Shown here: positions 1 to 64,000 of the stretch, in pieces | How the letters are laid out: each line of letters opens with the position of its first letter | How positions within the stretch are numbered: the first letter of the stretch is position 1 | Origin: Paenibacillus phyllosphaerae | Lineage (GTDB): Bacteria; Bacillota; Bacilli; Paenibacillales; Paenibacillaceae | Length of the DNA stretch: 64,000 bases | Direction: 5' to 3' | Assembly (NCBI RefSeq): GCF_014192105.1 | Contig: NZ_JACHXK010000004.1 | Location: forward strand, 62,001 to 126,000 | Translations under genes and position numbers: made by a program | Notes under the pieces: generated by a model | Databases searched by the model: none | Seen by the model: the letters and a program-made list of their open reading frames with translations, nothing else | Told to the model about the DNA's origin: nothing

Positions 1-531
1 CTTCACCGGCGGCGGCGCAATGCCGGCTTCCTCGAACAGATCGGCGTTGTAATAGAGGGCAAAAGCTTCTTCCGCGACTTTCACGCCGGCCACTTTGCCT
101 TGATCCCAAGACATAATGGCATTGGGAATAAGCGAGCTTTCGTTAATGTCCGGGTCTGTCGCAAGGAACTCGTTCAGATTGTACAGCTTGCCCTGCTCCG
201 CCCACTGAAGGGCGGTATGCTTGTATAGCATGAACACGTCAGGCGCCCGATTGCTCGCATACATGGTCGTCAGCTTCGTCACGTAATCGCCTGGCGCATA
301 GACATACTTCACCGTAATCCATGGATATTTCTCCATGAACTTGGCGATCATGGCTTCTTGCGCTTTCCGTTCATTCACCGAGCCCCAGAACGCGTAGGTC
401 AAGGTGACCGGCTGTTGGCTGCCGCCTGTGATGGCGTATCCGCCGTCCGTTACCGGTTCGGCCGCTTCCTGCCGGCAGCCGGCAGTTATCAGCGCAAGAG
501 CCAATATAACTAGTGCAACTAATCGCTTCAT
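1..531 (-). CDS. ABC sugar-type solute-binding lipoprotein (3' end outside window)
   Basis: Partial gene: the frame is open to the left edge, so only about 177 N-terminal residues are visible. It begins with a short charged stretch, a hydrophobic segment and the lipobox LITAGC, so the mature protein should be a membrane-anchored lipoprotein. After the linker the text has the look of family 1 extracellular solute-binding proteins (FWGSVNERKAQEAMIAKF, then a hinge with APDVFMLYKHTA). Such proteins capture oligosaccharides for an ABC importer. It lies 32 bp downstream of the YesM-type kinase gene on the same strand, so kinase, regulator and binding protein probably form one sugar-responsive unit whose permeases lie beyond the edge. 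The AGGAGG lies about 13 bp from the ATG, which is rather far. The ligand cannot be told. Confidence 0.85.
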   Translation of the reverse strand, partial: MKRLVALVILALALITAGCRQEAAEPVTDGGYAITGGSQQPVTLTYAFWGSVNERKAQEAMIAKFMEKYPWITVKYVYAPGDYVTKLTTMYASNRAPDVFMLYKHTALQWAEQGKLYNLNEFLATDPDINESSLIPNAIMSWDQGKVAGVKVAEEAFALYYNADLFEEAGIAPPPVK

Positions 532-563
532 GGCGGTCTGCTCGCCTCCTCTGGCCGCTCGCT

Positions 564-2420
564 TCACGAGATTCGAGTCGCTTCGCCAGGACCTTGGCGG
601 CGTCCCAGCCGTATGACGATTCTCGTTCCTTGCTCTTTGCCGGCCTGAATATCCACCCCATAACTTGCGCCGTAGAGCAGCTTAATGCGTTTCTCGACGT
701 TCGCCATGCCGGTCGATCGTACCTCGCCTCTCCTCAGCTTCTCCAGCCGGTCCTTCGGAATGCCGCAACCGTTATCCTCCACGGTAAAATAGATCGCGTC
801 CGGTCCGCTCCAGCCGCGGATCACGATGCTCCCGCCTTCTTCGAACTCGGCGAGCCCATGGATGATCGCATTCTCGACGAAAGGCTGCAGGAACAGCTTC
901 GGCACGTCGAGGTCCAGCAGCTCTTCATCCACGTCGATCCGGGTCTCGATCACATTCTCGAAGCGGCTCGACATAATGTAGATATACTTGTTCAGCCAGT
1001 CCAGATCGGTCGCTAGCGGCCAGGTTTCATTCTTGTTGCGCGTCGAGGTCTGCAGCATCTCCGCCAGATTGAGCATAATCTTGCTCATCTCCTGCTGGTT
1101 GTTCTCGACCGCGATCCAGTACAGCGTCGTTAACGTGTTATAGAGAAAATGCGGGTTCAGCTGCAGGTTCAGCGCCATCAGCTCGGCTTCCTTCTCCCGC
1201 AGTCTCGAGGCGTAATTCTCCTCGATCAGCGTATGGATTTGCCCGTTCATCTGATTGAACATGCGGATCAGCTCGCCAAGCTCGTCGCGTCCATGTTCGG
1301 GGATGCGCACGCGGAAATTGCCGAGCTCCATCATCTTGATCGCTTTTTTGATCCGAATAATCGGCTTCGTGATATAGATCGACAACAGATACGCGAGCAG
1401 CACGGAGACGAATAGCATCGCGGCCAGGAATAGAATGGAGTAATACCGCAGCGACTTCAAATCCGACAGTGCGTCCTCCACGGGAATTTCGATGTAGGAC
1501 ATCCACCCGGTACTTTCCATTCGGTGGAAGCTGATCAATCGTTTACGGCCGTCGATGACCTTCTCGAAGCTGCCCGTCCCCAGCTCGAACGCTTCCTTAA
1601 TCCACGAAGGCGCCTGCCTGGTTCCCGCCAGCTGCTCATCCGAAGCGACGATGACCGAACCGTACGCATCGACGACTCCATAGGTCAGATGCTGCAGCTT
1701 GCTCTTGCGTACATAATCCGCGAACAGCTTCTCCACATATTCCGTCCTGAAGCTCAGCATGAGAACAGGTCTGCGCATATCCGCCGGGAGCGCATGAAAC
1801 ACGCCCTGCTCATCGATATAGGTGAGATTCAGCTCCTTCACCCCGGATATCAGCTTCTCGTATTCGTAAGTAAAACCTTTCATCTTCTGCTCGCCGAACG
1901 TGTCGGCGAACGAATAGGTCGGCACCCAGACGAGATCCCCCTGGTTCATGATCGACATGCGGTACAGATCGGACTGGAAGAAGCCGTCAGGCGGCACGTA
2001 CATGCGGGCCGCGTTGCCGTACGCGTATTCGGGGGTCAGGATGAAGGAAGAGTAGATATCCGAATCGCCGCCGAAATATTGGAACAGGATCGACGTGATC
2101 CGGCGGTCCGCCTTCACCTTGGATTCGTTATCGCGCTGATCGACCGACATGATCACCTGATACAGCTCATTATCGATCGGCAGCACCTCGCTTTTGGCTT
2201 GAATATCGAGCAGTTTCTCGTCCAGCAGTTGGTTGTTGTTCAGCACGATGTTGCCTAAACTTTCCTGCACGTTCTGCAGCATATTGCGCGCGCTGATCTG
2301 GTAATAGGCAAAACCGAGAATAAGGATGATGAACGTGACGAGCAAACAATACGAGACGATCAGTTTGATCCGGAATTTGGCATTCGCTGCGAGATTGAGC
2401 GTTGTGCGAAGTATGCGCAT
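564..2420 (-). CDS. YesM-type sensor histidine kinase
   Basis: Membrane sensor kinase of 618 residues. Residues about 15-40 form a first membrane helix, followed by a roughly 260-residue extracellular (dCACHE-like) sensor, a second helix near residue 320, a HAMP linker, the His-kinase box NPHFLYNTLTTLYW carrying the phospho-accepting His, and a C-terminal HATPase with the N box (FVENAIIHGL) and G box (VEDNGCGIP). This order is typical of the Bacillus YesM/LytS group, which pairs with AraC-type regulators and controls polysaccharide import. A TTG at 2435 could extend it by five residues, but ATG at 2420 has GAGGA six bases upstream and lies 15 bp after the regulator stop, so I chose it. It is almost certainly co-transcribed with the regulator. 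Confidence 0.92.
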   Translation of the reverse strand: MRILRTTLNLAANAKFRIKLIVSYCLLVTFIILILGFAYYQISARNMLQNVQESLGNIVLNNNQLLDEKLLDIQAKSEVLPIDNELYQVIMSVDQRDNESKVKADRRITSILFQYFGGDSDIYSSFILTPEYAYGNAARMYVPPDGFFQSDLYRMSIMNQGDLVWVPTYSFADTFGEQKMKGFTYEYEKLISGVKELNLTYIDEQGVFHALPADMRRPVLMLSFRTEYVEKLFADYVRKSKLQHLTYGVVDAYGSVIVASDEQLAGTRQAPSWIKEAFELGTGSFEKVIDGRKRLISFHRMESTGWMSYIEIPVEDALSDLKSLRYYSILFLAAMLFVSVLLAYLLSIYITKPIIRIKKAIKMMELGNFRVRIPEHGRDELGELIRMFNQMNGQIHTLIEENYASRLREKEAELMALNLQLNPHFLYNTLTTLYWIAVENNQQEMSKIMLNLAEMLQTSTRNKNETWPLATDLDWLNKYIYIMSSRFENVIETRIDVDEELLDLDVPKLFLQPFVENAIIHGLAEFEEGGSIVIRGWSGPDAIYFTVEDNGCGIPKDRLEKLRRGEVRSTGMANVEKRIKLLYGASYGVDIQAGKEQGTRIVIRLGRRQGPGEATRIS

Positions 2421-2435
2421 GTTGGTCCTCGGCAA

Positions 2436-4040
2436 TTATGACGTGAAAGTACGGCGGAATTCGTCCGGCGAATGCAGGAACATCTTTTTGAACACCTTGT
2501 TGAAATACTTAATATCTTTGTAGCCGACCGCCTTCGCGATGTCGGCGACCTTCTGGTCGGACTGAAGCAGAAGATGCCGGGCGCGCTGCATGCGCGTCTT
2601 CACCAGATAATCGGTGAACGAAACACCGAAATGATTTTTGAACAGGATGCTGAAGTACGAGGCATTGTAATAAAAACGCTGGGCCACCAGATCGAGCCCG
2701 ATATCTTCGTGCAGATGCTCTTCCATGTACTCCTTGCACTTGGTCATGATCCATTCGCTTCGCGCTCCCTTATCCTTCTTCATCTGCTGAATGATGTCGG
2801 TCAGCAGCCGCGCGGCCGCCGCCTTCATGTCCTTCGCCCTGCGGGCAGCTAAGATCTCTTGATCGATCCGCTCCGTCAGCTGCCGGTAACCCGCATCGTC
2901 GATGACAAGCTCCGCGCGCTTCAGGCAGGCAAGCAGCAGCTGGATGACGCTGCACTTGAGTCGGAATGGCAGCCCGTAGCCTGCCGCGAGACGTTCCAGT
3001 ATATCCGCGAGCGTCAACAAAGCAAGCTCCGTATTGCCGCTCGTCACCGCTTCTTCAAGAGGAAGCGACTCTTTGGCGGCGGTAGCCGACGGATCGGCAA
3101 GCGACAGCTGACCCGCATGTGCGGAATGCGCCAGCCACATGCCCTCATGATAGTAGAACAGGTAGAGCAGCGCCTGCCTGGCCGTGCTGCAGCATGTGCG
3201 GATATCCGCCTCCAAGCATGCGCTCTCGGCGCCGATGCCCGCTCCGATGACTCGATTGTACATCTGCCCGAGTTGTGCGAGGGCGTTACGCAGCTTCTCT
3301 AGTCCCTGGGCTTCGGCAGCGCCGAACTTCCACTTGGCGATGACGTACATATGCTCCTTCTCGTGTTCAGGCGACAGAACGACCGCATCGGCGTACGGTC
3401 CCAGCGTCTGTTGGACTGCCCGCTTCAGCATTTGTCTCCATTCGTGCTCGTCTTGAGAGGCTGCTGTCGGCCAAGTCTCCAAGATGATTACATTGCCCGG
3501 TCCAGACGAGTCGAAGGCGGCTTGCACCTCGCTATACTCCGCGGGCTGCAGCTCCTCTGTCATCCACCGGTACAGCAGATGATCGATGTAGACCGTCTTC
3601 GATTGGGCCAGCTGTTGGGACAAGCTGTCCGCGGCTGACTGCTCCATGCTTTCTTTGCTGATCTGACGCTCGAGCTGAACGAGAATCGGCTCCAGATGGT
3701 CGGGACTCACCGGCTTCACCAGATAGTCCTTCGCGCCGAGCCGCACCGCCTGTTGGGCATACCCGAACTCATGGTATACGCTTACAAAAACAACTTTCGG
3801 CAATTTCGAGCCATCTTGATGAAGATGCTCCACAAACTCGATGCCATTCACAATCGGCATCTGGATGTCCGTAAAGACGATATCGGGCGGCTTGCGATGG
3901 GCAAGCTCCAGCGCTTCCTTGCCGTTCTTCGCTTCATGTACGCGATAATCCGGACGCAGCATTCTTACCATAGCGGCCAAACCGCGTCGCTGCTTCGGCT
4001 CATCGTCCACGATCAATATTTCAATGGGATCTGTTGCCAT
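2436..4040 (-). CDS. YesN-type response regulator, AraC output domain
   Basis: Cytoplasmic two-component regulator of 534 residues. The receiver domain is N-terminal (EILIVDDEP acidic pocket, phospho-acceptor Asp in DIVFTDIQMP, Lys in YLVKPV), a long middle region of about 280 residues follows, and the last 100 residues are an AraC double helix-turn-helix (DLVAQRFYYNASYFSILFK and the second helix pair KVADIAKAVGYKDIKYF). ATG at 4040 has AGGGGG about nine bases upstream. The much longer open frame reaching 4205 has no ribosome binding site and starts before the conserved receiver N-terminus. It is followed directly by its kinase. By family knowledge it activates transport genes when the kinase senses sugar, most likely those starting at 531. 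Confidence 0.92.
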   Translation of the reverse strand: MATDPIEILIVDDEPKQRRGLAAMVRMLRPDYRVHEAKNGKEALELAHRKPPDIVFTDIQMPIVNGIEFVEHLHQDGSKLPKVVFVSVYHEFGYAQQAVRLGAKDYLVKPVSPDHLEPILVQLERQISKESMEQSAADSLSQQLAQSKTVYIDHLLYRWMTEELQPAEYSEVQAAFDSSGPGNVIILETWPTAASQDEHEWRQMLKRAVQQTLGPYADAVVLSPEHEKEHMYVIAKWKFGAAEAQGLEKLRNALAQLGQMYNRVIGAGIGAESACLEADIRTCCSTARQALLYLFYYHEGMWLAHSAHAGQLSLADPSATAAKESLPLEEAVTSGNTELALLTLADILERLAAGYGLPFRLKCSVIQLLLACLKRAELVIDDAGYRQLTERIDQEILAARRAKDMKAAAARLLTDIIQQMKKDKGARSEWIMTKCKEYMEEHLHEDIGLDLVAQRFYYNASYFSILFKNHFGVSFTDYLVKTRMQRARHLLLQSDQKVADIAKAVGYKDIKYFNKVFKKMFLHSPDEFRRTFTS

Positions 4041-4195
4041 GCTCGAACCCCCTAGATGTTTATCGACATCTACCCTTTCCCTATATTGTAAAAGGTTCGG
4101 GCGGCACTTGGAATGCACGAATCGGAGATTTTCGTTAGAAAAGGGTAAGATCATTGGATTCTTAACCGTGGATTTACCCACAATGTAAAGTTGAC

Positions 4196-4224
4196 TTGAC
4201 ACCATGAATGGTTTGAATTACATT
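4196..4224 (+). promoter_or_regulatory. Promoter with palindromic operator ahead of the membrane protein/XRE pair
   Basis: TTGACA at 4196-4201 and TACATT at 4219-4224 are 17 bp apart. ACCATGAATGGT (4201-4212) is an inverted repeat of two perfect 5-bp arms placed in the spacer. The small XRE regulator encoded downstream is the natural candidate to bind it, which would give autorepression. Confidence 0.5.
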
Positions 4225-4279
4225 TAGTATACAGTATTTTACTTTTGACTACTCCCTATTACGGAAGGAGGTGTTAACG

Positions 4280-4726
4280 ATGACGTATCAGGAGAAGAAA
4301 AGCATCGTATCGGTGGTCAGCACCGTTCTCATCTTCCTGATCTATTGCTTGTACAGATATCCGCAGCGACCGGAATTCGGTCTCGATTCGACCGATACTT
4401 TCCGTTATTGGGGCTCGTTCGTGCTCGTTCTCACGATCGTGTCGATTCTCGCGCACATCGTCATCAGCATCGGGTTCACGATTATTTTCCGCATCACGAC
4501 CAAGGAGAAGGAACCGGGATTCGCCGACGAACTGGATCGACTCATCGAGCTGAAGTCGCACCGCAACTCCTTCTTCGTGTTCATCCTCGGATTCGTGCTG
4601 GCGATGGGGGCGCTTGTTCTCGAACAGCCATCGGACATTATGTTCATCATCTTGATCGCCGCCGGATTCTTATCCGATCTGACGGGCTCGATCAGCAAGC
4701 TGTATCACTACCGGAGAGGAGTATAA
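4280..4726 (+). CDS. Small four-helix membrane protein of unknown function
   Basis: A 148-residue integral membrane protein I do not assign to a named family. Four hydrophobic segments are visible: near residues 9-26, 42-70, 95-113 and 118-136, with a charged cytoplasmic-looking loop (TKEKEPGFADELDRLIEL) in the middle. ATG at 4280 follows GGAAGGAGG with about seven bases spacing; the in-frame GTG at 4271 overlaps that ribosome binding site and is unlikely. The stop is one base before the ATG of the XRE gene, so the two are translationally linked. Pairs of small membrane protein plus small XRE regulator are common in Bacillales, often as an autoregulated unit; the role here is unknown. Confidence 0.7.
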   Translation: MTYQEKKSIVSVVSTVLIFLIYCLYRYPQRPEFGLDSTDTFRYWGSFVLVLTIVSILAHIVISIGFTIIFRITTKEKEPGFADELDRLIELKSHRNSFFVFILGFVLAMGALVLEQPSDIMFIILIAAGFLSDLTGSISKLYHYRRGV

Positions 4727-4727
4727 G

Positions 4728-4961
4728 ATGGGCAACAATCTTGTCGGCAATCACATCCGCAGATTACGATTCGAACATAACGAGATGACCCAGCAGCAGT
4801 TGGCTGACAAGGCGGGCGTAACGAGACAAACGATCGTGGCGCTGGAGAAAGGGAACTATTCGCCCTCGCTGGAGCTTGCATTTCGTATCGCGCTCGTATT
4901 CGATTTAACGATTGAAGAGGTGTTCTTCTACGGCGATCCGTCAGATAGGTCAGCAAGATGA
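4728..4961 (+). CDS. Small XRE-family transcriptional regulator
   Basis: A 77-residue cytoplasmic DNA-binding protein consisting almost entirely of one XRE helix-turn-helix: QQLADKAGVTRQTIVALEKG is the recognition unit, followed by YSPSLELAFRIALVFDLTIEEVF typical of the short YgzD/YozG-like regulators. It starts one base after the preceding stop with GGAGAGGAG upstream. It has no ligand domain, so any signal must come through protein contact or abundance. The palindrome at 4201-4212 in the common promoter is its likely operator. Confidence 0.88.
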   Translation: MGNNLVGNHIRRLRFEHNEMTQQQLADKAGVTRQTIVALEKGNYSPSLELAFRIALVFDLTIEEVFFYGDPSDRSAR

Positions 4962-5010
4962 AGAGGCCAATAGTAACCACTCATGCATTCCATACAAAGG
5001 GGATAGCCGA

Positions 5011-5733
5011 ATGAATTCGAATCAGAGAACTGCGAAGCTAGTTGGCGTGTTTTTTATCGTTGCTGCCGTAACGGCGGTAATGGGTCTTGCCTTGTACGAT
5101 CCGATCTTGAACGGTCCCGATTATCTGATCCATGGTGCCGAGCATGGCAACAGGATCGTGCTTGGCGCGGTCATGGAGCTGCTGCTCGTCGTGTCGGCGA
5201 TCGGTACGGCAACCACGATGTTCCCCATTCTGAGGCGATATAACGAAACGATCGCGCTCTGGCATCTCTGTTTCCGATTCTTGGAAGCCATCGTCATTAC
5301 GATCGGCGTCGTCAGCGTCTTATCGTTGTTGACGTTAAGCCGCGAGTTCGTCGCGAATGGCGCTGCGGATGGCTCCGTATTTCAACCAGCCGGTACGTTG
5401 ATGCTCGCCATTCATGACTGGACGTTCATGCTCGGTCCCCTGTTCATGCTGGGCATCAATACGATCATGTACAGCTACATCTTCTATCGCACCAAGCTCG
5501 TTCCCCGATTCATCCCAATACTCGGCATGACCGGAGCGGTATCGGTCTTCGTATGCGCCCTGCTCGTCATGTTCGGCGTTATCGAGCAAATTTCGACTTG
5601 GGGCGGCATTCTGGCAGTTCCCGTGGCGGCGAACGAAATGATACTGGCCGTGTGGCTCATTGCGAAAGGTTTTAATGAGAACGTCATCACCTCCCTATCT
5701 GTTAAAAAGAAATCCGCCATGATACCGCTCTAG
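5011..5733 (+). CDS. DUF4386 family membrane protein
   Basis: A 240-residue polytopic membrane protein with the layout of DUF4386 proteins: a first helix just after the short N-terminus (LVGVFFIVAAVTAVMGLAL), an extracytoplasmic stretch with YDPILNGPDYL, then about five further helices including the segment around HLCFRFLEAIVITIGVVSVLSLL. Function of the family is unknown. ATG at 5011 is preceded by AAAGGGGA; the frame is open 99 bases further upstream, but that part overlaps the XRE gene and lacks a ribosome binding site. It lies 49 bp after the XRE stop and may share its promoter. Confidence 0.8.
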   Translation: MNSNQRTAKLVGVFFIVAAVTAVMGLALYDPILNGPDYLIHGAEHGNRIVLGAVMELLLVVSAIGTATTMFPILRRYNETIALWHLCFRFLEAIVITIGVVSVLSLLTLSREFVANGAADGSVFQPAGTLMLAIHDWTFMLGPLFMLGINTIMYSYIFYRTKLVPRFIPILGMTGAVSVFVCALLVMFGVIEQISTWGGILAVPVAANEMILAVWLIAKGFNENVITSLSVKKKSAMIPL

Positions 5734-5752
5734 GGTATTCGCGCCTTACACG

Positions 5753-5779
5753 CAAAAAACAGCCCCTCGCAAGGCTGTT
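5753..5779 (-). terminator. Rho-independent terminator after the F0 b-like gene
   Basis: Inverted repeat AACAGCC / GGCTGTT (5758-5764 and 5773-5779) with an 8-base loop. On the minus strand it runs into six T residues (A5753-A5758 on plus), so it serves the minus-strand gene ending at 5826. The plus-strand DUF4386 gene converges on it. Confidence 0.75.
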
Positions 5780-5825
5780 CCCGGGTCAATCATCTATTGA
5801 AACTGCTGCGCTTGCTCGTCTTCCG

Positions 5826-6269
5826 TTACTGCCCCTTACCATGCTCGGTAATCTTGGCGGCAATCGTCCTTGCCATCTCATAGGCATCTTCCCGAAGCTT
5901 CTCTGCGGCTTCCCTTCTCTCGGCCTCTAGCGCTTCGATTGCGTCATGCTTCACGATTGCCGCTTCGTGCTTGGCGCTTGCCAGGATCTGTTCGGCCGTG
6001 TGGCGGCTTGCCGTTACAGTCTGGTTCAAGAGAGATTGCGCTTCGCGCTTGGCGTTCTTGAGCGTCTGTTCCTGCTCTTGGATGAGACGGCGCACTTCCT
6101 GCTGGCTGCTCCTGGCCTGTGCTTGCTTGTCTTCTACCAACCGCTTGCGCTGCTCCATGACGGCGAACAATGGCTTAAAACAAAACCGGTTCAGCAGCCC
6201 ATACAAAATACCGAAAACAAAAATAGCATAAATGAACGAGACGACGTTAAAATACTCGATCTTCTCCAC
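5826..6269 (-). CDS. Orphan F0F1 ATP synthase subunit b-like protein
   Basis: A 147-residue protein with one N-terminal membrane helix (about residues 7-27) followed by a continuous, charged, Ala/Gln/Arg-rich coiled coil to the C-terminus. This is the build of the b subunit of the ATP synthase stator, including the RKRLVEDKQAQA-type stretch just after the membrane. It stands alone between a DUF4386 gene and metE; no other atp gene is near, so it is a paralogue or a look-alike outside the atp operon. The start is uncertain: GTG at 6269 is the only standard start available, but AAAGGGG abuts it directly, which is too close, so initiation may be atypical. Its role is unknown. Confidence 0.6.
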   Translation of the reverse strand: MEKIEYFNVVSFIYAIFVFGILYGLLNRFCFKPLFAVMEQRKRLVEDKQAQARSSQQEVRRLIQEQEQTLKNAKREAQSLLNQTVTASRHTAEQILASAKHEAAIVKHDAIEALEAERREAAEKLREDAYEMARTIAAKITEHGKGQ

Positions 6270-6373
6270 CCCTTTACGTTGTTTTCAGCACGATTATAAC
6301 ATGGGTTAAAGCGCTTTATTTGGTTTATATTTACAAATTGGTGTCGTTTATGCATCGACCCGATGAACGATAA

Positions 6374-6407
6374 GAAGACCGGATCCTCACGATGAGGGCC
6401 GGTCTTC
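6374..6407 (-). terminator. Terminator-like hairpin after metE
   Basis: GAAGACCGG (6374-6382) pairs perfectly with CCGGTCTTC (6399-6407); the inner TCCTC/GAGG can extend the stem. It lies 18 bp past the metE stop. The minus-strand tail is only TTATCG, so termination may be modest; the plus side has GTTTTG and it may work in both directions. Confidence 0.6.
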
Positions 6408-6424
6408 GTTTTGTCTCGAAATCG

Positions 6425-8722
6425 TTACACGGTTACTTCTGAACCTGCATGCTTCGCTCTTGCCGCCTTGGTCGCAGCGACCATGTTGCGCAACGATGCA
6501 GCCGTCTCGGCAATGCCGCGCGTCTTCAATCCGCAGTCCGGATTGATCCAGAACAGCTTCGGATCCAACACGCGGAGCGCACGCTCGATCATCGCGGTCA
6601 TCTCGTCTATCGACGGAACGCGCGGGCTGTGGATATCGTAAACGCCGAGCCCGATGCCGAGCGGATACGTATGGTGCTCGAAACTTTCGATCAACTCGCC
6701 GTGGCTGCGTGAAGTCTCGATCGAGATGACGTCCGCATCCATCGCTTCGATGGAGTCGATCATATCGTGGAATTCGCAATAGCACATATGCGTATGGATC
6801 TGCGTCGTATCCGCAACGGTGCAGGTCGCGGCACGGAATGCTTTAACCGCCCATGCCAGATAACCGGCATGCTCTTCCGCCTTGAGCGGCAATCCTTCGC
6901 GTACCGCCGGTTCGTCGACCTGGATCATGCCGATGCCCGCTTGCTCCAGCGCCTCGACTTCTTGTCGCAGCGCGTAGGCCAGCTGATACGCGATCTGCTC
7001 GCGCGTAAGATCTTCGCGAACGAACGACCAGTTCAAGATCGTGATCGGGCCGGTCAGCATGCCCTTCACCGGACGGTTCGTCTTGGACTGCGCATATTGC
7101 GTTTCTTTCACGGTCATCGGTTCTACGAAAGCGACGTCCCCATAGATAACCGGCGGCTTCACGCAGCGGGAACCGTAGGATTGCACCCAGCCGTTCGACG
7201 TGAAGGCGAACCCGGCCAGCTTCTCGCCGAAGAATTCGACCATGTCCGTCCGCTCGAACTCGCCATGCACGAGCACGTCCAGCCCGATCTCCTCCTGCAG
7301 TTTCATCCAGTAATCGATCTGTTCATGAATGAATGCCGCATACTGCTCTTCGTTCCATTCCCCTTTGCGCCATGCTTGGCGGGCCTTCCGCACCTCGGCG
7401 GTCTGCGGGAAGCTGCCGATCGTCGTCGTCGGCAAGAACGGAAGATGCCAATGCGCTTCTTGGGCGGCGTGACGCGCTGCGAATGGCTGGTTGCGCTCCG
7501 CAGGTACGGCTGCGATCTGCGCGGCAGCGGCTTGGATATCAAGGCGGCTGCGCGCTTCGGATTGCTCCAGCGCTTCAATCGCGAGCTTGCTCGCTGTAAG
7601 GTCTTCCGCGATCGCGCTAGTGCCGGAAGACAGGCCGCGCGCCAGCAGTTCCACTTCCGCCAGTTTCTCGTCGGCGAAGGCGAGTGCATGAAGCAGTACC
7701 GGCTCAAGCTTCGTCTCTTGACGCGTCGATACCGGCACATGAAGCAAGCTGCACGAGGATTGAACGATTAGCCGGTCAGCAGGCACGATTGCCGCCAATT
7801 CGTTCAATAGGTCGAGCTTGCCTGCCAGATCGGCTTTCCAGATACCGCGGCCGTCGATGACGCCGGCACCCAATACTTTGTCTTGCGGGAATCCGTACTT
7901 CCGAATCGCTGCCAGGTTGCCCGCCAAGCCGTGAACGAAATCCAGGCCGATGCCTTTGACCGGAAGCGACGTAAGCGCCTCATACTGGTCGACGGCTTCA
8001 AAATAAGTCTGGACGATCAGATTCACGTTCGGCGCTGCCGCCGCCAATGTCGCGTAGACGCCTTGAAGCTGTTCCAATTCGCCTTTGCTCAGCTTCGTGA
8101 CCAAGATCGGCTCGTCCACCTGCACCCATTGGACTCCTTCTGCGCCAAGTTCTTGCAGCAGCTGCGCGTACAGCGGCACCAGTTTGTTCAGCCAAGCTTG
8201 AGCTTCTTCAGCCTGGTAACCTTTGGACAGCTTGAGGAAGGTTAGCGGACCGACGATGACCGGCTTGCCTTCGATACCAAGCTCTTCTTTCGCCTCGCGG
8301 TAAGCAGCCAGGGCCTTGTTCTCGGTCAATACTGGAGCGGCGTCGCCAAGTTCCGGAACTATATAATGATAGTTCGTATTGAACCATTTGGTCATTTCGC
8401 ACGCCGTCGCTTCTGCCGTGCCGCGCGCCATCCCATAGTAGACGGACAGCGGTACCGGACCGCCGGCATAATCGAACCGCTTCGGTACGATCCCGAACAT
8501 CGCAGCCGTATCCAGAATCTGATCGTAATAACTGAAATCGTTCACCGGAATAAGATCGATTCCGATGGCTTGCTGTTTGCGCAGATGCGTCAGACGAATT
8601 TGCTTCAATGTCTCTTGAAGCTCCGCTTCTTCGATCTTGCCGGCCCAGAAAGCCTCCAGCGCCTTCTTCCATTCCCGATTCTCCCCAATACGCGGATAAC
8701 CCAATACGCTGCTTTGTACCAT
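6425..8722 (-). CDS. metE: Cobalamin-independent methionine synthase
   Basis: 5-methyltetrahydropteroyltriglutamate-homocysteine S-methyltransferase, the cytoplasmic last step of methionine synthesis, moving a methyl group from methyl-tetrahydrofolate to homocysteine. At 765 residues it has full family length. The N-terminal barrel starts with SSVLGYPRIGENREWKKALEAFW and the C-terminal catalytic barrel shows the zinc ligands: His and Cys in IHTHMCYCEF and the final Cys in NPDCGLKTRG; the substrate loop TTTIGSFPQT is also clear. ATG at 8722 has GAGAGGAG upstream. A LysR gene on the same strand lies 136 bp upstream and a T-N11-A box sits between them, which suggests activation by that regulator. 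I see no S-box or T-box in the leader. Confidence 0.97.
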   Translation of the reverse strand: MVQSSVLGYPRIGENREWKKALEAFWAGKIEEAELQETLKQIRLTHLRKQQAIGIDLIPVNDFSYYDQILDTAAMFGIVPKRFDYAGGPVPLSVYYGMARGTAEATACEMTKWFNTNYHYIVPELGDAAPVLTENKALAAYREAKEELGIEGKPVIVGPLTFLKLSKGYQAEEAQAWLNKLVPLYAQLLQELGAEGVQWVQVDEPILVTKLSKGELEQLQGVYATLAAAAPNVNLIVQTYFEAVDQYEALTSLPVKGIGLDFVHGLAGNLAAIRKYGFPQDKVLGAGVIDGRGIWKADLAGKLDLLNELAAIVPADRLIVQSSCSLLHVPVSTRQETKLEPVLLHALAFADEKLAEVELLARGLSSGTSAIAEDLTASKLAIEALEQSEARSRLDIQAAAAQIAAVPAERNQPFAARHAAQEAHWHLPFLPTTTIGSFPQTAEVRKARQAWRKGEWNEEQYAAFIHEQIDYWMKLQEEIGLDVLVHGEFERTDMVEFFGEKLAGFAFTSNGWVQSYGSRCVKPPVIYGDVAFVEPMTVKETQYAQSKTNRPVKGMLTGPITILNWSFVREDLTREQIAYQLAYALRQEVEALEQAGIGMIQVDEPAVREGLPLKAEEHAGYLAWAVKAFRAATCTVADTTQIHTHMCYCEFHDMIDSIEAMDADVISIETSRSHGELIESFEHHTYPLGIGLGVYDIHSPRVPSIDEMTAMIERALRVLDPKLFWINPDCGLKTRGIAETAASLRNMVAATKAARAKHAGSEVTV

Positions 8723-8834
8723 AATGCCATTCTCCTCTCGACTTTGGCGGGATATGTCTCCCGCTCCTTCGCGTTAAGGAAAAGATAGCATGGCATGCTT
8801 GATATAGCGTAACGCCGAATTCCTATTGCCAGTC

Positions 8835-8849
8835 ATAGCCAAAAACTAT
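8835..8849 (-). promoter_or_regulatory. LysR-type T-N11-A box upstream of metE
   Basis: ATAG-N7-CTAT: perfect 4-bp arms with the T at 8836 and A at 8848 in the T-N11-A form bound by LysR regulators. It resembles the ATAG/CTAT arms reported for streptococcal methionine regulators. It lies 113 bp upstream of the metE start, just after the LysR stop. A second palindrome, GCATGGCATGC, is at 8788-8798. Confidence 0.5.
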
Positions 8850-8858
8850 AGGGCAGCG

Positions 8859-9764
8859 CTAACGGGTCTGAATCGCCGTTTCCAACGCCTCGATGTACGC
8901 TAGCCCTAGCTTGGACAACGTTACATTGCGGTGGCTGATCCAACCGACATTGATGGTGTCATCGCTCTCGAGCGGGACGGGGATAATCTCGTTGCCGTTC
9001 AGATCCGAACTGAGCACGCCCGTCGAGATCGTATAGCCGTTAAGTCCGATCAGCAGATTGAACAGCGTGGCCCGGTCATTGACGCGGATGCTCTTCGGAT
9101 GCGTGAGCGTGCTCAGGATTTCCTCCGCGAAGTGGAACGAATTGTATTCGCCTTGGTCGAAGGACAGATACGGATACGGTTCCAAATCTTCGATCGTCAC
9201 GATGGATTGCTTGGCCAGCGGATTATGGACGCTGATGAAGACATGCGGCTTTGCCACGAACAGGCTCGTGAACTGGAGCCCTGCCGTCTGCAGCAGCTTG
9301 TTGATCACTTTGCCGTTGAACTCGTTCAAATACAAGATGCCGATCTCCGACCGCATGTGCCTGACGTCCTCGATAATTTCGTATGTCTTCGTCTCGCGCA
9401 GCGCCAGTTCGTATTCGTCCTGGCCGTATTCCTTCACCAGACTGACGAAGGCGTTAACCGCGAACGCATAATGCTGGGTCGATACGGAAAAATGCTGCGG
9501 CGACGGCTTCGCGTTCCGGTACCGGCTCTCGAGCAGCTCGGCCTGCTCGACCACTTGCCGCGCATAGCTCAAGAATTCGACGCCCTCCTTCGAGAGCGTA
9601 ATGCCTTTGTTGGAGCGCTCGAAGATCGTAATCTGCATCTCCTCCTCCAACTCGCGTATCGCATTGGAGAGGCTCGGCTGCGAGATGAAGAGCCTTTTGG
9701 CCGCTTCGTTAATGGAGCCCCGATTGGCTACCTCGATAATGTATTTCAACTGCTGCAGCGTCAA
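8859..9764 (-). CDS. LysR-family regulator, probably of methionine/cysteine genes
   Basis: A 301-residue LysR regulator. The winged helix-turn-helix is N-terminal (INEAAKRLFISQPSLSNAIRELEEEM), followed by a linker helix and a type 2 periplasmic-binding fold that would hold the effector. The N-terminal wording (LQQLKYIIEVANRGSINEAAK) is close to the CmbR/MtaR/FhuR group that governs sulfur amino-acid genes in Firmicutes, and it sits immediately upstream of metE on the same strand. The start is TTG at 9764 with GGGAGGA eight bases upstream. A 12-bp tandem repeat lies just upstream. The effector is likely a sulfur amino-acid intermediate, by analogy only. Confidence 0.85.
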   Translation of the reverse strand: MTLQQLKYIIEVANRGSINEAAKRLFISQPSLSNAIRELEEEMQITIFERSNKGITLSKEGVEFLSYARQVVEQAELLESRYRNAKPSPQHFSVSTQHYAFAVNAFVSLVKEYGQDEYELALRETKTYEIIEDVRHMRSEIGILYLNEFNGKVINKLLQTAGLQFTSLFVAKPHVFISVHNPLAKQSIVTIEDLEPYPYLSFDQGEYNSFHFAEEILSTLTHPKSIRVNDRATLFNLLIGLNGYTISTGVLSSDLNGNEIIPVPLESDDTINVGWISHRNVTLSKLGLAYIEALETAIQTR

Positions 9765-9784
9765 GGCAGAGTCCTCCCGAATGA

Positions 9785-9832
9785 TGGATTGAATGTTTGA
9801 TTGAATATTGGATTGAATGCTGGATTGAACTT
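9785..9832. repeat. Four 12-bp tandem repeats upstream of the LysR gene
   Basis: Four head-to-tail 12-mers of the form TGGATTGAATGY, at 9785, 9797, 9809 and 9821, with one to three changes each. They begin 21 bp upstream of the TTG start and so lie in the leader or promoter of the LysR gene. They are not coding. They could be repeated binding sites or a slippage-prone tract. Confidence 0.75.
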
Positions 9833-9902
9833 GGATGTTCCCTTTATCGTATCACAGATCCGGCCTGGAATGGACGGCAGTTACGTTAATCGGCCGCATG
9901 TC

Positions 9903-9943
9903 AAAAAGGCCTGCGCGCGAGGGTCATCGCGAAAGCAGGCCTT
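9903..9943 (-). terminator. Rho-independent terminator of the GH4 operon
   Basis: AAGGCCTGC (9906-9914) pairs with GCAGGCCTT (9935-9943). The minus-strand product ends in five T residues, giving a strong intrinsic terminator 25 bp after the GH4 stop. Confidence 0.85.
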
Positions 9944-9967
9944 GCTAAACAATAACCTCTAATCGAT

Positions 9968-11266
9968 TCAGAAAAATTGCGGCAAATACGCCTTGTTCCG
10001 ATCCAGCATCTCGTCAAGCATGGCAGAAGCGGCATTGACCGAATCGATCAACGGGTGATTCGCAAGAGCGAGGAGCGCCGTCTGCCGGCTGCCCGTCACC
10101 GCGGCTTCGATGGCCAGCTGCTCATAGGCTTTGACCGCCTGGATCAAACCGACGGCCGCATGCGGAATGGTCGTGACCGGCTGCACGATAGGTCCGTCTT
10201 TCGTTACCTTGCAGTTCACCTCGATACATGCGTCATCCGGCAGGAAAGGAAGCGCGCCATCATTGCGGACGTTAAGCGTCTGAATATCGCCGGTATCGTT
10301 GTACAAGGCGTTCATCAGATTAACGGCTGCCTCCGAGTAATAGGCCCCTCCCCGCTGTTCCAATTGCTTGGGCTTCTCCTTCAGCTCAGGATCCTTATAC
10401 AGCTCGAACAATTCATCCTCCAGCCGTTTTACCGTCTCCGCGCGGCTTTCGCCTTTGGCGGCCGCCGCTTTCTGGTCGGCCAGCATCTCGCGGTGCAGAT
10501 AGAAATACTTCAAGTAATAGGACGGGATCGCGCCAAGGGAGCGAATGAGCTCCTCGTTCCACCCTAACTGGGGAACATTGCTGGCCGAATAGCTCGCTCC
10601 GCCGCCCAACAGTTCTTCCAACTTCGATTCGCCGTCGATCGTAATGCGGCTGATCCAATGCAGATGATTCAGTCCGACGAACTCGCATTCGATCCGATCC
10701 TGCCCCGCGCGATACAACGAAGACAGCCACTTGTATGCCGCTAGCGGCGAATTGCACAAGCCGATCGAGCGGATCTTCGTATGCTTCAAGATCGCCTCGG
10801 TTACCATGCCGGCCGGATTCGTGAAGTTGAGCAGCCACGCATCCGGGCAGAGTTCCTCCATATCCTTGCAGATGTCGAGCAGCGCGGGGATCGTCCGAAG
10901 CGCCTTCATCATCCCGCCTGCTCCCGTCGTCTCCTGCCCGAGGAAATCGTATCGGAGCGGAATCGTCTCATCCCAACCGCGCGCTTCCAGTAATCCGACC
11001 CGAAGTTGCGTCAGAACGAAGGAAGCGCCTTTCAGAGCCGAGCGACGGTTCAAGGTCAATTTCAAATCGATCGGAAGGCCAGAGGCTTCAATCATCCGCT
11101 CGGCAAGCTGACCGACGATCGACAACTTGTGCTTCCCTTGCTGAATATCGATAAGCACGATCTCGCGGACAGGGAACGTTTCGTAATTGCGGATAAAACC
11201 TTCGATCAGCTCGGGCGTGTATGACGAGCCTCCCCCGATGACGGCGATCTTCAATCGGTTATCCAT
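9968..11266 (-). CDS. GH4 family glycosidase (6-phospho-beta-glucosidase-like)
   Basis: A 432-residue cytoplasmic enzyme of glycoside hydrolase family 4, which cleaves phosphorylated glycosides by an NAD- and Mn-dependent oxidation-elimination mechanism. The NAD fold is at the start (IAVIGGGSSYTPELIEGF), then QLRVGLLEARGWDE, TNPAGMVTEA, the metal-binding Cys of GLCNSP near residue 170 and GLNHLHW near 200. Wording is nearest the LicH/CelF 6-phospho-beta-glucosidase branch. ATG at 11266 (AAAGGAG upstream) overlaps the kinase gene by 16 bp; the open frame to 11404 lies inside that gene. GH4 substrates normally arrive phosphorylated by a PTS, but here the neighbours are a kinase and an ABC importer, so phosphorylation probably occurs after uptake. 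Exact sugar unknown. Confidence 0.92.
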   Translation of the reverse strand: MDNRLKIAVIGGGSSYTPELIEGFIRNYETFPVREIVLIDIQQGKHKLSIVGQLAERMIEASGLPIDLKLTLNRRSALKGASFVLTQLRVGLLEARGWDETIPLRYDFLGQETTGAGGMMKALRTIPALLDICKDMEELCPDAWLLNFTNPAGMVTEAILKHTKIRSIGLCNSPLAAYKWLSSLYRAGQDRIECEFVGLNHLHWISRITIDGESKLEELLGGGASYSASNVPQLGWNEELIRSLGAIPSYYLKYFYLHREMLADQKAAAAKGESRAETVKRLEDELFELYKDPELKEKPKQLEQRGGAYYSEAAVNLMNALYNDTGDIQTLNVRNDGALPFLPDDACIEVNCKVTKDGPIVQPVTTIPHAAVGLIQAVKAYEQLAIEAAVTGSRQTALLALANHPLIDSVNAASAMLDEMLDRNKAYLPQFF

Positions 11267-12243
11267 TCGGTCGTAAGCTCCTTTACTGCCAAATCTTGAC
11301 ACAGCTGCGCATAGATCGGGGAATCGGCATGCGTGCCGCTGCGCTCCATGGCCAGCAGGATGGCGCCTGCAACCGGTTCCATATCCAGCACGCGCAGCGA
11401 GCATCCCGGCGCCTCAGCTTGCACGATCGGTTCCAACACGGCGGCGATATGCCGATTGTCGCTTCGCGTCAGCACGCTGCCGACCATGACCAAATCGAAC
11501 GTGTCCGCGCCCATGTTCAGCTTGCGTATGACCGCGCTGGCCGCCAATCCCAGCTCGCGTCCTTGCCGCTCCAGTATCTGTCTAGCCGGCGCGTCTTCGT
11601 CCCCCGCTTCGAACAGAATCTTCGCGAGCGTGTGGGGAACGCGCTTGCCTTCGTCCAGATAGTGGTCGAACATCGCCTGAACGTCCGGATAGCCTAACTC
11701 GCTGAGCGTGAGCTGGGTCAGCCGGGTCGGTTCCTCGCGTCCCTCCCAAGCGCGAATGACGGTGCGGAACACTTCCACGGCCAGCTCGCCTCCGCCGCCG
11801 AAGTCGCCGAATTGATAGCCGAATCCGCCGACCTGCAAGCTTTGGCCCCGGGCATTGACTCCGAAGCAATTGGTGCCGCTGCCGCAGATGACGACAACGC
11901 CGTCCGGCTGCCTCGTTCCGGCCCGAAGCCCGATGACCGTATCGCACACCACGTCATGACGAGGGAATCCGAGGTTGGCTACGAGCGGACGCAGAATCGT
12001 GAAATCCGCCTCCCGGTCGGCACCCGCCAATCCGAACATGGCAAAGTCGATGTCGGCAATGGTCACGTTAGCTTCCTGCATCGCTTCTTGGACCGCTTCG
12101 CGTATGCTGCGCTCCGCTACCTCCACGCCAATCTGATGATTGCCGCAACCGCTGCGCCCCCTGCCGATAATTCGTCCCTGCTGATCGGCGACAACCGCTA
12201 TTGTCTTGCTTCCCCCGCCGTCTACGCCTAAGTAATAGTTCAA
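11251..12243 (-). CDS. BadF/BadG-type sugar kinase (N-acetylglucosamine kinase-like)
   Basis: A 330-residue ASKHA-fold kinase of the BadF/BadG/BcrA/BcrD family. The first phosphate loop is YLGVDGGGSKT at residues 4-14, the adenosine/sugar region includes GLAGADRE and VVICGSGTNCFG, and FGDFGGGGELA follows. In this family N-acetylglucosamine kinases are the best known sugar enzymes, phosphorylating the 6-hydroxyl. It overlaps the GH4 gene by 16 bp, so the pair is translationally coupled: kinase first, hydrolase second. I infer that it phosphorylates an imported amino- or beta-linked disaccharide (or its product), making the 6-phospho substrate for GH4. It could instead phosphorylate a released N-acetyl sugar. 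Confidence 0.85.
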   Translation of the reverse strand: MNYYLGVDGGGSKTIAVVADQQGRIIGRGRSGCGNHQIGVEVAERSIREAVQEAMQEANVTIADIDFAMFGLAGADREADFTILRPLVANLGFPRHDVVCDTVIGLRAGTRQPDGVVVICGSGTNCFGVNARGQSLQVGGFGYQFGDFGGGGELAVEVFRTVIRAWEGREEPTRLTQLTLSELGYPDVQAMFDHYLDEGKRVPHTLAKILFEAGDEDAPARQILERQGRELGLAASAVIRKLNMGADTFDLVMVGSVLTRSDNRHIAAVLEPIVQAEAPGCSLRVLDMEPVAGAILLAMERSGTHADSPIYAQLCQDLAVKELTTEWITD

Positions 12244-12387
12244 GTCTGATCGCTCCTATTTGCAGAATGAGGATGATGAAGCCGACGCGCCACTCGCGGG
12301 ATTCTTCGATCCTTAAGATCGAAGATGCGAAAGGCGGCCGGCCTCTGAATGAGAGCTAATTTCCGTTATCCGTTGTCATCTAATGGC

Positions 12388-14061
12388 TTACTGGGTACCC
12401 AGCTTCTGCCGGTTCTCCTGCCACTTCGCCGTCTTGAAGGCAAGCAGCTTCTCGTAGCCGGCCTTCTTCGCGTCGGCTTCCGCCTGATCGAGAATGGCGC
12501 TGACTTCTTCATCGCTTCCCGCATTCTGAACCGCCTTGGCACGCGCCTTCTCATAGATTTCGAGGATTTGCTGAGCCGCAATGCCTTCTTCCGTATCGCC
12601 GGCCGGATCAAGATTGACGTATTCGGTCGTATTGAATTGCGTTTTCCACGTAATCTCCGATTGCCATCTGGTCTCCCAGTTCTTCTTCTCCGCCGGCAGC
12701 GACGATTCGAATTTCATCTTCGCGTTGTCGACGTAGACGGTGTTGCCGTTCCATTGGAAATTGACGGTCGAGTTCATCAGTTCGTCGCGGCCCTTCGTGT
12801 CGCTGGTGAACGCATCGGTGAAGAGCGGTTTGTCTTCTTCATCCACGCCATCCCAATACAAACCTTCCGGTCCCCACATAATGGTGCGCTGTCCTTCCGG
12901 ACCCGTGAACCAGTCGAGGAAAGCAAAGATCGCTTCGGGATCCTTCGCGGACTTCGTAATGACGCTGACGTTCCAGCCGAGCTGCTTGTAATCGCCCGGG
13001 AAAATCTTGTTCTTGTCGAGGCCTTGCTTATGAACCGGCCAGACCATGATGTAGCCGGCATTAGGATCCTGCTGCGTCAGCGCCGCATTGCCTTTCGCGC
13101 CGAATTCGGTCGGACTCGAAGCGACGTAGACGGCGACGTTGCCGGTCACGATCTTCTGCTCGACTTGTTCCAGCTTCTGGGTGAACGTGTCTTGCGAGAT
13201 CAGCTTCTCGCGGTACAGCTTGCTAATATATTGGAGCAGCTCGCGATAGACCGGATCGGTGAACAGCGATGTCAGTTGATCGCCGCTGGGCACGGCCATC
13301 ATCGTATTGAACGTATAAGGCCGGTTCTCGGCGAAGGCGGATACCATGACGTCGAGTCCTGCACCCGTTTGGCCGAGTTCAAGCGGCACGACGTTCGGAT
13401 ATTTTTCTTTGACCAGCTTCAGATAGTTGTACAGATCGTCTGTCGTCTCGAGGCTAGGACTGCCAAGCTCTTCGTAAATTTTCTTATTCACGAGGTAACC
13501 GGCATTGCCGTTCGGCTGCGTCGTGTACCAGTTCGGGAATTGATACAGCTTGCCGTCCGGTGAACGCAGCATATCCAAGGTAGACTCGCCGGCCCATTTT
13601 TTCAAATTCGGATACTTGTCGAGGTAGTCGTCGAACGGCACGAGCATGCCTTCCGCGCGCAGCTGCTCCACATCCGGGCCGCGCTCCATCCAGATCACGT
13701 CCGGAAGCTCGCCAGATACGATCATCGTCGACATTTTGTTCTTGGCCGCCCCGCCGGAACTGACCGGAACGACGTTCACTTTCTTGTTCTCTTTAATCCA
13801 TTTGGTCGCCAGATCAGCGCCCCACTCCGGCATCGTGTACCAGTCATAGTGCCCGTAGAAGGAGAACTCGAGCGGTTCTTTGCCCAGTTCATAGACGCTG
13901 CCGCTGTCCCCTTCGTTCTTCGCCGTCTCGTTGGCAGGTTCACCGTTGCTGCTGTTGTTAGGCGCATTCTCTCCATTCGAGCCTGTACAGGCCGACAGGA
14001 CCAGTACCAGCATGAGCATGACTGACAGGGCTACAAGCAAATTGGATTTTCTTGTTCTCAT
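12388..14061 (-). CDS. ABC oligosaccharide-binding lipoprotein
   Basis: A 557-residue solute-binding protein of the long LipO/YtcQ type. It has a signal peptide with lipobox LVLSAC at residues 20-25, then a low-complexity Asn/Ser/Glu linker and the two-lobe binding fold (VSSGGAAKNKMSTMIVSG, LPDVIWMERG). ATG at 14061 has AAGGGAG upstream; the open frame to 14088 has none. The two permease genes follow on the upstream side, in the order AraC, permease, permease, binding protein, kinase, GH4. No ATPase gene is present, as usual for this group, which is served by a shared MsmX-type ATPase. Ligand unknown, but context points to a beta-linked or amino-sugar oligosaccharide. Confidence 0.92.
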   Translation of the reverse strand: MRTRKSNLLVALSVMLMLVLVLSACTGSNGENAPNNSSNGEPANETAKNEGDSGSVYELGKEPLEFSFYGHYDWYTMPEWGADLATKWIKENKKVNVVPVSSGGAAKNKMSTMIVSGELPDVIWMERGPDVEQLRAEGMLVPFDDYLDKYPNLKKWAGESTLDMLRSPDGKLYQFPNWYTTQPNGNAGYLVNKKIYEELGSPSLETTDDLYNYLKLVKEKYPNVVPLELGQTGAGLDVMVSAFAENRPYTFNTMMAVPSGDQLTSLFTDPVYRELLQYISKLYREKLISQDTFTQKLEQVEQKIVTGNVAVYVASSPTEFGAKGNAALTQQDPNAGYIMVWPVHKQGLDKNKIFPGDYKQLGWNVSVITKSAKDPEAIFAFLDWFTGPEGQRTIMWGPEGLYWDGVDEEDKPLFTDAFTSDTKGRDELMNSTVNFQWNGNTVYVDNAKMKFESSLPAEKKNWETRWQSEITWKTQFNTTEYVNLDPAGDTEEGIAAQQILEIYEKARAKAVQNAGSDEEVSAILDQAEADAKKAGYEKLLAFKTAKWQENRQKLGTQ

Positions 14062-14120
14062 CGCCTTAACTCCCTTCCCCACCATCATCTATGGTCAAAG
14101 CAATTGCCTTAAACCCGCCT

Positions 14121-15014
14121 CTATTCTTTCAGCGAACCGATCAATACGCCTTTGACGAAATACTTCTGCACGAACGGATACACGCATAGGATCGGAACGG
14201 TCGCCACCATCATCGTCGCCATGGACAGCGACTTGGTCGTCACGGCGCGCATTTTGTTCAAGCGTCCTTGCGCAGCGGAGTCCATATTCTGCATCTGGTC
14301 GAGCATGATGTTCGAGTTCAGGATTTGCTGCAGCTTCGTCTGAATCGGCAGCAGGTCGACATTGGAGATATAGATACTCGGCGCGAACCAATCGTTCCAA
14401 TGGTAGACGGCCGTGAATAGCGAGAGCGTTGCAATGACCGGCCCCGAAAGCGGCAAAATGATGCGCATCAGGACACCCCAATTCGATGCCCCGTCGATCT
14501 GCGCCGATTCCTCCAGCTCGTATGGCATGCCCTTGAAGAATGTTCGGAAGATGATCATGTTCCACACGCTGATGATCCCCGGCACGACCATGACCCAGAA
14601 CGTATTCATCAGGTGAAGCTCGCGGATGAGCAGGTAGGTCGGGATTAGTCCTCCGCCGAAGTACATCGTGAAGATGCTGGCCACCATATAGAATTTACGG
14701 CCGATCAGCTCCCGCTTCGTCATCCCGTAGGCAAAAATCGCGGTGGCGACGATCGAGGCGAACGTGCCGACTGCCGTACGCAGCACGGATATGATAAACC
14801 CGTCGATGAGCCGGTCATCCTTGAAGACCACATCGTAGTTCTGCAGGGTGAATTCACGCGGCCAGAACGTGACGCCGCCGAGCGACGTATCGCTGCCCAG
14901 ATTGAACGAGATGACCGCGGCGTTCCAGAACGGATAGAATGCGACGAAGGCAAGCACGAACAATACGAGATAATTGAAGCCGATGAATGTCCGGTCTCCA
15001 CGTGTCAAATACAT
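14121..15014 (-). CDS. ABC sugar permease, YtcP/LplC type
   Basis: A 297-residue inner-membrane permease with six predicted helices. The conserved cytoplasmic coupling loop is clear (ELEESAQIDGASNWGVLMRIILPLSGP), and the C-terminus FVQKYFVKGVLIGSLKE is diagnostic of the LplC/YtcP branch. It pairs with the permease encoded just upstream to form the channel. ATG at 15014 has AAGGGAAGG upstream; the open frame to 15083 overlaps the upstream permease gene. Confidence 0.93.
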   Translation of the reverse strand: MYLTRGDRTFIGFNYLVLFVLAFVAFYPFWNAAVISFNLGSDTSLGGVTFWPREFTLQNYDVVFKDDRLIDGFIISVLRTAVGTFASIVATAIFAYGMTKRELIGRKFYMVASIFTMYFGGGLIPTYLLIRELHLMNTFWVMVVPGIISVWNMIIFRTFFKGMPYELEESAQIDGASNWGVLMRIILPLSGPVIATLSLFTAVYHWNDWFAPSIYISNVDLLPIQTKLQQILNSNIMLDQMQNMDSAAQGRLNKMRAVTTKSLSMATMMVATVPILCVYPFVQKYFVKGVLIGSLKE

Positions 15015-15033
15015 GCGCTGCACCTTCCCTTCC

Positions 15034-15999
15034 TCACCATAGGCTGTTCCCCGAACGTCTTGCCGCATAGTTCGCGAAGGCAAGGAGCGCGATGCTGATC
15101 AATGCTTTGAACAATCCGGCTGCGGTCGCGTACGAATAGCGGTTGTTCTGAATGCCGACCCGGTATACATACGTGTCCAGCACGTCGCTTACGTCCTTGA
15201 GCACCGGGTTGCTGGCAAGCAGTAGGATGTCTTCGAAGCCCGCATTGAGCAGATTGCCGATCGCCAAGATGGAGAAGACGACGATAACCGGAGTAATCGA
15301 AGGCAGCGTAATCGAGAACATCTGTCTCAAACGGCTTGCGCCGTCCATCGAGGCGGCCTCATACAGCTGCGGATTAATGCCGGCGATCGCCGCAAGGTAG
15401 ACGATCGACGTGAAGCCGATCTCTTTCCATACATTGGTGGCGACCAGAATGCCCCAGAAATAATTCGGTTCCGACATAAAGTTGATTGGTTCATCAATTA
15501 AATGCAGCTTCTCGAGCAGGATGTTCAAGCTTCCGTTATCGGTCGACAGAATCGAGACGATGAAGCCGGACACGATGACCCAAGAGAGAAAGTGAGGCAA
15601 GTAGCTGATCGTCTGTACGGAGCGCTTGAACATCCGGCTGCCCACTTCGTTCAGCATCAGCGCCAGCACGATCGGTGCCGGGAAGCCGATACACAGCTTC
15701 AGCACGCTGATGACGAGCGTATTGCGCATCACCGTCCAGAATTCCGGCGCGTGGAAGAACATCTCGAAGTGCTTGAACCCGACCCATGGACTGCCCGAGA
15801 ACCCTTTGAACAAACTGTAATCCTGGAACGCCATCAGGACGCCGTACATCGGTATGTAGCTGAATACGAAGATGAACAAAATGGCTGGCAGCACCATGAG
15901 CTGTACGTCCCATTGGCGGAACATCCGGATGATCAGCAGTGGCTTACGGACCGATTCATGCGTCGGCTTATCTGCTGGTTCGCTGTCGGAATGCACCAT
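15034..15999 (-). CDS. ABC sugar permease, LplB type
   Basis: A 321-residue permease with a cytoplasmic N-terminal tail of about 28 residues and six membrane helices. Hallmarks of LplB are YIPMYGVLMAFQDYS after the first helix and the coupling loop QLYEAASMDGASRLRQMFSITLP. It partners the LplC-type permease encoded 19 bp downstream. The AraC regulator gene lies 153 bp upstream on the same strand. That gap holds no gene. Confidence 0.93.
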   Translation of the reverse strand: MVHSDSEPADKPTHESVRKPLLIIRMFRQWDVQLMVLPAILFIFVFSYIPMYGVLMAFQDYSLFKGFSGSPWVGFKHFEMFFHAPEFWTVMRNTLVISVLKLCIGFPAPIVLALMLNEVGSRMFKRSVQTISYLPHFLSWVIVSGFIVSILSTDNGSLNILLEKLHLIDEPINFMSEPNYFWGILVATNVWKEIGFTSIVYLAAIAGINPQLYEAASMDGASRLRQMFSITLPSITPVIVVFSILAIGNLLNAGFEDILLLASNPVLKDVSDVLDTYVYRVGIQNNRYSYATAAGLFKALISIALLAFANYAARRSGNSLW

Positions 16000-16152
16000 A
16001 GACTTCCCCCTTTTCTATCCTTAGAAGGCATATTCATGTCATTCTTTATTACATTGTTGTGCCACTTCTTACTTCTTATTGTAGCGTACTTGGTTTACCG
16101 TTTCTTTACCAATACGATTAAGAACCAGCACTATCTTACGGAATCTTGTGAA

Positions 16153-17019
16153 TTAATGCTTGCGGGAGGTCATGGGGGTGACGCCGATATGCTTCTTGAA
16201 CAGCCGGTTAAAATTGGTCAACGTCCGGAATCCGCACTCCAGCGCGATGTCCGTGATCTTCATCTCATTGGCCTCGAGCAGCAATACGGCATGTTCGAGC
16301 CTCAGATGAATGAGGTATAGGAGCGGCGGCATCCCCACCGCCCGTTTGAAGATTTCGCTGAACCGGGACGGACTTAAGAAGACGAGCGCAGCCAGCTCTT
16401 CCAGCGTCCAGCCATAGGCGAAGTTCTGCTCCATCTCATGCAGGACGTGGCGGATTTTCTCCAGTTGGCGTTCGCTGATCGCATGTTGATCGGCACCGCA
16501 AGGCGTGCGAAAATCCCGGTTGACGAGGGCTAGGAATTGAAGCAGGTAGGCATAAACCATGGAGGTGTACGAACGCTCATGATGCTCATGCTCGGTCTGA
16601 AGCGCGAGCAGCAAGCCGCGCAGCTTGTCGATCTGCGGATGCTCCCGTTCGAGCAGATTCGTGAAGTGGACGTTCATTTCGCGGAAAGGGTTGAGAATTT
16701 CGGGGTCGAGTCTCAGGCTGCTGATCAGCCAGTTGCCGTCGAAGGTGACGACCTGCATGATCAGGTCTTTCGTCTCGTAAGCGCAGTGCAAATCGTTGGA
16801 GTTAATGAGCAGAATATCGCCCTGTTGGAATTCGAAGCGTTTGCCGTTGATGATGTAATAACCGCTGCCGGCCTTGATATGGTTGATCTCGAGCACGTCA
16901 TGCCAATGCAGCCGCTGATAGCCGCTGTCCACGCCGATCGTATCTTCGACGAGAATCGGATATTTTCGGGCCAATCTTACTTTTTCCTTGGCGATTTCTG
17001 ACACTTTCGCTATCGTCAT
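16153..17019 (-). CDS. AraC-family regulator with cupin sensor
   Basis: A 288-residue regulator. The N-terminal half is an AraC arm/cupin fold (HWHDVLEINHIKAGSGYYIINGKRFEFQQGDILLINSNDLHCAYE) that typically binds a sugar, and the C-terminal 100 residues are the double helix-turn-helix (TLEELAALVFLSPSRFSEIFKRAVG and ITDIALECGFRTLTNFNRLFKKHIG). ATG at 17019 lies eight bases after AGGAGG; the ATG at 17025 is only two bases away and is less likely. Placed first in the importer-kinase-GH4 locus and oriented with it, it is the probable local activator. Confidence 0.9.
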   Translation of the reverse strand: MTIAKVSEIAKEKVRLARKYPILVEDTIGVDSGYQRLHWHDVLEINHIKAGSGYYIINGKRFEFQQGDILLINSNDLHCAYETKDLIMQVVTFDGNWLISSLRLDPEILNPFREMNVHFTNLLEREHPQIDKLRGLLLALQTEHEHHERSYTSMVYAYLLQFLALVNRDFRTPCGADQHAISERQLEKIRHVLHEMEQNFAYGWTLEELAALVFLSPSRFSEIFKRAVGMPPLLYLIHLRLEHAVLLLEANEMKITDIALECGFRTLTNFNRLFKKHIGVTPMTSRKH

Positions 17020-17203
17020 GCGCATGACCTCCTATGACATTGCTAGGTTAAGCATGTCATAATAGGTGCCATAAAGGCAAGGGTTTAAAAGGCTTCGCCT
17101 TCTAGACTTCCCTTCCATTGATATTAACTTCGCCGTTTAGTGCCACCTCTACTTTTACTTCACTTCGTACTTTCCAACTACCTTCACTTCACCTCGCCCC
17201 TTC

Positions 17204-17401
17204 CCCCTCCATTGGAGGGGAACAAGAGGGTCATCACCCTCTTGACTCCGATAACTAGCGTGACTCGGAACGCGGCCGTCTTCGATGTGTCCTTTTGCGG
17301 AGAGCTCGCTTTTGTCCTCACGGAATGGCTAGCATGCAGGCATTGCATGCAGCCATCCGTTTGGACAAAGCTCTGGGTTCGAGCTTCGTTCGAACCTTTT
17401 T
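17204..17401 (+). other. Gene-free region with a series of RNA-like hairpins ending in a terminator
   Basis: No convincing gene lies between 17020 and 17507. Within it, four hairpins follow one another on the plus strand: CCCCTCC/GGAGGGG around 17204-17220; CAAGAGGGT (17223-17231) with ACCCTCTTG (17236-17244); a long bulged stem of about 29 pairs with arms 17301-17338 and 17344-17374 and a 5-base loop; and, one base later, GGTTCGA/TCGAACC (17376-17396) followed by five T residues. A fifth small hairpin, GTCCAC/GTGGAC, is at 17466-17480. The order of stems and final terminator suggests a plus-strand structured RNA, but I see no clear promoter and no match to a riboswitch or known ncRNA. A degraded or mobile palindromic element is the alternative. 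Confidence 0.5.
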
Positions 17402-17507
17402 GCCTTGGGGAGGTGACCTGGCGGGTTTGAGCGTTAGTCAGTTTACGTGCTGATCCTCGCTTGACGTCCACTTTGTGGACACGCTTACTATTTACACCTC
17501 TGGAGCA

Positions 17508-18119
17508 TTACACCATCGGGATAATCTCGAACCTTCTGACTTGAATCGGTTTGTCGAGGATAAAGTCGTTAATGTTACGGGCCTTGAATTCTTCGAGCAG
17601 CCGCAAAAATAGCTTGGCGATCAGCTTGCTGTCGTCTAGCGCATCGTGTCGTTTCAGAGAGGAATCATCGATGCCGTAATGGTGAACCAAGTAATTTGTT
17701 GTCAGAATATTAGGATTGTCGGGATATAAATAAGTGAAGAGTGCCTTAGTGTCGAGACAACGATTCGACAGCATCTTCAAGTTGTTGCGCTCGCACTCCA
17801 TCCGCAGCAGCGGCAGATCAAACTCGTAGCCGGCGTGCGTGACCAGTACGCAGCCTTCCGTGAATTGAACGAACTGTTCGTAAATATCGGCAAGCACGGG
17901 CGCATCCACCAAATACGAATTGTACACGCCGGTGAAACGTTCGACCGGCTCCGGGATCGGCTTGGGCGATTGGACATAAGAATTGAACGTCCGATGCTCG
18001 ACCACTTTCCCCTCCTCTATAATCACGGCGCCGATCTGCGTTATATATTCGACCTCATGCCGGATGCCGGTAGCTTCGAAATCGAATACGCAATAACGCC
18101 GATGCTGAATATGCTGTAT
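17508..18119 (-). CDS. DEDDh 3'-5' exonuclease (DNA polymerase III epsilon-like), anomalous start
   Basis: About 203 residues of a DnaQ-like exonuclease. All acidic motifs are present: DFEATG (ExoI, Asp and Glu), LVTHAGYEFDLPLL (ExoII Asp) and HDALDDSKL (ExoIII His and Asp). Such stand-alone proteins trim 3' ends of DNA or RNA. The conserved N-terminus (HRRYCVFDFEATG) lies upstream of the first in-frame ATG. In that frame the only possible start region is ATA at 18119, directly after a TGA. An ATG at 18121-18123 is one base out of frame: removing one A (18119/18120) would give ATG-ATA-CAG-CAT in frame. So either a one-base insertion, a sequencing error or a non-standard start is present. No good ribosome binding site is seen. 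Confidence 0.8.
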   Translation of the reverse strand: MQHIQHRRYCVFDFEATGIRHEVEYITQIGAVIIEEGKVVEHRTFNSYVQSPKPIPEPVERFTGVYNSYLVDAPVLADIYEQFVQFTEGCVLVTHAGYEFDLPLLRMECERNNLKMLSNRCLDTKALFTYLYPDNPNILTTNYLVHHYGIDDSSLKRHDALDDSKLIAKLFLRLLEEFKARNINDFILDKPIQVRRFEIIPMV

Positions 18120-18211
18120 TCATACGTCGTTTCTCGCCTGTTCGTATAGGATGACGCGTCTAACCAGAGAATAACTGGAAATTAATCCTTTGCGGCTTGG
18201 GCAGGATTGCC

Positions 18212-18262
18212 TTGCCAAGATGATTAAGCAGATTTATAATACATATGAACATGTATTCATAT
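18212..18262 (+). promoter_or_regulatory. Zinc-exporter promoter with ArsR/SmtB-type operator
   Basis: -35 TTGCCA (18212-18217), 17-bp spacer, perfect -10 TATAAT (18235-18240). Three bases later lies ATATGAA-CATGTA-TTCATAT (18243-18262), a perfect inverted repeat containing TGAA-N6-TTCA, the known operator form of CzrA/SmtB-type metal sensors. It covers the expected transcription start, so zinc-free repressor would block initiation and metal would release it. No ArsR gene is in the window. Confidence 0.85.
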
Positions 18263-18293
18263 ATTACTGTATAGTTGAATTGGGGGTTAACCT

Positions 18294-19478
18294 ATGACTA
18301 AGCCTTCCGACCATACCCACACCCATTCCCACGGGCAGGAAAAGAAGTCTCAGCTTGAGCAGCAGCAGAAATGTACGCATGATCATCAGCATGATCACGA
18401 ACATCAACATGATCATGATCATCAACATAATCATGAACCTGATCATGAATCTGATCATGTTCTCACTCATACCCACGATCACGATCACAACCATGAACAC
18501 GAACATGATCACGACCACGATCATGGCCATAACCATTCCCATCATGGTCATCATCACGGCCATGGACATCACGACCATTCGCACGGGCCTGGCCACCATC
18601 ATCATGGACCGAATAATAAAGCCGGCCTGCTCATTGCGTTCTCCATTACAGCCGGCATTATGCTGCTCGAATTTTTCGGCGGCCTGTTCACCGGGAGCTT
18701 GGCCCTCTTGTCGGATGCCGGCCACATGCTCAGCGATACGGCCGCGCTTGCGCTTAGCCTTGGCGCATTGTGGTTTGCCGCGAGACCGGCTTCACCGAAT
18801 AAATCGTTCGGCTTCTACCGGTTCGAGATTCTCGCCGCCCTGCTTAATGGCGCCGCCCTCTTCGTCATTGCCGCGATCATCGTCTGGGAAGCAAGCCAGC
18901 GATTCTTCGACCCGCCTGCCGTACAGAGCGGATCAATGATTCTCATCGCAGTTATCGGCTTGCTGGCCAACCTGATCAGCGCTTACTTCCTCATGCGTAA
19001 AGGCGATGTGAAAGATAACATCAATGTCCGAAGCGCTTATCTGCATATTTTGGGCGATGCCCTCGGCTCGGTCGGCGCAATTGCAGCCGGGCTGCTCATG
19101 TACTGGTTCTCCTGGTACGCGGCAGATCCGATCATTAGCGTCATTGTCGCCGTACTCATCCTGAAAAGCGCATGGGGCGTCATCCGTTGGGCCATTCATA
19201 TTCTGATGGAAGGTACCCCGCTCGCCATCGACGCCGAGAAGGTCAAACAAACGTTGATCGCGATTCCCGGCGTGAAGGATGTGCACGACTTGCATATTTG
19301 GTCGATCACATCCGGTCGCGACTCGTTGACCTGCCACCTCGTTGTCGAGGAGCAGGCGGATACGCAAGACATACTCAAGCAAGCGATCAAACGAATCGAG
19401 GACGTGTTCAAAATCACGCATTCGACGATTCAGATCGAGACGAAGAACCTGCACGAAACGGCATGCAGCCTCCACTAA
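18294..19478 (+). CDS. CzcD/ZitB-type zinc exporter with a very His-rich N-terminus
   Basis: A 394-residue cation diffusion facilitator that exports Zn(II) or similar metals in exchange for protons. Residues about 5-105 are an extreme HDH/HEH tract with roughly 40 histidines, a cytoplasmic metal buffer. Six helices follow; the transport site is given by HMLSD in helix 2 and HILGD in helix 5, the HD/HD set linked to zinc. The C-terminal cytoplasmic domain (HDLHIWSITSG, CHLVVEE) is the usual dimer domain. Start ATG follows GGGGG. The promoter carries an ArsR/SmtB-type operator and a terminator follows the gene. The His tract is far longer than in typical CzcD proteins and its codons alternate CAT/CAC with GAT/GAC. 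Confidence 0.95.
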   Translation: MTKPSDHTHTHSHGQEKKSQLEQQQKCTHDHQHDHEHQHDHDHQHNHEPDHESDHVLTHTHDHDHNHEHEHDHDHDHGHNHSHHGHHHGHGHHDHSHGPGHHHHGPNNKAGLLIAFSITAGIMLLEFFGGLFTGSLALLSDAGHMLSDTAALALSLGALWFAARPASPNKSFGFYRFEILAALLNGAALFVIAAIIVWEASQRFFDPPAVQSGSMILIAVIGLLANLISAYFLMRKGDVKDNINVRSAYLHILGDALGSVGAIAAGLLMYWFSWYAADPIISVIVAVLILKSAWGVIRWAIHILMEGTPLAIDAEKVKQTLIAIPGVKDVHDLHIWSITSGRDSLTCHLVVEEQADTQDILKQAIKRIEDVFKITHSTIQIETKNLHETACSLH

Positions 19479-19490
19479 TGAACGCCGATT

Positions 19491-19538
19491 AGGCGAACCT
19501 CGGGAACGGCTCTTAAGCTCCCTTCGGTTCGCCTTTTT
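19491..19538 (+). terminator. Rho-independent terminator of the zinc exporter gene
   Basis: AGGCGAACC (19491-19499) pairs with GGTTCGCCT (19526-19534) and is followed by TTTTT. It lies 12 bp after the stop. Confidence 0.88.
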
Positions 19539-19552
19539 ACTTGCCGACCAAA

Positions 19553-20011
19553 TCACTTCGCCTGATGACCCGCAAGCACGACCTCTTCATGATTACTGCC
19601 TCGATCTGCAAGCTCATGTGCCATGAACTGAATCGCCGCCAGATATACCGGATACAGCGACATGGCTCCAATTAGAACAAGCCCTAGAACCGGTGCAGGA
19701 TCATCGTATGCGTTGGTGATCGGGAACCGGTCTCTGAACCAAGCGATCATGCCGATAAAATACGGGACCCATAGCACGGTGGACAAGTAATTCGCTCCTC
19801 TTCGACCGAGCAACCGCTTCAGCAAGATCGGGGAAAGAATCGTCAGCATGACATAACTCGCAATGCTGAACCAAGTAATCCCATTCATCACGACGTCGAG
19901 TTCAATGCCCATCACTCGATTAATGCGGTAGCTGTTCAACATCAGTTCCATCACAACGAAGAACAAGCCGCCATAGAAACACGATGCCAGATTAAGCCGC
20001 AGCCAATACAT
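19553..20011 (-). CDS. Four-helix membrane protein of unknown function
   Basis: A 152-residue integral membrane protein with four hydrophobic segments near residues 7-27, 42-65, 78-98 and 112-135 and the loop RFPITNAYDDPAPVLG facing out or in between helices 3 and 4. I cannot place it in a family. ATG at 20011 has GAGGGGG eight bases upstream; the longer frame to 20077 has no ribosome binding site. It stands alone: an esterase terminator lies upstream and the zinc exporter converges on its 3' end. Confidence 0.7.
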   Translation of the reverse strand: MYWLRLNLASCFYGGLFFVVMELMLNSYRINRVMGIELDVVMNGITWFSIASYVMLTILSPILLKRLLGRRGANYLSTVLWVPYFIGMIAWFRDRFPITNAYDDPAPVLGLVLIGAMSLYPVYLAAIQFMAHELADRGSNHEEVVLAGHQAK

Positions 20012-20078
20012 TTGATGTCCCCCTCTTTTTCTACGTATATGGGGCTGCTCATTTCCTGAATATCCCAACCATAACACA

Positions 20079-20114
20079 AAAAAGCCGCTGTCGACTATCG
20101 CGTTCAGCGGCTTT
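20079..20114 (-). terminator. Rho-independent terminator of the esterase gene
   Basis: AAAGCCGCTG (20081-20090) and CAGCGGCTTT (20105-20114) form a perfect 10-bp stem; on the minus strand it continues into six T residues. Confidence 0.88.
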
Positions 20115-20133
20115 GATTCTTAATACCTAATTC

Positions 20134-21237
20134 CTATTCGTCTGCGGGCAATCCCCATATTCCTCTCGCCAGTTCGTCCATGCAGTCTTCGGCCTGCGGA
20201 TACTCGCCGTATTTGTCGAGGAAAGCATGATCCATGCCCTCGTATCGGATGACCCGCGTTCGCACGCCGGCTTCGGCCAACAACTGGCCATAGGCCTCGC
20301 CTTCCAACCGGAGATAATCGTACTCGGCCGTGACGACGAGCAGTTCCGGAAGACCCGCAGCATCCTCGATCAGAAGCGGCGAAACCAGCGGGTTGTCGCT
20401 GCCGGCCCCTTGCAGATACAAGGCATTGAGCATAGATCCCGCATTGCGCAGACCATCCAGACTGAAATGGATCAATGCCTCATCTGCACCGATCGCGTAT
20501 TCCTCCGGTTGCCAATGAAACTGCTCTGGCTGCGCAATGACGACGACCGGATAGATCAACGCTTGGTAACGGATATAGCCGTTACCTGCATCGCGATCCA
20601 TAATCGAACAGCATGCCGCAAGATTGCCGCCAGCACTGTCCCCGGCTACGGTGATCCGCGTTCGGTCAACCCCGAGTTCGTCGGCATGGTCGAATGCCCA
20701 GCGAACCGTATCGTAACAATCGGTCAAGCCCGCCGGCCATGGATGCTCCGGCGCGAGTCTGTAATCGACATTGATGACGACCGCATCCGCCTTCTGCGCC
20801 AGGCTCTTGCATGGATTCTCCACCGTGTCGACCGAACCGCCGATGAATCCGCCGCCGTGGAAGAAGAGGACTGCCGGCCGAACCCGATCTCCTACAGGCG
20901 TATAGATGCGGACCTGTATCGTTCCGTTGCTTCCTTCGATCTCCGCTAACGCAGTTCGTATCGTACCCCCGGATAAATCATGATTCGGCCAGCCCATCAT
21001 GGCGCGCAGATCTTCAATCGGAATCGCCGTTGAGTCCACTGGCGGGCCGGAAGGGCGGCTAGCCGCCGCCTCCAGCTCCTTCTGCTTCTGCTCGCGGACT
21101 CTCGGATCGAGTATGCCGGCGCCATCGAGATCCGGAATCGCTTTACGCACGAAGGTCATCCGTTCATGCTGCGCCTCCTCAACCTGCCGTACTTGAAGCC
21201 GTGCGAGCAGCTCGCTATATGTCAGTTGTTCCGCCAT
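20134..21237 (-). CDS. Alpha/beta-hydrolase esterase, HSL family
   Basis: A 367-residue cytoplasmic esterase/lipase. It has the HSL oxyanion motif FFHGGGFIGGS, the nucleophile Ser in GDSAGG, the Asp in TAEYDYLR and the His in GMDHAF, so the catalytic triad is complete. About 110 N-terminal residues form the usual cap. Enzymes of this family hydrolyse short acyl or acetyl esters. It is the last gene of the minus-strand locus with kinase, regulator, two permeases and binding protein, 28 bp after the binding protein stop, so it may remove acetyl groups from the imported oligosaccharide; this is inference from position. AAGGGAG lies 13 bases before ATG. Confidence 0.9.
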   Translation of the reverse strand: MAEQLTYSELLARLQVRQVEEAQHERMTFVRKAIPDLDGAGILDPRVREQKQKELEAAASRPSGPPVDSTAIPIEDLRAMMGWPNHDLSGGTIRTALAEIEGSNGTIQVRIYTPVGDRVRPAVLFFHGGGFIGGSVDTVENPCKSLAQKADAVVINVDYRLAPEHPWPAGLTDCYDTVRWAFDHADELGVDRTRITVAGDSAGGNLAACCSIMDRDAGNGYIRYQALIYPVVVIAQPEQFHWQPEEYAIGADEALIHFSLDGLRNAGSMLNALYLQGAGSDNPLVSPLLIEDAAGLPELLVVTAEYDYLRLEGEAYGQLLAEAGVRTRVIRYEGMDHAFLDKYGEYPQAEDCMDELARGIWGLPADE

Positions 21238-21265
21238 CTTCTCGAATGTCTCCCTTCATTCGGTT

Positions 21266-22777
21266 TTAGTTCGACTTCGCCCATTCGTCGAGCTGTTTCT
21301 GCTTCTCTTCGATAATCTTCGTAAGCCCCGCCGCTTTCAACTTCGCGTTGAAGTCGGTCAGATTCTTCTCCGGATCGAGCGTCCCGGTCTCCAAGCCGAC
21401 GCGATACTGGTTGAGCACGTTCGTCACGGCCGCGATCTCCGTCTTAACCGAGTCCGCATTGAAGGTAAAACCAAGCGCCTTGGATTTGATTGAGGCTTCG
21501 TTGAAAGCTTTCATTTTATCCCAAATCTGCGGGTCCTCGCCTGCCCAGACATGGCCGAGGAAGTTGTTGCCCACTTCCCATTGGTTGAGCATGTAACCGG
21601 TATCCGTCACGCCTTCCGGCTTCGCGATCAGACCATCGTCCTGTTTCACGTAGTGTTTGCCTTCGATTCCGTTCGTGAGCAGATTCATCAGATCGGCGTC
21701 GGAATAGAGCAGGTCGAGCAGCTGCATCGCCTTATTCTCATCGATCGTATTCTTGGCGATCGACAGCATGAACGACGTGATGTTAGTGGTAGAAGTCATC
21801 GGTTCGGTCAGACGGATGCCGACCATCTCTCTGCCGCTGTTGCGCGATTCCTGCACCTCGAACCCAGGTTTCATGTTGGCGACATAGCCTGCCGCTTTGC
21901 CGGCCTTCACGAGGCTTGGTCCGGTTTCTTGCGAGGTCGAGATGTCTTTCATGATATAGCCGGCTTCGAACCAACGGCGTACAACCGCGAGCGCTTCCTT
22001 ATATTTGGCCGATTCAAAATAGTTCACGACCTTCAGCTCGCCTTGACCCGCATCTTCCAATACGCCGAACTTGTCGCCAAGGACATCATAGTCCGCTCCG
22101 ACCATTACTTCGGTAACCGTCTGCGTCTGATTCTGCTGCACGAGCGGAGCGACGCCCGGCTCTCCGTCCTTGATCAGTTTGAGGACCGGCTCCAGATCCG
22201 CGAACGTCTTGATCTGCGTGACGTCGACTTTGTATTTGTCGATGAGATCCTTCCGGATAACGACCCCATAGTCCGCTGCCATGTCACGGGTACTCGGGAT
22301 GCCGTACACCTCGCCATCGATCTTCGTCGCGTTCAGAATTTCCGGCGAGAGCACCGATTTGATTCCTTCGCCATATTGCTCTAACAGGTCGTTCATCGGG
22401 AGCAGCTGACCCTTTGCCACCTGCGAGCTGTAGTTCATTAGCGTAGACGTGACGATCAGGTCCAGCTGCTCGCTGCCGGCCATGAGCAAGTTCATCTGCT
22501 GCGTCCAAGCGGAGATGCTGATCGGCATCAGCTTGACGGTGGCGTTGATCTTGGCCGTCGTAATCTTGTTCATCTCGTTCTGCACCAGTTCCAAGTCCGG
22601 CATATTGCCGAAGCTGATGAACGCCATCGTCAGTTCCGTCGGATCGCCCTTGTCTTCGCCGCCGCCGTTATTCGCCGCTCCGCCATTGTTCGAACCGCTG
22701 TTATCGCCGCATGCCGCCAGCACCCACGTCAACATCAAGACCAATACGGTTAGCGTAACCCGCTTCGCATTCTTCAT
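21266..22777 (-). CDS. ABC sugar-binding lipoprotein, LipO type with DUF3502-like end
   Basis: A 503-residue lipoprotein with signal peptide and lipobox VLAAC, then a Gly/Asn-rich linker and a solute-binding fold. The C-terminal part (AFNEASIKSKALGFTFN, then VTNVLNQYRVGLETGTLDPE) resembles the DUF3502 tail of LipO-type oligosaccharide-binding proteins. Start: ATG at 22777 lies nine bases from AGGGGG; ATG at 22783 is only three bases from it. It belongs to the importer with the two permeases immediately upstream and is served, by family rule, by a shared ATPase encoded elsewhere. Confidence 0.92.
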   Translation of the reverse strand: MKNAKRVTLTVLVLMLTWVLAACGDNSGSNNGGAANNGGGEDKGDPTELTMAFISFGNMPDLELVQNEMNKITTAKINATVKLMPISISAWTQQMNLLMAGSEQLDLIVTSTLMNYSSQVAKGQLLPMNDLLEQYGEGIKSVLSPEILNATKIDGEVYGIPSTRDMAADYGVVIRKDLIDKYKVDVTQIKTFADLEPVLKLIKDGEPGVAPLVQQNQTQTVTEVMVGADYDVLGDKFGVLEDAGQGELKVVNYFESAKYKEALAVVRRWFEAGYIMKDISTSQETGPSLVKAGKAAGYVANMKPGFEVQESRNSGREMVGIRLTEPMTSTTNITSFMLSIAKNTIDENKAMQLLDLLYSDADLMNLLTNGIEGKHYVKQDDGLIAKPEGVTDTGYMLNQWEVGNNFLGHVWAGEDPQIWDKMKAFNEASIKSKALGFTFNADSVKTEIAAVTNVLNQYRVGLETGTLDPEKNLTDFNAKLKAAGLTKIIEEKQKQLDEWAKSN

Positions 22778-22858
22778 CTCCATATTCCCCCTGTAATAGC
22801 AATTAGGTTTCCCTGCCCTGCTGCTGCCCTGCTGCTGCCTTCCTACTTGCATTCGTCC

Positions 22859-23743
22859 TTACCCTTTCACCGCGCCGATCGTCAGCCCTTTGACAAAATA
22901 CTTCTGGAAGAACGGGTACGCGATCATGATCGGAATGATGCCGATCGCCGCCATCGCCATCCGAATCGTATCGAGCGGAATATTCGCCGTCGTCTCGGAT
23001 TGGTTACTGCCGAAGCTGTTCGTCTGCAGGAACTGGATATCGCTCAGCATCCGGTTGAGGACATTTTGCAAGCTGAACAGTTTCGTGTCCGTCACGTAGA
23101 TGAGCCCGTTATACCAGTCGTTCCAGTAGGCGATCATGAGCATAAGGCCGATGGTCGCCATGATGGGCAGCGAGAGCGGAAGCACGATGCGGTAGAAAAT
23201 TTTGAACTCCGACGCCCCGTCGATGAAAGCGGATTCGATAACCGGGACGGGAATGGAGGTGCTGAAGAACGTTCGAATGAGCAGGATGAAGAAGCCATTG
23301 GTGAGCAGACCGGGTACGATCAGCGCGAGCAGCGTATTCTTCAGATGAAAGACCTCGGTGTAGAGCAGATAGGTCGGCACGAGTCCGCCATTGAACAGCA
23401 AGGTGAAGAAGACGATGAAGGAGAGCACGCCTCGCAGCGGCATGTCCTTGCGGGAGAGCGGGTAAGCGATCAAGGAAGAGATCGCAAGGCCGGCCGCAGT
23501 CCCGATGATCGTGACCAGAATCGTGATGCCGTACGAGCGAACGAGCGTGCTCGAGTCGTTCAGCAGATACGTGTAAGCTTCCAAGGAGAACTTGCTCGGG
23601 AGCAAGGAGTATCCGTCCCGCACGATCACGTTCTGATCGGTTAGCGATGCCATGAACAGCAGCAGGAACGGGAACAGGCACGCGCACGCCGCCAGGACGA
23701 AGAACAGATGAATGAGGGCTTGCTGGATTGGACTTGCTTTCAT
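22859..23743 (-). CDS. ABC sugar permease, YtcP/LplC type
   Basis: A 294-residue permease with six helices. The coupling loop is PVIESAFIDGASEFKIFYRIVLPLS and the C-terminus FQKYFVKGLTIGAVKG is the LplC/YtcP signature. It is 21 bp downstream of its LplB-type partner and upstream of the binding protein. Confidence 0.93.
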   Translation of the reverse strand: MKASPIQQALIHLFFVLAACACLFPFLLLFMASLTDQNVIVRDGYSLLPSKFSLEAYTYLLNDSSTLVRSYGITILVTIIGTAAGLAISSLIAYPLSRKDMPLRGVLSFIVFFTLLFNGGLVPTYLLYTEVFHLKNTLLALIVPGLLTNGFFILLIRTFFSTSIPVPVIESAFIDGASEFKIFYRIVLPLSLPIMATIGLMLMIAYWNDWYNGLIYVTDTKLFSLQNVLNRMLSDIQFLQTNSFGSNQSETTANIPLDTIRMAMAAIGIIPIMIAYPFFQKYFVKGLTIGAVKG

Positions 23744-23764
23744 ATTGCGCTTCCCCTTTCCGCG

Positions 23765-24697
23765 TTAGAATAGTGCCTGATCGCGATTGCGCCTTGCCAC
23801 GGCATAGTTCGCCACGATGACGAGGATGAATCCGACCAGCGATTGGTAGAGCCCCGCAGCCGAGGACATGCCGATGTCGCCTAAGGTGACCAAGCCGCGA
23901 TACACGTACGTATCGATGACATCCGTAGTCGGCTGGAGCGGACCGGAGTTGAGCGGGACCTGATAGAACAAGCCGAAGTCGGAGTAGAAGATCCGGCCGA
24001 TCGCGAGCAAGGACATGATCGTAATCGTCGGCATGATGAGCGGGATCGTGATCTTGCGGACTTGCATCCACCGGCTGGCACCGTCGATCGTCGCCGCTTC
24101 GTAGTATTCGTGATCGATGCCGATAATCGCCGCCAAGAAGATAATGCACAGGTAGCCGATATTTTTCCATACGTTGACGATCGTTAGGATATACGGCCAA
24201 TACTTCGACTCGCTGTACCAGGAGATCGGATCGATCCCGAGCATCGGCAGAATATGATGATTGATGAATCCGTTCTCCACATTGAGCATCGAGAGACCCA
24301 GGTAGCCGACGATGACCATGGAGATTAAGTAAGGGAGCAAGATGACGCTTTGGTACAATCGGGAGAAAAACTTATGCTTGATCTCGTTCAGCAAGATCGC
24401 GACCGTTACGGCCAGTACCGTGTTCAGCAGGATGAAGAATCCGTTGTACAGAATCGTGTTGCGCGTAATGATGTACGCGTCCGTCGTCTTGAACAAGTAC
24501 TCGAAGTTCTTGAACCCGATCCAGTCGCTGCCGAGTATGCCCTCCCGGTAGTTGTAATCCTTGAAGGCGATCACGACTCCGAACATCGGCAAATAGTTGT
24601 TGATGACGAGATACGTAAGCGCCGGCAGTACCATGAAGAATAGTGCCCGGTATCGTTTGATCTGCTTCCACGCTCGCTGCCCAGCCGTGTGCTTCAC
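23765..24697 (-). CDS. ABC sugar permease, LplB type
   Basis: A 310-residue permease with a short basic N-terminus, six helices, the LplB mark NYLPMFGVVIAFKDYNYREG and the coupling loop HEYYEAATIDGASRWMQVRKITIPL. First transport gene after the response regulator (92-bp gap), so regulator and importer are probably one locus. Confidence 0.93.
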   Translation of the reverse strand: MKHTAGQRAWKQIKRYRALFFMVLPALTYLVINNYLPMFGVVIAFKDYNYREGILGSDWIGFKNFEYLFKTTDAYIITRNTILYNGFFILLNTVLAVTVAILLNEIKHKFFSRLYQSVILLPYLISMVIVGYLGLSMLNVENGFINHHILPMLGIDPISWYSESKYWPYILTIVNVWKNIGYLCIIFLAAIIGIDHEYYEAATIDGASRWMQVRKITIPLIMPTITIMSLLAIGRIFYSDFGLFYQVPLNSGPLQPTTDVIDTYVYRGLVTLGDIGMSSAAGLYQSLVGFILVIVANYAVARRNRDQALF

Positions 24698-24789
24698 GCT
24701 CAGCTCCCCCTCGCTTTCTGCTTGTTATGCACTCATTGTAGCCGGAGGAGCCGAGCGCCGCTTACCACGAATCCGACTTTGCAGTTTCG

Positions 24790-26448
24790 TTATTCCGACT
24801 TCTCGATCGAACCCTGCATCAGGCACGAACACTGCTTGCGGTATTCTGCCGGCGTCAATTGCACCGACTTTTTGAACAAGGTGGAGAAATAAGACAGGTT
24901 CGAGTACCCCGCCATCGTCGCAATATCGCTCACCTGCCGGCTCGTCGTCCGGAGCAGCCGCTTCGCATACGCTATCCGCTGCTGCTGAATGTAGTCCGAC
25001 AGCGACATGCCCGTCTCCTTCTTGAATAAGCGTGTCAAATAGTCCGGGTTCAAATAGACGACGCTTGCGATCTCGTCCCGTCCGAGTTCGAGCTCGCCGA
25101 TCTTCTCTTCCACATAACGCTTCACCTTATCGACCACGGACATGCTCCCCTCTTCGGCATGCATCCGGTTCATCGCCACGTCGATAACGTAGAGCATCCA
25201 TTCCTCCATGGCATGGAGCGACTTCAGAACCTTAGGCGGCTGGTCGGTCAGCAGGTTCGTCGCGAAGACGTCATGTGCTTGGAAGCCCTTGAAATGCAGC
25301 ACGAAGAAGAGCAGCTGCATGAAATCCTGATACAAGCGGTGCAGCGTGCGCGCGTCAATCGGTATCGCCTGTTCCCGGCAGCTGCCCATATAGCGTTTGG
25401 CATCCGCGATCAGCCGTTCTTTCTCCCCTTGCTTCATCCATTCCGCCCAATCCTTGACCGGCAACGGCGGCAGCTCCGCAGCGGTCGCTTGTTCCCGCTC
25501 ATCGCTTAGCAGCAACACCGCGTTCGTGCGCGTCACGTTATTCCGATCCAACCGCTGCAGATGCTGCACTTGCCTCGCGACGGATGTGATCGCGACCGGC
25601 TCGCCGATATAGCAGCACAGGTCGCTGTAGAAGAACTGCCGGCATTGCGGGATGAGGAATTCGCAATCCGTATGGGCTTGTTCGGGGCGGCAGGCTAATT
25701 GTTCCGGGGACAGAGGAATGATGGCAAGCAGTTGATCCGTCTGCGGGAGCGAAACGACCGCGGCATGGCGCACTTGATGAAGCAGCTTCTCCTCCACCGC
25801 ATTGCGCAGCGCGTACTCCATCAATTTCTCCTCTCGCGGGGACAGCGTCTTATGCCTCTGCTGCACATGAACGAGCACGGGAAGGAACATGGCGTTGACC
25901 GGATAATGGACGCCTCGGGCTTGCATATGGGAGCGGATGGCTTCATGCGTCGACGGGACCGACTGCGTCACCAGCTCCTGCCAGAATCGCTCCAGCATCA
26001 CAGGACGCTGGGATTCCCAGAGCTGCACATACCGTTTGTAGCCGGCTTCGGCCCCTTCGAGTTCGCGATCCTTCTGAATCTTATCGAGCACCTTCGCCAA
26101 TGTCTCCTCCATCTCCTCGTAATCGACGGGCTTCAGCATATAATCGAAGCTGCCCAGATGAATCGCTTGTCTGGCATAGGAGAAATCCGAATGGCAGGTT
26201 AAGAAGACCGTCTGCGTCTTCGGCGAATGCTCCCTCACCCAAGCCAGCAATTCCAACCCGGTCTCCTGCGGCATCTCGATATCGCAGACCATCACGTCTA
26301 TCGTATGGTTGGCAAAAATCTCCCTCGCTTGCTTCGCGCTGTGCGCGGTATGGAGTTTATGGATGCGGAGCTGTTCCCATCGAATGCCTGCCTGCAGGCC
26401 GCGAACCGCATGCACCTCGTCATCAATGATCAATGCTTCATAGCCCAT
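24790..26448 (-). CDS. YesN-type response regulator, AraC output domain
   Basis: A 552-residue response regulator. Receiver: EALIIDDEVHAVRG, phospho-Asp in DVMVCDIEMP, and YMLKPVDYEE. A long middle region of about 300 residues follows, then the AraC helix-turn-helix pair (EIASVVYLNPDYLTRLFKKETG and VSDIATMAGYSNLSYFSTLFKK). ATG at 26448 has AAAGGGG nine bases upstream; the longer frame to 26511 would overlap the kinase and is unsupported. It follows the kinase by 52 bp and precedes the importer genes, which it presumably activates. Confidence 0.92.
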   Translation of the reverse strand: MGYEALIIDDEVHAVRGLQAGIRWEQLRIHKLHTAHSAKQAREIFANHTIDVMVCDIEMPQETGLELLAWVREHSPKTQTVFLTCHSDFSYARQAIHLGSFDYMLKPVDYEEMEETLAKVLDKIQKDRELEGAEAGYKRYVQLWESQRPVMLERFWQELVTQSVPSTHEAIRSHMQARGVHYPVNAMFLPVLVHVQQRHKTLSPREEKLMEYALRNAVEEKLLHQVRHAAVVSLPQTDQLLAIIPLSPEQLACRPEQAHTDCEFLIPQCRQFFYSDLCCYIGEPVAITSVARQVQHLQRLDRNNVTRTNAVLLLSDEREQATAAELPPLPVKDWAEWMKQGEKERLIADAKRYMGSCREQAIPIDARTLHRLYQDFMQLLFFVLHFKGFQAHDVFATNLLTDQPPKVLKSLHAMEEWMLYVIDVAMNRMHAEEGSMSVVDKVKRYVEEKIGELELGRDEIASVVYLNPDYLTRLFKKETGMSLSDYIQQQRIAYAKRLLRTTSRQVSDIATMAGYSNLSYFSTLFKKSVQLTPAEYRKQCSCLMQGSIEKSE

Positions 26449-26500
26449 CGTAATTTGCCCCTTTCTCGAAATATTAAATGTAATAACAGAGGACAGCGTA

Positions 26501-28249
26501 TCAAGATTCACCTTGTTCTGGCGGATGTACCGGGATCGTCAACCGGATACCCGCTCCTTTGCCCGGAATATTCGCGAACGCCAAACCTGCCTTGCCTTTA
26601 TACAGCAGCTTCAACCGGCGATCGACGTTCCATATGCCGACATGCTCTCCGTTCTCGCCATCCCAGCGCTGCTGTTGCAGTTCTTGCAGGACGTGCTCGG
26701 GGAAACCTTCGCCCGTGTCTTCGATATGGACGTCATAGGAGGGGACGATCGTTCCCTCCGACGTTTGAACGCGAACGGTTATTTCGATCGGACGATCCAT
26801 GTTCACCGCATGCTGAATCGCATTCTCCACGAGCGTCTGAATCGAGAGCGGCGGGATCCCCGCCTCGGTCAGCGAATCCGGCGCCTCGACCCGGTAGCTG
26901 AGCACGCCGGGGAAACGCAACTCTTGAATGCGCAAGTAGTTGGCCGTATGCTTCAGTTCCTCATGCAGCGGAACGAAGTAGGAATTGCTTTTGAACATGA
27001 ACCGGAAGTAAGCCACTAGACACTTGGTCATCTCCTGGATTAACTTGTAATCCTGTACGGTGGCCAGGTTATAGACGATATTAAGCGAATTGAGGAAAAA
27101 ATGCGGCTTGATCTGCAGCTGCAAATGTTTCAGCTCCGCCCGCTGATGGCTCAGCTGCTCTTCGTAGACGTGGATCTTCAGGTCACGGATCTCCCCGATC
27201 ATCCGGTTGAACGTGTCGTTCATCAGTTCGAACTCGAGCGAGGTGCGCACCTGCGGTATTCGGATGTCCAGATTGCCGTCTCGCAGTTTGCGCATCGCCT
27301 TGATCATTCGCTTCACCGGGAGCAGGAATACCCTGCGCATCACGAACAGAAAGAAGAGCAGGAATACGGCCGCCGCCGCGGAGATGGCCCAGAACAACCG
27401 CTGCAGATTCGGCAGTTTCTCGAGAATGGCGCTGTCCGGGACGAGCGCGACCAAGAAGAAATCGCCGCGGCTCGAAGCCTCGCCCATCATGAGATAGGAG
27501 TCGGCGTTGCCGGAGATCGAGTACGTGTTCGGGTTCAGCGCGAGCTTGATCCCTTCCTTCTCCAGCCATGACGCGTTGCTCATCGGTACCAGTTCATTGG
27601 TCGCGAACAATGCCGTGCCATCGTTGCCGAGATCGATGTATTTGAGCGGCAGCATGAGCCTCTGAATATTGAACCACGCACCGGCATAGGCATTCCCCGT
27701 CTTCACGAGATGGAACAGGTAGTACGTCCCGTTCCCTTGCCAAATGTTCCATTGGGCATAATCGACTTCATCCGCTTGCTCCTCCAGCATCCGAATGACT
27801 TCGGTACGGACTTGTTCCCGCTCCTCATAGCTCTCGCCGAAATCCTGCGCCATGATCAGATCATGGTTCGGCTTCGAATAGACGAACAGCAGATCGACCA
27901 CATCGTTATAGCTGAGCGCGCTATTGAGCGTATCGAACAGCCTGAGGCGCGCCAGCAAATAATTGTTGTCATCGTCCGATTCCGGGAAATTCATCGTCGT
28001 CATGTCGGTATTGCGTTCCGAGAGGTCGAACAGATAGTTGTCGACATCCTCCAGATTGCGGTCGATCTGGCCCATGTATAGACTCAGCAGATTCTGATTG
28101 GATTGCGCGACCTGGTTACGGACAACTTGGACGGAATAATGGTTGCTGATAACGAGTATGGAGACGAGCGGCACGATGATGAGGAAGAAGCAGGCGAACA
28201 ATTTGAAGGTTAACGAATGTAGGAAAGTCCGGGACCAGGGCATGCGCAT
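26501..28249 (-). CDS. YesM-type sensor histidine kinase
   Basis: A 582-residue membrane kinase: helix near residues 12-35, extracellular sensor of about 260 residues, second helix near 295, HAMP, His box KPHFFLNSLNIVYNL with the phospho-His, N box LVENAIQHAV and G box EDTGEGFP. ATG at 28249 is preferred although the ribosome binding site is weak; GTG at 28255 and ATG at 28243 are alternatives. The gene heads the locus kinase, regulator, permease, permease, binding protein, esterase. A cre-like site and a TATAAT lie upstream, which suggests glucose repression of the whole locus. Confidence 0.92.
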   Translation of the reverse strand: MRMPWSRTFLHSLTFKLFACFFLIIVPLVSILVISNHYSVQVVRNQVAQSNQNLLSLYMGQIDRNLEDVDNYLFDLSERNTDMTTMNFPESDDDNNYLLARLRLFDTLNSALSYNDVVDLLFVYSKPNHDLIMAQDFGESYEEREQVRTEVIRMLEEQADEVDYAQWNIWQGNGTYYLFHLVKTGNAYAGAWFNIQRLMLPLKYIDLGNDGTALFATNELVPMSNASWLEKEGIKLALNPNTYSISGNADSYLMMGEASSRGDFFLVALVPDSAILEKLPNLQRLFWAISAAAAVFLLFFLFVMRRVFLLPVKRMIKAMRKLRDGNLDIRIPQVRTSLEFELMNDTFNRMIGEIRDLKIHVYEEQLSHQRAELKHLQLQIKPHFFLNSLNIVYNLATVQDYKLIQEMTKCLVAYFRFMFKSNSYFVPLHEELKHTANYLRIQELRFPGVLSYRVEAPDSLTEAGIPPLSIQTLVENAIQHAVNMDRPIEITVRVQTSEGTIVPSYDVHIEDTGEGFPEHVLQELQQQRWDGENGEHVGIWNVDRRLKLLYKGKAGLAFANIPGKGAGIRLTIPVHPPEQGES

Positions 28250-28313
28250 CAGCACTCACTTTCAAGGTGATAGTACAAGCGATGTAGCTAAAGAATATGG
28301 GGTCAAACGCTAG

Positions 28314-28349
28314 AGTAAGCGCTTTCGCAATTAGGTAAACCCCATTATA
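28314..28349 (-). promoter_or_regulatory. cre-like CcpA site below a -10 box upstream of the kinase
   Basis: AGTAAGCGCTTTCG (28314-28327) matches 11 of 14 positions of the symmetric cre form. The minus strand has TATAAT at 28349-28344, which would place the start near 28337 and the cre about ten bases inside the transcript. The -35 is poor. Suggests carbon catabolite repression of the importer locus. Confidence 0.45.
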
Positions 28350-28412
28350 CGGATTTTCCGCTTGGACGGCTACGGTATTTTCTCGCTTAACGGAAGCCGT
28401 TTGAAGGCAAAT

Positions 28413-28439
28413 GAAAAACCGCCTTGGGTAGAGGCGGTT
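28413..28439 (-). terminator. Rho-independent terminator after the frameshifted secreted-protein gene
   Basis: AACCGCCT and AGGCGGTT form a stem with a 7-base loop, followed on the minus strand by a T run. The current stop codon at 28438 falls inside this hairpin, which supports an earlier original stop at 28472. Confidence 0.8.
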
Positions 28440-28947
28440 AAGTTGTTGTAGTTGTTGCCCTCGTTGCGGCCTTAGTCAATGTCGACAATAAGCCATTTAT
28501 CCTCGGGATTCTTCTCCTTCCACAGCGAATAGAATCGCTAACTTCTGTGTCGATGATGCTATGCTCTTCTACTAACACCATGGCTTCGAAAAGCCTCCTC
28601 TGCTCAGCAATCTTGATGCTGCTAATGAGTTCAACCTTACTAATCTTATAGTAAGGGAGTTCTTTAGGTTTGGTATCGTAGGAATGATAAAGCGGACTTT
28701 GGGGATGCAGCAAGTTCATATATGCCGACAGATTCTCTTTATTTATATATCGGGTACGCATATTGATTAGCTTGACGATTTCTAGGCTATCCCCGCTATA
28801 TTTGCTCTCGTCGATGAAAATGTGGGGAACATCTGATCGCGATATGGAGGGAGCACTCGTTGCTTGTACCTGTGAATCACTGGCAGCGAGCAGCTCAAAA
28901 ATTATTATCGCACCTAGCCAAACGATTTTTTTCACACGCTTCACCAC
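28438..28947 (-). CDS. Hypothetical secreted protein with a C-terminal frameshift
   Basis: A 169-residue frame with an N-terminal signal peptide (about residues 8-29, ending QVQATS) and no recognised domain. The tail is odd: after VSDSIR the frame reads an Arg-rich and Thr-rich stretch that runs into the terminator. One base earlier in phase the DNA reads WKEKNPEDKWLIVDID and then TAA at 28472-28474, a far more natural ending. A one-base deletion near 28522-28528 has therefore probably replaced the last 16 or so residues. The protein may still be made. No neighbour gives a clue to function. Confidence 0.65.
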   Translation of the reverse strand: MVKRVKKIVWLGAIIIFELLAASDSQVQATSAPSISRSDVPHIFIDESKYSGDSLEIVKLINMRTRYINKENLSAYMNLLHPQSPLYHSYDTKPKELPYYKISKVELISSIKIAEQRRLFEAMVLVEEHSIIDTEVSDSIRCGRRRIPRINGLLSTLTKAATRATTTTT

Positions 28948-29045
28948 TCCATATCACTGACTTTCATCTTCTATTGAAATCCTGAAAGGAAATATCTTAC
29001 ATAATCATGCCCCCAGCGTAACAAACTAACCATGAGGTGTTGAGA

Positions 29046-29798
29046 TTGTCCAAACTATACAAGGGCTATGCAATTTGTATAATGACCGCGATATGTTGCT
29101 TGATCTCGTTCACAACTTCCTCTGCGCATGAGCTTCCTGATTCTAAGAGTGAAGAGGTAGACCAACGTGTACAAGAATTAGAGAAACGATTAAACCGGCT
29201 CGAACCGCCTGAACCGACGACAATCATTAAATCTCCCGAAGAACTGGAAGCGGAGAACGGTTACCCATCTGGGACGGTACCTATTCCTTCTGTCATTACA
29301 AGCGGATCTCCAATACAATTCAAATCAATCTATAGCGACCCAAACTATAAACGCCCTGTCTATCAAGAGAATTGGCACAGCACATACTGGGGAGGCAGGT
29401 GGAGTTATATGCCTGCAAGAATACAATACGCGCTCCATCGCCTATTCACTACATATGACATCGGCATTTCGAATGAGTTGAATTTCAAACAAAATGTCGG
29501 CATCGATTTTCCGATGTTTCAAAATAGTACCGACCTGGATCTGTATCTTGTCGTTTTTCAAACGGCAATTACGGCTGTTTATACGCGAGGAAATCAAATT
29601 GTACTGGTCGGCAATCCCAAACGATACGGCGCTGAAGTCATCACCATCAAAACAGGCGATCTCCGTCCTTCTGATCGCAATCAATTATTGCTTATTCAAC
29701 TCGCAACGCCAAACGGGGATGAGCTTGATTACTCGCTCATTAATTACGAGCCTCCGGATTTCTGGTCGAATCAAGAGAAGACAAGGAAGAAGAAATAG
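29046..29798 (+). CDS. Hypothetical secreted protein with N-terminal coiled coil
   Basis: A 250-residue protein I do not recognise. It has a signal peptide ending SFTTSSAHE, then a short coiled coil (VDQRVQELEKRLNRL), a Pro-rich hinge and a globular part with YWGGRWSYMPARIQYALH and many beta-type stretches. TTG at 29046 is six bases after GAGGTG and is the likely start; the in-frame GTG at 29037 overlaps that ribosome binding site. A+T content is higher than in most neighbours, as for the divergent gene at 28947, so the pair may be recently acquired. It is exported; no function can be stated. Confidence 0.7.
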   Translation: MSKLYKGYAICIMTAICCLISFTTSSAHELPDSKSEEVDQRVQELEKRLNRLEPPEPTTIIKSPEELEAENGYPSGTVPIPSVITSGSPIQFKSIYSDPNYKRPVYQENWHSTYWGGRWSYMPARIQYALHRLFTTYDIGISNELNFKQNVGIDFPMFQNSTDLDLYLVVFQTAITAVYTRGNQIVLVGNPKRYGAEVITIKTGDLRPSDRNQLLLIQLATPNGDELDYSLINYEPPDFWSNQEKTRKKK

Positions 29799-29867
29799 TT
29801 CAGCTTATTATCGTTTCATGCTATAGTGCTAGATGATATGGACAATTAGGAAAGCGGGGAATTTCGA

Positions 29868-30161
29868 ATGATCGATCGCACGATTCTCGTCAAATTCGGG
29901 GAACAAACCACGCAAGAGCAACTTCAAGAAATCGTGGAGCGCTTCAAGGCACTGAAGGAGCATCTCACCGGTGTCATTGAAGTGAATGCAGGCATTAATT
30001 TCTCGGACAACAACAAAGGCTATCAACTGGTGCTGCGCGTCCGCTTCGAAGATCAGGCGGCGCTTGAAGCATACGGCCCGAACCCGAACCACCAGGCGGT
30101 AGCGGCGCTCATCCGCGAATACGGCCGTGAAGACAGCATTGCGGCGAATATTGAAGTGTAA
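29868..30161 (+). CDS. Dabb-family (stress-responsive A/B barrel) protein
   Basis: A 97-residue protein of the Dabb family, a ferredoxin-like dimeric alpha/beta barrel. It shows the family pattern IDRTILVKFGEQ, then an amphipathic helix, ITGVIEVNAGINFS-like strand (here LTGVIEVNAGINFSDNN) and YQLVLRVRFEDQAALEAYGPNPNHQAV. Members are small cytoplasmic proteins, mostly of unknown role, some acting on aromatic or polyketide intermediates. The gene stands just upstream of a LysR/MATE pair on the same strand. Confidence 0.9.
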   Translation: MIDRTILVKFGEQTTQEQLQEIVERFKALKEHLTGVIEVNAGINFSDNNKGYQLVLRVRFEDQAALEAYGPNPNHQAVAALIREYGREDSIAANIEV

Positions 30162-30173
30162 CGAAAGATCTTC

Positions 30174-30204
30174 AGCGATCGTCTCTCTAGTTAGAGAGCG
30201 GTCG
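30174..30204 (+). other. Hairpin between the Dabb gene and the LysR ribosome binding site
   Basis: GCGA..CTCTC pairs with GAGAG..GTCGC around a TAGTTA loop. It has no T tail, so it is not a standard terminator, and it ends a few bases before the GGAGGG of the LysR gene, where it might limit readthrough or translation. Confidence 0.4.
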
Positions 30205-30220
30205 CCCTGGAGGGATCATT

Positions 30221-31132
30221 ATAGAGATTAAGCAGTTATTAACCATCCAATCCATCCTGCAGCAAGGCAGCTTCTTAAAAGCAGCAGAGACCCTCGGTTA
30301 CGCCCCTTCCACGATCTCTCTACATATTCAACAACTGGAAGAGCATTTAGGGATTTCCCTCTTCGAGAAAAACGGTCGAAGAATGGTACTGACTCACGAA
30401 GGCCGGGTATTCTGGGACCATGCTCGTACACTGCTGGATCAGTTCCTGATGCTGAAAGAACATACGCATGCGGATCTATCTCAGCGCATTCAAGGACATA
30501 TTCGGATCGGCTCCATTGCATCCGTTGGCAAGACACATCTCCCTTCGATTCTCATCCCATTCTTGAGAGATCATCCCCACGTGACGATATCGATGGAATA
30601 CATAGGGACCAATACCTTATGTGATCGCGTATTGCATGACGAGTTGGATATCGGAATCGGCCCGGTTCTCCCCAACGAAACCACGGGTTTGCGCAAGGAA
30701 AGTTTGTTTGTCGAGAAAGTTGGCTTGCTCATCCCTGACACCCACTGGCTTGCTCAAGCTCAACCGCTTACGCTTTCCGCGTTGGAGAACTGCGCGTTCA
30801 TCCTTTCCGAACCTTTGAATGCCTATCGCGCAGCACTGGAGCAGCGTTTCGCAGAACTGGGCTTTCATTTGAAACCCAAGGTAGAGCTTGGCGATAGCGA
30901 TACCATTATCAAGTTCGTACAAGGAGGGATCGGGGTCGCCTTGTTGCCTGTTTCCTTGGTTCAGGCACTGCCGCCTAATACGGTTTTTCGTGAAATGGAG
31001 GATGCCGAGCTTCACTTAACCATTGGATTGATCAGGAAAGAAAAACGGGTAGGAGATGCTGTCGCAGCTCTCCACGCGATTCTGAAAGACAAACTAGCCG
31101 ATTTATTCGAAGGACACTTTCCGTCAGGCTAA
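30221..31132 (+). CDS. LysR-family regulator with an ATA (or ATT) start
   Basis: About 303 residues. The complete winged helix-turn-helix is encoded from ATA at 30221 (xEIKQLLTIQSILQQGSF, then AAETLGYAPSTISLHIQQLEEHLG), followed by a type 2 periplasmic-binding effector domain. The first standard start, ATG at 30383, would remove the DNA-binding domain. No ATG, GTG or TTG exists between the upstream in-frame stop and the domain; GGAGGG (30208-30213) sits seven bases from ATA, exactly where related proteins have their first Met. So the codon is either a real AUA (or AUU at 30218) start or a G-to-A start mutation. The MATE exporter gene 130 bp downstream is the likely target. Confidence 0.85.
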   Translation: MEIKQLLTIQSILQQGSFLKAAETLGYAPSTISLHIQQLEEHLGISLFEKNGRRMVLTHEGRVFWDHARTLLDQFLMLKEHTHADLSQRIQGHIRIGSIASVGKTHLPSILIPFLRDHPHVTISMEYIGTNTLCDRVLHDELDIGIGPVLPNETTGLRKESLFVEKVGLLIPDTHWLAQAQPLTLSALENCAFILSEPLNAYRAALEQRFAELGFHLKPKVELGDSDTIIKFVQGGIGVALLPVSLVQALPPNTVFREMEDAELHLTIGLIRKEKRVGDAVAALHAILKDKLADLFEGHFPSG

Positions 31133-31262
31133 GGAAGGTGTTCTTCTGTTTTTGCGTTCAGCCAAACTGAATGGTTCGATCAGTAACCGTCTATTTTTTT
31201 GTTGTGCGTTCTATCCTATCATGATGTCTAGAGACGAACTCCCCATAAAGCGAGGCATTGCG

Positions 31263-32612
31263 ATGACACAACAATCAGTAAGGAACTTAAGCCTATTCGG
31301 ATTAACATGGCCAATATTCATCGAATTACTGCTGCAGATGGTAATGGGGAACGCGGACACGTTGATGTTAAGCTATTATTCCGACAATGCGGTCGCCTCG
31401 GTTGGTGTCGCCAATCGAATCATTTATATCCTCATTCTGATTTACGGCGTCATTGCTACTGGCGCGTCCGTATTAGTTGCCAAGGCGCTCGGCGCCAAAG
31501 AGGATCGAAGAGCGTCAGAAATAGCGGTAGTTTCTATTGGCGCTAATCTAGTTATCGGACTCGCTTTAAGCGGAACGATGTATGTGACTGGAGATCAACT
31601 GCTTCGGGTAATGGGACTGCCAGAGGAACTGCTCCGAGAAGCGATGCAGTACATTGTCATCGTTGGAGGATTTTCATTTTTTCCCGCCGTCGCTCTTACG
31701 ATTAGCGCGGTACTCCGATGTCACGGATTCGCGAAGGATGTGATGTTGGTCACGATCGGCATGAATATCGTTGATGTCATCGGTAACTACCTGTTCATCT
31801 TCGGACCTTTCGGAATACCTGTGCTCGGTGTATTCGGGGTAGCCATGACAACGACGATCAGCAAAGCCATGGGGTTAGTCTTCCTCGTCGCATTCTTGCT
31901 AAGACGAGTTGAGAATCCACTCCCATTCCATACCCTGATTCGGTTTCCATTCGACCACTTGAGACAACTGCTCAAAATCGGGGTACCCTCCGCATGCGAA
32001 TTATTATCCTACCATACCTCCCAGCTTGCCATAACCTATATCGCAGCATTCTTGGGGACCCAAGCGCTGACAACCAAAGTCTATACCGAGAATCTCATGA
32101 TGTTCATCTACCTGTTTAGCATGGCAATCAGTCAAGGCACTCAAATCCTGATCGGGCATCAGTCAGGAGCTAACCAATTCCAACAGGTTTACGAACGCTG
32201 CATCGTTAGCACGCGAATTTCCTTTGCGATTTCACTCGGGATGGGAGTCATCCTATACCTCTTTTCGCCCCGACTATTAACGATATTCACTGACGACGCC
32301 TCGATCATCCATACCGGCAGTTTGCTTCTGTTAATGACGATCCTGCTAGAACCAGGGCGATCGATCAATCTAGTCATCCTTGGAGCGTTACGCGCATTAG
32401 GGGATATTCAATATGCCTTATACTTAGGTATCATCTCCATGTGGGGAATTAGCGTGGCCCTCTCATATCTACTAGCAATCACTTTGGACCTTGGTCTACT
32501 TGGGATATGGATTTCATACGTAATCGATGAATGGCTTCGCGGGCTCGTTCTGTTGAAAAGATGGAGAGCACGCCGCTGGCTGAGCCAGACGAATATCGAA
32601 ATACAAGGCTAA
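31263..32612 (+). CDS. MATE-family multidrug/metabolite exporter
   Basis: A 449-residue membrane protein with about 12 helices in two related halves. Typical MATE wording: LTWPIFIELLLQMVMGNADTLMLS in the first helix region, VGVANRI, LVAKALGAK, and GTQILIGHQSGA at the matching place in the second half. Such proteins export cationic drugs or metabolites using Na+ or H+ gradients. ATG at 31263 has GCGAGG upstream and matches the family N-terminus; the open frame reaches back to 31152 but that stretch is not conserved-looking. LysR regulator immediately upstream. Confidence 0.92.
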   Translation: MTQQSVRNLSLFGLTWPIFIELLLQMVMGNADTLMLSYYSDNAVASVGVANRIIYILILIYGVIATGASVLVAKALGAKEDRRASEIAVVSIGANLVIGLALSGTMYVTGDQLLRVMGLPEELLREAMQYIVIVGGFSFFPAVALTISAVLRCHGFAKDVMLVTIGMNIVDVIGNYLFIFGPFGIPVLGVFGVAMTTTISKAMGLVFLVAFLLRRVENPLPFHTLIRFPFDHLRQLLKIGVPSACELLSYHTSQLAITYIAAFLGTQALTTKVYTENLMMFIYLFSMAISQGTQILIGHQSGANQFQQVYERCIVSTRISFAISLGMGVILYLFSPRLLTIFTDDASIIHTGSLLLLMTILLEPGRSINLVILGALRALGDIQYALYLGIISMWGISVALSYLLAITLDLGLLGIWISYVIDEWLRGLVLLKRWRARRWLSQTNIEIQG

Positions 32613-32621
32613 ACAAATAAA

Positions 32622-32650
32622 AGCTACCCGAGTCCATCGACCGGATAGCC
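32622..32650. terminator. Bidirectional terminator between convergent genes
   Basis: GCTA-C-CCG and CGG-A-TAGC form an interrupted stem, 32623-32649. On the minus strand it is followed by TTTTATTT, serving the small gene ending at 32676; the MATE gene converges from the other side. Confidence 0.6.
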
Positions 32651-32675
32651 TAATTTGTGATTGGGCGGCAAGGCT

Positions 32676-32834
32676 CTACACCTTGTCGCTCTTAATCGTG
32701 TACTTCGAAATGACTTTGCTTTTCTCGAGATCTTTCAACGCCTGCCTTAAATCCTCCGGCGAAGGGTTCTCGATGCCGAGCACTTCTTTGAGGAAGGCGA
32801 GCTCTTTCTCGTTGTCATCCTGCTTATTCTTCAT
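32676..32834 (-). CDS. Small hypothetical charged protein
   Basis: A 52-residue cytoplasmic protein, rich in Lys, Glu and Asp, with no membrane segment: two amphipathic helices (EKELAFLKEVLGI and SPEDLRQALKDLEKSK). ATG at 32834 has AAGGAG eight bases upstream, which supports it; the longer frame to 33011 runs into the ankyrin gene and is unsupported. Unknown function. Confidence 0.6.
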   Translation of the reverse strand: MKNKQDDNEKELAFLKEVLGIENPSPEDLRQALKDLEKSKVISKYTIKSDKV

Positions 32835-32925
32835 GCGTATCTCCTTGTGCATCGTACTTCCAGCAGCTACTGCTTGTCTATTACTATACACCTTTTGGTA
32901 GATTTTATGCGACATAAGACACCCT

Positions 32926-33618
32926 CTATTTGGCCCCTGCCGCGACCAATATCCGTTCGATTTCTTTGAACCCTTTGTTCCTTGCATGCTGTAATGGCGT
33001 AACGCGATCATGGTCGGGAATATTCACATCTGCCCCGTGTTCGATTAACACTTGAACGACTTGCTGCTGCCGTTGACCGCCATCGTTCAGGATGATCGCT
33101 TCCATCAGCGCCGTCCAACCCAGGTTGTTGACGTGATTGATAGCAATGGACGTTCTGATGAGCAGTTCTTGGATGACATCGAGATAGCCATGTTCGGAAG
33201 CGGGAATTAATGCGGTTCCTCCAAAACGGTTCGTGATCGTCGGATCTGCCCCCGCATCGATGGTTAGCTTCAAAATTTCGATATACCCTTCTGCTCCTGC
33301 GTATAGGAAAGGGGTATTTTTGAGATCATCTTGCTTGTTGACGTCCGCACCGGCGTCTATGAGCGCTTTGACCGTGTTAACATCGTTGTTGTAAGTCGCA
33401 ATCATCGCCGCTGTCCTTCCCTTGGCGTCTTGGACATTCACATCGGCGCCCTCATTCAGTAATTGAATGACCGTGTCTGCGTCTTGACGTTCAGCAGCTT
33501 GCAGCAATTGTTGGTTCACTAATTTCCCCTCCGTTGTTGTCATTTCTTCTTGCCCGCCGAACATACATCCCTGAAGAATGAACATACATCCTAGCAACAT
33601 AACCAGCCACTTCAGCAT
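32926..33618 (-). CDS. Ankyrin-repeat lipoprotein
   Basis: A 230-residue lipoprotein: signal peptide with lipobox FILQGC at residues 13-18, a short Thr-rich linker, then about five to six ankyrin repeats of 33 residues with clear marks such as LLNEGADVNVQDAKGRTAAMIAT, LIDAGADVNKQD and LIEHGADVNIPDHDRVTPLQHA. It is anchored outside the membrane and likely binds another protein there. ATG at 33618 has AGAGGGG upstream. The next gene downstream (32834) is 91 bp away on the same strand. Confidence 0.9.
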   Translation of the reverse strand: MLKWLVMLLGCMFILQGCMFGGQEEMTTTEGKLVNQQLLQAAERQDADTVIQLLNEGADVNVQDAKGRTAAMIATYNNDVNTVKALIDAGADVNKQDDLKNTPFLYAGAEGYIEILKLTIDAGADPTITNRFGGTALIPASEHGYLDVIQELLIRTSIAINHVNNLGWTALMEAIILNDGGQRQQQVVQVLIEHGADVNIPDHDRVTPLQHARNKGFKEIERILVAAGAK

Positions 33619-33852
33619 GGTACTCGTTCCCCTCTTGGTATTGGCTATTAATAGAATAGCGGATAGAGTTAAACGGGACCAAAAGAACATTTAAACAATT
33701 TATAAACGATTGCGTCTTACAACATGGCGGCGATTGCAGCTTGATCTCGATTATGTCATATTTTACCACTTGAGAAGACCAGTTGATACCTCGAATCTTG
33801 CCTCACCTCCACGTTGGTTCTACTCCATAATGCGTATGTGTCCGTGAGACGT

Positions 33853-33880
33853 AAAAAAGGACCTTCCTCGAAGGCCCTTT
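33853..33880 (-). terminator. Rho-independent terminator of the Gly-rich repeat gene
   Basis: AAAGG-CCTTC and GAAGG-CCTTT arms with one G-U pair on the minus-strand RNA and a 3-base loop, followed by six T residues on the minus strand. Confidence 0.8.
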
Positions 33881-33903
33881 GTCATATCGGTTTGCGATAG
33901 GGA

Positions 33904-34470
33904 TTACTTGCTTTTTTTGCTGCGGTTGTTTCCCGGGAAGAAAATATTGCCCAGGTTACCGCCTTGGCCTCCGCCCCAGTTGCCGCCTTGGCCTCCGCCC
34001 CAGTTGCCGCCTTGGCCTCCGCCCCAGTTGCCGCCTTGGCCTCCGCCCCAGTTACCGCCTTGACCTCCGCCCCAGTTACCGCCTTGGCCTCCGCCCCAGT
34101 TACCGCCTTGGCCTCCGCCCCAGTTACCGCCTTGGCCTCCGCCCCAGTTACCGCCTTGACCTCCGCCCCAGTTACCGCCTTGGCCTCCGCCCCAGTTGCC
34201 GCCTTGGCCTCCGCCAATATTAGGCATGACCGGGAAAGGCCCTTGCGCTTGACTGATTTGCGTGACATCAAGGAACGATTGCGAACCGTTCGGATATAGA
34301 ATCTGCATCGATTTATTAGCAGGATCAACGCTCTGGACGAATGCAACGATCCGTTGTCCATTAACCGTGAATATCCCCCATAATCCAACGAATTTGCCTA
34401 CTTCGTTTGTGGTCGTAAACCCCATCGCCCCGCCTGGAACCATACCCCGATGATTTTTTTTATTCGACAA
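33904..34470 (-). CDS. Gly-rich tandem-repeat protein
   Basis: A 188-residue protein in two parts. Residues 1-85 are a small non-repetitive, beta-rich region (VGKFVGLWGIFTVNGQRIVAFV, then MQILYPNGSQSFLDVTQI). Residues 86-172 are eleven copies of an octad: ten GGGQGGNW and a last GGGQGGNL. A basic tail (PGNNRSKKSK) ends it. There is no signal peptide or membrane helix. Gly/Gln/Asn/Trp octads are expected to be disordered or to form a sticky, possibly phase-separating, polymer; some spore-surface and silk-like proteins look similar, but I recognise no family. The reverse-strand frames through the repeat are artefacts of the 24-bp period. Confidence 0.75.
   Translation of the reverse strand: MSNKKNHRGMVPGGAMGFTTTNEVGKFVGLWGIFTVNGQRIVAFVQSVDPANKSMQILYPNGSQSFLDVTQISQAQGPFPVMPNIGGGQGGNWGGGQGGNWGGGQGGNWGGGQGGNWGGGQGGNWGGGQGGNWGGGQGGNWGGGQGGNWGGGQGGNWGGGQGGNWGGGQGGNLGNIFFPGNNRSKKSK
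33958..34215 (-). repeat. 24-bp tandem repeat coding GGGQGGNW
   Basis: Eleven nearly identical 24-bp units, differing mainly by one synonymous base (Gly GGC or GGT) and by GGC or GGT in the GQGG part. The near identity points to recent expansion, and copy number probably varies between strains. Confidence 0.9.
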
Positions 34471-34691
34471 GTGAGCGTCTCTCCTTTGTAGGTGACTTCC
34501 ATACTAAGCTATTCCCTAGCTCGAACGTTGGCTTGGGTAATCATCATCGGGGGATTGATGCCTACTGCTTCTCTTCGGAGCTGGCACTGCGCTCACCTGA
34601 ACAACTCCATGTTGTCTTCATTTCCCTACGCAAATAGGCAACCGACCATCTGGCCGGCTGCCCATTCGGGGCATGGAGCTTTCCTTCTCGA
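34471..34691. other. Intergenic stretch, nothing recognised
   Basis: About 220 bp upstream of the Gly-rich gene. A 67-residue open frame on the plus strand (34492-34695) has no ribosome binding site and no protein-like composition. I see no hairpin or repeat. Confidence 0.5.
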
Positions 34692-35141
34692 CTAGCTTAA
34701 CAGCTGCTCATCCATCGAAAGCCATGAAATATCTCTATATTCAACGATAAAGGTTTCATTTCCGCCTTTGTCTTCGAGTAGAGGATACACCGTTGCAATA
34801 AACCTTACTGGTTTGCCAGACTTGGTGATGCGTACAATGTTGACCGTCATGATGGACCCGCCGCCAATAATTTTATTCCGATGGTCCGCTAAATGATTGA
34901 ACTCTCCCGCAGGAACGAAAGGGGCATCAAAAATAGGACGGTTTACGACCTCCCGCGATTCGAACCCCAATATAGACTCGAACATTCTATTCACGCGCAA
35001 GATCGTACCATCCTTACTCATGATGATTATCGCGTGCGGATGATGGTCCATATAAAGTTTAATGTCCAATATCCCGGTGGGATAATGGGATCGGCGTTCA
35101 TTTCCTTTGTTTCTACGCCATGCCTGCTTCCAAAAAAGCAT
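34692..35141 (-). CDS. Stand-alone PAS-domain protein
   Basis: A 149-residue protein consisting of a single PAS domain (about residues 30-145): ILDIKLYMDHHPHAIIIMSKDGTILRVNRMFESILGF, later IVRITKSGKPVRFIATVYPLLEDKGG and VEYRDIS. PAS domains sense small ligands, redox state or light, or mediate protein contact. No output domain (kinase, GGDEF, helix-turn-helix) is attached, and no candidate partner is adjacent. ATG at 35141 has GGGGGA eight bases upstream; a TTG at 35222 would add 27 residues but lacks a ribosome binding site. Confidence 0.75.
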   Translation of the reverse strand: MLFWKQAWRRNKGNERRSHYPTGILDIKLYMDHHPHAIIIMSKDGTILRVNRMFESILGFESREVVNRPIFDAPFVPAGEFNHLADHRNKIIGGGSIMTVNIVRITKSGKPVRFIATVYPLLEDKGGNETFIVEYRDISWLSMDEQLLS

Positions 35142-35337
35142 AGAATCATCCCCCGGAGCTAAAGTGGTTAGTATGAATTCTCCCGAGGGCCTATGTTGTC
35201 TGATTGATTTCTCTGCATCCAAAGGGTCACTATAAATTCTAACACATTTGACTGTGAAAAAGTGCTAATGAAGCCAATTCAGCGGAGAGCAATTGCCCTC
35301 CGCCGACTCCGTTCAGAACGAAAACGTCAATCTCTCG

Positions 35338-38300
35338 TTATTCCGTCAAGCCCAAAATCCGGCTCGCCACGAAGGCAAGATCTTGAATATCGATCTTCCC
35401 GTCAGCGACAAAGTCTAGCTCTTTCAGCTGCTCCCAACCTTCGTCGCCGCTCGCTGCGCCATAAACGGCTGCCACGCGCGCCAGGTCGCCGATTGTGAAC
35501 TGACCATCCTCGTTCACATCGCCCGGCTTCGGCTTGTTCACGCTGCCGCGGAATGTCTGCAGCGCCGCAGCCAGATCCGTCGCTGCCTGCTCAATCCGCG
35601 ACTGGCTTGCGCCGGAATCGTTAGCCACCGATTGCGCGACTCCGATCGCCGTCAGAAGCGCAGCCTTCGTACCTGACGGATACTGGCCGACCGCATTCCC
35701 TTCTACCGCAGCTTCATGGGCCGATTGCGCCTCGGCAATCAAGGCACGAAGTCCCGACCGATCGGCTGCTTGAATCGTCACGGTGTAGGAACTGCCGGCA
35801 ATCGTCTGCTCCGACCCGGTGCTATCTGCCGTCATGGCTTGTGCCACAGCAACAGACGTCTGCCCTTCTCCTAGCGCCTTGAACTTCAACGCTACAAGCT
35901 GTCTATTTGACTGCTGCCCGTCTGCACCGAGATCGACGAACAGGAAGCGGACCACGCCCGGGCTTTCCTCGTAATCGAGTACGTGGACTTCATCCTTCAA
36001 CGCTTCGTCGCTGAAGCCGACGAAATCGAGCTGCTCTTCGTCATAGCGGATCGTCACATCCTGCGCGGCCACTGGGCCTTCAATGCCGTTCAGTCCATAT
36101 ACGACCGAGAACGTATCGCCCGTCTGCACGTTGGCCGGACCGGTCAGCACGGCGCCTTCCGCTGGGATCGGCTCGTTCACCCGGATGCGCGGCATCGGCG
36201 GCTGCTCCATGCCGACTCCGAGATAGAAACTCGTATGCGGCGGTTGGTTATAAGCCGTGTTCTGCCATGCGATGCCCAGCCGATAGATGGGATCATGCAT
36301 CAGCGTATAGATGCGGTGCTCGGTTACATCGGTCGTCGTGTACAAGCGGAGCGCGGTGCTATCCTCCGTCCGCCAGATGGCTTCCTCTCGCCAATCGCCG
36401 AGCAGGTCGGCCTGGAGCACGGCATTGCCCTTCGTCGAGTTGTTCGAATACGTCCCCTCCGCCGTCAGCAGGTTGTCGACCTCTTCCTTCTCGTAGTCCC
36501 ACTTGCCAATCGTACCGACGCCGTTGGTGCCGTCCCAGTTGTGGTCGAGCAGTTCTCGCACCAGATCGCCGTCCCACCAGATGGCGAAGTTCGTGGACGG
36601 AATATTGTTCGTGATGAGCTGACCGTCAGCCGAGAACAGCCACCCGGTCACCGCATTCCATTCGCCGCCGATCGCCCACATCTGCTCTCCGGGGTATCGA
36701 GGATCAATATTGGCCGACAGCCCGCGGCCCGTATCGATGCCGGTATGCTGGCCCCAAATAATCTCGCCGGTGGCCGCATCCTTGAGCGCCAGCCCGTACG
36801 GCGAGGTCGTATACTCATGAACGCCGAACACTTCGAGTCCCGGACGGTTCGGATCGAGATCGCCCAGATGCATCGCATCGCCATGACCGAGCCCCGTCGT
36901 ATAGAGCGGGCTGCCGTCATGATCGAGCGTCATCGAACCGTAGACGATCTCATCGCGCGAGTCGCCGTCCACGTCCGCAATGCTCAAGTTATGATTACCT
37001 TGGCCGCGATACTCCGAATTGCCGTCGTTCGTATCGAATTTCCATAACTTCGTCAGTTCACCGTCTCGCCAATTATAAGCAGCGACGGCGGTGCGCGTAT
37101 AATAACCGCGACCCATAATTAGGCTTGGGCGCTCTGCATCCAGATAGGCGACAGCGGCCAGATGGCGTTCCGACCGGTTGCCGCTGTCGTCGCCCCAGTC
37201 AGCCGATCTGCCCCTTGCCGGCTCATAGTCGGTCTTGGCCAGCAGCTTTCCGGTCATGCCGTCGAAGATAACCAGGTACTCCGGCCCTTTGTAAATCCGG
37301 CCTGCCGTATCGCGGTGGTCGACATCCGCGTCGCCGATGACGTTCCCTTCCCCGTCCACCGTGCCGTCTGCCGTCCGCATCGCCACTTCCGCCCGGCCGT
37401 CGCCGTCGAGGTCGTACACCATGAACTGCGTATAGTGCGCGCCGGCGCGGATATTCTTGCCCATATCGATCCGCCACAGCTGCGTCCCGTCAAGCTCATA
37501 CGCGTCGATGTAGACATTGCCCGTATAACCCGTGTTGGAGTTATCCTTCGAGTTCGACGGATCCCACTTCAGGACAAGCTCGAGCTCCCCGTCGCCGTCC
37601 AGATCGGCTGCGCTCGCATCATTCGCCCGGTACGTGTACGCTCCGCCGCTCGGCGTCACGCCATCGGCCGGTTTCTGGAGCGGAATATTGAGATGGCTGT
37701 CGCTCCATACGCGCGCGCTCTCGCCGGATTGCTCCTTGCCACCTACGATCGCCCGGACCGTATATTGCGCGTCTGCCGTTCCGTCTGCATCAAGATAGTT
37801 CGTGCTGCCCACGATCGGCGAATCGTTCAGCTTCCGACCATCCCGATAGAGGTTGAACGAGACGTCTTCCGCGTCCGTGCCGAGCATCCGCCAACCGACA
37901 TAGACGCCTTCTTCGATCGGAACGGCAACAAGGCCGCGGTTCAAATATTCCATCTGCCGTTCGTAGATGGTCGCAATCGGCACGGTCAACACATCCGAGC
38001 GCTCCGACAAGCCACCCTCATTGACCGCCTCTACCTGATAGTAATACGGCACGTCGGTGAGCACATCATTGTCCGTGTAGGACGTACTGCCCGCGGCCGC
38101 AGCACCGACGAAAGCGAACGGCCCCGCTTCGGACTTAGAGCGATACATATAATAACCCTTTGCCCCTTCAGCCCCATTCCAAGCCAGGCTGATGGAATAA
38201 CGGGAAGTACCGGTCACTTCAAGTCCGTCCGGCTTCGCCGGCTTATCTTCGCCTTCATCGAACATCTGCACCGTCAGCGGTTCGCTCTTCGCCGATTCAA

Positions 38301-40110
38301 CGCCGCCGACGCCTTCGATGATGGTCGTTACGGCATACGAATAGGTCAATCCCGGCAATGCCGTCGTATCGGTAAAAGAGGTCGATTGCGCGCTGCCGAT
38401 TTTGACCGCTTCTTCGACGCCCGCCTGTGTCCGGTAGATGTTGTACCCGATCGCATCCTGAGCGTCATTCCAAGCAAGCTCCACCGACGCGCTTGGGAAC
38501 AGCTTCCGCTCCGTCAGCTTCAGTCCTTCCGGCACCGCGATCGCCCGGCTCGTCTCGATCGTGATCAGCTTCTCTCCGATTACGCCGCTGCCGTCCGAGG
38601 CGGCCGCTACAACCTTAACGTTGCCCCAGTGCAATGCCTTCAGCATCCCATTGGCGTTAATCGTCGCCAACGTCGTATCCCCTCCATCCGGGGTCTTAAC
38701 CACCCAGCTGACGGAACGGTTGTTGGCGAATACCGGCAGCACCTCCGCCAGCATCTGAAGCTGGCTGTTCTCGGCGACCTTATCGGCTCCGCCAGCACCG
38801 CTCACGGTAAGGGTCTTTACGCTAACGCCGGTATCGTTCACCGACTTAGGCGTAATCTCGACCGCATTCACGCGCCGGTCATGTCCGCCGAAGGTGAAGG
38901 TCATTTTGCGGTCAGTCACTTCAACCGTACCGGACAGATCGCCGAACTGCCTGCTGCTCGTTGACACCCTGCCCAAGTTGACCCCTTCCACCGTTACGGA
39001 TGTCTCATTGGAAGCATCATAGTCGCCAGCCGTTACTTTGACGTCATAAGTACCGTTCGGCAGATCATTCTCGAACGTGTAATCCGCCGTTCCTTGCAGC
39101 AGTACAAAATCGCTCAGCAGCGCATCGCTGGAGCCGCTCCGGTTGCGCGAATTGACCGCTTGGTTAAGACCGTATCCCAGCTTCTCCGTATAGAGCGTAT
39201 TGTCTGCGACCCGAACGTAACCGTCGGCCACCGGACTGCCCGTCGTGCCGAAGTCGAACTTCAGCGGCGCGGTATTGGATGGAGCAATCGTAATGAGCTT
39301 CTCGCCCTTCACGCCGGATGAGTCGCTGGCCGCCGCCACGATCTTTACCGTACCAGGATGTATACCGGTAAGCACGCCTTTGCTATCGATCGAGGCTAAT
39401 ACGGTTGCGCTGCCATCTGGATTAACAACATCCCATGTTACCCAAGGAACGGTGGCATTACCGGGCGATACATCTGCCTGCATTTGAAGTTTGCCGCCGG
39501 TCGTTAAGCTGTCAGCCCCACCTTCGCCCGTTACGGCTATTCCCGAGACGGCAATTTCGCCTGACTGGCCGATCGGCGTAATCTCGATGCCGTTCAGCCT
39601 GGTATCGTTGCCGCTGATCGCGAATACGAGATTGCCGTCGCTCACTTCCACCGTGCCGGTAAGCTCGCCGAACTGACCGCTTGACGTCGTCAGTTGACCA
39701 AGGGTGATGTCCTCCGCGGTTACCGCCGTCTTGTTCGAGGCAATACTGTCGCCGGCATAGACGCGAACGCCGTAGCTGCCATTCGGCACGTCCACACGGA
39801 ACGTATAGCTCTTCGCCGAAGACGTATCCAGCACGAAATCCCGAAGCATATCGCTTACCCCGGCTCCCCGATCACGGGAAGCGATGCTTTTGCTAAGCCC
39901 ATATCCGAGTTCCGGCGAATAGACGGTTGCGTGATTAACGCCCGTATACCCTTCCTGGACTGGACTGCCCGCCGTGCCAAAATCAAATTTCAGCGGCTGC
40001 ACCGCCGCTTCCTCTGCTTGCACGCCCGAGTACCCAGGCAGCAGCGAGAAGATCATCGTCCCGCTGACCAGCGCCGGCATCAATTTCTTCCGCCATTTGT
40101 CGACCCGCAA
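35338..40110 (-). CDS. Secreted multidomain rhamnogalacturonan lyase (PL11) with dockerin-like end
   Basis: A 1590-residue exported enzyme that should cleave the rhamnogalacturonan I backbone of pectin by beta-elimination. Order by rough residue: signal peptide 1-31; malectin-like carbohydrate-binding module 42-183; BIG2-like 190-277; a second malectin-like module 283-427; BIG2-like 432-523; two fibronectin III modules 530-617 and 627-713; PL11 beta-propeller catalytic region 720-1313 (start EYLNRGLVAVPIEEGVYVGWR, with FNLYRDG and ADLDGDGELELVLKWDPSNSKDN); cohesin-type beta module 1320-1450; helical FIVAR-like 1450-1520; dockerin type I pair GDVNEDGQFTIGDL and DFVADGKIDIQDL 1527-1590. The start is TTG at 40110, seven bases after AAGGAGGT; upstream ATG 40149 lacks a site. 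No SLH or sortase signal. Confidence 0.92.
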   Translation of the reverse strand: MRVDKWRKKLMPALVSGTMIFSLLPGYSGVQAEEAAVQPLKFDFGTAGSPVQEGYTGVNHATVYSPELGYGLSKSIASRDRGAGVSDMLRDFVLDTSSAKSYTFRVDVPNGSYGVRVYAGDSIASNKTAVTAEDITLGQLTTSSGQFGELTGTVEVSDGNLVFAISGNDTRLNGIEITPIGQSGEIAVSGIAVTGEGGADSLTTGGKLQMQADVSPGNATVPWVTWDVVNPDGSATVLASIDSKGVLTGIHPGTVKIVAAASDSSGVKGEKLITIAPSNTAPLKFDFGTTGSPVADGYVRVADNTLYTEKLGYGLNQAVNSRNRSGSSDALLSDFVLLQGTADYTFENDLPNGTYDVKVTAGDYDASNETSVTVEGVNLGRVSTSSRQFGDLSGTVEVTDRKMTFTFGGHDRRVNAVEITPKSVNDTGVSVKTLTVSGAGGADKVAENSQLQMLAEVLPVFANNRSVSWVVKTPDGGDTTLATINANGMLKALHWGNVKVVAAASDGSGVIGEKLITIETSRAIAVPEGLKLTERKLFPSASVELAWNDAQDAIGYNIYRTQAGVEEAVKIGSAQSTSFTDTTALPGLTYSYAVTTIIEGVGGVESAKSEPLTVQMFDEGEDKPAKPDGLEVTGTSRYSISLAWNGAEGAKGYYMYRSKSEAGPFAFVGAAAAGSTSYTDNDVLTDVPYYYQVEAVNEGGLSERSDVLTVPIATIYERQMEYLNRGLVAVPIEEGVYVGWRMLGTDAEDVSFNLYRDGRKLNDSPIVGSTNYLDADGTADAQYTVRAIVGGKEQSGESARVWSDSHLNIPLQKPADGVTPSGGAYTYRANDASAADLDGDGELELVLKWDPSNSKDNSNTGYTGNVYIDAYELDGTQLWRIDMGKNIRAGAHYTQFMVYDLDGDGRAEVAMRTADGTVDGEGNVIGDADVDHRDTAGRIYKGPEYLVIFDGMTGKLLAKTDYEPARGRSADWGDDSGNRSERHLAAVAYLDAERPSLIMGRGYYTRTAVAAYNWRDGELTKLWKFDTNDGNSEYRGQGNHNLSIADVDGDSRDEIVYGSMTLDHDGSPLYTTGLGHGDAMHLGDLDPNRPGLEVFGVHEYTTSPYGLALKDAATGEIIWGQHTGIDTGRGLSANIDPRYPGEQMWAIGGEWNAVTGWLFSADGQLITNNIPSTNFAIWWDGDLVRELLDHNWDGTNGVGTIGKWDYEKEEVDNLLTAEGTYSNNSTKGNAVLQADLLGDWREEAIWRTEDSTALRLYTTTDVTEHRIYTLMHDPIYRLGIAWQNTAYNQPPHTSFYLGVGMEQPPMPRIRVNEPIPAEGAVLTGPANVQTGDTFSVVYGLNGIEGPVAAQDVTIRYDEEQLDFVGFSDEALKDEVHVLDYEESPGVVRFLFVDLGADGQQSNRQLVALKFKALGEGQTSVAVAQAMTADSTGSEQTIAGSSYTVTIQAADRSGLRALIAEAQSAHEAAVEGNAVGQYPSGTKAALLTAIGVAQSVANDSGASQSRIEQAATDLAAALQTFRGSVNKPKPGDVNEDGQFTIGDLARVAAVYGAASGDEGWEQLKELDFVADGKIDIQDLAFVASRILGLTE

Positions 40111-40294
40111 ATCCCATACCTCCTTCAGTTTGTATGCTGCTTCTTCCATCCCTCAAGAACATTGGACATCAAGCACATGCGATCTCTTCAGAAGAAAGCG
40201 CTCTCGCAGGAGACAATGACAGTTTAATGGAAGCGGCCGGTGATGTAACCGTAAAAATCAGAGATGTTATTCAAAAATCAGTGTTTGAGGCAAT

Positions 40295-40327
40295 AAAAAA
40301 ATCCAGCCCGGCAAGGCAGGCTGGATG
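40295..40327 (-). terminator. Rho-independent terminator of the nine-gene operon
   Basis: ATCCAGCC (40302-40309) pairs with GGCTGGAT (40320-40327) and the minus strand continues in seven T residues. It lies 14 bp after the TauE/SafE stop and ends the operon that starts at 48893. Confidence 0.88.
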
Positions 40328-40340
40328 GAAATCGGCCGTA

Positions 40341-41087
40341 TTATTGAACCGTGAGCATAATCGCGCCGCACATCCCAAGCAGCAGCACGATGAACTGGAA
40401 CTGAGACTGTTTGATCCGCGGAATGACGTAAATCCCTGCGCATATGCCGGCGGCAATAGCCGGAATCAGCCACAGATTGATCTGTACGGAGTCAGCTGTA
40501 ATCATGTCTAAATGGATGAAAAGCGGCAGCTTGATCAGGTTGACGGTGAGATAGAACCATGCGCCTGTTCCGACGAATACTTCTTTCGGCAGTTTCTTCC
40601 CCAGCAAATACATCGACATCACGACGCCGGATACGTTCCCCACCATGGTCGCAAACCCGGCCAGGGACCCCATAATCGTCGTAAACCAGGCTGACTCGGG
40701 AATCAACAGCTTCATCGCGCTCCCGGCATAATCCTTCAGCAGCTGCACGCCGATCAGCACAAGCAGCATGCAGCCGAGCAAAGGTCGGAGCCTGGTATCG
40801 TCGATGACCGATAATAACAGATAACCGCCTGCAAGACCGACAAGTACCCAAGGAAGCAGCGCGAAAAGATGCTTCCAGACGACATGCCTGCGATAGACGA
40901 TCACAGCCGCGATATCGGCTGCAATCAGCATGGGCAATAGCAAGCCGACCGACGCTTTGGCGGGGAACACTTGCATCATGAGCACGGCGTTGAACACGCC
41001 GAGCGTCGCGATTCCGGTCTTGGCGAAGCCGCATCCGAACCCGGCGATGATCACGATGATGAGCTGCAGAACCGTTAACTCACCCAT
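40341..41087 (-). CDS. TauE/SafE-family anion exporter
   Basis: A 248-residue membrane protein with about eight helices of the TauE/SafE (DUF81) family. The first half shows IIVIIAGFGCGFAKTGI with the conserved Gly-rich turn, the second half MGSLAGFATMVGNVSGVVMSMYLL at the equivalent place. Family members export sulfite, sulfoacetate or other small organic anions. It is the last gene of the Tm-1-like operon, eight bases after the TIM-barrel gene, so it probably removes an acidic end product of that pathway. Which anion is not knowable here. Confidence 0.88.
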   Translation of the reverse strand: MGELTVLQLIIVIIAGFGCGFAKTGIATLGVFNAVLMMQVFPAKASVGLLLPMLIAADIAAVIVYRRHVVWKHLFALLPWVLVGLAGGYLLLSVIDDTRLRPLLGCMLLVLIGVQLLKDYAGSAMKLLIPESAWFTTIMGSLAGFATMVGNVSGVVMSMYLLGKKLPKEVFVGTGAWFYLTVNLIKLPLFIHLDMITADSVQINLWLIPAIAAGICAGIYVIPRIKQSQFQFIVLLLGMCGAIMLTVQ

Positions 41088-41095
41088 CGTTTACG

Positions 41096-41923
41096 TTAAG
41101 AGCCGATGCTTTTGAATCGTTGGACCTGCGAGGTGATGGCGATCTCCGTCGGCAGACGCTCCACGCTGGAAGCCCCGAAGAAACCAGCGACTCCTGTCGT
41201 ACGGCTAAGTACATAAGCGGCGTCCTCGGGCTCGGAGATCGGCCCTCCGTGACAGATGACCAGCACGTCGGGATTAACCGATTTCCCCGCATCGCAGATC
41301 CGTTGCACCACATCGACGGCTTCATCCAGCGTCAGCGCCGTTGACGCCCCGATCGAGCCCTTCGTCGTAAGTCCGACGTGGGCGACCAAGACATCCGCGC
41401 CGGCTTCGGTCATCTTCCTCGCCTCGTCTTCATTGAACACGTATGGCGTTGTTAGAAGACCTAGCTTATGCGCTTGCCTGATCATCTCCACCTCGAGATC
41501 GTATCCCATACCCGTCTCCTCGAGATTTTGCCGGAAGACTCCGTCGCATAGGCCGACCGTCGGGAAGTTCTGTACGCCGGTGAATCCCATCTCTTGCAGC
41601 TGCTTCAGGTACACCTCCATGACGCGGAACGGATCCGTGCCGCATACGCCGGCCAGCACCGGCGTGTCTTTCACAATAGGGAGTACTTCGGACGCCATCT
41701 CCACCACGATCTTGTTGGCATCCCCGTAAGGCATTAACCCTGCGAGCGAACCCCGTCCCGCCATACGGTAACGGCCGGAATTATAAATAATGATGAGGTC
41801 TGCTCCGCCCGCTTCGGCGCACTTCGCCGATAATCCCGTACCCGCCCCGGCTCCGACCAGCGTCGTCCCTTGCGCGACCTGACTTCTTAAGCGCTGTATT
41901 GCTGCTTCTCGCGATATGGCCAT
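41096..41923 (-). CDS. Phosphoenolpyruvate-hydrolase-like TIM barrel (Tm-1 C-terminal domain family)
   Basis: A 275-residue TIM-barrel protein of the family annotated as phosphoenolpyruvate hydrolase, related to the isocitrate-lyase/PEP-mutase fold. Visible marks: [35 protein letters not shown] near residues 20-55, [36 protein letters not shown] and VICHGGPI. The true reaction of most members is unknown. The same domain forms the C-terminal half of the plant antiviral protein Tm-1, whose N-terminal half is UPF0261; here the UPF0261 protein is the first gene of the same operon. ATG at 41923 has AAGGAGAGGG upstream. It lies 11 bp after the cupin gene. Confidence 0.88.
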
Positions 41924-41934
41924 GGTCCCTCTCC

Positions 41935-42297
41935 TTATTCGCCGACCGTTTGGCGGTCTGCGGAAGAATAGGCAATGATCATTCTGCAAGGCTCCCAGCT
42001 CGTCACCTTGGCATTATGCGGTACGCCGCGGGGAATCCGCAGCATCATCCCGGGCTCGAGATGGAACGTTTCCTCCCCCAGCGTATGATCGCACTCGCCG
42101 GAGAGGATGAAAATAACCTCTTCGCAATTGGGGTGAATATGCCGATTATTCTCTTTGCCCGCTTCAATGTAGACCATTCCGAACGTCATTTCCGCTTCGG
42201 GATCGATCTCCTTGCCGCACAGCCACTGGATTTTTCCCCACCCCATATCCAACAGACGGTGCTCCTCTTGCTTGCTCAAACTTGTAATTGTAGCCAT
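41935..42297 (-). CDS. Small cupin-domain protein
   Basis: A 120-residue single-domain cupin. The first motif is [26 protein letters not shown] with His, His and Glu in metal-ligand positions, and the second is [10 protein letters not shown] with the last His. Such proteins bind small ligands or act as metal-dependent isomerases or epimerases of sugars. It sits between the binding protein and the TIM-barrel gene of the operon, so it may isomerise a sugar intermediate. The ATG at 42297 has AAGGAGAGAG upstream. Confidence 0.88.
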
Positions 42298-42346
42298 AGT
42301 CTCTCTCCTTTTTTAAACTTATTTTTCTATTGAACTTCAATAGGCA

Positions 42347-43912
42347 TTATTGGGTCAGAGCTAGCCGTTCCTTGTACGCCCGGTTGATTTCTTCCGTGAT
42401 CTTCTTGTAATTGGCATCATTCTGGATATCTTGAATCAACTTATCCCAATCTTCAATCTTGGCTTTGCCCATGATGACCTGCGTTTTCATATCGGCCATC
42501 TTCTTCGTGTAGTCGGCGCCGAGCTTAATGTCCGTCTCCGATACGAGTCCGATGGCAACATCCGGTTTCGCGACCTTGGCGCGCTCGTCGATTACCTGTT
42601 TGTTGCGGTCGAAAATTTCCTTCGTCATGCCTGGCGCGTATGCATACATGTACGGATCGTACCGCATGAAAAGCTTGCCGAATGCGCCGACGCCAACGCT
42701 GTCCACGACGGCCTGCTCCGTTGCTACCTTCATGCCGTTCTCTTCGTTATAGTGAACGCCCTTGATGCCGTACAGGGACAAGGTGCCCCCTTCTTCCGAA
42801 GCCCCGAAGTCCAGCAGGGACAGTATCTTCTTCATCTTCTCCTCCGAGACTTTCTTCGGAATGGCGAGAACGCCAATATAGCCTCTATACTCAGGCGCGT
42901 ATGGACCATCTTTATAAGTAAGCGTGGACATCGGCAGCCAATCGACCTGAGGATCGCGCTTCCATTGATCGTACGTCCAGCGGAACTGTGCCTCAATCGT
43001 CTCCGCGGTGGCCCCTGCTCTTCCCGTCGTGGCGAGATCCCAGAACTGACTGTCCTTCATGACGGAGAAGTCTGGCGGAATGAGCCCCTCGTCGAACAGC
43101 TTCTTCTTGAACAAAATGGCTTCACGCATGCCGGGATCAAAGTTAGCGTCGATTAATTCCCCGCCAATATCTTTCCAGCGACCATTCGAATTGGTGAACA
43201 CGCCGTCCAATACCTCGTGTCCCCGCATCGTGTAGCCGTACGTATCGGCTTTGCCGTCGGGCTTCTGTTCCTTGAACGCTTTGAGCATGTTGTAGAAATC
43301 GTCTATCGTCTTCGGCACCTCAAGCCCCAGCTTATCGAGCCAATCTTTGCGAATGTTGGTGAACACGAAGCCATTCAGCGGCCGCGCTACGGGAATGACA
43401 TAGTTCTTGCCGTCGATCGACGTATTGTTCCAGACCGATTCCGGATACGTCATCAAGTTCGGATAGGATTTCAAGTACGGCGTCAAATCCCAGAACACGC
43501 CTTGGTAGACCATCTGCTGGAAGAGCGGGTTGGTGACGTCGTTCAGCTTCAGCAGATCTGGCAGGTCGCCTGAGCTCAGCACCACATTAATCCGGTCGAC
43601 ATAATCGGTCCAGTTGGCTCCGGATACCCACGTGATATCCAGCTTCGTATTGGTGTTCTTCTCGAATTCCTTCACAATCGGGTTATCCGCGGAAGGCGGC
43701 TGGGCGATCGTGAAATCCGACATGATCTTGATGGTGACCGGCGCCTCCTGCTTCACCGAGTCGTTGTCGCCGGCAGCATTGCCTTCACCTGTCGAGCCGG
43801 TGCCGGCATTATTCGCATTTCCCGAGCAAGCCGTTAGGCTCGAGCCGAGCGCAATGATCAGTGCCATGGCAGCCATGGTGCTTTTCCTTTTTCGTGTTTC
43901 GAACATTTTCAT
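42347..43912 (-). CDS. ABC sugar-binding lipoprotein
   Basis: A 521-residue lipoprotein with signal peptide and lipobox SLTAC near residue 29, a Gly/Asn-rich linker, and a solute-binding fold of the LipO/YtcQ type (LDITWVSGANWTDYVDRINVVLSSGDLPDLL split over the hinge, and NTSIDGKNYVIPVARPLNG). GGAGGT lies nine bases before ATG 43912. It supplies the importer formed by the two permeases encoded upstream. In this operon the ligand is presumably the substrate of the dehydrogenase and isomerase genes. Confidence 0.92.
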   Translation of the reverse strand: MKMFETRKRKSTMAAMALIIALGSSLTACSGNANNAGTGSTGEGNAAGDNDSVKQEAPVTIKIMSDFTIAQPPSADNPIVKEFEKNTNTKLDITWVSGANWTDYVDRINVVLSSGDLPDLLKLNDVTNPLFQQMVYQGVFWDLTPYLKSYPNLMTYPESVWNNTSIDGKNYVIPVARPLNGFVFTNIRKDWLDKLGLEVPKTIDDFYNMLKAFKEQKPDGKADTYGYTMRGHEVLDGVFTNSNGRWKDIGGELIDANFDPGMREAILFKKKLFDEGLIPPDFSVMKDSQFWDLATTGRAGATAETIEAQFRWTYDQWKRDPQVDWLPMSTLTYKDGPYAPEYRGYIGVLAIPKKVSEEKMKKILSLLDFGASEEGGTLSLYGIKGVHYNEENGMKVATEQAVVDSVGVGAFGKLFMRYDPYMYAYAPGMTKEIFDRNKQVIDERAKVAKPDVAIGLVSETDIKLGADYTKKMADMKTQVIMGKAKIEDWDKLIQDIQNDANYKKITEEINRAYKERLALTQ

Positions 43913-43973
43913 CGTCGACGACCTCCGATTTTGAACGAATGCTTGAATCGCGCTAGCGCCACACGCCCGGTGC

Positions 43974-44855
43974 TTAACCCTTAACGGAACCAAGCATGAC
44001 GCCTTTCGTAAAATGCTTCTGCAAAAACGGATAAATGCACACAATGGGCAGCGTGGAAATGACGACCGCAGCCATCTTAATCGTTTGCGTCGGGATCTGC
44101 TGTTCCGAGATCATCTCGACTGCGGCGCTACCTCCGGTGGAGGTCGAGGAGTCGACGAGCATATTGCGCAGCACGATTTGGAGCGGAACCTTCGCAAAAT
44201 CGTTGATATAAAGAACGGCCGAGAAGAACGTGTTCCAATAGGCAACGGCGTAGAACAGGCCGAATGCCGCAAGAGCCGGCGCCGATAGCGGCAGGACAAT
44301 TCGGAAAAACGTGCCCAGGTCGGTACTGCCGTCGATCATGGCCGCTTCCTCGAGCTCCACCGGGATGCTGTCGAAGAAGCTCTTCATTAAGATGACGTAC
44401 CAGCCGCTGGTTAGCACCGGAATGATCAGCGACCAGACGCTATTGATCAAGCCGAGCTCTTTGACGACGAGATAGGGCGGGATAATACCGGGATTGAATA
44501 ACAGCGTGATGACGATTGCGACGAGCATGAACTGTCTGCCGCGCAGCCGCTTGCGGGACAAGCTGAAAGCCATGGCTGCAGTGACGATGAGGCTGAGGGC
44601 CGTGCCAACCGTCGCCAGAAAGGTGCTCACAGCCGCCGCATTGATAAAAGCCGAGGTGGAGAACAGATATTCATAGGCCGCAAGCGACCAATTCGTCGGG
44701 AAGAGAATAAATCCGTTTTTCTCCGCGAACTCGTGCGAATCGGTGAAAGATACGACGAGTACATAATAAAGCGGGAACAGCGTGACGATGCCAATCAGTG
44801 AAAGCACCGCATAGTTGGCTGCATTGAACAGACGGCTTCCTATGCTTAGTTTCAT
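43974..44855 (-). CDS. ABC sugar permease, YtcP/LplC type
   Basis: A 293-residue permease with six helices; coupling loop ELEEAAMIDGSTDLGTFFRIVLPLS and C-terminus LQKHFTKGVMLGSVKG. AAAGGAGGGG precedes the ATG. It follows its LplB-type partner by 30 bp. Confidence 0.93.
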   Translation of the reverse strand: MKLSIGSRLFNAANYAVLSLIGIVTLFPLYYVLVVSFTDSHEFAEKNGFILFPTNWSLAAYEYLFSTSAFINAAAVSTFLATVGTALSLIVTAAMAFSLSRKRLRGRQFMLVAIVITLLFNPGIIPPYLVVKELGLINSVWSLIIPVLTSGWYVILMKSFFDSIPVELEEAAMIDGSTDLGTFFRIVLPLSAPALAAFGLFYAVAYWNTFFSAVLYINDFAKVPLQIVLRNMLVDSSTSTGGSAAVEMISEQQIPTQTIKMAAVVISTLPIVCIYPFLQKHFTKGVMLGSVKG

Positions 44856-44885
44856 ACGAGCCCCTCCTTTCCGGTACGGCTGGTT

Positions 44886-45848
44886 TTAATAGACCCCTTC
44901 CTCGCCGAACTTCTTGGCCAGCTTATTGGCGATGATGACCAGAATCAGCCCGACGATGGATTTGAACAGGCCGACCGCCGTACTGTAGCCGAATTGCCCG
45001 TTCTGGATGCCGTTACGGTAGACATACGTTTCGAACACGTCCGCTACATCGGTCACGGCCCCGTTCATCATGAGGAAAATTTGCTCGAAGCCGACATCCA
45101 TGATGTGCCCCAGGCGCAAGATCAGGAGCACGATGATGACATTGCGGATCGCCGGAAGCGTAATATGCCAGGTTTGACGAAGCCGGCTCGCGCCGTCGAT
45201 CTTGGCCGCCTCGTACAGCTGCGTATCGACTGATGTAATGGCCGCCAGAATGATGATCGTTCCCCATCCCGTCTCCTTCCAGATGTTCTGGATGGTCAGC
45301 AGCGCCCAGAAGGTGTCCTTGTTGGTCAGAAAATCGTAGCTGGCAAAGCCCGCCCACTGCAGCATCATGTTGATGATGCCGGACGACTGCGATAGGAGCA
45401 GGAACGAGATGCCCACAATGATGACCCAGGACAGGAAGTGGGGCAGATAAACAATCGATTGAATCGTCCGCTTGAAGGCATGATGAGTCACTTCGTTGAG
45501 CAGCAAGGATAGTAGGATCGGCAACGGAAAGAAGAAGAGTAAATTCAAGAAGCTAATCATCATCGTGTTACGGAACAAAATGATAAAGTCGGGATTCGAA
45601 AAAAAGCGGATAAAGTGCTCGAAGCCCACCCATTTGCTGTGAAGGATGCCTAGATAGGGGGAATAATCCTGGAAGGCGATCACCACTCCCCACATCGGCA
45701 CATACTTGAACACAAGGAAGTACAGGATACCCGGCAAAGCCAGCAAATAGAGGTATCGGTCGCGCCTTATATCCGGCCAGAGCCCGCGGCTTCGGGCTTT
45801 TTCTTGCGTGCGGGACTTCCTGCCGAGCTTAGCGATATTGGAGTTCAC
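44886..45848 (-). CDS. ABC sugar permease, LplB type
   Basis: A 320-residue permease with a basic cytoplasmic N-terminus of about 35 residues, six helices, the LplB mark KYVPMWGVVIAFQDYSPYLG and coupling loop TQLYEAAKIDGASRLRQTWHITLP. It follows the isomerase gene by six bases, so it is part of the same transcript. Confidence 0.93.
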   Translation of the reverse strand: MNSNIAKLGRKSRTQEKARSRGLWPDIRRDRYLYLLALPGILYFLVFKYVPMWGVVIAFQDYSPYLGILHSKWVGFEHFIRFFSNPDFIILFRNTMMISFLNLLFFFPLPILLSLLLNEVTHHAFKRTIQSIVYLPHFLSWVIIVGISFLLLSQSSGIINMMLQWAGFASYDFLTNKDTFWALLTIQNIWKETGWGTIIILAAITSVDTQLYEAAKIDGASRLRQTWHITLPAIRNVIIVLLILRLGHIMDVGFEQIFLMMNGAVTDVADVFETYVYRNGIQNGQFGYSTAVGLFKSIVGLILVIIANKLAKKFGEEGVY

Positions 45849-45854
45849 GGACGA

Positions 45855-46634
45855 TCACCTCCGGCTGGCTTTATCCTGCGCCTCTTGGATGCCTTGCCGC
45901 ATATATTCGAGACATTGACGCATTCCCTCTTGGATGCCTCCGCCGCTTTCTTCGTCAGCCGACACCCAGCCCTCATATCGGATCGCGTGGATCGCGCGGA
46001 AAATCGGCTTGAAGTCGATGTCTCCTTCTCCCAACACCCGCCAGTCGCCATCCGCAAAATCCTTCATATGGAAGTTGTCGATGAACGGTGCGAAGCTGGT
46101 AATGATCTCAGCCACGTCCGTGATCCCCGATTTCACCAAATGCGCCGTGTCGACCGTTAGGCCAACAGTCCCTTCCTGAATTTGATCGAAAAAGACATCG
46201 AAGTCCTCGCGGTACATTACCGGTTGGTCGTAATGGTGGTGCAGCGATAGCTGAATCCCTCGCTGTTGCGTCTCCTTGCCGAGCTCTGACAACTGACGGG
46301 CGAATCGGCGGATATCGTCGGCCGTTACCTGCTTTCGGGAGAGACCGTGACAGAATACGATGCGTTCGATGCCGACGCTTGCGCCGAAATCAAGCAGCGG
46401 GGCCAGGCGCGAGCGAACCTCATCATCAACGGCTCCGCCTGCAATCAAGGCCGAAGCCGCACCGGGCAACGCCCCCCATTCCTCCAGGAAGCGTGCCGGC
46501 TCATCGATATAGGAGGCGTACTGGCCATGCTTTAGTTGAAGGCCCGCATATCCGGCGGAACGGTACCCTCTGAATAGAAGGTCCCGTTCCTCATCCGATT
46601 GCGTCGGCCGAGAGAATGCAAATTTGACGTTCAT
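45855..46634 (-). CDS. Sugar phosphate isomerase/epimerase-like TIM barrel
   Basis: A 259-residue protein of the xylose-isomerase-like TIM-barrel group (AP endonuclease 2 fold, IolE/IolI/tagatose epimerase relatives). Metal-site residues are recognisable in ERIVFCHGL, LSLHHHYDQPVMYREDF, GLTVDTAHLVKSG and NFHMKDF. Members isomerise or epimerise keto- or inosose-type sugars, or act as hydratases. Its start overlaps the stop of the upstream dehydrogenase gene by four bases (ATGA), so translation is coupled; the two enzymes very likely act in succession. Confidence 0.88.
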   Translation of the reverse strand: MNVKFAFSRPTQSDEERDLLFRGYRSAGYAGLQLKHGQYASYIDEPARFLEEWGALPGAASALIAGGAVDDEVRSRLAPLLDFGASVGIERIVFCHGLSRKQVTADDIRRFARQLSELGKETQQRGIQLSLHHHYDQPVMYREDFDVFFDQIQEGTVGLTVDTAHLVKSGITDVAEIITSFAPFIDNFHMKDFADGDWRVLGEGDIDFKPIFRAIHAIRYEGWVSADEESGGGIQEGMRQCLEYMRQGIQEAQDKASRR

Positions 46635-47626
46635 ACCAGTACTCCTTGATTCAGTAGAATGGGACGCTGCTCAATAGCGGAACGGTAGGCTGCATCCAGC
46701 ATTGCCACTGTCTTCAGATTATCTTGGGCGCTATTCGGAGCTTCGCCTCCGGTTTCTAGCGATGACAACAGTTGATTCAAGCCTTCGAACGTAGCCGTTT
46801 CGCGGGAGACATCGTTATCCCATGTTTGGATTGGCGTCCTGGAGCCATTCCGGTACAGCTCCACGCTGTTATGCGTGCAATACAGGGTGCCCGTCTCGCC
46901 GATGACGATCATCTCCGTTCTCGGGAATGGAGACGAGAAACTTTGAACATATGTAGCGATCGCGCCGTTCTCGAAGGCAACCTGAACCGTTGCGTCCGTC
47001 TCGCCCGCGCATTCGATCGCCGAGGAGGAGCGCATCAAACTGCTGACGGAAACGGCCTCCGAACCCAGAATCTGACGGAAACCGTCAAACCAATGGATGC
47101 CCATAACGGACAAGGCATGGCGCTCGCACTGGAGACGCCAGCCGGTGTCTTGGCGGAAGAACATATTGTTGAACACGATCGACGTTACCTTGCCGATGGT
47201 ATCCTGGGACACAATATCCTTCACGACGTCGAAGGTGAAATGCCGGCGGAAGTTCTGATTGACCGAGATTGGCACCCCAAGCATCGCGGCTTTGTTCGTA
47301 ACCTCTATAGCATCGATCAACGTATCGGAGAATGGCTTCTCGACGAAGAGCGGGAGGCCTGCCTCCAGCAAAGGGAACACGACCTGCTTGCGGATCGAGG
47401 TCGGGGTACAGACGATCGCAACGTCGATGCCGCTGTTCTGTATAAAGTCATCCAGAGCGGTAAATTGATGCGGAATGCCGTATTGCTCCGCTTTGCGGGT
47501 AAGAATCTCAACATTCGGGTCGCATATGGCAACGACCTCGATCCGGTCCTTCTGGTTTTTATAGCCCTCCAGATGAAGCTCCGTAACGCCGCCCGCACCG
47601 ACAAGACCCACTTTATACGTTTTCAT
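46631..47626 (-). CDS. Gfo/Idh/MocA-family oxidoreductase
   Basis: A 331-residue NAD(P)-dependent dehydrogenase. The Rossmann fold is N-terminal (KVGLVGAGGVTELHLEGY), with AICDPN at the cofactor strand, CTPTSIR and the catalytic-type Lys in FVEKPFSD. The C-terminal alpha/beta domain begins near residue 125. Family members oxidise or reduce sugars, inositols or their derivatives. It is the second gene of the operon, 34 bp after the UPF0261 gene. Confidence 0.9.
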   Translation of the reverse strand: MKTYKVGLVGAGGVTELHLEGYKNQKDRIEVVAICDPNVEILTRKAEQYGIPHQFTALDDFIQNSGIDVAIVCTPTSIRKQVVFPLLEAGLPLFVEKPFSDTLIDAIEVTNKAAMLGVPISVNQNFRRHFTFDVVKDIVSQDTIGKVTSIVFNNMFFRQDTGWRLQCERHALSVMGIHWFDGFRQILGSEAVSVSSLMRSSSAIECAGETDATVQVAFENGAIATYVQSFSSPFPRTEMIVIGETGTLYCTHNSVELYRNGSRTPIQTWDNDVSRETATFEGLNQLLSSLETGGEAPNSAQDNLKTVAMLDAAYRSAIEQRPILLNQGVLV

Positions 47627-47660
47627 TTACCGTTCTCCTCCTTTAAATGAATGAGCGTTA

Positions 47661-48893
47661 TTAGGCCTGTTGCTCCGCTTGCGGACGATCGGCGAGCATT
47701 TCCTTCAGCAGGTCAGCTGCTCGGTCCGCAAACGCTGGATCATTGATATTGACATCCATTTCATAAACGGGAATATTGTCCTTCACATGTTGCCGGATCG
47801 CATCGAAGCAGGCTTGGTCAGCGGCCGGATCCCAGAATGGCTGTCCGGGGCTGTCGAGGATCGATACGCCCCTCATTGGAAGCAGGAAGGCAACCGGACC
47901 TGAACTGGCGTTGGCTTTCTCGGCGAGAATTCGTCCGATCTGCGCATTCTCTTCCGGCGTCGTTCGCATGAGCGTAATATTCGGATTCCACTCAACCAGA
48001 TTCCGACCCGCGTACTTGGCAGGTACAGTGGCCCTGGCATGGAAATTCACCATATCCACGCAACCAGGAGCGATGACCTGGGGAATGCCTCGCTTAGCCG
48101 CTGCATCTCCCCTATCGCTACCTGCCGCAAACACACCGCCCGCGATTTCATCGGCCCACTCCGTCGTCGTTATGTCTAGGATGCCGCCGAGTAAGCCGGC
48201 ATCAGCCAGACTTTCCATCGTCTGCCCGCCGATGCCCGTGCAGTGAAAGACCAACACTTCCAGATTCTCGGCCTCCAGTTGCGCCTTGGCCCGTTCGACG
48301 CAAGTAGTCGTATTGCCGAACATGCTTGCGGCAATCAGCTTCCGATCGCTTCCGGACATGATTTCGGATTCCGTCATGCCGCAAATCGCACCGGATGCCC
48401 GCGTAAAGATGGCTCTGCTGATTCGGTTAATGCCGGACACATCAACCACGGCGGGCAGCATGACGATATCCTTCGTCCCTACATAGTCCCTCGTATTGCC
48501 GGCTGCAACCGTGGAGACGATCAGCTTCGGGAACCCAATCGGGAGCGCCCGCATAGCGCTGCTCGCTACCGCGGTCCCTGCGGTTCCGCCCATGCCGATT
48601 AGGCCATGGATGGCGCCAGACGAAGCAGCCTGCGCGACGACTTTGGCAGCGCCTGCAGCCATGATCCCCATTGCCTTCCCTCGATCGTTGAGAGCGACTA
48701 ATTCCTCTAGCGATATTCCTCCCTCAGCAGCGATTCGTTCACGTGGAATATCTGGATGCAAGCCCGGTTCACCGATAACACCCGTATCGAACACATACAC
48801 TCCGAACCCCCGGCGCTCAATCTCGTTCTTCAGAAAGGCAAATTCAGTTCCCTTGGTATCCATTGCGCCGATCATGCCGATGATTCGCTTCAC
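47661..48893 (-). CDS. Tm-1-like ATP-binding (UPF0261) protein
   Basis: A 410-residue UPF0261 protein. Hallmarks: RIIGMIGAMDTKGTEFAFLK at the start, GLIGMGGTAGTAVASSAM, IVSTVAAGNTRDYVG, FHCTGIGGQTMESLADAG, and the C-terminal LPMRGVSILDSPGQPFWDP. In tomato Tm-1 this domain forms the N-terminal half and binds ATP; bacterial members have no settled reaction. GTG at 48893 lies six bases after AAAGGAGGGG and matches the conserved N-terminus, so I reject the longer frame to 48911. It heads the nine-gene operon. The TIM-barrel half of Tm-1 is encoded near the other end of the operon (41096-41923). Confidence 0.92.
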   Translation of the reverse strand: MKRIIGMIGAMDTKGTEFAFLKNEIERRGFGVYVFDTGVIGEPGLHPDIPRERIAAEGGISLEELVALNDRGKAMGIMAAGAAKVVAQAASSGAIHGLIGMGGTAGTAVASSAMRALPIGFPKLIVSTVAAGNTRDYVGTKDIVMLPAVVDVSGINRISRAIFTRASGAICGMTESEIMSGSDRKLIAASMFGNTTTCVERAKAQLEAENLEVLVFHCTGIGGQTMESLADAGLLGGILDITTTEWADEIAGGVFAAGSDRGDAAAKRGIPQVIAPGCVDMVNFHARATVPAKYAGRNLVEWNPNITLMRTTPEENAQIGRILAEKANASSGPVAFLLPMRGVSILDSPGQPFWDPAADQACFDAIRQHVKDNIPVYEMDVNINDPAFADRAADLLKEMLADRPQAEQQA

Positions 48894-48968
48894 GCAACCC
48901 CTCCTTTGCAATGCCCTCCTTCAAATGCGATCAACTCGATGTAATTCCGGTTTACTCGATTAACATTT

Positions 48969-49030
48969 CTTCAACCTAGTTGAATTGAGATCATCATACA
49001 ACATGAAACCCCTATCCGCAAGCGCTTTCT
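48969..49030 (-). promoter_or_regulatory. Operon promoter with XRE operator and cre site
   Basis: On the minus strand: -35 TTGCGG (49021-49016), 17-bp spacer, -10 TATGAT (48998-48993), start expected near 48986. CTTCAACCTAGTTGAATT (48969-48986), a near-palindrome, covers the start. CGCAAGCGCTTTCT (49017-49030), a cre-like CcpA site, overlaps the -35. This suggests repression by the XRE-cupin protein and catabolite control. Confidence 0.75.
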
Positions 49031-49121
49031 TTTATCTTTTTTTATCTTTTGAAGATAGACTATTTTCGTGAATATCCGCCATTTTTCGCATAAATTATTG
49101 GTAACTTAATGAGCAGAAGCG

Positions 49122-49150
49122 TTGATAATTCAACTAGGTTGAAGTATATT
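49122..49150 (+). promoter_or_regulatory. XRE-cupin gene promoter with operator in the spacer
   Basis: -35 TTGATA (49122-49127), 17-bp spacer, -10 TATATT (49145-49150). The spacer is filled by the inverse copy (49127-49144) of the same 18-bp near-palindrome found at 48969-48986, consistent with autoregulation. Confidence 0.78.
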
Positions 49151-49188
49151 ATACATAAATACAAATCTTAGATTAGAAAGAGGTAACC

Positions 49189-49761
49189 ATGGACCTAGGA
49201 AGACGCATCCGTCTTATACGCAGAGAGCAGAAGAGGACTCAGGAGGAAATTGCCGAAGCATGCGGCTTCACCAAAAGCATGCTGTCTAAGATCGAGAGCG
49301 GCGGTGCCATGCCGGCCGTGTCGACCTTGATGAAAATCGCCAATGCTCTTGGGGTCAAGGTCTCCGACTTGCTTGAAGAGCAATCCAGCAACGACACGGT
49401 CATGGTTACAGCGGGGCAATACGAGGACGTTGAGAAATGGATTAAAACGAACAAAGGGTATTCGTTCTTTGCTTTTGCTTCCAATCGGCATAACAAGATC
49501 ATGCAGCCGTATATGTTTGTGGCACGACAAGGAGAAGTCAATGAACACACTTTCTCCCATGAAGGCGAAGAATTCATATATGTGTTATCCGGTAAGATGC
49601 AATATCGAGTAGGCGGAAAAGAATACGAGCTTAACGCAGGAGATAGCTTGTATTTTAATTCGCTCCAGGAACATACCGTTATCCCGATCTCGGAAGAAGT
49701 TCGCTATTTGGCCGTATTTACCGAGCATCAGTCCAAACAATCGGACGATAAAGATTCGTAA
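49189..49761 (+). CDS. XRE regulator with C-terminal cupin (operon regulator)
   Basis: A 190-residue regulator. Residues 1-62 are an XRE helix-turn-helix (RRIRLIRREQKRTQEEIAEACGFTKSMLSKIESGG), residues about 75-185 a cupin (EVNEHTFSHEGEEFIYVLSGKMQ, then YELNAGDSLYFNSLQEHTVIP) that should bind an effector. It is divergent from the nine-gene UPF0261 operon, and both promoters carry the same 18-bp operator, so it most likely controls the operon and itself. AAAGAGG lies seven bases before ATG; a terminator follows. Confidence 0.93.
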   Translation: MDLGRRIRLIRREQKRTQEEIAEACGFTKSMLSKIESGGAMPAVSTLMKIANALGVKVSDLLEEQSSNDTVMVTAGQYEDVEKWIKTNKGYSFFAFASNRHNKIMQPYMFVARQGEVNEHTFSHEGEEFIYVLSGKMQYRVGGKEYELNAGDSLYFNSLQEHTVIPISEEVRYLAVFTEHQSKQSDDKDS

Positions 49762-49782
49762 TTAGCTTGTCCGATAATTGAA

Positions 49783-49819
49783 CGAGGCGACCGATATTGT
49801 CGGCAGCCTCGCTTTTGTT
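49783..49819 (+). terminator. Rho-independent terminator of the XRE-cupin gene
   Basis: CGAGGC..CCGA and TCGG..GCCTCG form a two-part stem (49783-49811) followed by CTTTTGTTT. Confidence 0.8.
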
Positions 49820-49830
49820 TGTATTTTCAG

Positions 49831-50763
49831 CTAACCTTCTTCGTTAGAGGCCGATAGATCGATCTCCGTAATGAGATCTTCCAACTCATTTGACATGAAC
49901 CTCTCCATCGCTTCGGAAGCGAGCATCTGCCTGATTGCTGCCTTGTGATCTTCAGTCAACTTCTCGAACGAAATCTCTTCGCGCTGCTCGACCTGGATGA
50001 CATGGTAGCCATATGGCGTCTTCACTGGAACGCCGATCTCACCGACCGCCTGCTCGTTGACGGCATGCTTGAACTCCGTTATGAAGCCGCCCGCAGTTTG
50101 CCATTCATAGAGACCTCCATTGTCACTGGAACCGGGATCGTCGGAATAGGCTTTCGCAAGCACATGCCAATCGCCGCCTGCCTCCAGCTTCGTCTTCACT
50201 TCCTGAATACGATGAAGTGCTGCTTCCTCGGTACGAAGCACTTCTCCTGCCGACATGTCCGTTGTACCGACAAGGATATGGCGCAGCGTGACGATGTAGT
50301 AATCCATCCTGGTCTCTTCGAAAATCGCCATTACCGCATCATCCGTAATTTTGTTGACTTCAGCATCGCCAACCGCGGTAATTAGACGGAAGAAGTACTT
50401 AATATCCGAATCGGATAGCCCCGCTTCCTCCATCCGCTTATTCAGCGCGGTGTCCACCTCAGCCGCCTGCTTCACATACGCATAGAACGTGTCCACTTGC
50501 GTATCCAATATCTTCTTCGCCTCATCCGACATCTCGCCTAAGCGGGAAGCTAACACCTTGTGGCCGATGTATGGCTTGAGAACCGTCTTTTGGTAGGGGG
50601 AATATTGTTCGACATTCATGTATTCCTGGTTCATCAGACTCATAAAACCGATATATTTGGAGAACTCCTCCTCTGTTACGGTTCCGCCTCTGTAGACAGC
50701 AATGATTTTACCGCTCCCAGCATGGGGCATAGGCCCGGTCACATTTTCCCCATCGCTCTGCAA
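49831..50763 (-). CDS. Parvulin-type peptidyl-prolyl isomerase lacking a signal peptide
   Basis: About 310 residues resembling the PrsA/SurA foldases. Residues about 25-150 form the helical chaperone-like part (IIAVYRGGTVTEEEFSKYI), and the parvulin domain is at about 160-260 (LRHILVG, then YSDDPGSSDNGGLYEW and TPYGYHVIQVEQRE). Family members are exported lipoproteins that fold secreted proteins, but the visible N-terminus (SDGENVTGPMPHAGSGK) has no hydrophobic segment and no lipobox. I prefer TTG at 50763, eight bases after AGGGGGA, over ATG 50781. An in-frame stop just upstream excludes a longer start, so either the export signal has been lost or it works in the cytoplasm. Confidence 0.82.
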   Translation of the reverse strand: MQSDGENVTGPMPHAGSGKIIAVYRGGTVTEEEFSKYIGFMSLMNQEYMNVEQYSPYQKTVLKPYIGHKVLASRLGEMSDEAKKILDTQVDTFYAYVKQAAEVDTALNKRMEEAGLSDSDIKYFFRLITAVGDAEVNKITDDAVMAIFEETRMDYYIVTLRHILVGTTDMSAGEVLRTEEAALHRIQEVKTKLEAGGDWHVLAKAYSDDPGSSDNGGLYEWQTAGGFITEFKHAVNEQAVGEIGVPVKTPYGYHVIQVEQREEISFEKLTEDHKAAIRQMLASEAMERFMSNELEDLITEIDLSASNEEG

Positions 50764-50795
50764 GATCTTAGTCCCCCTCATTCAGCTAGATTCCA

Positions 50796-51734
50796 TTAAC
50801 TATCCTCGAATCCCCAAGTGCCCGCAGTTCTTCGCATCGTCTTCATATCTTGCAGCGGAGGCAGACCGAAGAGCCTTCGGTATTCCCGATTGAATTGCGA
50901 TGGACTTTCATAGCCGACAGCTAGTGCCGCGGTCGTTACGCCCATCGGGCCGCTCAACAGCAGGCGCCGCGCTTCCTGAAGACGAAGCTGTTTCTGATAC
51001 TGCAAAGGCCCCATCGTCGTGATCGCCTTGAATTTGTGATGCAGTCCGGAGGTGCTCATGTTGCAGGACTTAGCGAGCTCTTCGACGGTGAACGCACGCG
51101 CGTAGTTTTCTTTGATCCATTGGATCGCCTTGCCGATTCCGTCCGATTGTTGATCGAATAGCGCCTTTTGGAAAAACAAGTGCCCGAATTCGCCCGACAG
51201 CAAGTTGAAAATCATTTCCTTCTTCATCAACTCGGATAAAAATCGCACATCCTCAGGCTTATCGATGAGCTTTAATAATCGAACAAAGATATCCAGTAGT
51301 TCGCCATCCGATTTGCCGATGAACGCACCGGCACTCAGACCTTTCTCTCTCGAAGCCGGATTGATGCCTGCCTCCATAACCACAGACGCGATTTCTTCCG
51401 TCGTAAAATCGATGCGCAGCCCCAGATAAGGCGATTGCTCCATAGCTCCGGTGACTTGGGCGGAAGCCGGCATATCGATCAGCGAGGCCAAATAATCCCC
51501 CGCACCATAGTCAAATATCTCTTGGCCCAGGTAGAGTCTCTTCGTCCCTTGAAGAATCAGACAAAAAGACGGAGTCAGCACGCCGGGGCTTCGCACCGTA
51601 TCTCGACGGTGCCGAATAACGGAAAGAAACGGAACTCTGGTCGATGTCCGTCCATCCGTCAGGGGAATCCGTTCCGTCATGGCTACGAGTTTCTCCAGAT
51701 CTATCCTGTGATGAGGCGTATTGGCTCCAGTCAT
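50796..51734 (-). CDS. AraC-family regulator (AraC_N type), next to an MFS exporter
   Basis: A 312-residue regulator with an N-terminal AraC_N domain (VPFLSVIRHRRDTVRSPGVLTPSFCLILQGTKRLYLGQ split, with GAGDYLASLIDMPASAQV) and a C-terminal double helix-turn-helix (TVEELAKSCNMSTSGLHHKFKAI and TTAALAVGYESPSQFNREYRRLF). ATG at 51734 has AAGGGAGCGG upstream; ATG 51767 lacks a site. It is divergent from the MFS exporter gene and probably controls it. Confidence 0.88.
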   Translation of the reverse strand: MTGANTPHHRIDLEKLVAMTERIPLTDGRTSTRVPFLSVIRHRRDTVRSPGVLTPSFCLILQGTKRLYLGQEIFDYGAGDYLASLIDMPASAQVTGAMEQSPYLGLRIDFTTEEIASVVMEAGINPASREKGLSAGAFIGKSDGELLDIFVRLLKLIDKPEDVRFLSELMKKEMIFNLLSGEFGHLFFQKALFDQQSDGIGKAIQWIKENYARAFTVEELAKSCNMSTSGLHHKFKAITTMGPLQYQKQLRLQEARRLLLSGPMGVTTAALAVGYESPSQFNREYRRLFGLPPLQDMKTMRRTAGTWGFEDS

Positions 51735-51958
51735 TGCGCAGTCACCGCTCCCTTGATCCTCATTCATCTCACCATTCCAATCCTTAACGAAATTATATTA
51801 ACTTTGGATCGGATTGCAAAGTACCGGATAAGACAAATTTGAACATCCTTGCAGTTTTAGGCAATATTCATGCAGGAACGGTCTACTTCCTCCCATGGAT
51901 TCCATTCATAATACGTCTTAAGGAACAGAATCTTGGTTACCAAGGAAGGAATGTGACT

Positions 51959-53365
51959 ATGCATCAATCAAAGTGGATTTTGCTCACCATTATCATCGCC
52001 TGTCAGTTGATCGTCGTACTCGACGCGTCGATTATGGTAACGGCTGTGCCTGAAATCGGCCGTACCCTTCATATGTCGACTACCAGCTTAACCTGGGTCC
52101 ATAACAGCTATATTTTGGCATTTGGCGGTTTCTTGCTGCTCGGTGCCCGGGCAGGCGATCTGTGGGGGCGAAAAAGAATACTGAGCGCGGGCATTGGCTT
52201 GTTCTCGCTCACCTCGCTGCTGGCCGGATTGGCACCGACGGCCGAATTCCTGCTTGTGTCCCGTGCATGCCAAGGATTGGCGGCGGCAATGGCAACGCCT
52301 GCTGCGTTGGCACTGTTATCGGCGAACTTCGTTGAAGCCAAGGAGCGTACGAGAGCGATTGCGATGTACAGCGCGGTTTCGGCTGCGGGCGGAAGTATCG
52401 GTCTCATCCTTGGCGGATTTTTCACCGATTTTATTACATGGCGCGCCGGAATGTTCATCAATGTCCCCATTGGCATGGTGCTGCTGTACTTGGTTCAGAG
52501 ACATATAGAGAGGACGGATACAAGGACGGGACGGTTTGATCTAATGGGTGCGATAACATCCGTAACGGGCATGACTTCGCTGGTCTACGGCTTAGTCCAA
52601 GCAGCGGATAGTGGCTGGGCGAATCCTGCGTCATGGATTCCGCTTGCATCCGGCCTGCTGTTGTTAGGGCTTTTCGTTCTCATTGAAGCTCGAGCGGCCG
52701 AGCCGATCGTCCCGCTTCGATTATTCAAGAGCCGTCAGCGTTCCGGGGCTTATCTCGGCAGATTCCTCATCGTATGCGGGAATTTCTCGCTCTTCTTCTT
52801 CGTCCCGCAATACTTGCAGAACGTCCTCGGTTACAGCTCCTTCGAAGCAGGCTTGGCTTTCCTGCCATTCACGGGCGCCCAATTCGGGATGATGTACCTG
52901 ATTCAAGGCTTGGTGCACCGATTCGGTATGATCAAAGTGATGACCGCCGGTTTGCTGCTGGCCTCTCTCGGCACGCTTTGGCTGAGCAAAATCATACTCG
53001 CCCAAGAAGCATTCTTCCCGCATATGTTCATCCTGCTCTCGATTATGGGGGTTGGTTCCGGCATGGTCTTCCAGCCGCTTACCGCGCTTGGGCTCGCCGA
53101 TGTGGAGGCTCGCGATGCCGGCGCAGCTTCGGGTCTGATTAATGTCGCGCATCAAAGCGGCTCCTCGTTCGGTCTAGCTGCTCTCGTTACCGTATTCGAT
53201 GCGGGCGTCGGCTCGGATCAACCATCAACGTTGCAACTTGCACATGCCCTATCGAACTCCGTCCTGGGATCCGTCGCATTTATACTCGCTGCCCTTACCG
53301 TAACGCTTCTATGCTCGCTTCCTTCACGCCAACCCGCTCGTAAGCAAGCACTTACGGATTCTTGA
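51959..53365 (+). CDS. DHA2-type MFS drug exporter
   Basis: A 468-residue proton-driven exporter with about 14 helices, of the EmrB/QacA (DHA2) group: LDASIMVTAVPEIGRTLH in helix 1, ARAGDLWGRKRIL in the loop 2-3 motif A, and motif C-like GGSIGLILGGFFTDFITWRAGMFI in helices 5-6. Start ATG at 51959 has AAGGAAGG upstream. Likely controlled by the divergent AraC regulator. Substrate unknown; toxic organic compounds are typical. Confidence 0.92.
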   Translation: MHQSKWILLTIIIACQLIVVLDASIMVTAVPEIGRTLHMSTTSLTWVHNSYILAFGGFLLLGARAGDLWGRKRILSAGIGLFSLTSLLAGLAPTAEFLLVSRACQGLAAAMATPAALALLSANFVEAKERTRAIAMYSAVSAAGGSIGLILGGFFTDFITWRAGMFINVPIGMVLLYLVQRHIERTDTRTGRFDLMGAITSVTGMTSLVYGLVQAADSGWANPASWIPLASGLLLLGLFVLIEARAAEPIVPLRLFKSRQRSGAYLGRFLIVCGNFSLFFFVPQYLQNVLGYSSFEAGLAFLPFTGAQFGMMYLIQGLVHRFGMIKVMTAGLLLASLGTLWLSKIILAQEAFFPHMFILLSIMGVGSGMVFQPLTALGLADVEARDAGAASGLINVAHQSGSSFGLAALVTVFDAGVGSDQPSTLQLAHALSNSVLGSVAFILAALTVTLLCSLPSRQPARKQALTDS

Positions 53366-53408
53366 TACTAGCGGCGATCGAACTTTTGCATAAGCATAAG
53401 CGCAAGAA

Positions 53409-53445
53409 GAGCCGGACACATGATGTATCCGGCTCTCCTATTTTG
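53409..53445. terminator. Hairpin terminator between convergent MFS and DoxX genes
   Basis: GAGCCGGA (53409-53416) pairs with TCCGGCTC (53428-53435), then TCCTATTTT on the plus strand. It may serve both convergent genes. Confidence 0.7.
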
Positions 53446-53449
53446 CATA

Positions 53450-53788
53450 TTAGATCAAATGAGTCATGCTGATCATGACGGACAAAAGGCAAAGCACGAT
53501 AGCCGGTATCGCTTTCGAGAAGGAATCCTTCGCAAGGACAAGGAGGACAAATGCTGCGACCAACATCGTAGCAGCCAGTAGAAGCCCCGCCAGGACTGCG
53601 GCTAACGGATACCAAATGCCTACGATTAAACCGATAGCGGACGTAATTTCAATCAATCCCGTCAAAAAGTTAAAGATGGAAGGCATGCCGAAACGCTTGA
53701 ATTCATCTGCCATCTTGCCGGAAATGATCTTGCTTCCCGTAAACAGAAAGAATAAGCCGACAATAACTTGCAAAATAAGAATCACCAA
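53450..53788 (-). CDS. DoxX-family membrane protein
   Basis: A 112-residue protein with four helices of the DoxX/CatD type: LILQVIVGLFFLFTGSKIISG at the start, then FGMPSIFNFLTGLIEITSAIGLIVG and the last two helices. Family members take part in defence against thiol-reactive quinones and oxidants in Bacillus. The start is TTG at 53788 with GAGGAA upstream. Its own promoter carries the palindrome ATGCTATAGCAT in the spacer, the same core as upstream of the marR gene, so it belongs to that regulon. Confidence 0.88.
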   Translation of the reverse strand: MVILILQVIVGLFFLFTGSKIISGKMADEFKRFGMPSIFNFLTGLIEITSAIGLIVGIWYPLAAVLAGLLLAATMLVAAFVLLVLAKDSFSKAIPAIVLCLLSVMISMTHLI

Positions 53789-53815
53789 GATGGTTCCTCA
53801 TTTCTCTGAGTTAAA

Positions 53816-53844
53816 TTTATATGCTATAGCATGTTTATTTGAAA
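53816..53844 (-). promoter_or_regulatory. doxX promoter with MarR-type operator in the spacer
   Basis: Minus strand: -35 TTTCAA (53844-53839), 17-bp spacer, -10 TATAAA (53821-53816). The spacer holds ATGCTATAGCAT (53821-53832), a perfect 12-bp palindrome shared with the site at 54945-54956. Confidence 0.75.
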
Positions 53845-53849
53845 AAAAT

Positions 53850-54413
53850 TTATTTTTCTTCGATCGCCATAATCGTCTCTTTAAAACTGGCGTATACGTA
53901 AGACCATAACGTTGGATCCTGGGCATACCGAGATCTCAACGATCCGTACATTTCTTTTTGTTTATCTGCGAAAGAAGGATCCTCCTTATCCGGTAACGTG
54001 GAACGAAGTTGATCGACGATCTCCTGGACTTTAGGTGCGCGTGGTCCCCATTTGCCTACGACCTCTCCTTCGGCATTGAGAATGAGTACGATCGGGATTG
54101 CACGGCCTCCATTCGTCAGATACCGATCCATTAATTCGACGTTCGAATCCCGCAAGACTACACGCATCTCCACTTTAGCAGCCTCGGCTACTTTGCGCAG
54201 GATAGGATTGATCATCATGGCATCGCCGCACCAGTCCTCTGTAATGACCAACCAATGAAGCGAGGAAGCCTCAAGCTTCTGTATACAATCAGGATCCGGG
54301 ATCTTAAAGTGATTGAATACGAAGAAGCTTTCGTCTTTAAGCGTGTTCATTTCATCCATATACGCTTGAATCGTCTTTCCTTCTTCAAAATATTGCTGTT
54401 CGGATTTAATCAC
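53850..54413 (-). CDS. Thioredoxin-fold protein with single Cys
   Basis: A 187-residue cytoplasmic protein of the thioredoxin family seen in Bacillales (Thioredoxin_9 type). The active-site region reads WLVITEDWCGDAMMINPILRKVAE: one Cys (WCGD) instead of CxxC. The cis-Pro loop is RAIPIVLILN. A single-Cys site suggests a bacilliredoxin-like or thiol-exchange role rather than a classical reductase. It lies 29 bp downstream of marR on the same strand and upstream of doxX, so it is probably derepressed with them during oxidative or quinone stress. Start GTG at 54413 with AGAGGTG. Confidence 0.85.
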   Translation of the reverse strand: MIKSEQQYFEEGKTIQAYMDEMNTLKDESFFVFNHFKIPDPDCIQKLEASSLHWLVITEDWCGDAMMINPILRKVAEAAKVEMRVVLRDSNVELMDRYLTNGGRAIPIVLILNAEGEVVGKWGPRAPKVQEIVDQLRSTLPDKEDPSFADKQKEMYGSLRSRYAQDPTLWSYVYASFKETIMAIEEK

Positions 54414-54442
54414 CGACGTGCACCTCTTTTCTTAATCATGAT

Positions 54443-54871
54443 CTAGCTGTCTTCCTTAACGCTTGCGTACAATTTTTCAAGAATAACCTTCAATTGCCGA
54501 ACTTCGTTTTCGCTCAAATACCTTGTCACGTGATTGTGTGCTTCGGCGACAACGGGCAGGAGTTCTGATTTAAGCGCGATTCCTTTAGGACTCAGATATA
54601 AGTTATGCGATCGTTTGTCCGTATCGTTGACAATCCGTTTGACGATTCCCTTCTTCTCGAGCGAGTGGATCATTCGAACGACCGTGCTCTGATCGCGGTC
54701 GATTGCTTCCGCAAGTTCTTTTTGCGTCGTTGCGCGGTCCCCGTCCAATACGCTGAGAATACTCCATTGCTCTGGCGTCATCTCATAGGGCTTCAGCTGC
54801 TTGGTAAAGTAGTTGGTCATCTTCACATCCGTACGATGGATCAGAAAACCTGTAATGTTATTCAGTTCCAT
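54443..54871 (-). CDS. MarR-family regulator
   Basis: A 142-residue MarR repressor with the winged helix-turn-helix in the middle (QKELAEAIDRDQSTVVRMIHSLEKKGIVKR, wing NDTDKRSHNLYLSPKG) and flanking dimer helices. ATG at 54871 has GGAGAG upstream. There is no conserved N-terminal Cys of the OhrR type; a Met-rich N-terminus is seen instead. Its promoter contains a 20-bp perfect palindrome whose 12-bp core recurs before doxX, so it likely represses itself, the thioredoxin-like gene and doxX. Confidence 0.92.
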   Translation of the reverse strand: MELNNITGFLIHRTDVKMTNYFTKQLKPYEMTPEQWSILSVLDGDRATTQKELAEAIDRDQSTVVRMIHSLEKKGIVKRIVNDTDKRSHNLYLSPKGIALKSELLPVVAEAHNHVTRYLSENEVRQLKVILEKLYASVKEDS

Positions 54872-54940
54872 ACATCTCTCCAATTGAAATGATCTGTAGA
54901 CTATACGTTCCCTTTGGCGGAAAACGCTCCTCCCTCTTCG

Positions 54941-54987
54941 TTATATGCTATAGCATATAAATTAACTCATACAAGGTTCATTGTCAA
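54941..54987 (-). promoter_or_regulatory. marR promoter and 20-bp palindromic operator
   Basis: Minus strand: -35 TTGACA (54987-54982), 17-bp spacer, -10 TAATTT (54964-54959). TTATATGCTATAGCATATAA (54941-54960) is a perfect 20-bp palindrome overlapping the -10 end and the expected start. Confidence 0.82.
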
Positions 54988-55023
54988 GGGGATGAGCAAC
55001 CTCAATCTTATGTGCTTCCATAA

Positions 55024-55049
55024 CAAAAAAACCGCGCAGCGCACGGTTT
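55024..55049 (-). terminator. Rho-independent terminator of the GyrI-like AraC gene
   Basis: AACCG.GC and GC.CGGTT arms around a short loop, followed on the minus strand by seven T residues. Confidence 0.8.
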
Positions 55050-55090
55050 CCAGGCGTACTATCGATATACTGAGGTCAAATATACCCCTT

Positions 55091-55939
55091 CTATTTTTTC
55101 TTTACAGGTATCCAAATCTCCCCTGTGGTATGTCCGACCATACCATAATACATTTCGAAACTAGGAGCTTCGACCTGTTCGTAACCGGATGTCGGGAACC
55201 ACTCCGTATAGATTCGTTCCCACAGTTTTTGCAGATCACATTGCGGTTCCGGGAAGATAGCCCACGTTAATGCCGGGACAGAAAGCTTGGTAAACCGCTC
55301 TGGAACCTTAAGCCCTTTGGGCAAATGATAGCAGATCATGTACTTGAACAATTCCCCGCCCTGATCATATAGGGCAGCGTGCAATATCGTGTTGCTAAAG
55401 CGCCCCAGCAATTCGTTCATAAGCGCAACGCTGCCGTCTTGGTCACATTTCTCCCGGAATTCAGGGACCTCAACGAAAGCCGTTTTCCTGTCCGAATGAA
55501 TCAGACCATACACGCCAAACATCTCGAACGACCCTTTTTGTTCGATTCGGTAATTCATCTCGATATCCCCTTTGATTGAAGAATGAAAGGACATTCGAGG
55601 ATAGGCCTTTAGAGAAACGCCTTTGTCGCGCGCAGCGATCGGCATGATCCCATGAAGATTCTTAAACGCCCGCGCAAACGCTTCTGGCGAATCATAGCCG
55701 TATTTCATCGCTACGTGAATGACCTTTGCGTCCGTTGTCTGCAGTTCGAATGCCGCCAAAGTCAACCTTCGCCGCCGAATGTACTCCGATAATGACACGC
55801 CAGTAATAAACGGAAACATGCGTTGAAAATGATACGTCGAGCAACAGGCTCTCTGCGCGATCTCATCATACGAGATCTCCTCTGCCAGGTTTGTCTCGAT
55901 ATATTCCATCGCGTTATTCATCCTACTCAGCCAATCCAT
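55091..55939 (-). CDS. AraC-family regulator with GyrI-like effector domain
   Basis: A 282-residue regulator with the double helix-turn-helix at the N-terminus (ISYDEIAQRACCSTYHFQRMFPFITG and KVIHVAMKYGYDSPEAFARAFKNLHG) and a GyrI/Rob-like small-molecule-binding domain from about residue 118 to the end (GSFEMFGVYGLIHSD, later EWFPTSGYEQVEAPSFEMYYG). This order matches regulators of drug and stress genes that bind hydrophobic cations. ATG at 55939 has GGGAGGGG six bases upstream. No target gene is adjacent. Confidence 0.9.
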   Translation of the reverse strand: MDWLSRMNNAMEYIETNLAEEISYDEIAQRACCSTYHFQRMFPFITGVSLSEYIRRRRLTLAAFELQTTDAKVIHVAMKYGYDSPEAFARAFKNLHGIMPIAARDKGVSLKAYPRMSFHSSIKGDIEMNYRIEQKGSFEMFGVYGLIHSDRKTAFVEVPEFREKCDQDGSVALMNELLGRFSNTILHAALYDQGGELFKYMICYHLPKGLKVPERFTKLSVPALTWAIFPEPQCDLQKLWERIYTEWFPTSGYEQVEAPSFEMYYGMVGHTTGEIWIPVKKK

Positions 55940-56033
55940 CGAATCCCCTCCCTTCGGGATCAATCTTATCGTAGATAATCACGGAATACCGTGCAGTTTG
56001 TGCACCAATAAGTCAGTGTATCAAGGATACGTA

Positions 56034-56513
56034 TCACGCTTCCTCTGCTGCTCCTTCATGGATCTTAAGGCAGTTGCGCAGAACATCCGGCATAGCTTCT
56101 AGGAAGAATATAACTAACTGCTTCATCTCCTCTACGAAGTTGGCGCTATCGGGAGCTCCAATTTGGACGGCTACCGTTTGACCCTGGTATACTTCATTGA
56201 AGAGCATGATCTCCCGATCATAATGCTGTTTGACATACTCCCGGTGAAGTTCGCTCATCCCGATTATTTGATTGTATTTCTCGAAACACGACTCGTTGAA
56301 TGGCTTCCTCTTGAATCCAGATGTGTCGATGCCCAACTCCTTCATAATCCCGAAATGAACATCCGAGTATCGGCTAATATCGCTGTTAGCCCGTATCCCG
56401 GCCGACTCTACCGTTACGGACGTATTTCCGATCTCATTCAAGTAATGGTTCATGCACAATTCAGCTATGACGCTACGGGTGTAGTTATCCGTACAAATAA
56501 ACAAAATGTTCAT
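56034..56513 (-). CDS. Low-molecular-weight phosphatase/arsenate reductase-like protein
   Basis: A 159-residue protein with the low-molecular-weight tyrosine phosphatase fold. The phosphate loop is ICTDNYTRS at residues 6-14: Cys-x5-Arg-Ser is kept although the usual GNICRS text is not. A candidate general-acid Asp lies in IGAPDSANF near residue 120. It could dephosphorylate protein tyrosine or arginine, or act on other phosphates; the changed loop leaves specificity open. The gene is 33 bp downstream of a small membrane-protein gene on the same strand and probably co-transcribed. Confidence 0.8.
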   Translation of the reverse strand: MNILFICTDNYTRSVIAELCMNHYLNEIGNTSVTVESAGIRANSDISRYSDVHFGIMKELGIDTSGFKRKPFNESCFEKYNQIIGMSELHREYVKQHYDREIMLFNEVYQGQTVAVQIGAPDSANFVEEMKQLVIFFLEAMPDVLRNCLKIHEGAAEEA

Positions 56514-56546
56514 TACCGCATCTCACTCCATGAATTCGAATTGAAA

Positions 56547-56933
56547 TCAGTCCCTAACATCATTGGGGATCTCCGACAGAATATAATGTCTTGAATATTG
56601 TCGAGTCTCTACCACTTTGGTCTGACCGTTGTTCTCGAAGACAAGGCCAGCACCCATCTGTTCAATAAAGTCCCACCCCTCATTCTTCATCATAGCCTTG
56701 ATCACATCATATCTAGATTCGCCTGTGTTCCTCGATATGTATTTGGTGGTCTTGTCCGTGCGGGAATAAGATTCATAACTGCTGTTCGTCCATTCAAGTT
56801 CAGCTATGGAAGAAAGTATAGGCAGAGGATTTCCCTCTTGGAACAACGCGCTTCCGAATCGAAAGCCAAGAAGCGCAACGCCTAAGACGACGAGCAGAAC
56901 TGCGCTTAGTAGGATTTTTCTCATCCTCTTCAC
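56547..56933 (-). CDS. Hypothetical protein with one N-terminal membrane helix
   Basis: A 128-residue protein: a signal-anchor helix (about residues 7-27) and a soluble outer part with TDKTTKYISRNTGESRYDVIKAMMKNEGWDFIEQMGAGLVFENNG split, resembling small extracytoplasmic domains with no assigned family. It precedes the phosphatase-like gene by 33 bp. Unknown function. Confidence 0.75.
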   Translation of the reverse strand: MKRMRKILLSAVLLVVLGVALLGFRFGSALFQEGNPLPILSSIAELEWTNSSYESYSRTDKTTKYISRNTGESRYDVIKAMMKNEGWDFIEQMGAGLVFENNGQTKVVETRQYSRHYILSEIPNDVRD

Positions 56934-57187
56934 AAAGAACCCTCCGACTCTCTAAGTTTGGCTGCAATCCCGCTTCAATAAGCCTCTTCGATTATACCAC
57001 CAAATTATCCCAAAAATAATGCGCGCATGGCATCTTTTCTAAGCTGCTATCCCTCATACTCCCTCTATCGTTCAATGCTCCGATTACGATCGGTACTGTT
57101 GCTAAGCCTCACAGCATCCGGCTTGCCCGGTCGGCATTAAGACAGCTATAACAAGCGTGGTTGGCGTAAGCGGAAAGTCTCACGTAG

Positions 57188-57364
57188 AACGACATTGCAG
57201 ACGAACCTTTCATCGCCATGAAGCCCGGTTACAAAGGACTTGGCAATCGCGAAGTCGCGCAGATCCGGCTCGATGAGCCCCACTGCGAGGGCAATATCGG
57301 CATCGCACTGATCAAGGGACGATTCCTGTCGCCAGCCGCCATGATTCAAGCAATTTATCGGTGA
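57188..57364 (+). pseudogene. Remnant of a LysR-family regulator (C-terminus only)
   Basis: The plus strand reads, from 57188 to a TGA at 57362-57364, the C-terminal part of a LysR effector domain: DEPFIAMKPGYKGLGNREV, then IRLDEPHCEGNIGIALIKGR and FLSPAAMIQAIYR. In-frame stops (TAG at 57185, TAA at 57167) and no recognisable N-terminal part remain, so this is a decayed gene fragment. The rest of the 56934-57450 interval shows nothing recognisable apart from the terminator at 57418-57442. Confidence 0.8.
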
Positions 57365-57417
57365 TTATTTTTAAGACGAACTGGCATTCACGAAGCAATA
57401 ACAAAGCCCATAAGTGA

Positions 57418-57442
57418 ACAAGCCGCCATCACGGCGACTTGT
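57418..57442 (-). terminator. Hairpin after the YadA-head repeat gene
   Basis: ACAAG-CGCC and GGCG-CTTGT arms with a G-U pair on the minus-strand RNA and a 5-base loop, nine bases after the stop. The tail is not T-rich, so strength is uncertain. Confidence 0.55.
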
Positions 57443-57450
57443 CACAGGCT

Positions 57451-58917
57451 TCAGAATTTTCTACCCATCAACACCAGAATCTGATTAACGCCGGTACGCT
57501 TCAACACATAGTACCCTTGCTCCGCAGCGGTGGCGATCCCTTGATCGTTGCATATGCATAATCCGCCAGCCGCGCATGTGCCATCGTCTCGGACCAACAG
57601 CTTGCCGACTAGCCCCACCGCGACCCATTCGGGTCTTCTCGAACGCGGGATATAGACTTGCTGCGGATCCCACTGCGGATTGAGAATCGGCTGCCGTTCC
57701 ATATGCGCCGGTACGATAAGGTTCCCATTCGAATCCGACCGTGCCGGAACTTCCGCTTCCCGATAGCGTGTTCTACCCCATTCGTCGGTCTCGAATTTCC
57801 GCGCCCATCTTAGATCTGCGCTGTCCGAGAGAAACGCCGGCTTGGCGCTCGTAATGCCGATGACATACCGGTCCTCCGCTTGCGCGATTCGAACCCGTTC
57901 GCCCGCCAAGGCCACGAAATAGCCTGGTTCGATTGGAAGACCGTCCTCGGTCTCGAACATCTCCGCATAGTCGGCTGCCGGACTGCTGACCGTTCCGTCG
58001 ATTTTCACGTCGCCGCTGCTTAAGATTTTGGCCGCTAGTCCCGGTTCGGTATCGCTAGTTCCGTTCGCCAAGTACCAGGAGTACGACGCCTCGTCGGCCG
58101 CGCCGAACTTCCCCATAATATGGACGCCTTCCAACTCATTCGTCGTCGTCCCTTGTCCTTGCGCATGCGAGACGAAGCTATCGGCAACCGTATTCACGCC
58201 TTGCGTATGGGACGCGAACCCGCTCGCGGTCGTAATGGCTCCCTCCGCATGGGCGCATTGACCGCTCGCGATCGTCTGGCTGCCTTGCGCATGGGATAAA
58301 TCTCCGTTGGCCAGCGTACGCTGACCTTCTGCATGGGCAAAAATCCCGCTCGCTTCATTCAAGTTGCCTTCGACATGCGAAGCTCGGCCGCTGGCAATAT
58401 TGTTCTCGCCCTCGGCATGCGAAGCCTGGCCGGAAGCCGTCGTCTCCATCCCTTCCGCGTGCGAATCCAATCCCGTCGCCTGCGTAAGTTCTCCCTCGGC
58501 ATGGGCACCGATTCCATGCGCTTGCGAGAAAATGCCCTCGGCATGGGATTGGTTACCGATGGCACGCGTCTCCCAGCCTTCGGCGTGCGCGTAAACCCCG
58601 CTTGCGATTGAAGCACCGCCCTCCGCATGGGCAGCTGGACCGATCGCCTGCGAGAGATACCCTTCCGCATGAGCGGATGCGGAGCTCGCCAGTGTGGCGA
58701 AACCCTCCGTATGCGCATTCTCGCCGCTCGCGATGGTGCTTTGCCCTTCAGCATGCGAGTACAACCCGCTCGCGACCGCGCCTCCGCCTTCGGCATGAGA
58801 GGCAGGGCCGACCGCTTGCGTCAAGTACCCTTCCGCATGCGAAGCTGCCCCGGCAGCGATCGTATTGTTGCCTCCCGCTTCCGAACAAGCGCCTATTGCT
58901 TGTGAATCACAGGCCAT
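57451..58917 (-). CDS. YadA-head-like repeat protein with peptidase G2 autoprocessing domain
   Basis: A 488-residue protein. Residues about 10-265 hold 17 repeats of 14 residues ending in SHAEG or variants (HTEG, HVEG, HAQG), the left-handed beta-roll of YadA heads and phage tail spikes. The C-terminal part from about residue 300 is a peptidase G2/intramolecular chaperone-type domain (DGTVSSPAADYAEMFE, PGYFVALAGERVRIA, YVIGITSAKPAFL) that in phage fibres cuts itself. Four-repeat blocks are duplicated, for example YLTQAVGP and YLSQAIGP, 56 residues apart. There is no signal peptide. ATG at 58917 has AAGGAG upstream; ATG 58998 has none. No phage genes are near, so it is likely a domesticated or cell-surface/spore-surface protein. 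Confidence 0.85.
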   Translation of the reverse strand: MACDSQAIGACSEAGGNNTIAAGAASHAEGYLTQAVGPASHAEGGGAVASGLYSHAEGQSTIASGENAHTEGFATLASSASAHAEGYLSQAIGPAAHAEGGASIASGVYAHAEGWETRAIGNQSHAEGIFSQAHGIGAHAEGELTQATGLDSHAEGMETTASGQASHAEGENNIASGRASHVEGNLNEASGIFAHAEGQRTLANGDLSHAQGSQTIASGQCAHAEGAITTASGFASHTQGVNTVADSFVSHAQGQGTTTNELEGVHIMGKFGAADEASYSWYLANGTSDTEPGLAAKILSSGDVKIDGTVSSPAADYAEMFETEDGLPIEPGYFVALAGERVRIAQAEDRYVIGITSAKPAFLSDSADLRWARKFETDEWGRTRYREAEVPARSDSNGNLIVPAHMERQPILNPQWDPQQVYIPRSRRPEWVAVGLVGKLLVRDDGTCAAGGLCICNDQGIATAAEQGYYVLKRTGVNQILVLMGRKF

Positions 58918-59114
58918 AACGTCCCCACTCCTTTTTGTCTGCGAATGCGTAGAATCCATAGCAGCTTCAACAAAAGCGTCCGTCCGTGTGTCATGCATGA
59001 ACGTCGGACAATCCGCTGGCTCACGCTACCATTCTATGAAACTCGCAAACGTAAAGCATGGGCCAACTAGAAGCGAATTGGATCGCATGATCGCGCCCCC
59101 TGTACGGATGAGCT

Positions 59115-60398
59115 TTAACCTCTAGCGATCAATTGGTCGCGTCTTGGACCGACCGAAACGAAGGAGATCCTTGCGTCGATCATCGATTCAATAAAATTCA
59201 CATAGTTCTGCGCAGCTTCGGGAAGTTCCTCGAACGATCGGACATGCGCGATATCGCATTTCCAGCCGTTCAACCGTTCATATACGGGCTTAGCATGCTC
59301 AAGCCGCGCGCTTACCGGAAAATCCGTCGTCCGTGTGCCGTCCGAAAGTATGTAGCCCGTACAGATCGGAATTTCGTCCAAGTATCCAAGCACATCCAGA
59401 TTGGTCAACGCCACTTCGGTCGCGCCTTGAATCGCGCAGCCGTACCGGGTCGCCACGGCATCGAACCATCCTACGCGGCGCGGACGACCGGTAGTCGCCC
59501 CGAATTCTCCAGCATCCCCGCCGCGGCGGCGCAGCTCTGTCGCGGACTCGCCTTCTAATTCCGTCACGAAAGGTCCCGCGCCGACACAGCTGGAATACGT
59601 TTTGGTAACGGCCATGACGCGAGTGATCGCATAAGGCGGCAACCCTGCTCCTACTGGGGCAAACCCGGCAAGCGTGGAAGAAGAGGTCGAATAGGGATAG
59701 ATCCCATGGTCTGGATCCCGAAGCACGCCGAGCTGCCCTTCCAAGAGAATCGATTCGCCTTGAATATAGGCTTCATGAAGCAGCTTCGAAGTATCCCCCA
59801 CATAGGGACGGAGCTTCACCGCATGCTCGATTAACTCGGGCAGCAGTTGATCGGCTTGAATAGGGCTGATTCCATAGAGATGGGTGAGCAGCGCATTTTT
59901 GGCTTCCAACGAATGTTGCAGCCTCCGCTTCAGTCGTTCCTCGTCATACAGATCGGCCACTTGAATGCCGAGCTTCATATATTTGTCCGCATAGAAAGGC
60001 GCGATCCCGCGTCTCGTCGACCCGAAGCTATTCACGCCCAGCCGCTCTTCTTCCAGCTCATCTAACAATCGGTGGATGGGAAGCACGATCTGAGCCCGAT
60101 CCGATACATAGAGACGGGGTTCAGGAACGCCTCGATCAAGCAGTTCTTCCCTTTCTTTCATCAGGACTTCGACATCAAGCGCAGTTCCTGGTCCGATCAC
60201 ATTCGTTACGTTCGGATTAAACACGCCGGAAGGCAGCATATGCAGCGCGAATTTGCCGTAGTCATTGATAATCGTGTGACCCGCATTGCTTCCTCCCTGA
60301 TATCGAACGACATAAGAGGATGTTGCCGCAAGCACATCCGTCATTTTCCCTTTCCCTTCGTCTCCCCAATTCGCCCCTACGATCGCGGTAACGCTCAT
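59115..60398 (-). CDS. purA: Adenylosuccinate synthetase
   Basis: A 427-residue enzyme making adenylosuccinate from IMP, aspartate and GTP in AMP synthesis. The GTP loop GANWGDEGKGKMTD contains the catalytic Asp, GGSNAGHTI the catalytic His, GSTRRGIAPFYADKYMKLG-like text (split) binds IMP, and TTGRPRRVGWFD closes the aspartate site. Length and motifs are complete. AGGAGGT lies seven bases before ATG 60398. Unusually, it stands alone facing a LysR regulator rather than with other purine genes; it may be a second, conditionally expressed copy. The LysR promoter region is shared. Confidence 0.95.
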   Translation of the reverse strand: MSVTAIVGANWGDEGKGKMTDVLAATSSYVVRYQGGSNAGHTIINDYGKFALHMLPSGVFNPNVTNVIGPGTALDVEVLMKEREELLDRGVPEPRLYVSDRAQIVLPIHRLLDELEEERLGVNSFGSTRRGIAPFYADKYMKLGIQVADLYDEERLKRRLQHSLEAKNALLTHLYGISPIQADQLLPELIEHAVKLRPYVGDTSKLLHEAYIQGESILLEGQLGVLRDPDHGIYPYSTSSSTLAGFAPVGAGLPPYAITRVMAVTKTYSSCVGAGPFVTELEGESATELRRRGGDAGEFGATTGRPRRVGWFDAVATRYGCAIQGATEVALTNLDVLGYLDEIPICTGYILSDGTRTTDFPVSARLEHAKPVYERLNGWKCDIAHVRSFEELPEAAQNYVNFIESMIDARISFVSVGPRRDQLIARG

Positions 60399-60420
60399 CT
60401 CAACGACCTCCTGTACTTGA

Positions 60421-60437
60421 TTTCCTTTACAAGGAAA
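60421..60437. promoter_or_regulatory. Inverted repeat in the purA-LysR intergenic region
   Basis: TTTCCTT-TAC-AAGGAAA, a perfect 7-bp inverted repeat, midway between the divergent purA and LysR starts and next to an A+T-rich stretch. Candidate operator for the LysR protein. Confidence 0.45.
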
Positions 60438-60508
60438 ATTATAATTTCCATAGGACCCATCAGTAAAATTGATATTCATAATATCCCCCATAAAATGAGG
60501 TAATGACA

Positions 60509-61399
60509 ATGGAAGTGAATCTCGAGTGGTATCGCGTTTTTTATTGGACGACGAATCTAGGGAGTTTGACGAAGGCCGCCGAGAAACTCCATATTACGCA
60601 GCCGGCGATCAGCCATACGTTGAAACAATTGGAGCAACGTTTCGGAGGGCCGTTGTTCTTTCGTACAGCCAAAGGGGTTAACTTAACAGCGGAGGGCGAA
60701 GTGCTGTATCAGTTTGTCGAAAAAGCGATCCATCTGCTGGAACTGGGCGAACGAAAAATGGCCGAAATGCAAAATCTCCTCGACGGAGAAATCACAATCG
60801 GCGCAAGCGATACATTATGCAAGCATTATTTGCTTCCCCATCTGGAGGATTTCCATCGTCAATATCCCCAAATTAAGGTTCGCGTAACCAACAGGACGAC
60901 GCCGGAGACGATCTCGCTGCTGAAAGAGGGCAAAATCGATTTTGGCCTGGTCAGTCTGCCAGTAGAGGATCCCAAAATCGACTTCCGATTCAGCTCTCCC
61001 CAACAGGATTGCCTGGTCGGCAATGCGAATTATGTTGAGCTGGCCAACAGTCCCTTGCCGCTTGAACAGTTACATCAATACCCGCTGATGCTGCTTGAGT
61101 CCGGCAGTAACACAAGGCAATACATCGATGCTTTCGCACAGGGACACCAGATCCAGCTTCAACCCGAATTCGAGCTCGGCAGCCACGATCTGCTCGTTCA
61201 GTTCGCCGTCAGCGGCATCGGCCTTACCTTTGTCGTACGCGAATACGTAACCGAGGAGCTCGAATCCGGCAAGTTAGTCGAAATTCCGTTAACGCCGGCA
61301 ATTCCCACCCGGCATGTCGGAATCGCCACGCTTCGAGGCGTGCCGCTCTCGTCTGCCGCCAAACATTTTGTGAGCCTATTGCCTGGATCGATCGGCTAG
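60509..61399 (+). CDS. LysR-family regulator divergent from purA
   Basis: A 296-residue LysR regulator: N-terminal winged helix (LEWYRVFYWTTNLGSLTKAAEKLHITQPAISHTLKQLEQRFG in family order) and C-terminal effector domain (EITIGASDTLCKHYLLPHLEDF). This is the CysL/YwfK-like wording common in Bacillales. GAGGTA precedes ATG 60509; ATG 60503 is too close to it. It is divergent from purA, whose transcription it may control, which would be unusual for LysR. Its TAG stop overlaps the stop of the convergent XRE gene in the shared CTAG. Confidence 0.9.
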   Translation: MEVNLEWYRVFYWTTNLGSLTKAAEKLHITQPAISHTLKQLEQRFGGPLFFRTAKGVNLTAEGEVLYQFVEKAIHLLELGERKMAEMQNLLDGEITIGASDTLCKHYLLPHLEDFHRQYPQIKVRVTNRTTPETISLLKEGKIDFGLVSLPVEDPKIDFRFSSPQQDCLVGNANYVELANSPLPLEQLHQYPLMLLESGSNTRQYIDAFAQGHQIQLQPEFELGSHDLLVQFAVSGIGLTFVVREYVTEELESGKLVEIPLTPAIPTRHVGIATLRGVPLSSAAKHFVSLLPGSIG

Positions 61400-62229
61400 G
61401 CGCTCGGACCGTTCAACACCTTCTCTTCCGTCCCGCTGCCCGCCATCGGCGTATACACGCAGCAGTGCACATCCTCGTTGCCATTGATCTGGCCGAAGGT
61501 GTGGATCTCGAAGCATAACTCGCCAAGCTCCGGGTGATTCAACGTAAAAGGCTGGGCCTTCTTCTCTTGCACGTCAAGGCGGTCCCATAACGCAGCGAAT
61601 GCATCGCTTTGAGCGGACAACTTGTTGGCAAAAGACGCATACCACCCGTCCCCTTTCGACTGACCATAATACGACCGAAGGATGGCCGCGCTATATTCGG
61701 CGAACGCTTCCCAGTTCAAGACGCGTTCGCGCAGATACGGGTTCATGAATAGGGACCACACCAAGTTGCGGCCCATCGCCGGATCTTCCAGAAAGTCGTA
61801 CAGGAGTCGAGGCGCCAAGCGGTTCCAAGCGATGATCTCGGTCCGGCGATTGACAATGATCGCAGGGTAAGGCAGGTGGTCGATAATCTTCTGCAAGCCT
61901 GGCTCCACCGGCGAGGTTGGCGTAACTTCTGACCGATCCGGCACATCGCCGAATCCCGATAATCGCATGACATGCAGCGTCTCATCGGGGGACAGGAGCA
62001 GCGCTCTGGCGATATTGGCCATCACGTCCCTGGATGCCGCCACGTCTCTTCCCTGTTCCAGCCAGGTGTACCACGTGGTGCTGACATTCGCGATTTCGGC
62101 CACTTCCTCGCGGCGGAGTCCTGGCGTCCTCCTCCTGCCGTATCCGCCGCCGATACCGACGTCTGCCGGTTGCAGCTTCTCCCTGCGCGATTTCAGGAAT
62201 TCCCCGAGCAGGCTACGGGTTTGCGTCAT
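61396..62229 (-). CDS. XRE regulator with MmyB-like ligand-binding domain
   Basis: A 277-residue regulator: helix-turn-helix at residues about 10-85 (RRTPGLRREEVAEIANVSTTWYTWLEQGRDVAAS in family style) followed by a MmyB/MltR-type PAS-like domain that binds a fatty-acid-like ligand (YPAIIVNRRTEIIAWNRLAPRLL, later HPELGELCFEIHTFGQ). Regulators of this kind often control adjacent dehydrogenases. It is downstream of the quinone-reductase-like gene on the same strand (173-bp gap). GGAGGTG precedes ATG 62229. Confidence 0.9.
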   Translation of the reverse strand: MTQTRSLLGEFLKSRREKLQPADVGIGGGYGRRRTPGLRREEVAEIANVSTTWYTWLEQGRDVAASRDVMANIARALLLSPDETLHVMRLSGFGDVPDRSEVTPTSPVEPGLQKIIDHLPYPAIIVNRRTEIIAWNRLAPRLLYDFLEDPAMGRNLVWSLFMNPYLRERVLNWEAFAEYSAAILRSYYGQSKGDGWYASFANKLSAQSDAFAALWDRLDVQEKKAQPFTLNHPELGELCFEIHTFGQINGNEDVHCCVYTPMAGSGTEEKVLNGPSA

Positions 62230-62402
62230 GCTAGCAGCACCTCCGAGTTCGCGTTTCATCCATTGCCATCTTCGTACATCGTACCATCCCTATCGCGGCC
62301 AAAGAAAGCCTCTCTTCCGCGATCAGGCGGACGAAAGGCTGTGCAGGATCACGCATTCTCGTTTTATGATCATGAACGATACCCTAAAGCGCGACCAATA
62401 AC

Positions 62403-63392
62403 TTACGCCATCTGCAGCACCAGCTTGCCCGTGGCCTGCCGGCTCTCGAGCAGGCGGTGCGCTTCGCTTGCCCGCTCCATCGGATAGACGCCGTACACTT
62501 CCGATCGGATCTTCCCGTTTGCGAGCAGCTGCATCGCATCCCTTGCCGCCTGTCCCACTAACTGCGGATCATATACGGCATAGGCCCCTAAGTTAAACCC
62601 GGCAATGTTCTGGTTCCCCAGCCAAATCTCGTTCGTGGCATGCATCAGTTCGCCGCCGCTCGCATTGCCGAGCGCGATCATCTGCCCCAGCGGCTTCAGA
62701 AGCTCCATGCTGCGCGCTCTCGTCTCTCCGCCGACCGGGTCAAAAATGGCGTCGACTCCCCGCCCATGGACCAGCTGTTTCGTAATCGCCACAAAATCCG
62801 ATCGCAACAGCAATTCGTCATACCCCAGCGAGGCGGCGAGCTTGATTTTATCCGATGAACCAACCGTTCCAAGTACCTTACTTGCGCCGAACCGCTTGGC
62901 GATTTGCCCGAGGAAGCTGCCCAATCCGCCTGCTGCTGCGTGAACGAGGATGGTATCTCCTTCTCTCATTCGGTTCACGTATTTGACGGCCATATAAGCA
63001 GTCGTCAAGTTGACGATGGAAGCAGCGGCATCGCTCATTTCCACTTGGCCATCCAGCTCGTCAAGCGGGACGGTTAGCTCAGGCGTCACTCTTGCTTGGG
63101 TCGCGTATCCGCCAAGCTCCAGCAGTTTCATGGCAGCGACCGGCTGACCGACCCGGTATCCGTGCACGCCATCGCCTATGGACCGCACATAACCGGACAC
63201 TTCGAGTCCCGGTATGATCGGGAACGGGAACAACTCCGCGAACGCGCCATTGCGTGCCAATATGTCCACGAGCCCCACGCCCGCATACGCCACGTCGATG
63301 ATCATTTCCCCGTATCTTGGCGTAAGATCCGGCATTTCCTTTACTTGCAGCACCTCGGCTCCGCCTGCCTGTTCAATAACGATCGATCTCAT
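62403..63392 (-). CDS. Zinc-less quinone oxidoreductase-type alcohol dehydrogenase
   Basis: A 329-residue medium-chain dehydrogenase/reductase of the quinone oxidoreductase group: N-terminal GroES-like domain (MRSIVIEQAGGAEVLQVKEMPDLTP, VAYAGVGLVDILARNG) and Rossmann domain (DTILVHAAAGGLGSFLGQIAKRFGASKVLGTVGSS in parts) for NADPH. The Cys/His catalytic zinc ligands of alcohol dehydrogenases are absent. It likely reduces quinones or enals. A TetR gene 97 bp upstream and an XRE gene downstream are potential regulators. Confidence 0.9.
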   Translation of the reverse strand: MRSIVIEQAGGAEVLQVKEMPDLTPRYGEMIIDVAYAGVGLVDILARNGAFAELFPFPIIPGLEVSGYVRSIGDGVHGYRVGQPVAAMKLLELGGYATQARVTPELTVPLDELDGQVEMSDAAASIVNLTTAYMAVKYVNRMREGDTILVHAAAGGLGSFLGQIAKRFGASKVLGTVGSSDKIKLAASLGYDELLLRSDFVAITKQLVHGRGVDAIFDPVGGETRARSMELLKPLGQMIALGNASGGELMHATNEIWLGNQNIAGFNLGAYAVYDPQLVGQAARDAMQLLANGKIRSEVYGVYPMERASEAHRLLESRQATGKLVLQMA

Positions 63393-63489
63393 CTTGACTA
63401 CCTCCCTGGTCGGATATTTACGAGCTCATCTTACCAAGGCGGCATCCGGTCAGACAGGTTTGGATTATACGGGTATAAAAAATAACAGA

Positions 63490-64000
63490 CTAAAGGTTCA
63501 TCCGATTCGCCTCGAGAAGCGACCATAACCGTTCGGTCAATTCTTCCGCGGAACAAGGCATGGACGCGTTGAACCACCACTCGATGACGCCGACGATCGC
63601 TGAACTCATGAATTGCGCGAATATTAACTTGCCCAGCTCATCCAGGCCAGCGCTATCCGCTTTCAGATGCTCCATGAGTTGGTTGTGAATCATTCGGCTC
63701 AGATGCGTGCGGAAGGAAGGGACGTCTTTCATGTCGAGCAAAGTCTTATACAATAGCGCATTGTTCTCGATCTCTTGAATCGTTCGGAGCAACGGGGCTT
63801 TCGATGGAAAAGGTCCTGCCGCGTCTATGGAGTAGCAGCATTCCATCAGATGGTTCAGCTGGTTCTCGACGCACTTGTCCAACACCGCGTAATGCGAGTA
63901 GACGGTGCCTCGATTGACATCGGCAAGCTCCGCGATTTCGTTAATCGTTATTTTCTCGAAGTCCTTCTTGGCGATCAACTGCAAGAATGCATGCATGATG
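63490..64000 (-). CDS. TetR-family regulator (5' end outside window)
   Basis: About 170 residues of a TetR regulator; the frame stays open to the right edge and the usual first residues lie beyond it. Helix-turn-helix: KITINEIAELADVNRGTVYSHYAVLDKCVE. Compared with the normal TetR pattern (HYxDKxxLL after the recognition helix), about four residues seem to be missing between HYA and VLDKC, right behind the recognition helix, which could hurt DNA binding. The C-terminal ligand domain is complete (IVGVIEWWFNASMPCSAEEL). It probably controls the dehydrogenase gene downstream. Confidence 0.85.
   Translation of the reverse strand, partial: IMHAFLQLIAKKDFEKITINEIAELADVNRGTVYSHYAVLDKCVENQLNHLMECCYSIDAAGPFPSKAPLLRTIQEIENNALLYKTLLDMKDVPSFRTHLSRMIHNQLMEHLKADSAGLDELGKLIFAQFMSSAIVGVIEWWFNASMPCSAEELTERLWSLLEANRMNL

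Follow-up and report, generated by a model that had tools for sequence, protein, structure and literature searches.

A nine-gene Paenibacillus operon with the counterparts of both Tm-1 halves as separate genes and a tentative kinase role for its UPF0261 protein

Results

A nine-gene operon in the window (the whole 64,000-nucleotide stretch of Paenibacillus phyllosphaerae DNA that was analysed) probably serves the uptake and breakdown of a sugar-like compound. In the reading that we prefer, to which we give a probability of about 0.4, the nine genes form a single operon for the catabolism of a sugar- or cyclitol-like compound, in which the UPF0261 protein would carry out a phosphorylation and the PF09370 TIM-barrel protein (TBST) would cleave or rearrange the product.

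Organization of the operon

The nine genes run on the minus strand from 48893 to 40341 (Table 1), and their families and order, as given in a preliminary description of this DNA, were borne out by the ORF coordinates and Pfam matches. With trimmed starts, the intergenic distances are 34 bp, a 4-bp ATGA overlap, and 6, 30, 64, 49, 11, and 8 bp; the overlap and the gaps of 6, 8, and 11 bp had been described correctly, and the range given for the others, 30 to 61 bp, was nearly right (30, 64, 49, and 34 bp). Read by eye, the likely start of the UPF0261 gene is the GTG at 48893 behind AAAGGAGGGG, not the TTG at 48911, and the binding protein has a lipobox-like N terminus (MKMFETRKRK...SLTAC). The binding protein had no Pfam match, and its orthologues adjoin LplB/LplC in loci L032, L036, and L074.

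A hairpin of 10 pairs (40326-40301), followed by TTTTTTATTG, lies 14 bp past TauE, the last gene. Because the terminator scan as a whole gave 13 sites compared with 12.0 in shuffled sequences, which is no excess, the call rests on the quality and place of the hairpin, and on that footing the terminator previously placed at the end of the operon is retained. Just downstream, on the same strand, is a rhamnogalacturonan lyase gene (35338-40149; Pfam RGL11 domain, 807 bits). Rfam gave zero matches at the gathering threshold within the window.

Table 1. Features of the operon and its divergent regulator. All Pfam matches listed for operon genes are above the curated cut-offs.
Feature	Position	Strand	Basis
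UPF0261/Tm-1-like ATP-binding protein (PF06792 + PF23189), putative kinase	47661..48893	-	Pfam
Gfo/Idh/MocA dehydrogenase	46631..47626	-	Pfam GFO_IDH_MocA, 74 bits; nearest curated family IolG
AP_endonuc_2 TIM barrel, IolE-like isomerase or dehydratase	45855..46634	-	Pfam AP_endonuc_2, 86 bits
LplB-type importer permease	44886..45848	-	Pfam BPD_transp_1 (PF00528), 57.9 bits
LplC-type importer permease	43974..44855	-	Pfam BPD_transp_1 (PF00528), 42 bits
Importer extracellular solute-binding lipoprotein	42347..43909	-	Gene position, lipobox-like start, orthologues beside LplB/LplC
Small cupin, recurring with the UPF0261/TBST pair	41935..42297	-	Pfam Cupin_2, 60 bits
PF09370 TIM barrel (TBST), counterpart of the Tm-1 C-terminal half	41096..41923	-	Pfam PEP_hydrolase, 448 bits
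TauE/SafE family transporter, optional member	40341..41087	-	Pfam TauE, 82.4 bits (cut-off 32.6)
Intrinsic terminator-like hairpin, 3′ of the operon	40301..40326	-	Terminator scan
Divergent XRE-HTH regulator with cupin domain	49189..49761	+	Pfam HTH_3, 58 bits; Cupin_2, 60 bits
Putative operator TTCAACCTAGTTGAA, UPF0261 side	48970..48984	+	Inside the 18-nt arm 48969-48986
Putative operator, second copy TTCAACTAGGTTGAA, regulator side	49129..49143	+	Inside the 18-nt arm 49127-49144

Divergent regulator and putative operator

Beyond the preliminary description, the present analysis identified a divergent regulator of the XRE-cupin type and the putative operator TTCAACnnnGTTGAA; the regulator gene lies inside the interval first noted, which extends to 49761, and had gone unmentioned. 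The palindrome is found at both ends of the promoter region shared by the UPF0261 and regulator genes, and the two 18-nt arms that contain it are 100% complementary. L036 likewise has it at either end of its divergent promoter region, L072 has one copy, and its count in 2.40 Mb of other loci was zero. A search for the motif in L032, L040, L041, L042, and L074 did not find it, and the operators of these loci may differ from that of the window. Relatives of the regulator are present in L036, L040, L041, L072, and L074. Judged from this arrangement, the regulator probably controls the operon, with predicted binding to the putative operator.

Conservation of the gene set

Paenibacillus agricola holds all nine genes and the regulator in a changed order, and we therefore consider the nine genes to be one unit. 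The nine genes and the regulator are found in L036, in the same order as in the window, and in L074, in a rearranged order, and eight of the nine are found in L032 and L040, with importer genes in L040 that are only weakly similar (27-42%). Because the same set recurs in other genomes, the grouping is beyond chance. TauE is present in the window, L036, and L074; a search of L032, L040, L041, L042, and L072, and of the second-version operons L033, L035, L073, L075, and L083, did not find it. Counted as tblastn matches anywhere within a locus, the TauE query matched one and the cupin query 31 of 80 TBST loci (the best 80 of 590 confirmed relatives).

UPF0261 and TBST as a pair

The UPF0261 protein, which owes the name ATP-binding to annotation, has two domains over the Pfam cut-offs of 27 (PF06792, 200 bits; PF23189, 302 bits), and its fold matches that of the Tm-1 N-terminal domain. 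TBST is over its own cut-off (448 against 33.8 bits), and its best PDB relative is Mll9387 (2p10, 361 bits), a homologue known as a structure, for which the accessible part of the literature searched gave no reaction. A Mesorhizobium TBST that lies with UPF0261, a cupin, and a Gfo gene (L065) may be Mll9387 itself. The alignments comprised the window protein and 54 others for the UPF0261 structure and the window protein and 49 of the 80 for TBST.

In plants, Tm-1 or Tm-1L is one fused protein, studied in tomato because it inhibits the replication of tomato mosaic virus (PMC5028733, PMC3855732; available text), whereas the window has two genes, which stand seven genes apart and do not form one polypeptide. 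The separation of the two halves, highlighted earlier, is not a novelty: prokaryotes normally have UPF0261 and TBST as distinct but partnered genes, as was published in 2016 (PMC5028733). According to the available part of that paper (Yang et al.), whose prokaryotic genes are the same pair as the window's, 491 of the 504 bacterial genomes that encode TBST also encode UPF0261, and the trees of the two proteins correlate (0.886). Unlike the present analysis, that part of the paper gives no operon partners, link to a RuBisCO-like protein (RLP), or reaction; our literature searches, of partial coverage, met neither a reaction of UPF0261 or TBST nor an RLP link.

We evaluated the pairing in 398 genomes of the same phylum (family and phylum labels assigned by inference), with 36 of 38 PF09370 genomes kept as TBST-bearing and two under the cut-off excluded. 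UPF0261 was present in 61 of the 398 and in 35 of the 36 with TBST, the latter figure being uncorrected for phylogeny. The two genes adjoin in 34 of the 35 genomes that have both, and the sole exception is the window's own genome. UPF0261 was also found in 75 of the 80 TBST loci, which are biased to close TBST relatives because they are the best 80 of 590. The single pathway of the preliminary description is upheld by this co-occurrence, and by a gene set that stays intact despite rearrangement (L074, L036).

Seven loci (six actinobacterial; L086, Thermomicrobiales) have ORFs of 644-737 aa that resemble bacterial UPF0261-TBST fusions, but these were rejected as ORF artefacts: in all seven, UPF0261 is encoded at that position by an ORF of its own in a different frame, and in the three ORFs inspected the upstream part reads out of frame.

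A conserved histidine in TBST

Residue H225, within an HGGP motif, was kept in 57 of 57 stand-alone TBST proteins examined and was present in 0 of 34 TBST proteins fused to an HTH domain. The latter were obtained from 42 candidates, of which eight were dropped (seven ORF artefacts and one that lacked a TBST domain), and their AraC or sigma-54 labels were given by length, with five checked by Pfam. This loss was not met in the accessible part of the literature searched. The earlier label of TBST as PEP-hydrolase-like stands as a Pfam name (PEP_hydrolase), but the accessible literature yielded no demonstrated activity, and no profile link to PEP mutase was found: the hhalign probabilities against PEP mutase and PanB were 1.9 and 3.4 (6 and 4 sequences), compared with 89.6 for the PEP mutase-PanB control.

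Evidence for and against a kinase role of UPF0261

Neighbouring genes elsewhere suggest that UPF0261 is a kinase. In L153, L155, L160, L051, and L056, UPF0261 occurs with an RLP, class II aldolase, RpiB, triosephosphate isomerase, and a metallo-beta-lactamase-fold protein. The L155 and L160 operon genes scanned (all except two presumed permeases of each) include no recognisable kinase, and DUF1537 was matched in none of 145 loci. Of the 17 genomes with both UPF0261 and a RuBisCO-family gene, 16 have the two within 6 kb of each other (uncorrected for phylogeny). The RLPs beside UPF0261 score 262-412 bits against PRK09549 (salvage enolase) and 131-200 against OiaX, and only that of L161 passes a cut-off (PRK09549, 412 vs 409). 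Clusters of UPF0261 with an RLP and no recognisable kinase were not met in the accessible part of the literature searched. The window operon, by contrast with these clusters, contains no RLP.

In L152 and L188, a dehydrogenase, AP_endonuc_2, class II aldolase, and UPF0261 are found together. In the L-threonate pathway, OtnK is a DUF1537 protein and OtnI an AP_endonuc_2 protein. As described in the available part of the report on that pathway (PMC12540250), LtnD, OtnI, OtnK, and OtnC unite a dehydrogenase, an isomerase, an ATP enzyme, and a C-C enzyme in one set, as in the window, and L152 and L188 have the same layout with UPF0261 in the kinase slot; in the window, UPF0261 replaces DUF1537 and TBST replaces class II aldolase. 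A plain L-threonate pathway was rejected (the window barrel scores 19.1 against a 2-oxo-tetronate isomerase cut-off of 325 bits), as was UPF0261 as a DUF1537 kinase (OtnK, OiaK), since it has Pfam UPF0261 domains only and an hhalign probability of 0.6 (7 DUF1537 sequences).

A ligand points the same way. The title of PDB entry 9mpy (Saro_1862) describes a UPF0261 protein bound to acetovanillone. Breakdown of acetovanillone in Sphingobium SYK-6 starts with an ATP-dependent phosphorylation. This ligand is aromatic, whereas the importer and dehydrogenase genes of the window operon are of sugar type.

From these observations we infer that UPF0261 would be an ATP-dependent kinase and that TBST would act on its product. 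The ATP-dependent UPF0261 step coupled to the TIM barrel, as first proposed, is kept in outline only and is tentatively narrowed to phosphorylation.

Alternatively, UPF0261 and TBST could be one two-subunit kinase, UPF0261 binding ATP and TBST the substrate, with H225 in phosphoryl transfer and no separate lyase step. The tie of UPF0261 to acetovanillone in 9mpy would agree with this reading too. The plant fusion and the tree correlation in the available text (PMC5028733) would suit a permanent complex, and TBST occurs without UPF0261 in just 1 of 36 same-phylum genomes. However, UPF0261 occurs without TBST in 26 of 61 genomes, and therefore TBST is dispensable for UPF0261 function in general; moreover, a single UPF0261 gene is accompanied by two TBST genes in some clusters (L161, L182-L187). 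We regard a two-subunit kinase as unlikely.

We consider it distinctly unlikely that UPF0261 performs another ATP-dependent activation (adenylation, or ATP-driven isomerisation or cleavage) that TBST completes with no stable phosphorylated intermediate released. Agreeing with such an activation, the best structural rows after the UPF0261/Tm-1 entries are not kinases (among the 50 rows listed for the whole protein no small-molecule kinase was recognised, an absence that proves nothing), and the profile tests to three kinase families gave no support: in addition to DUF1537, hhalign gave probabilities of 6.6 for PFK and 2.1 for NAD kinase (control 93.6), with GG-motif regions that align, although not significantly. 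The diverse partners of UPF0261 (RLP, DHDPS, class II aldolase, creatininase family, aminotransferases) also agree with it. Against it, RpiB, triosephosphate isomerase, and RLP share clusters with UPF0261 and thereby point to phosphorylated intermediates, and the L155 and L160 operons scanned offer no other recognisable kinase.

Discussion

Gene content, conservation of the unit, coupling of UPF0261 and TBST, the common palindrome, and loss of H225 in HTH-fused paralogues are what sequence comparison supports; the reactions, their order, regulator binding, and the substrate are our inferences from these. In the preferred reading of a catabolic operon with a UPF0261 kinase, the LplB/LplC/lipoprotein importer would bring in the substrate, the Gfo/Idh/MocA enzyme would convert a hydroxyl of it to a ketone, and the IolE-like barrel would isomerise or dehydrate the oxidised compound. 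UPF0261 would then use ATP to give a phosphorylated oxo-intermediate, which TBST, by way of the invariant H225, would cleave or rearrange for entry into central metabolism. The cupin may act as an auxiliary isomerase or as a sensor, and TauE may transport an anion as an optional component.

Among curated families, the dehydrogenase is nearest to IolG and the barrel to IolE, both of the myo-inositol pathway, and a PDB relative of the barrel is 3cny (IolE, 41 bits). A plain myo-inositol pathway was rejected, with 101.6 vs 355 bits for IolG (TIGR04380) and 75.4 vs 290 bits for IolE (TIGR04379).

A pectin-linked pathway, for instance for a branched or acidic rhamnogalacturonan sugar, would fit the downstream lyase gene and the best PDB relative of the dehydrogenase, 5uhw, a structure linked to D-apiose dehydrogenase work. 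The match to 5uhw is distant (81 bits), the terminator-like hairpin lies between the operon and the lyase gene, and the conserved set in L036 and L074, as mapped (flanks outside the Pfam scan), is without the lyase; we consider a pectin link decidedly improbable. Among known RLP activities, the available text of one report lists the methionine salvage enolase and a step of the D-apiose pathway (3-oxo-isoapionate-4-phosphate) (PMC6302742).

The preliminary description raised the idea of a sulfonated or otherwise acidic substrate. Sulfosugar or sulfonate breakdown, with TauE/SafE exporting sulfite or a sulfonate freed by the TBST step, is highly improbable. In its favour, TauE belongs to the operon in the window, L036, and L074, and 5 of 7 RLP-TBST-UPF0261-TBST clusters retrieved have a ComB-family (2-phosphosulfolactate phosphatase) gene. 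Against it, TauE is optional in relatives, none of the nine genes matched a sulfosugar-specific family (Pfam, NCBIfam), and the clusters with ComB are distant.

A wider proposal, which we put forward tentatively and think rather unlikely, is that UPF0261 is a small-molecule kinase family that replaces DUF1537 in many catabolic pathways, that TBST acts on the phosphorylated product and became a transcription sensor by loss of H225, and that Tm-1L is a bifunctional kinase/lyase of a catabolic pathway, recruited by tomato against a virus. Tm-1-like genes are found in nearly all sequenced land plants (PMC5028733), and a primary function beyond virus resistance has been proposed, but is not named in the available text (PMC3475678). 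The operon, with an importer, dehydrogenase, isomerase, regulator, and putative operator around both halves, offers a growth-based route to the substrate, and the comparison yields one testable reaction (ATP-dependent phosphorylation) and one testable residue (H225). If the proposal is true, UPF0261 would be a so far unrecognised family of kinases, a gene present in 61 of 398 same-phylum genomes sampled would need its annotation corrected, and the window operon would be a bacterial system in which the chemistry of Tm-1L could be read out by growth.

The operon and its relatives

Nine genes lie in a row on the minus strand of the window, with intergenic gaps in operon order of 34, -4, 6, 30, 64, 49, 11 and 8 bp, and a hairpin of ten pairs with a T-rich tail is located 14 bp past the last gene. 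Judged by eye, the UPF0261 gene most likely starts at a GTG, which is preceded by AAAGGAGGGG.

Features of the operon and its surroundings in the window
Feature	Position	Strand	Basis or remark
Gene 1, UPF0261	likely start 48893	-	Pfam PF06792 + PF23189
Gene 2, Gfo/Idh/MocA dehydrogenase	within 48893-40341	-	Pfam
Gene 3, AP_endonuc_2 TIM barrel	within 48893-40341	-	Pfam
Genes 4 and 5, LplB and LplC	within 48893-40341	-	
Gene 6, binding lipoprotein	within 48893-40341	-	
Gene 7, small cupin	within 48893-40341	-	Pfam
Gene 8, PF09370 TIM barrel ("PEP hydrolase-like"; TBST in the literature)	within 48893-40341	-	Pfam
Gene 9, TauE/SafE transporter	ends 40341	-	Pfam
XRE-cupin regulator	start 49189	+	divergent from UPF0261
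1603-aa multidomain protein	35338-40149	-	immediately beyond the operon's terminator; rhamnogalacturonan lyase family 11, galactose-binding, fn3, cohesin and dockerin-type domains
GH4 family enzyme, extracellular binding protein nearby	9968-14088	-	probably a further sugar uptake set
Histidine kinase, AraC-type response regulator, DUF3502 binding protein	21266-28255	-	looks like a sugar-sensing importer set
Parvulin-type peptidyl-prolyl isomerase in appearance	49831-50781	-	by eye
AraC-type protein	50796-51767	-	precedes the parvulin-like gene

Among the loci fetched from other genomes (L numbers), L036, from the window's family, has counterparts of all nine (78-93% identity) in unchanged order and of the regulator (90%), and L074 (Paenibacillus agricola) has the same nine genes and the regulator in a different order (regulator, dehydrogenase, LplB, LplC, binding protein, cupin, TauE, barrel, UPF0261, TBST). 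The retention of the gene set despite its shuffled order argues for a single pathway, as the preliminary description had proposed. Eight of the nine genes were found in L032 and L040, TauE being the missing one in both, and the importer genes of L040 are weakly similar (27-42%); L041 has the gene set of L040, except that UPF0261 and TBST each match in two pieces. Smaller sets are present in L042 (UPF0261, barrel, dehydrogenase and TBST) and L072 (cupin, UPF0261, TBST and regulator). A second version of the operon, in L033, L035, L073, L075 and L083 (L033 and L075 are apparently one and the same genome stretch), has related cupin, UPF0261 and TBST genes, and importer, dehydrogenase and barrel genes that differ from those of the window. 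Because TauE is optional in the relatives, the earlier speculation about a sulfonated substrate is weak.

A perfect inverted repeat lies between the UPF0261 and regulator genes; its 18-nt arms are separated by 140 nt, and the near-palindrome TTCAAC-nnn-GTTGAA is present in both. The pattern TTCAACYWRGTTGAA, with one mismatch allowed, has two matches in the window compared to 0.01 expected. L036 has two copies, flanking the regulator-UPF0261 divide, and L072 has one, between the regulator and cupin-UPF0261-TBST; the other loci fetched, 2,399,557 bases in all, had no copy. The pattern was not found in L032, L040, L041, L042 or L074. Regulator relatives at 51-63% identity are encoded in L040, L041 and L074, all of which lack the pattern. 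We read the palindrome as the putative operator of the XRE-cupin regulator in its closer relatives.

Co-occurrence of UPF0261 and TBST

In the window's family (taken as Paenibacillaceae; 147 genomes), PF09370 was found in 35 genomes and PF23189 in 34, all 34 within the 35; the lone PF09370 genome without PF23189 is an assembly of 580 contigs with a fragment match. In a same-phylum sample (taken as Bacillota) of 398 genomes, UPF0261 was present in 61, TBST over the cut-off in 36, and both in 35. The two genes were at most 1.5 kb apart on one strand in 34 of these 35 genomes, the exception being the genome of the window, in which seven genes intervene. We also evaluated 80 TBST loci (the best 80 of 590 relatives) from a collection of named genomes of several phyla, and UPF0261 was on the strand of TBST in 75; 69 of these pairs overlap or have a gap of less than 300 bp, and the remaining six are spaced by 443-3504 bp. 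The five of the best 80 loci without UPF0261 are L090 and L108, which are short stretches, and L116, L118 and L124 (Poribacteria, Latescibacterota). Therefore, the co-occurrence expected in the preliminary description was borne out (35 of 36 TBST genomes among the 398; 75 of the best 80 loci).

The pairing is not undescribed, since it is already published: Yang et al. report UPF0261 in 491 of 504 TBST-bearing bacterial genomes, correlated UPF0261 and TBST trees, and fusion of the two genes in plants (PMC5028733). In prokaryotes, the two genes are normally separate.

Two cases of neighbouring copies were also seen: L163 (genome G172) has two TBST genes side by side with no UPF0261 match, the sole such case among the 36 TBST genomes, and L159 has a tandem UPF0261 pair in a genome (G337) without a TBST match.

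Possible roles of TBST as enzyme and as sensor

In many loci, an extra TBST fused to an AraC-type HTH or a sigma-54 activator domain lies close to UPF0261-TBST, and TBST is therefore probably able to bind a compound of the pathway. In a comparison of 34 fused and 57 stand-alone copies, every stand-alone copy (57/57) and no fused copy (0/34) had H225 of the HGGP motif. In the fused copies, Y47 is replaced by L and A251 by G (both 34/34), and D68 by N in 31/34. D68 is replaced by N in two stand-alone copies, both of the RuBisCO-like protein (RLP) cluster L161, and one stand-alone TBST, in L166, lacks Y47. This residue pattern suggests an enzymatic role for stand-alone TBST, with H225 in its active site, and a sensor role for the fused copies. 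Profile comparisons of TBST with PEP mutase and PanB gave no support to the name "PEP hydrolase", and no TBST activity was found in the literature listings and passages searched.

UPF0261 as a candidate kinase

UPF0261 occurs without TBST in 26 of the 61 same-phylum genomes that carry it. The stretches L153, L155, L160, L051 and L056 hold UPF0261 together with a metallo-beta-lactamase-fold protein, an RLP, a class II aldolase, RpiB and a triosephosphate isomerase family protein, although in L051, L056 and L153 the RpiB match is several kb away from UPF0261. The substrates of RpiB and triosephosphate isomerase are phosphorylated sugars. Known RLPs also have phosphorylated substrates, DK-MTP-1-phosphate and 3-oxo-isoapionate-4-phosphate (PMC6302742). 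In L155 and L160, no kinase was recognised among the operon genes scanned (each one's two presumed permeases left out). These partners are informative, and UPF0261 may be the kinase. A ROK-family protein beside L160 was rejected as the kinase, having a DNA-binding domain and looking like a repressor.

Creatininase-family, class II aldolase, AP_endonuc_2, UPF0261, dehydrogenase and TctC genes are found in L152 and L188. The layout of L152 is that of the threonate pathway (LtnD, OtnI, OtnK and OtnC; PMC12540250), with UPF0261 at the place of the kinase OtnK. On a Thermus plasmid, creatininase, UPF0261 and class II aldolase genes are consecutive. DUF1537, the family to which we take OtnK to belong, matched none of 145 loci (seven query proteins). 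In a small sample of 24 searched genomes, the window's own included, DUF1537 was present in 11; it had no match in the window genome or in G137, both of which have UPF0261-TBST.

Seventeen same-phylum genomes have both UPF0261 and a RuBisCO-family gene, and in 16 of them, all but the window's genome, the two are no more than 6 kb apart; 13 of the 16 also have TBST. Seven of the clusters of these 13 were fetched (L161, L182-L187) and combine an RLP, TBST, UPF0261 and a second TBST, and five of the seven have a ComB-family (2-phosphosulfolactate phosphatase) gene. UPF0261 lies near aminotransferases and a phosphotransferase, with no adjoining TBST, in L066, L069 and L071, which are a different pathway type.

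Other results run contrary to the kinase reading. UPF0261 had no significant similarity to the DUF1537, PFK and NAD kinase profiles (probabilities 0.6, 6.6 and 2.1, compared to 93.6 for the control), and among the structural matches listed, the foremost after UPF0261 entries were UDP-GlcNAc 2-epimerases and LacI-type proteins. The five RLPs scanned scored best against the methionine-salvage enolase PRK09549 and lower against OiaX, the RLP of the D-apiose pathway, and only that of L161 was over the PRK09549 cut-off (412 versus 409). By these scores, the RLP clusters may run salvage-like rather than acid-sugar chemistry. In addition, the RLP query matched none of the best 80 of 590 TBST loci.

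Proposed pathway

Our best reading is that a putative substrate would be imported, oxidised, isomerised or dehydrated, and phosphorylated by UPF0261, after which TBST would carry out C-C or C-O chemistry. Among the best 80 of 590 TBST loci, Liv-importer queries matched 23 (other ABC ATPases perhaps included), LplB/C 8, the cupin 31, the dehydrogenase 7 and AP_endonuc_2 9. The operon is an ordinary-looking importer operon around an already known gene pair, and the varied importers and companion genes indicate that the UPF0261-TBST pair serves several substrates.
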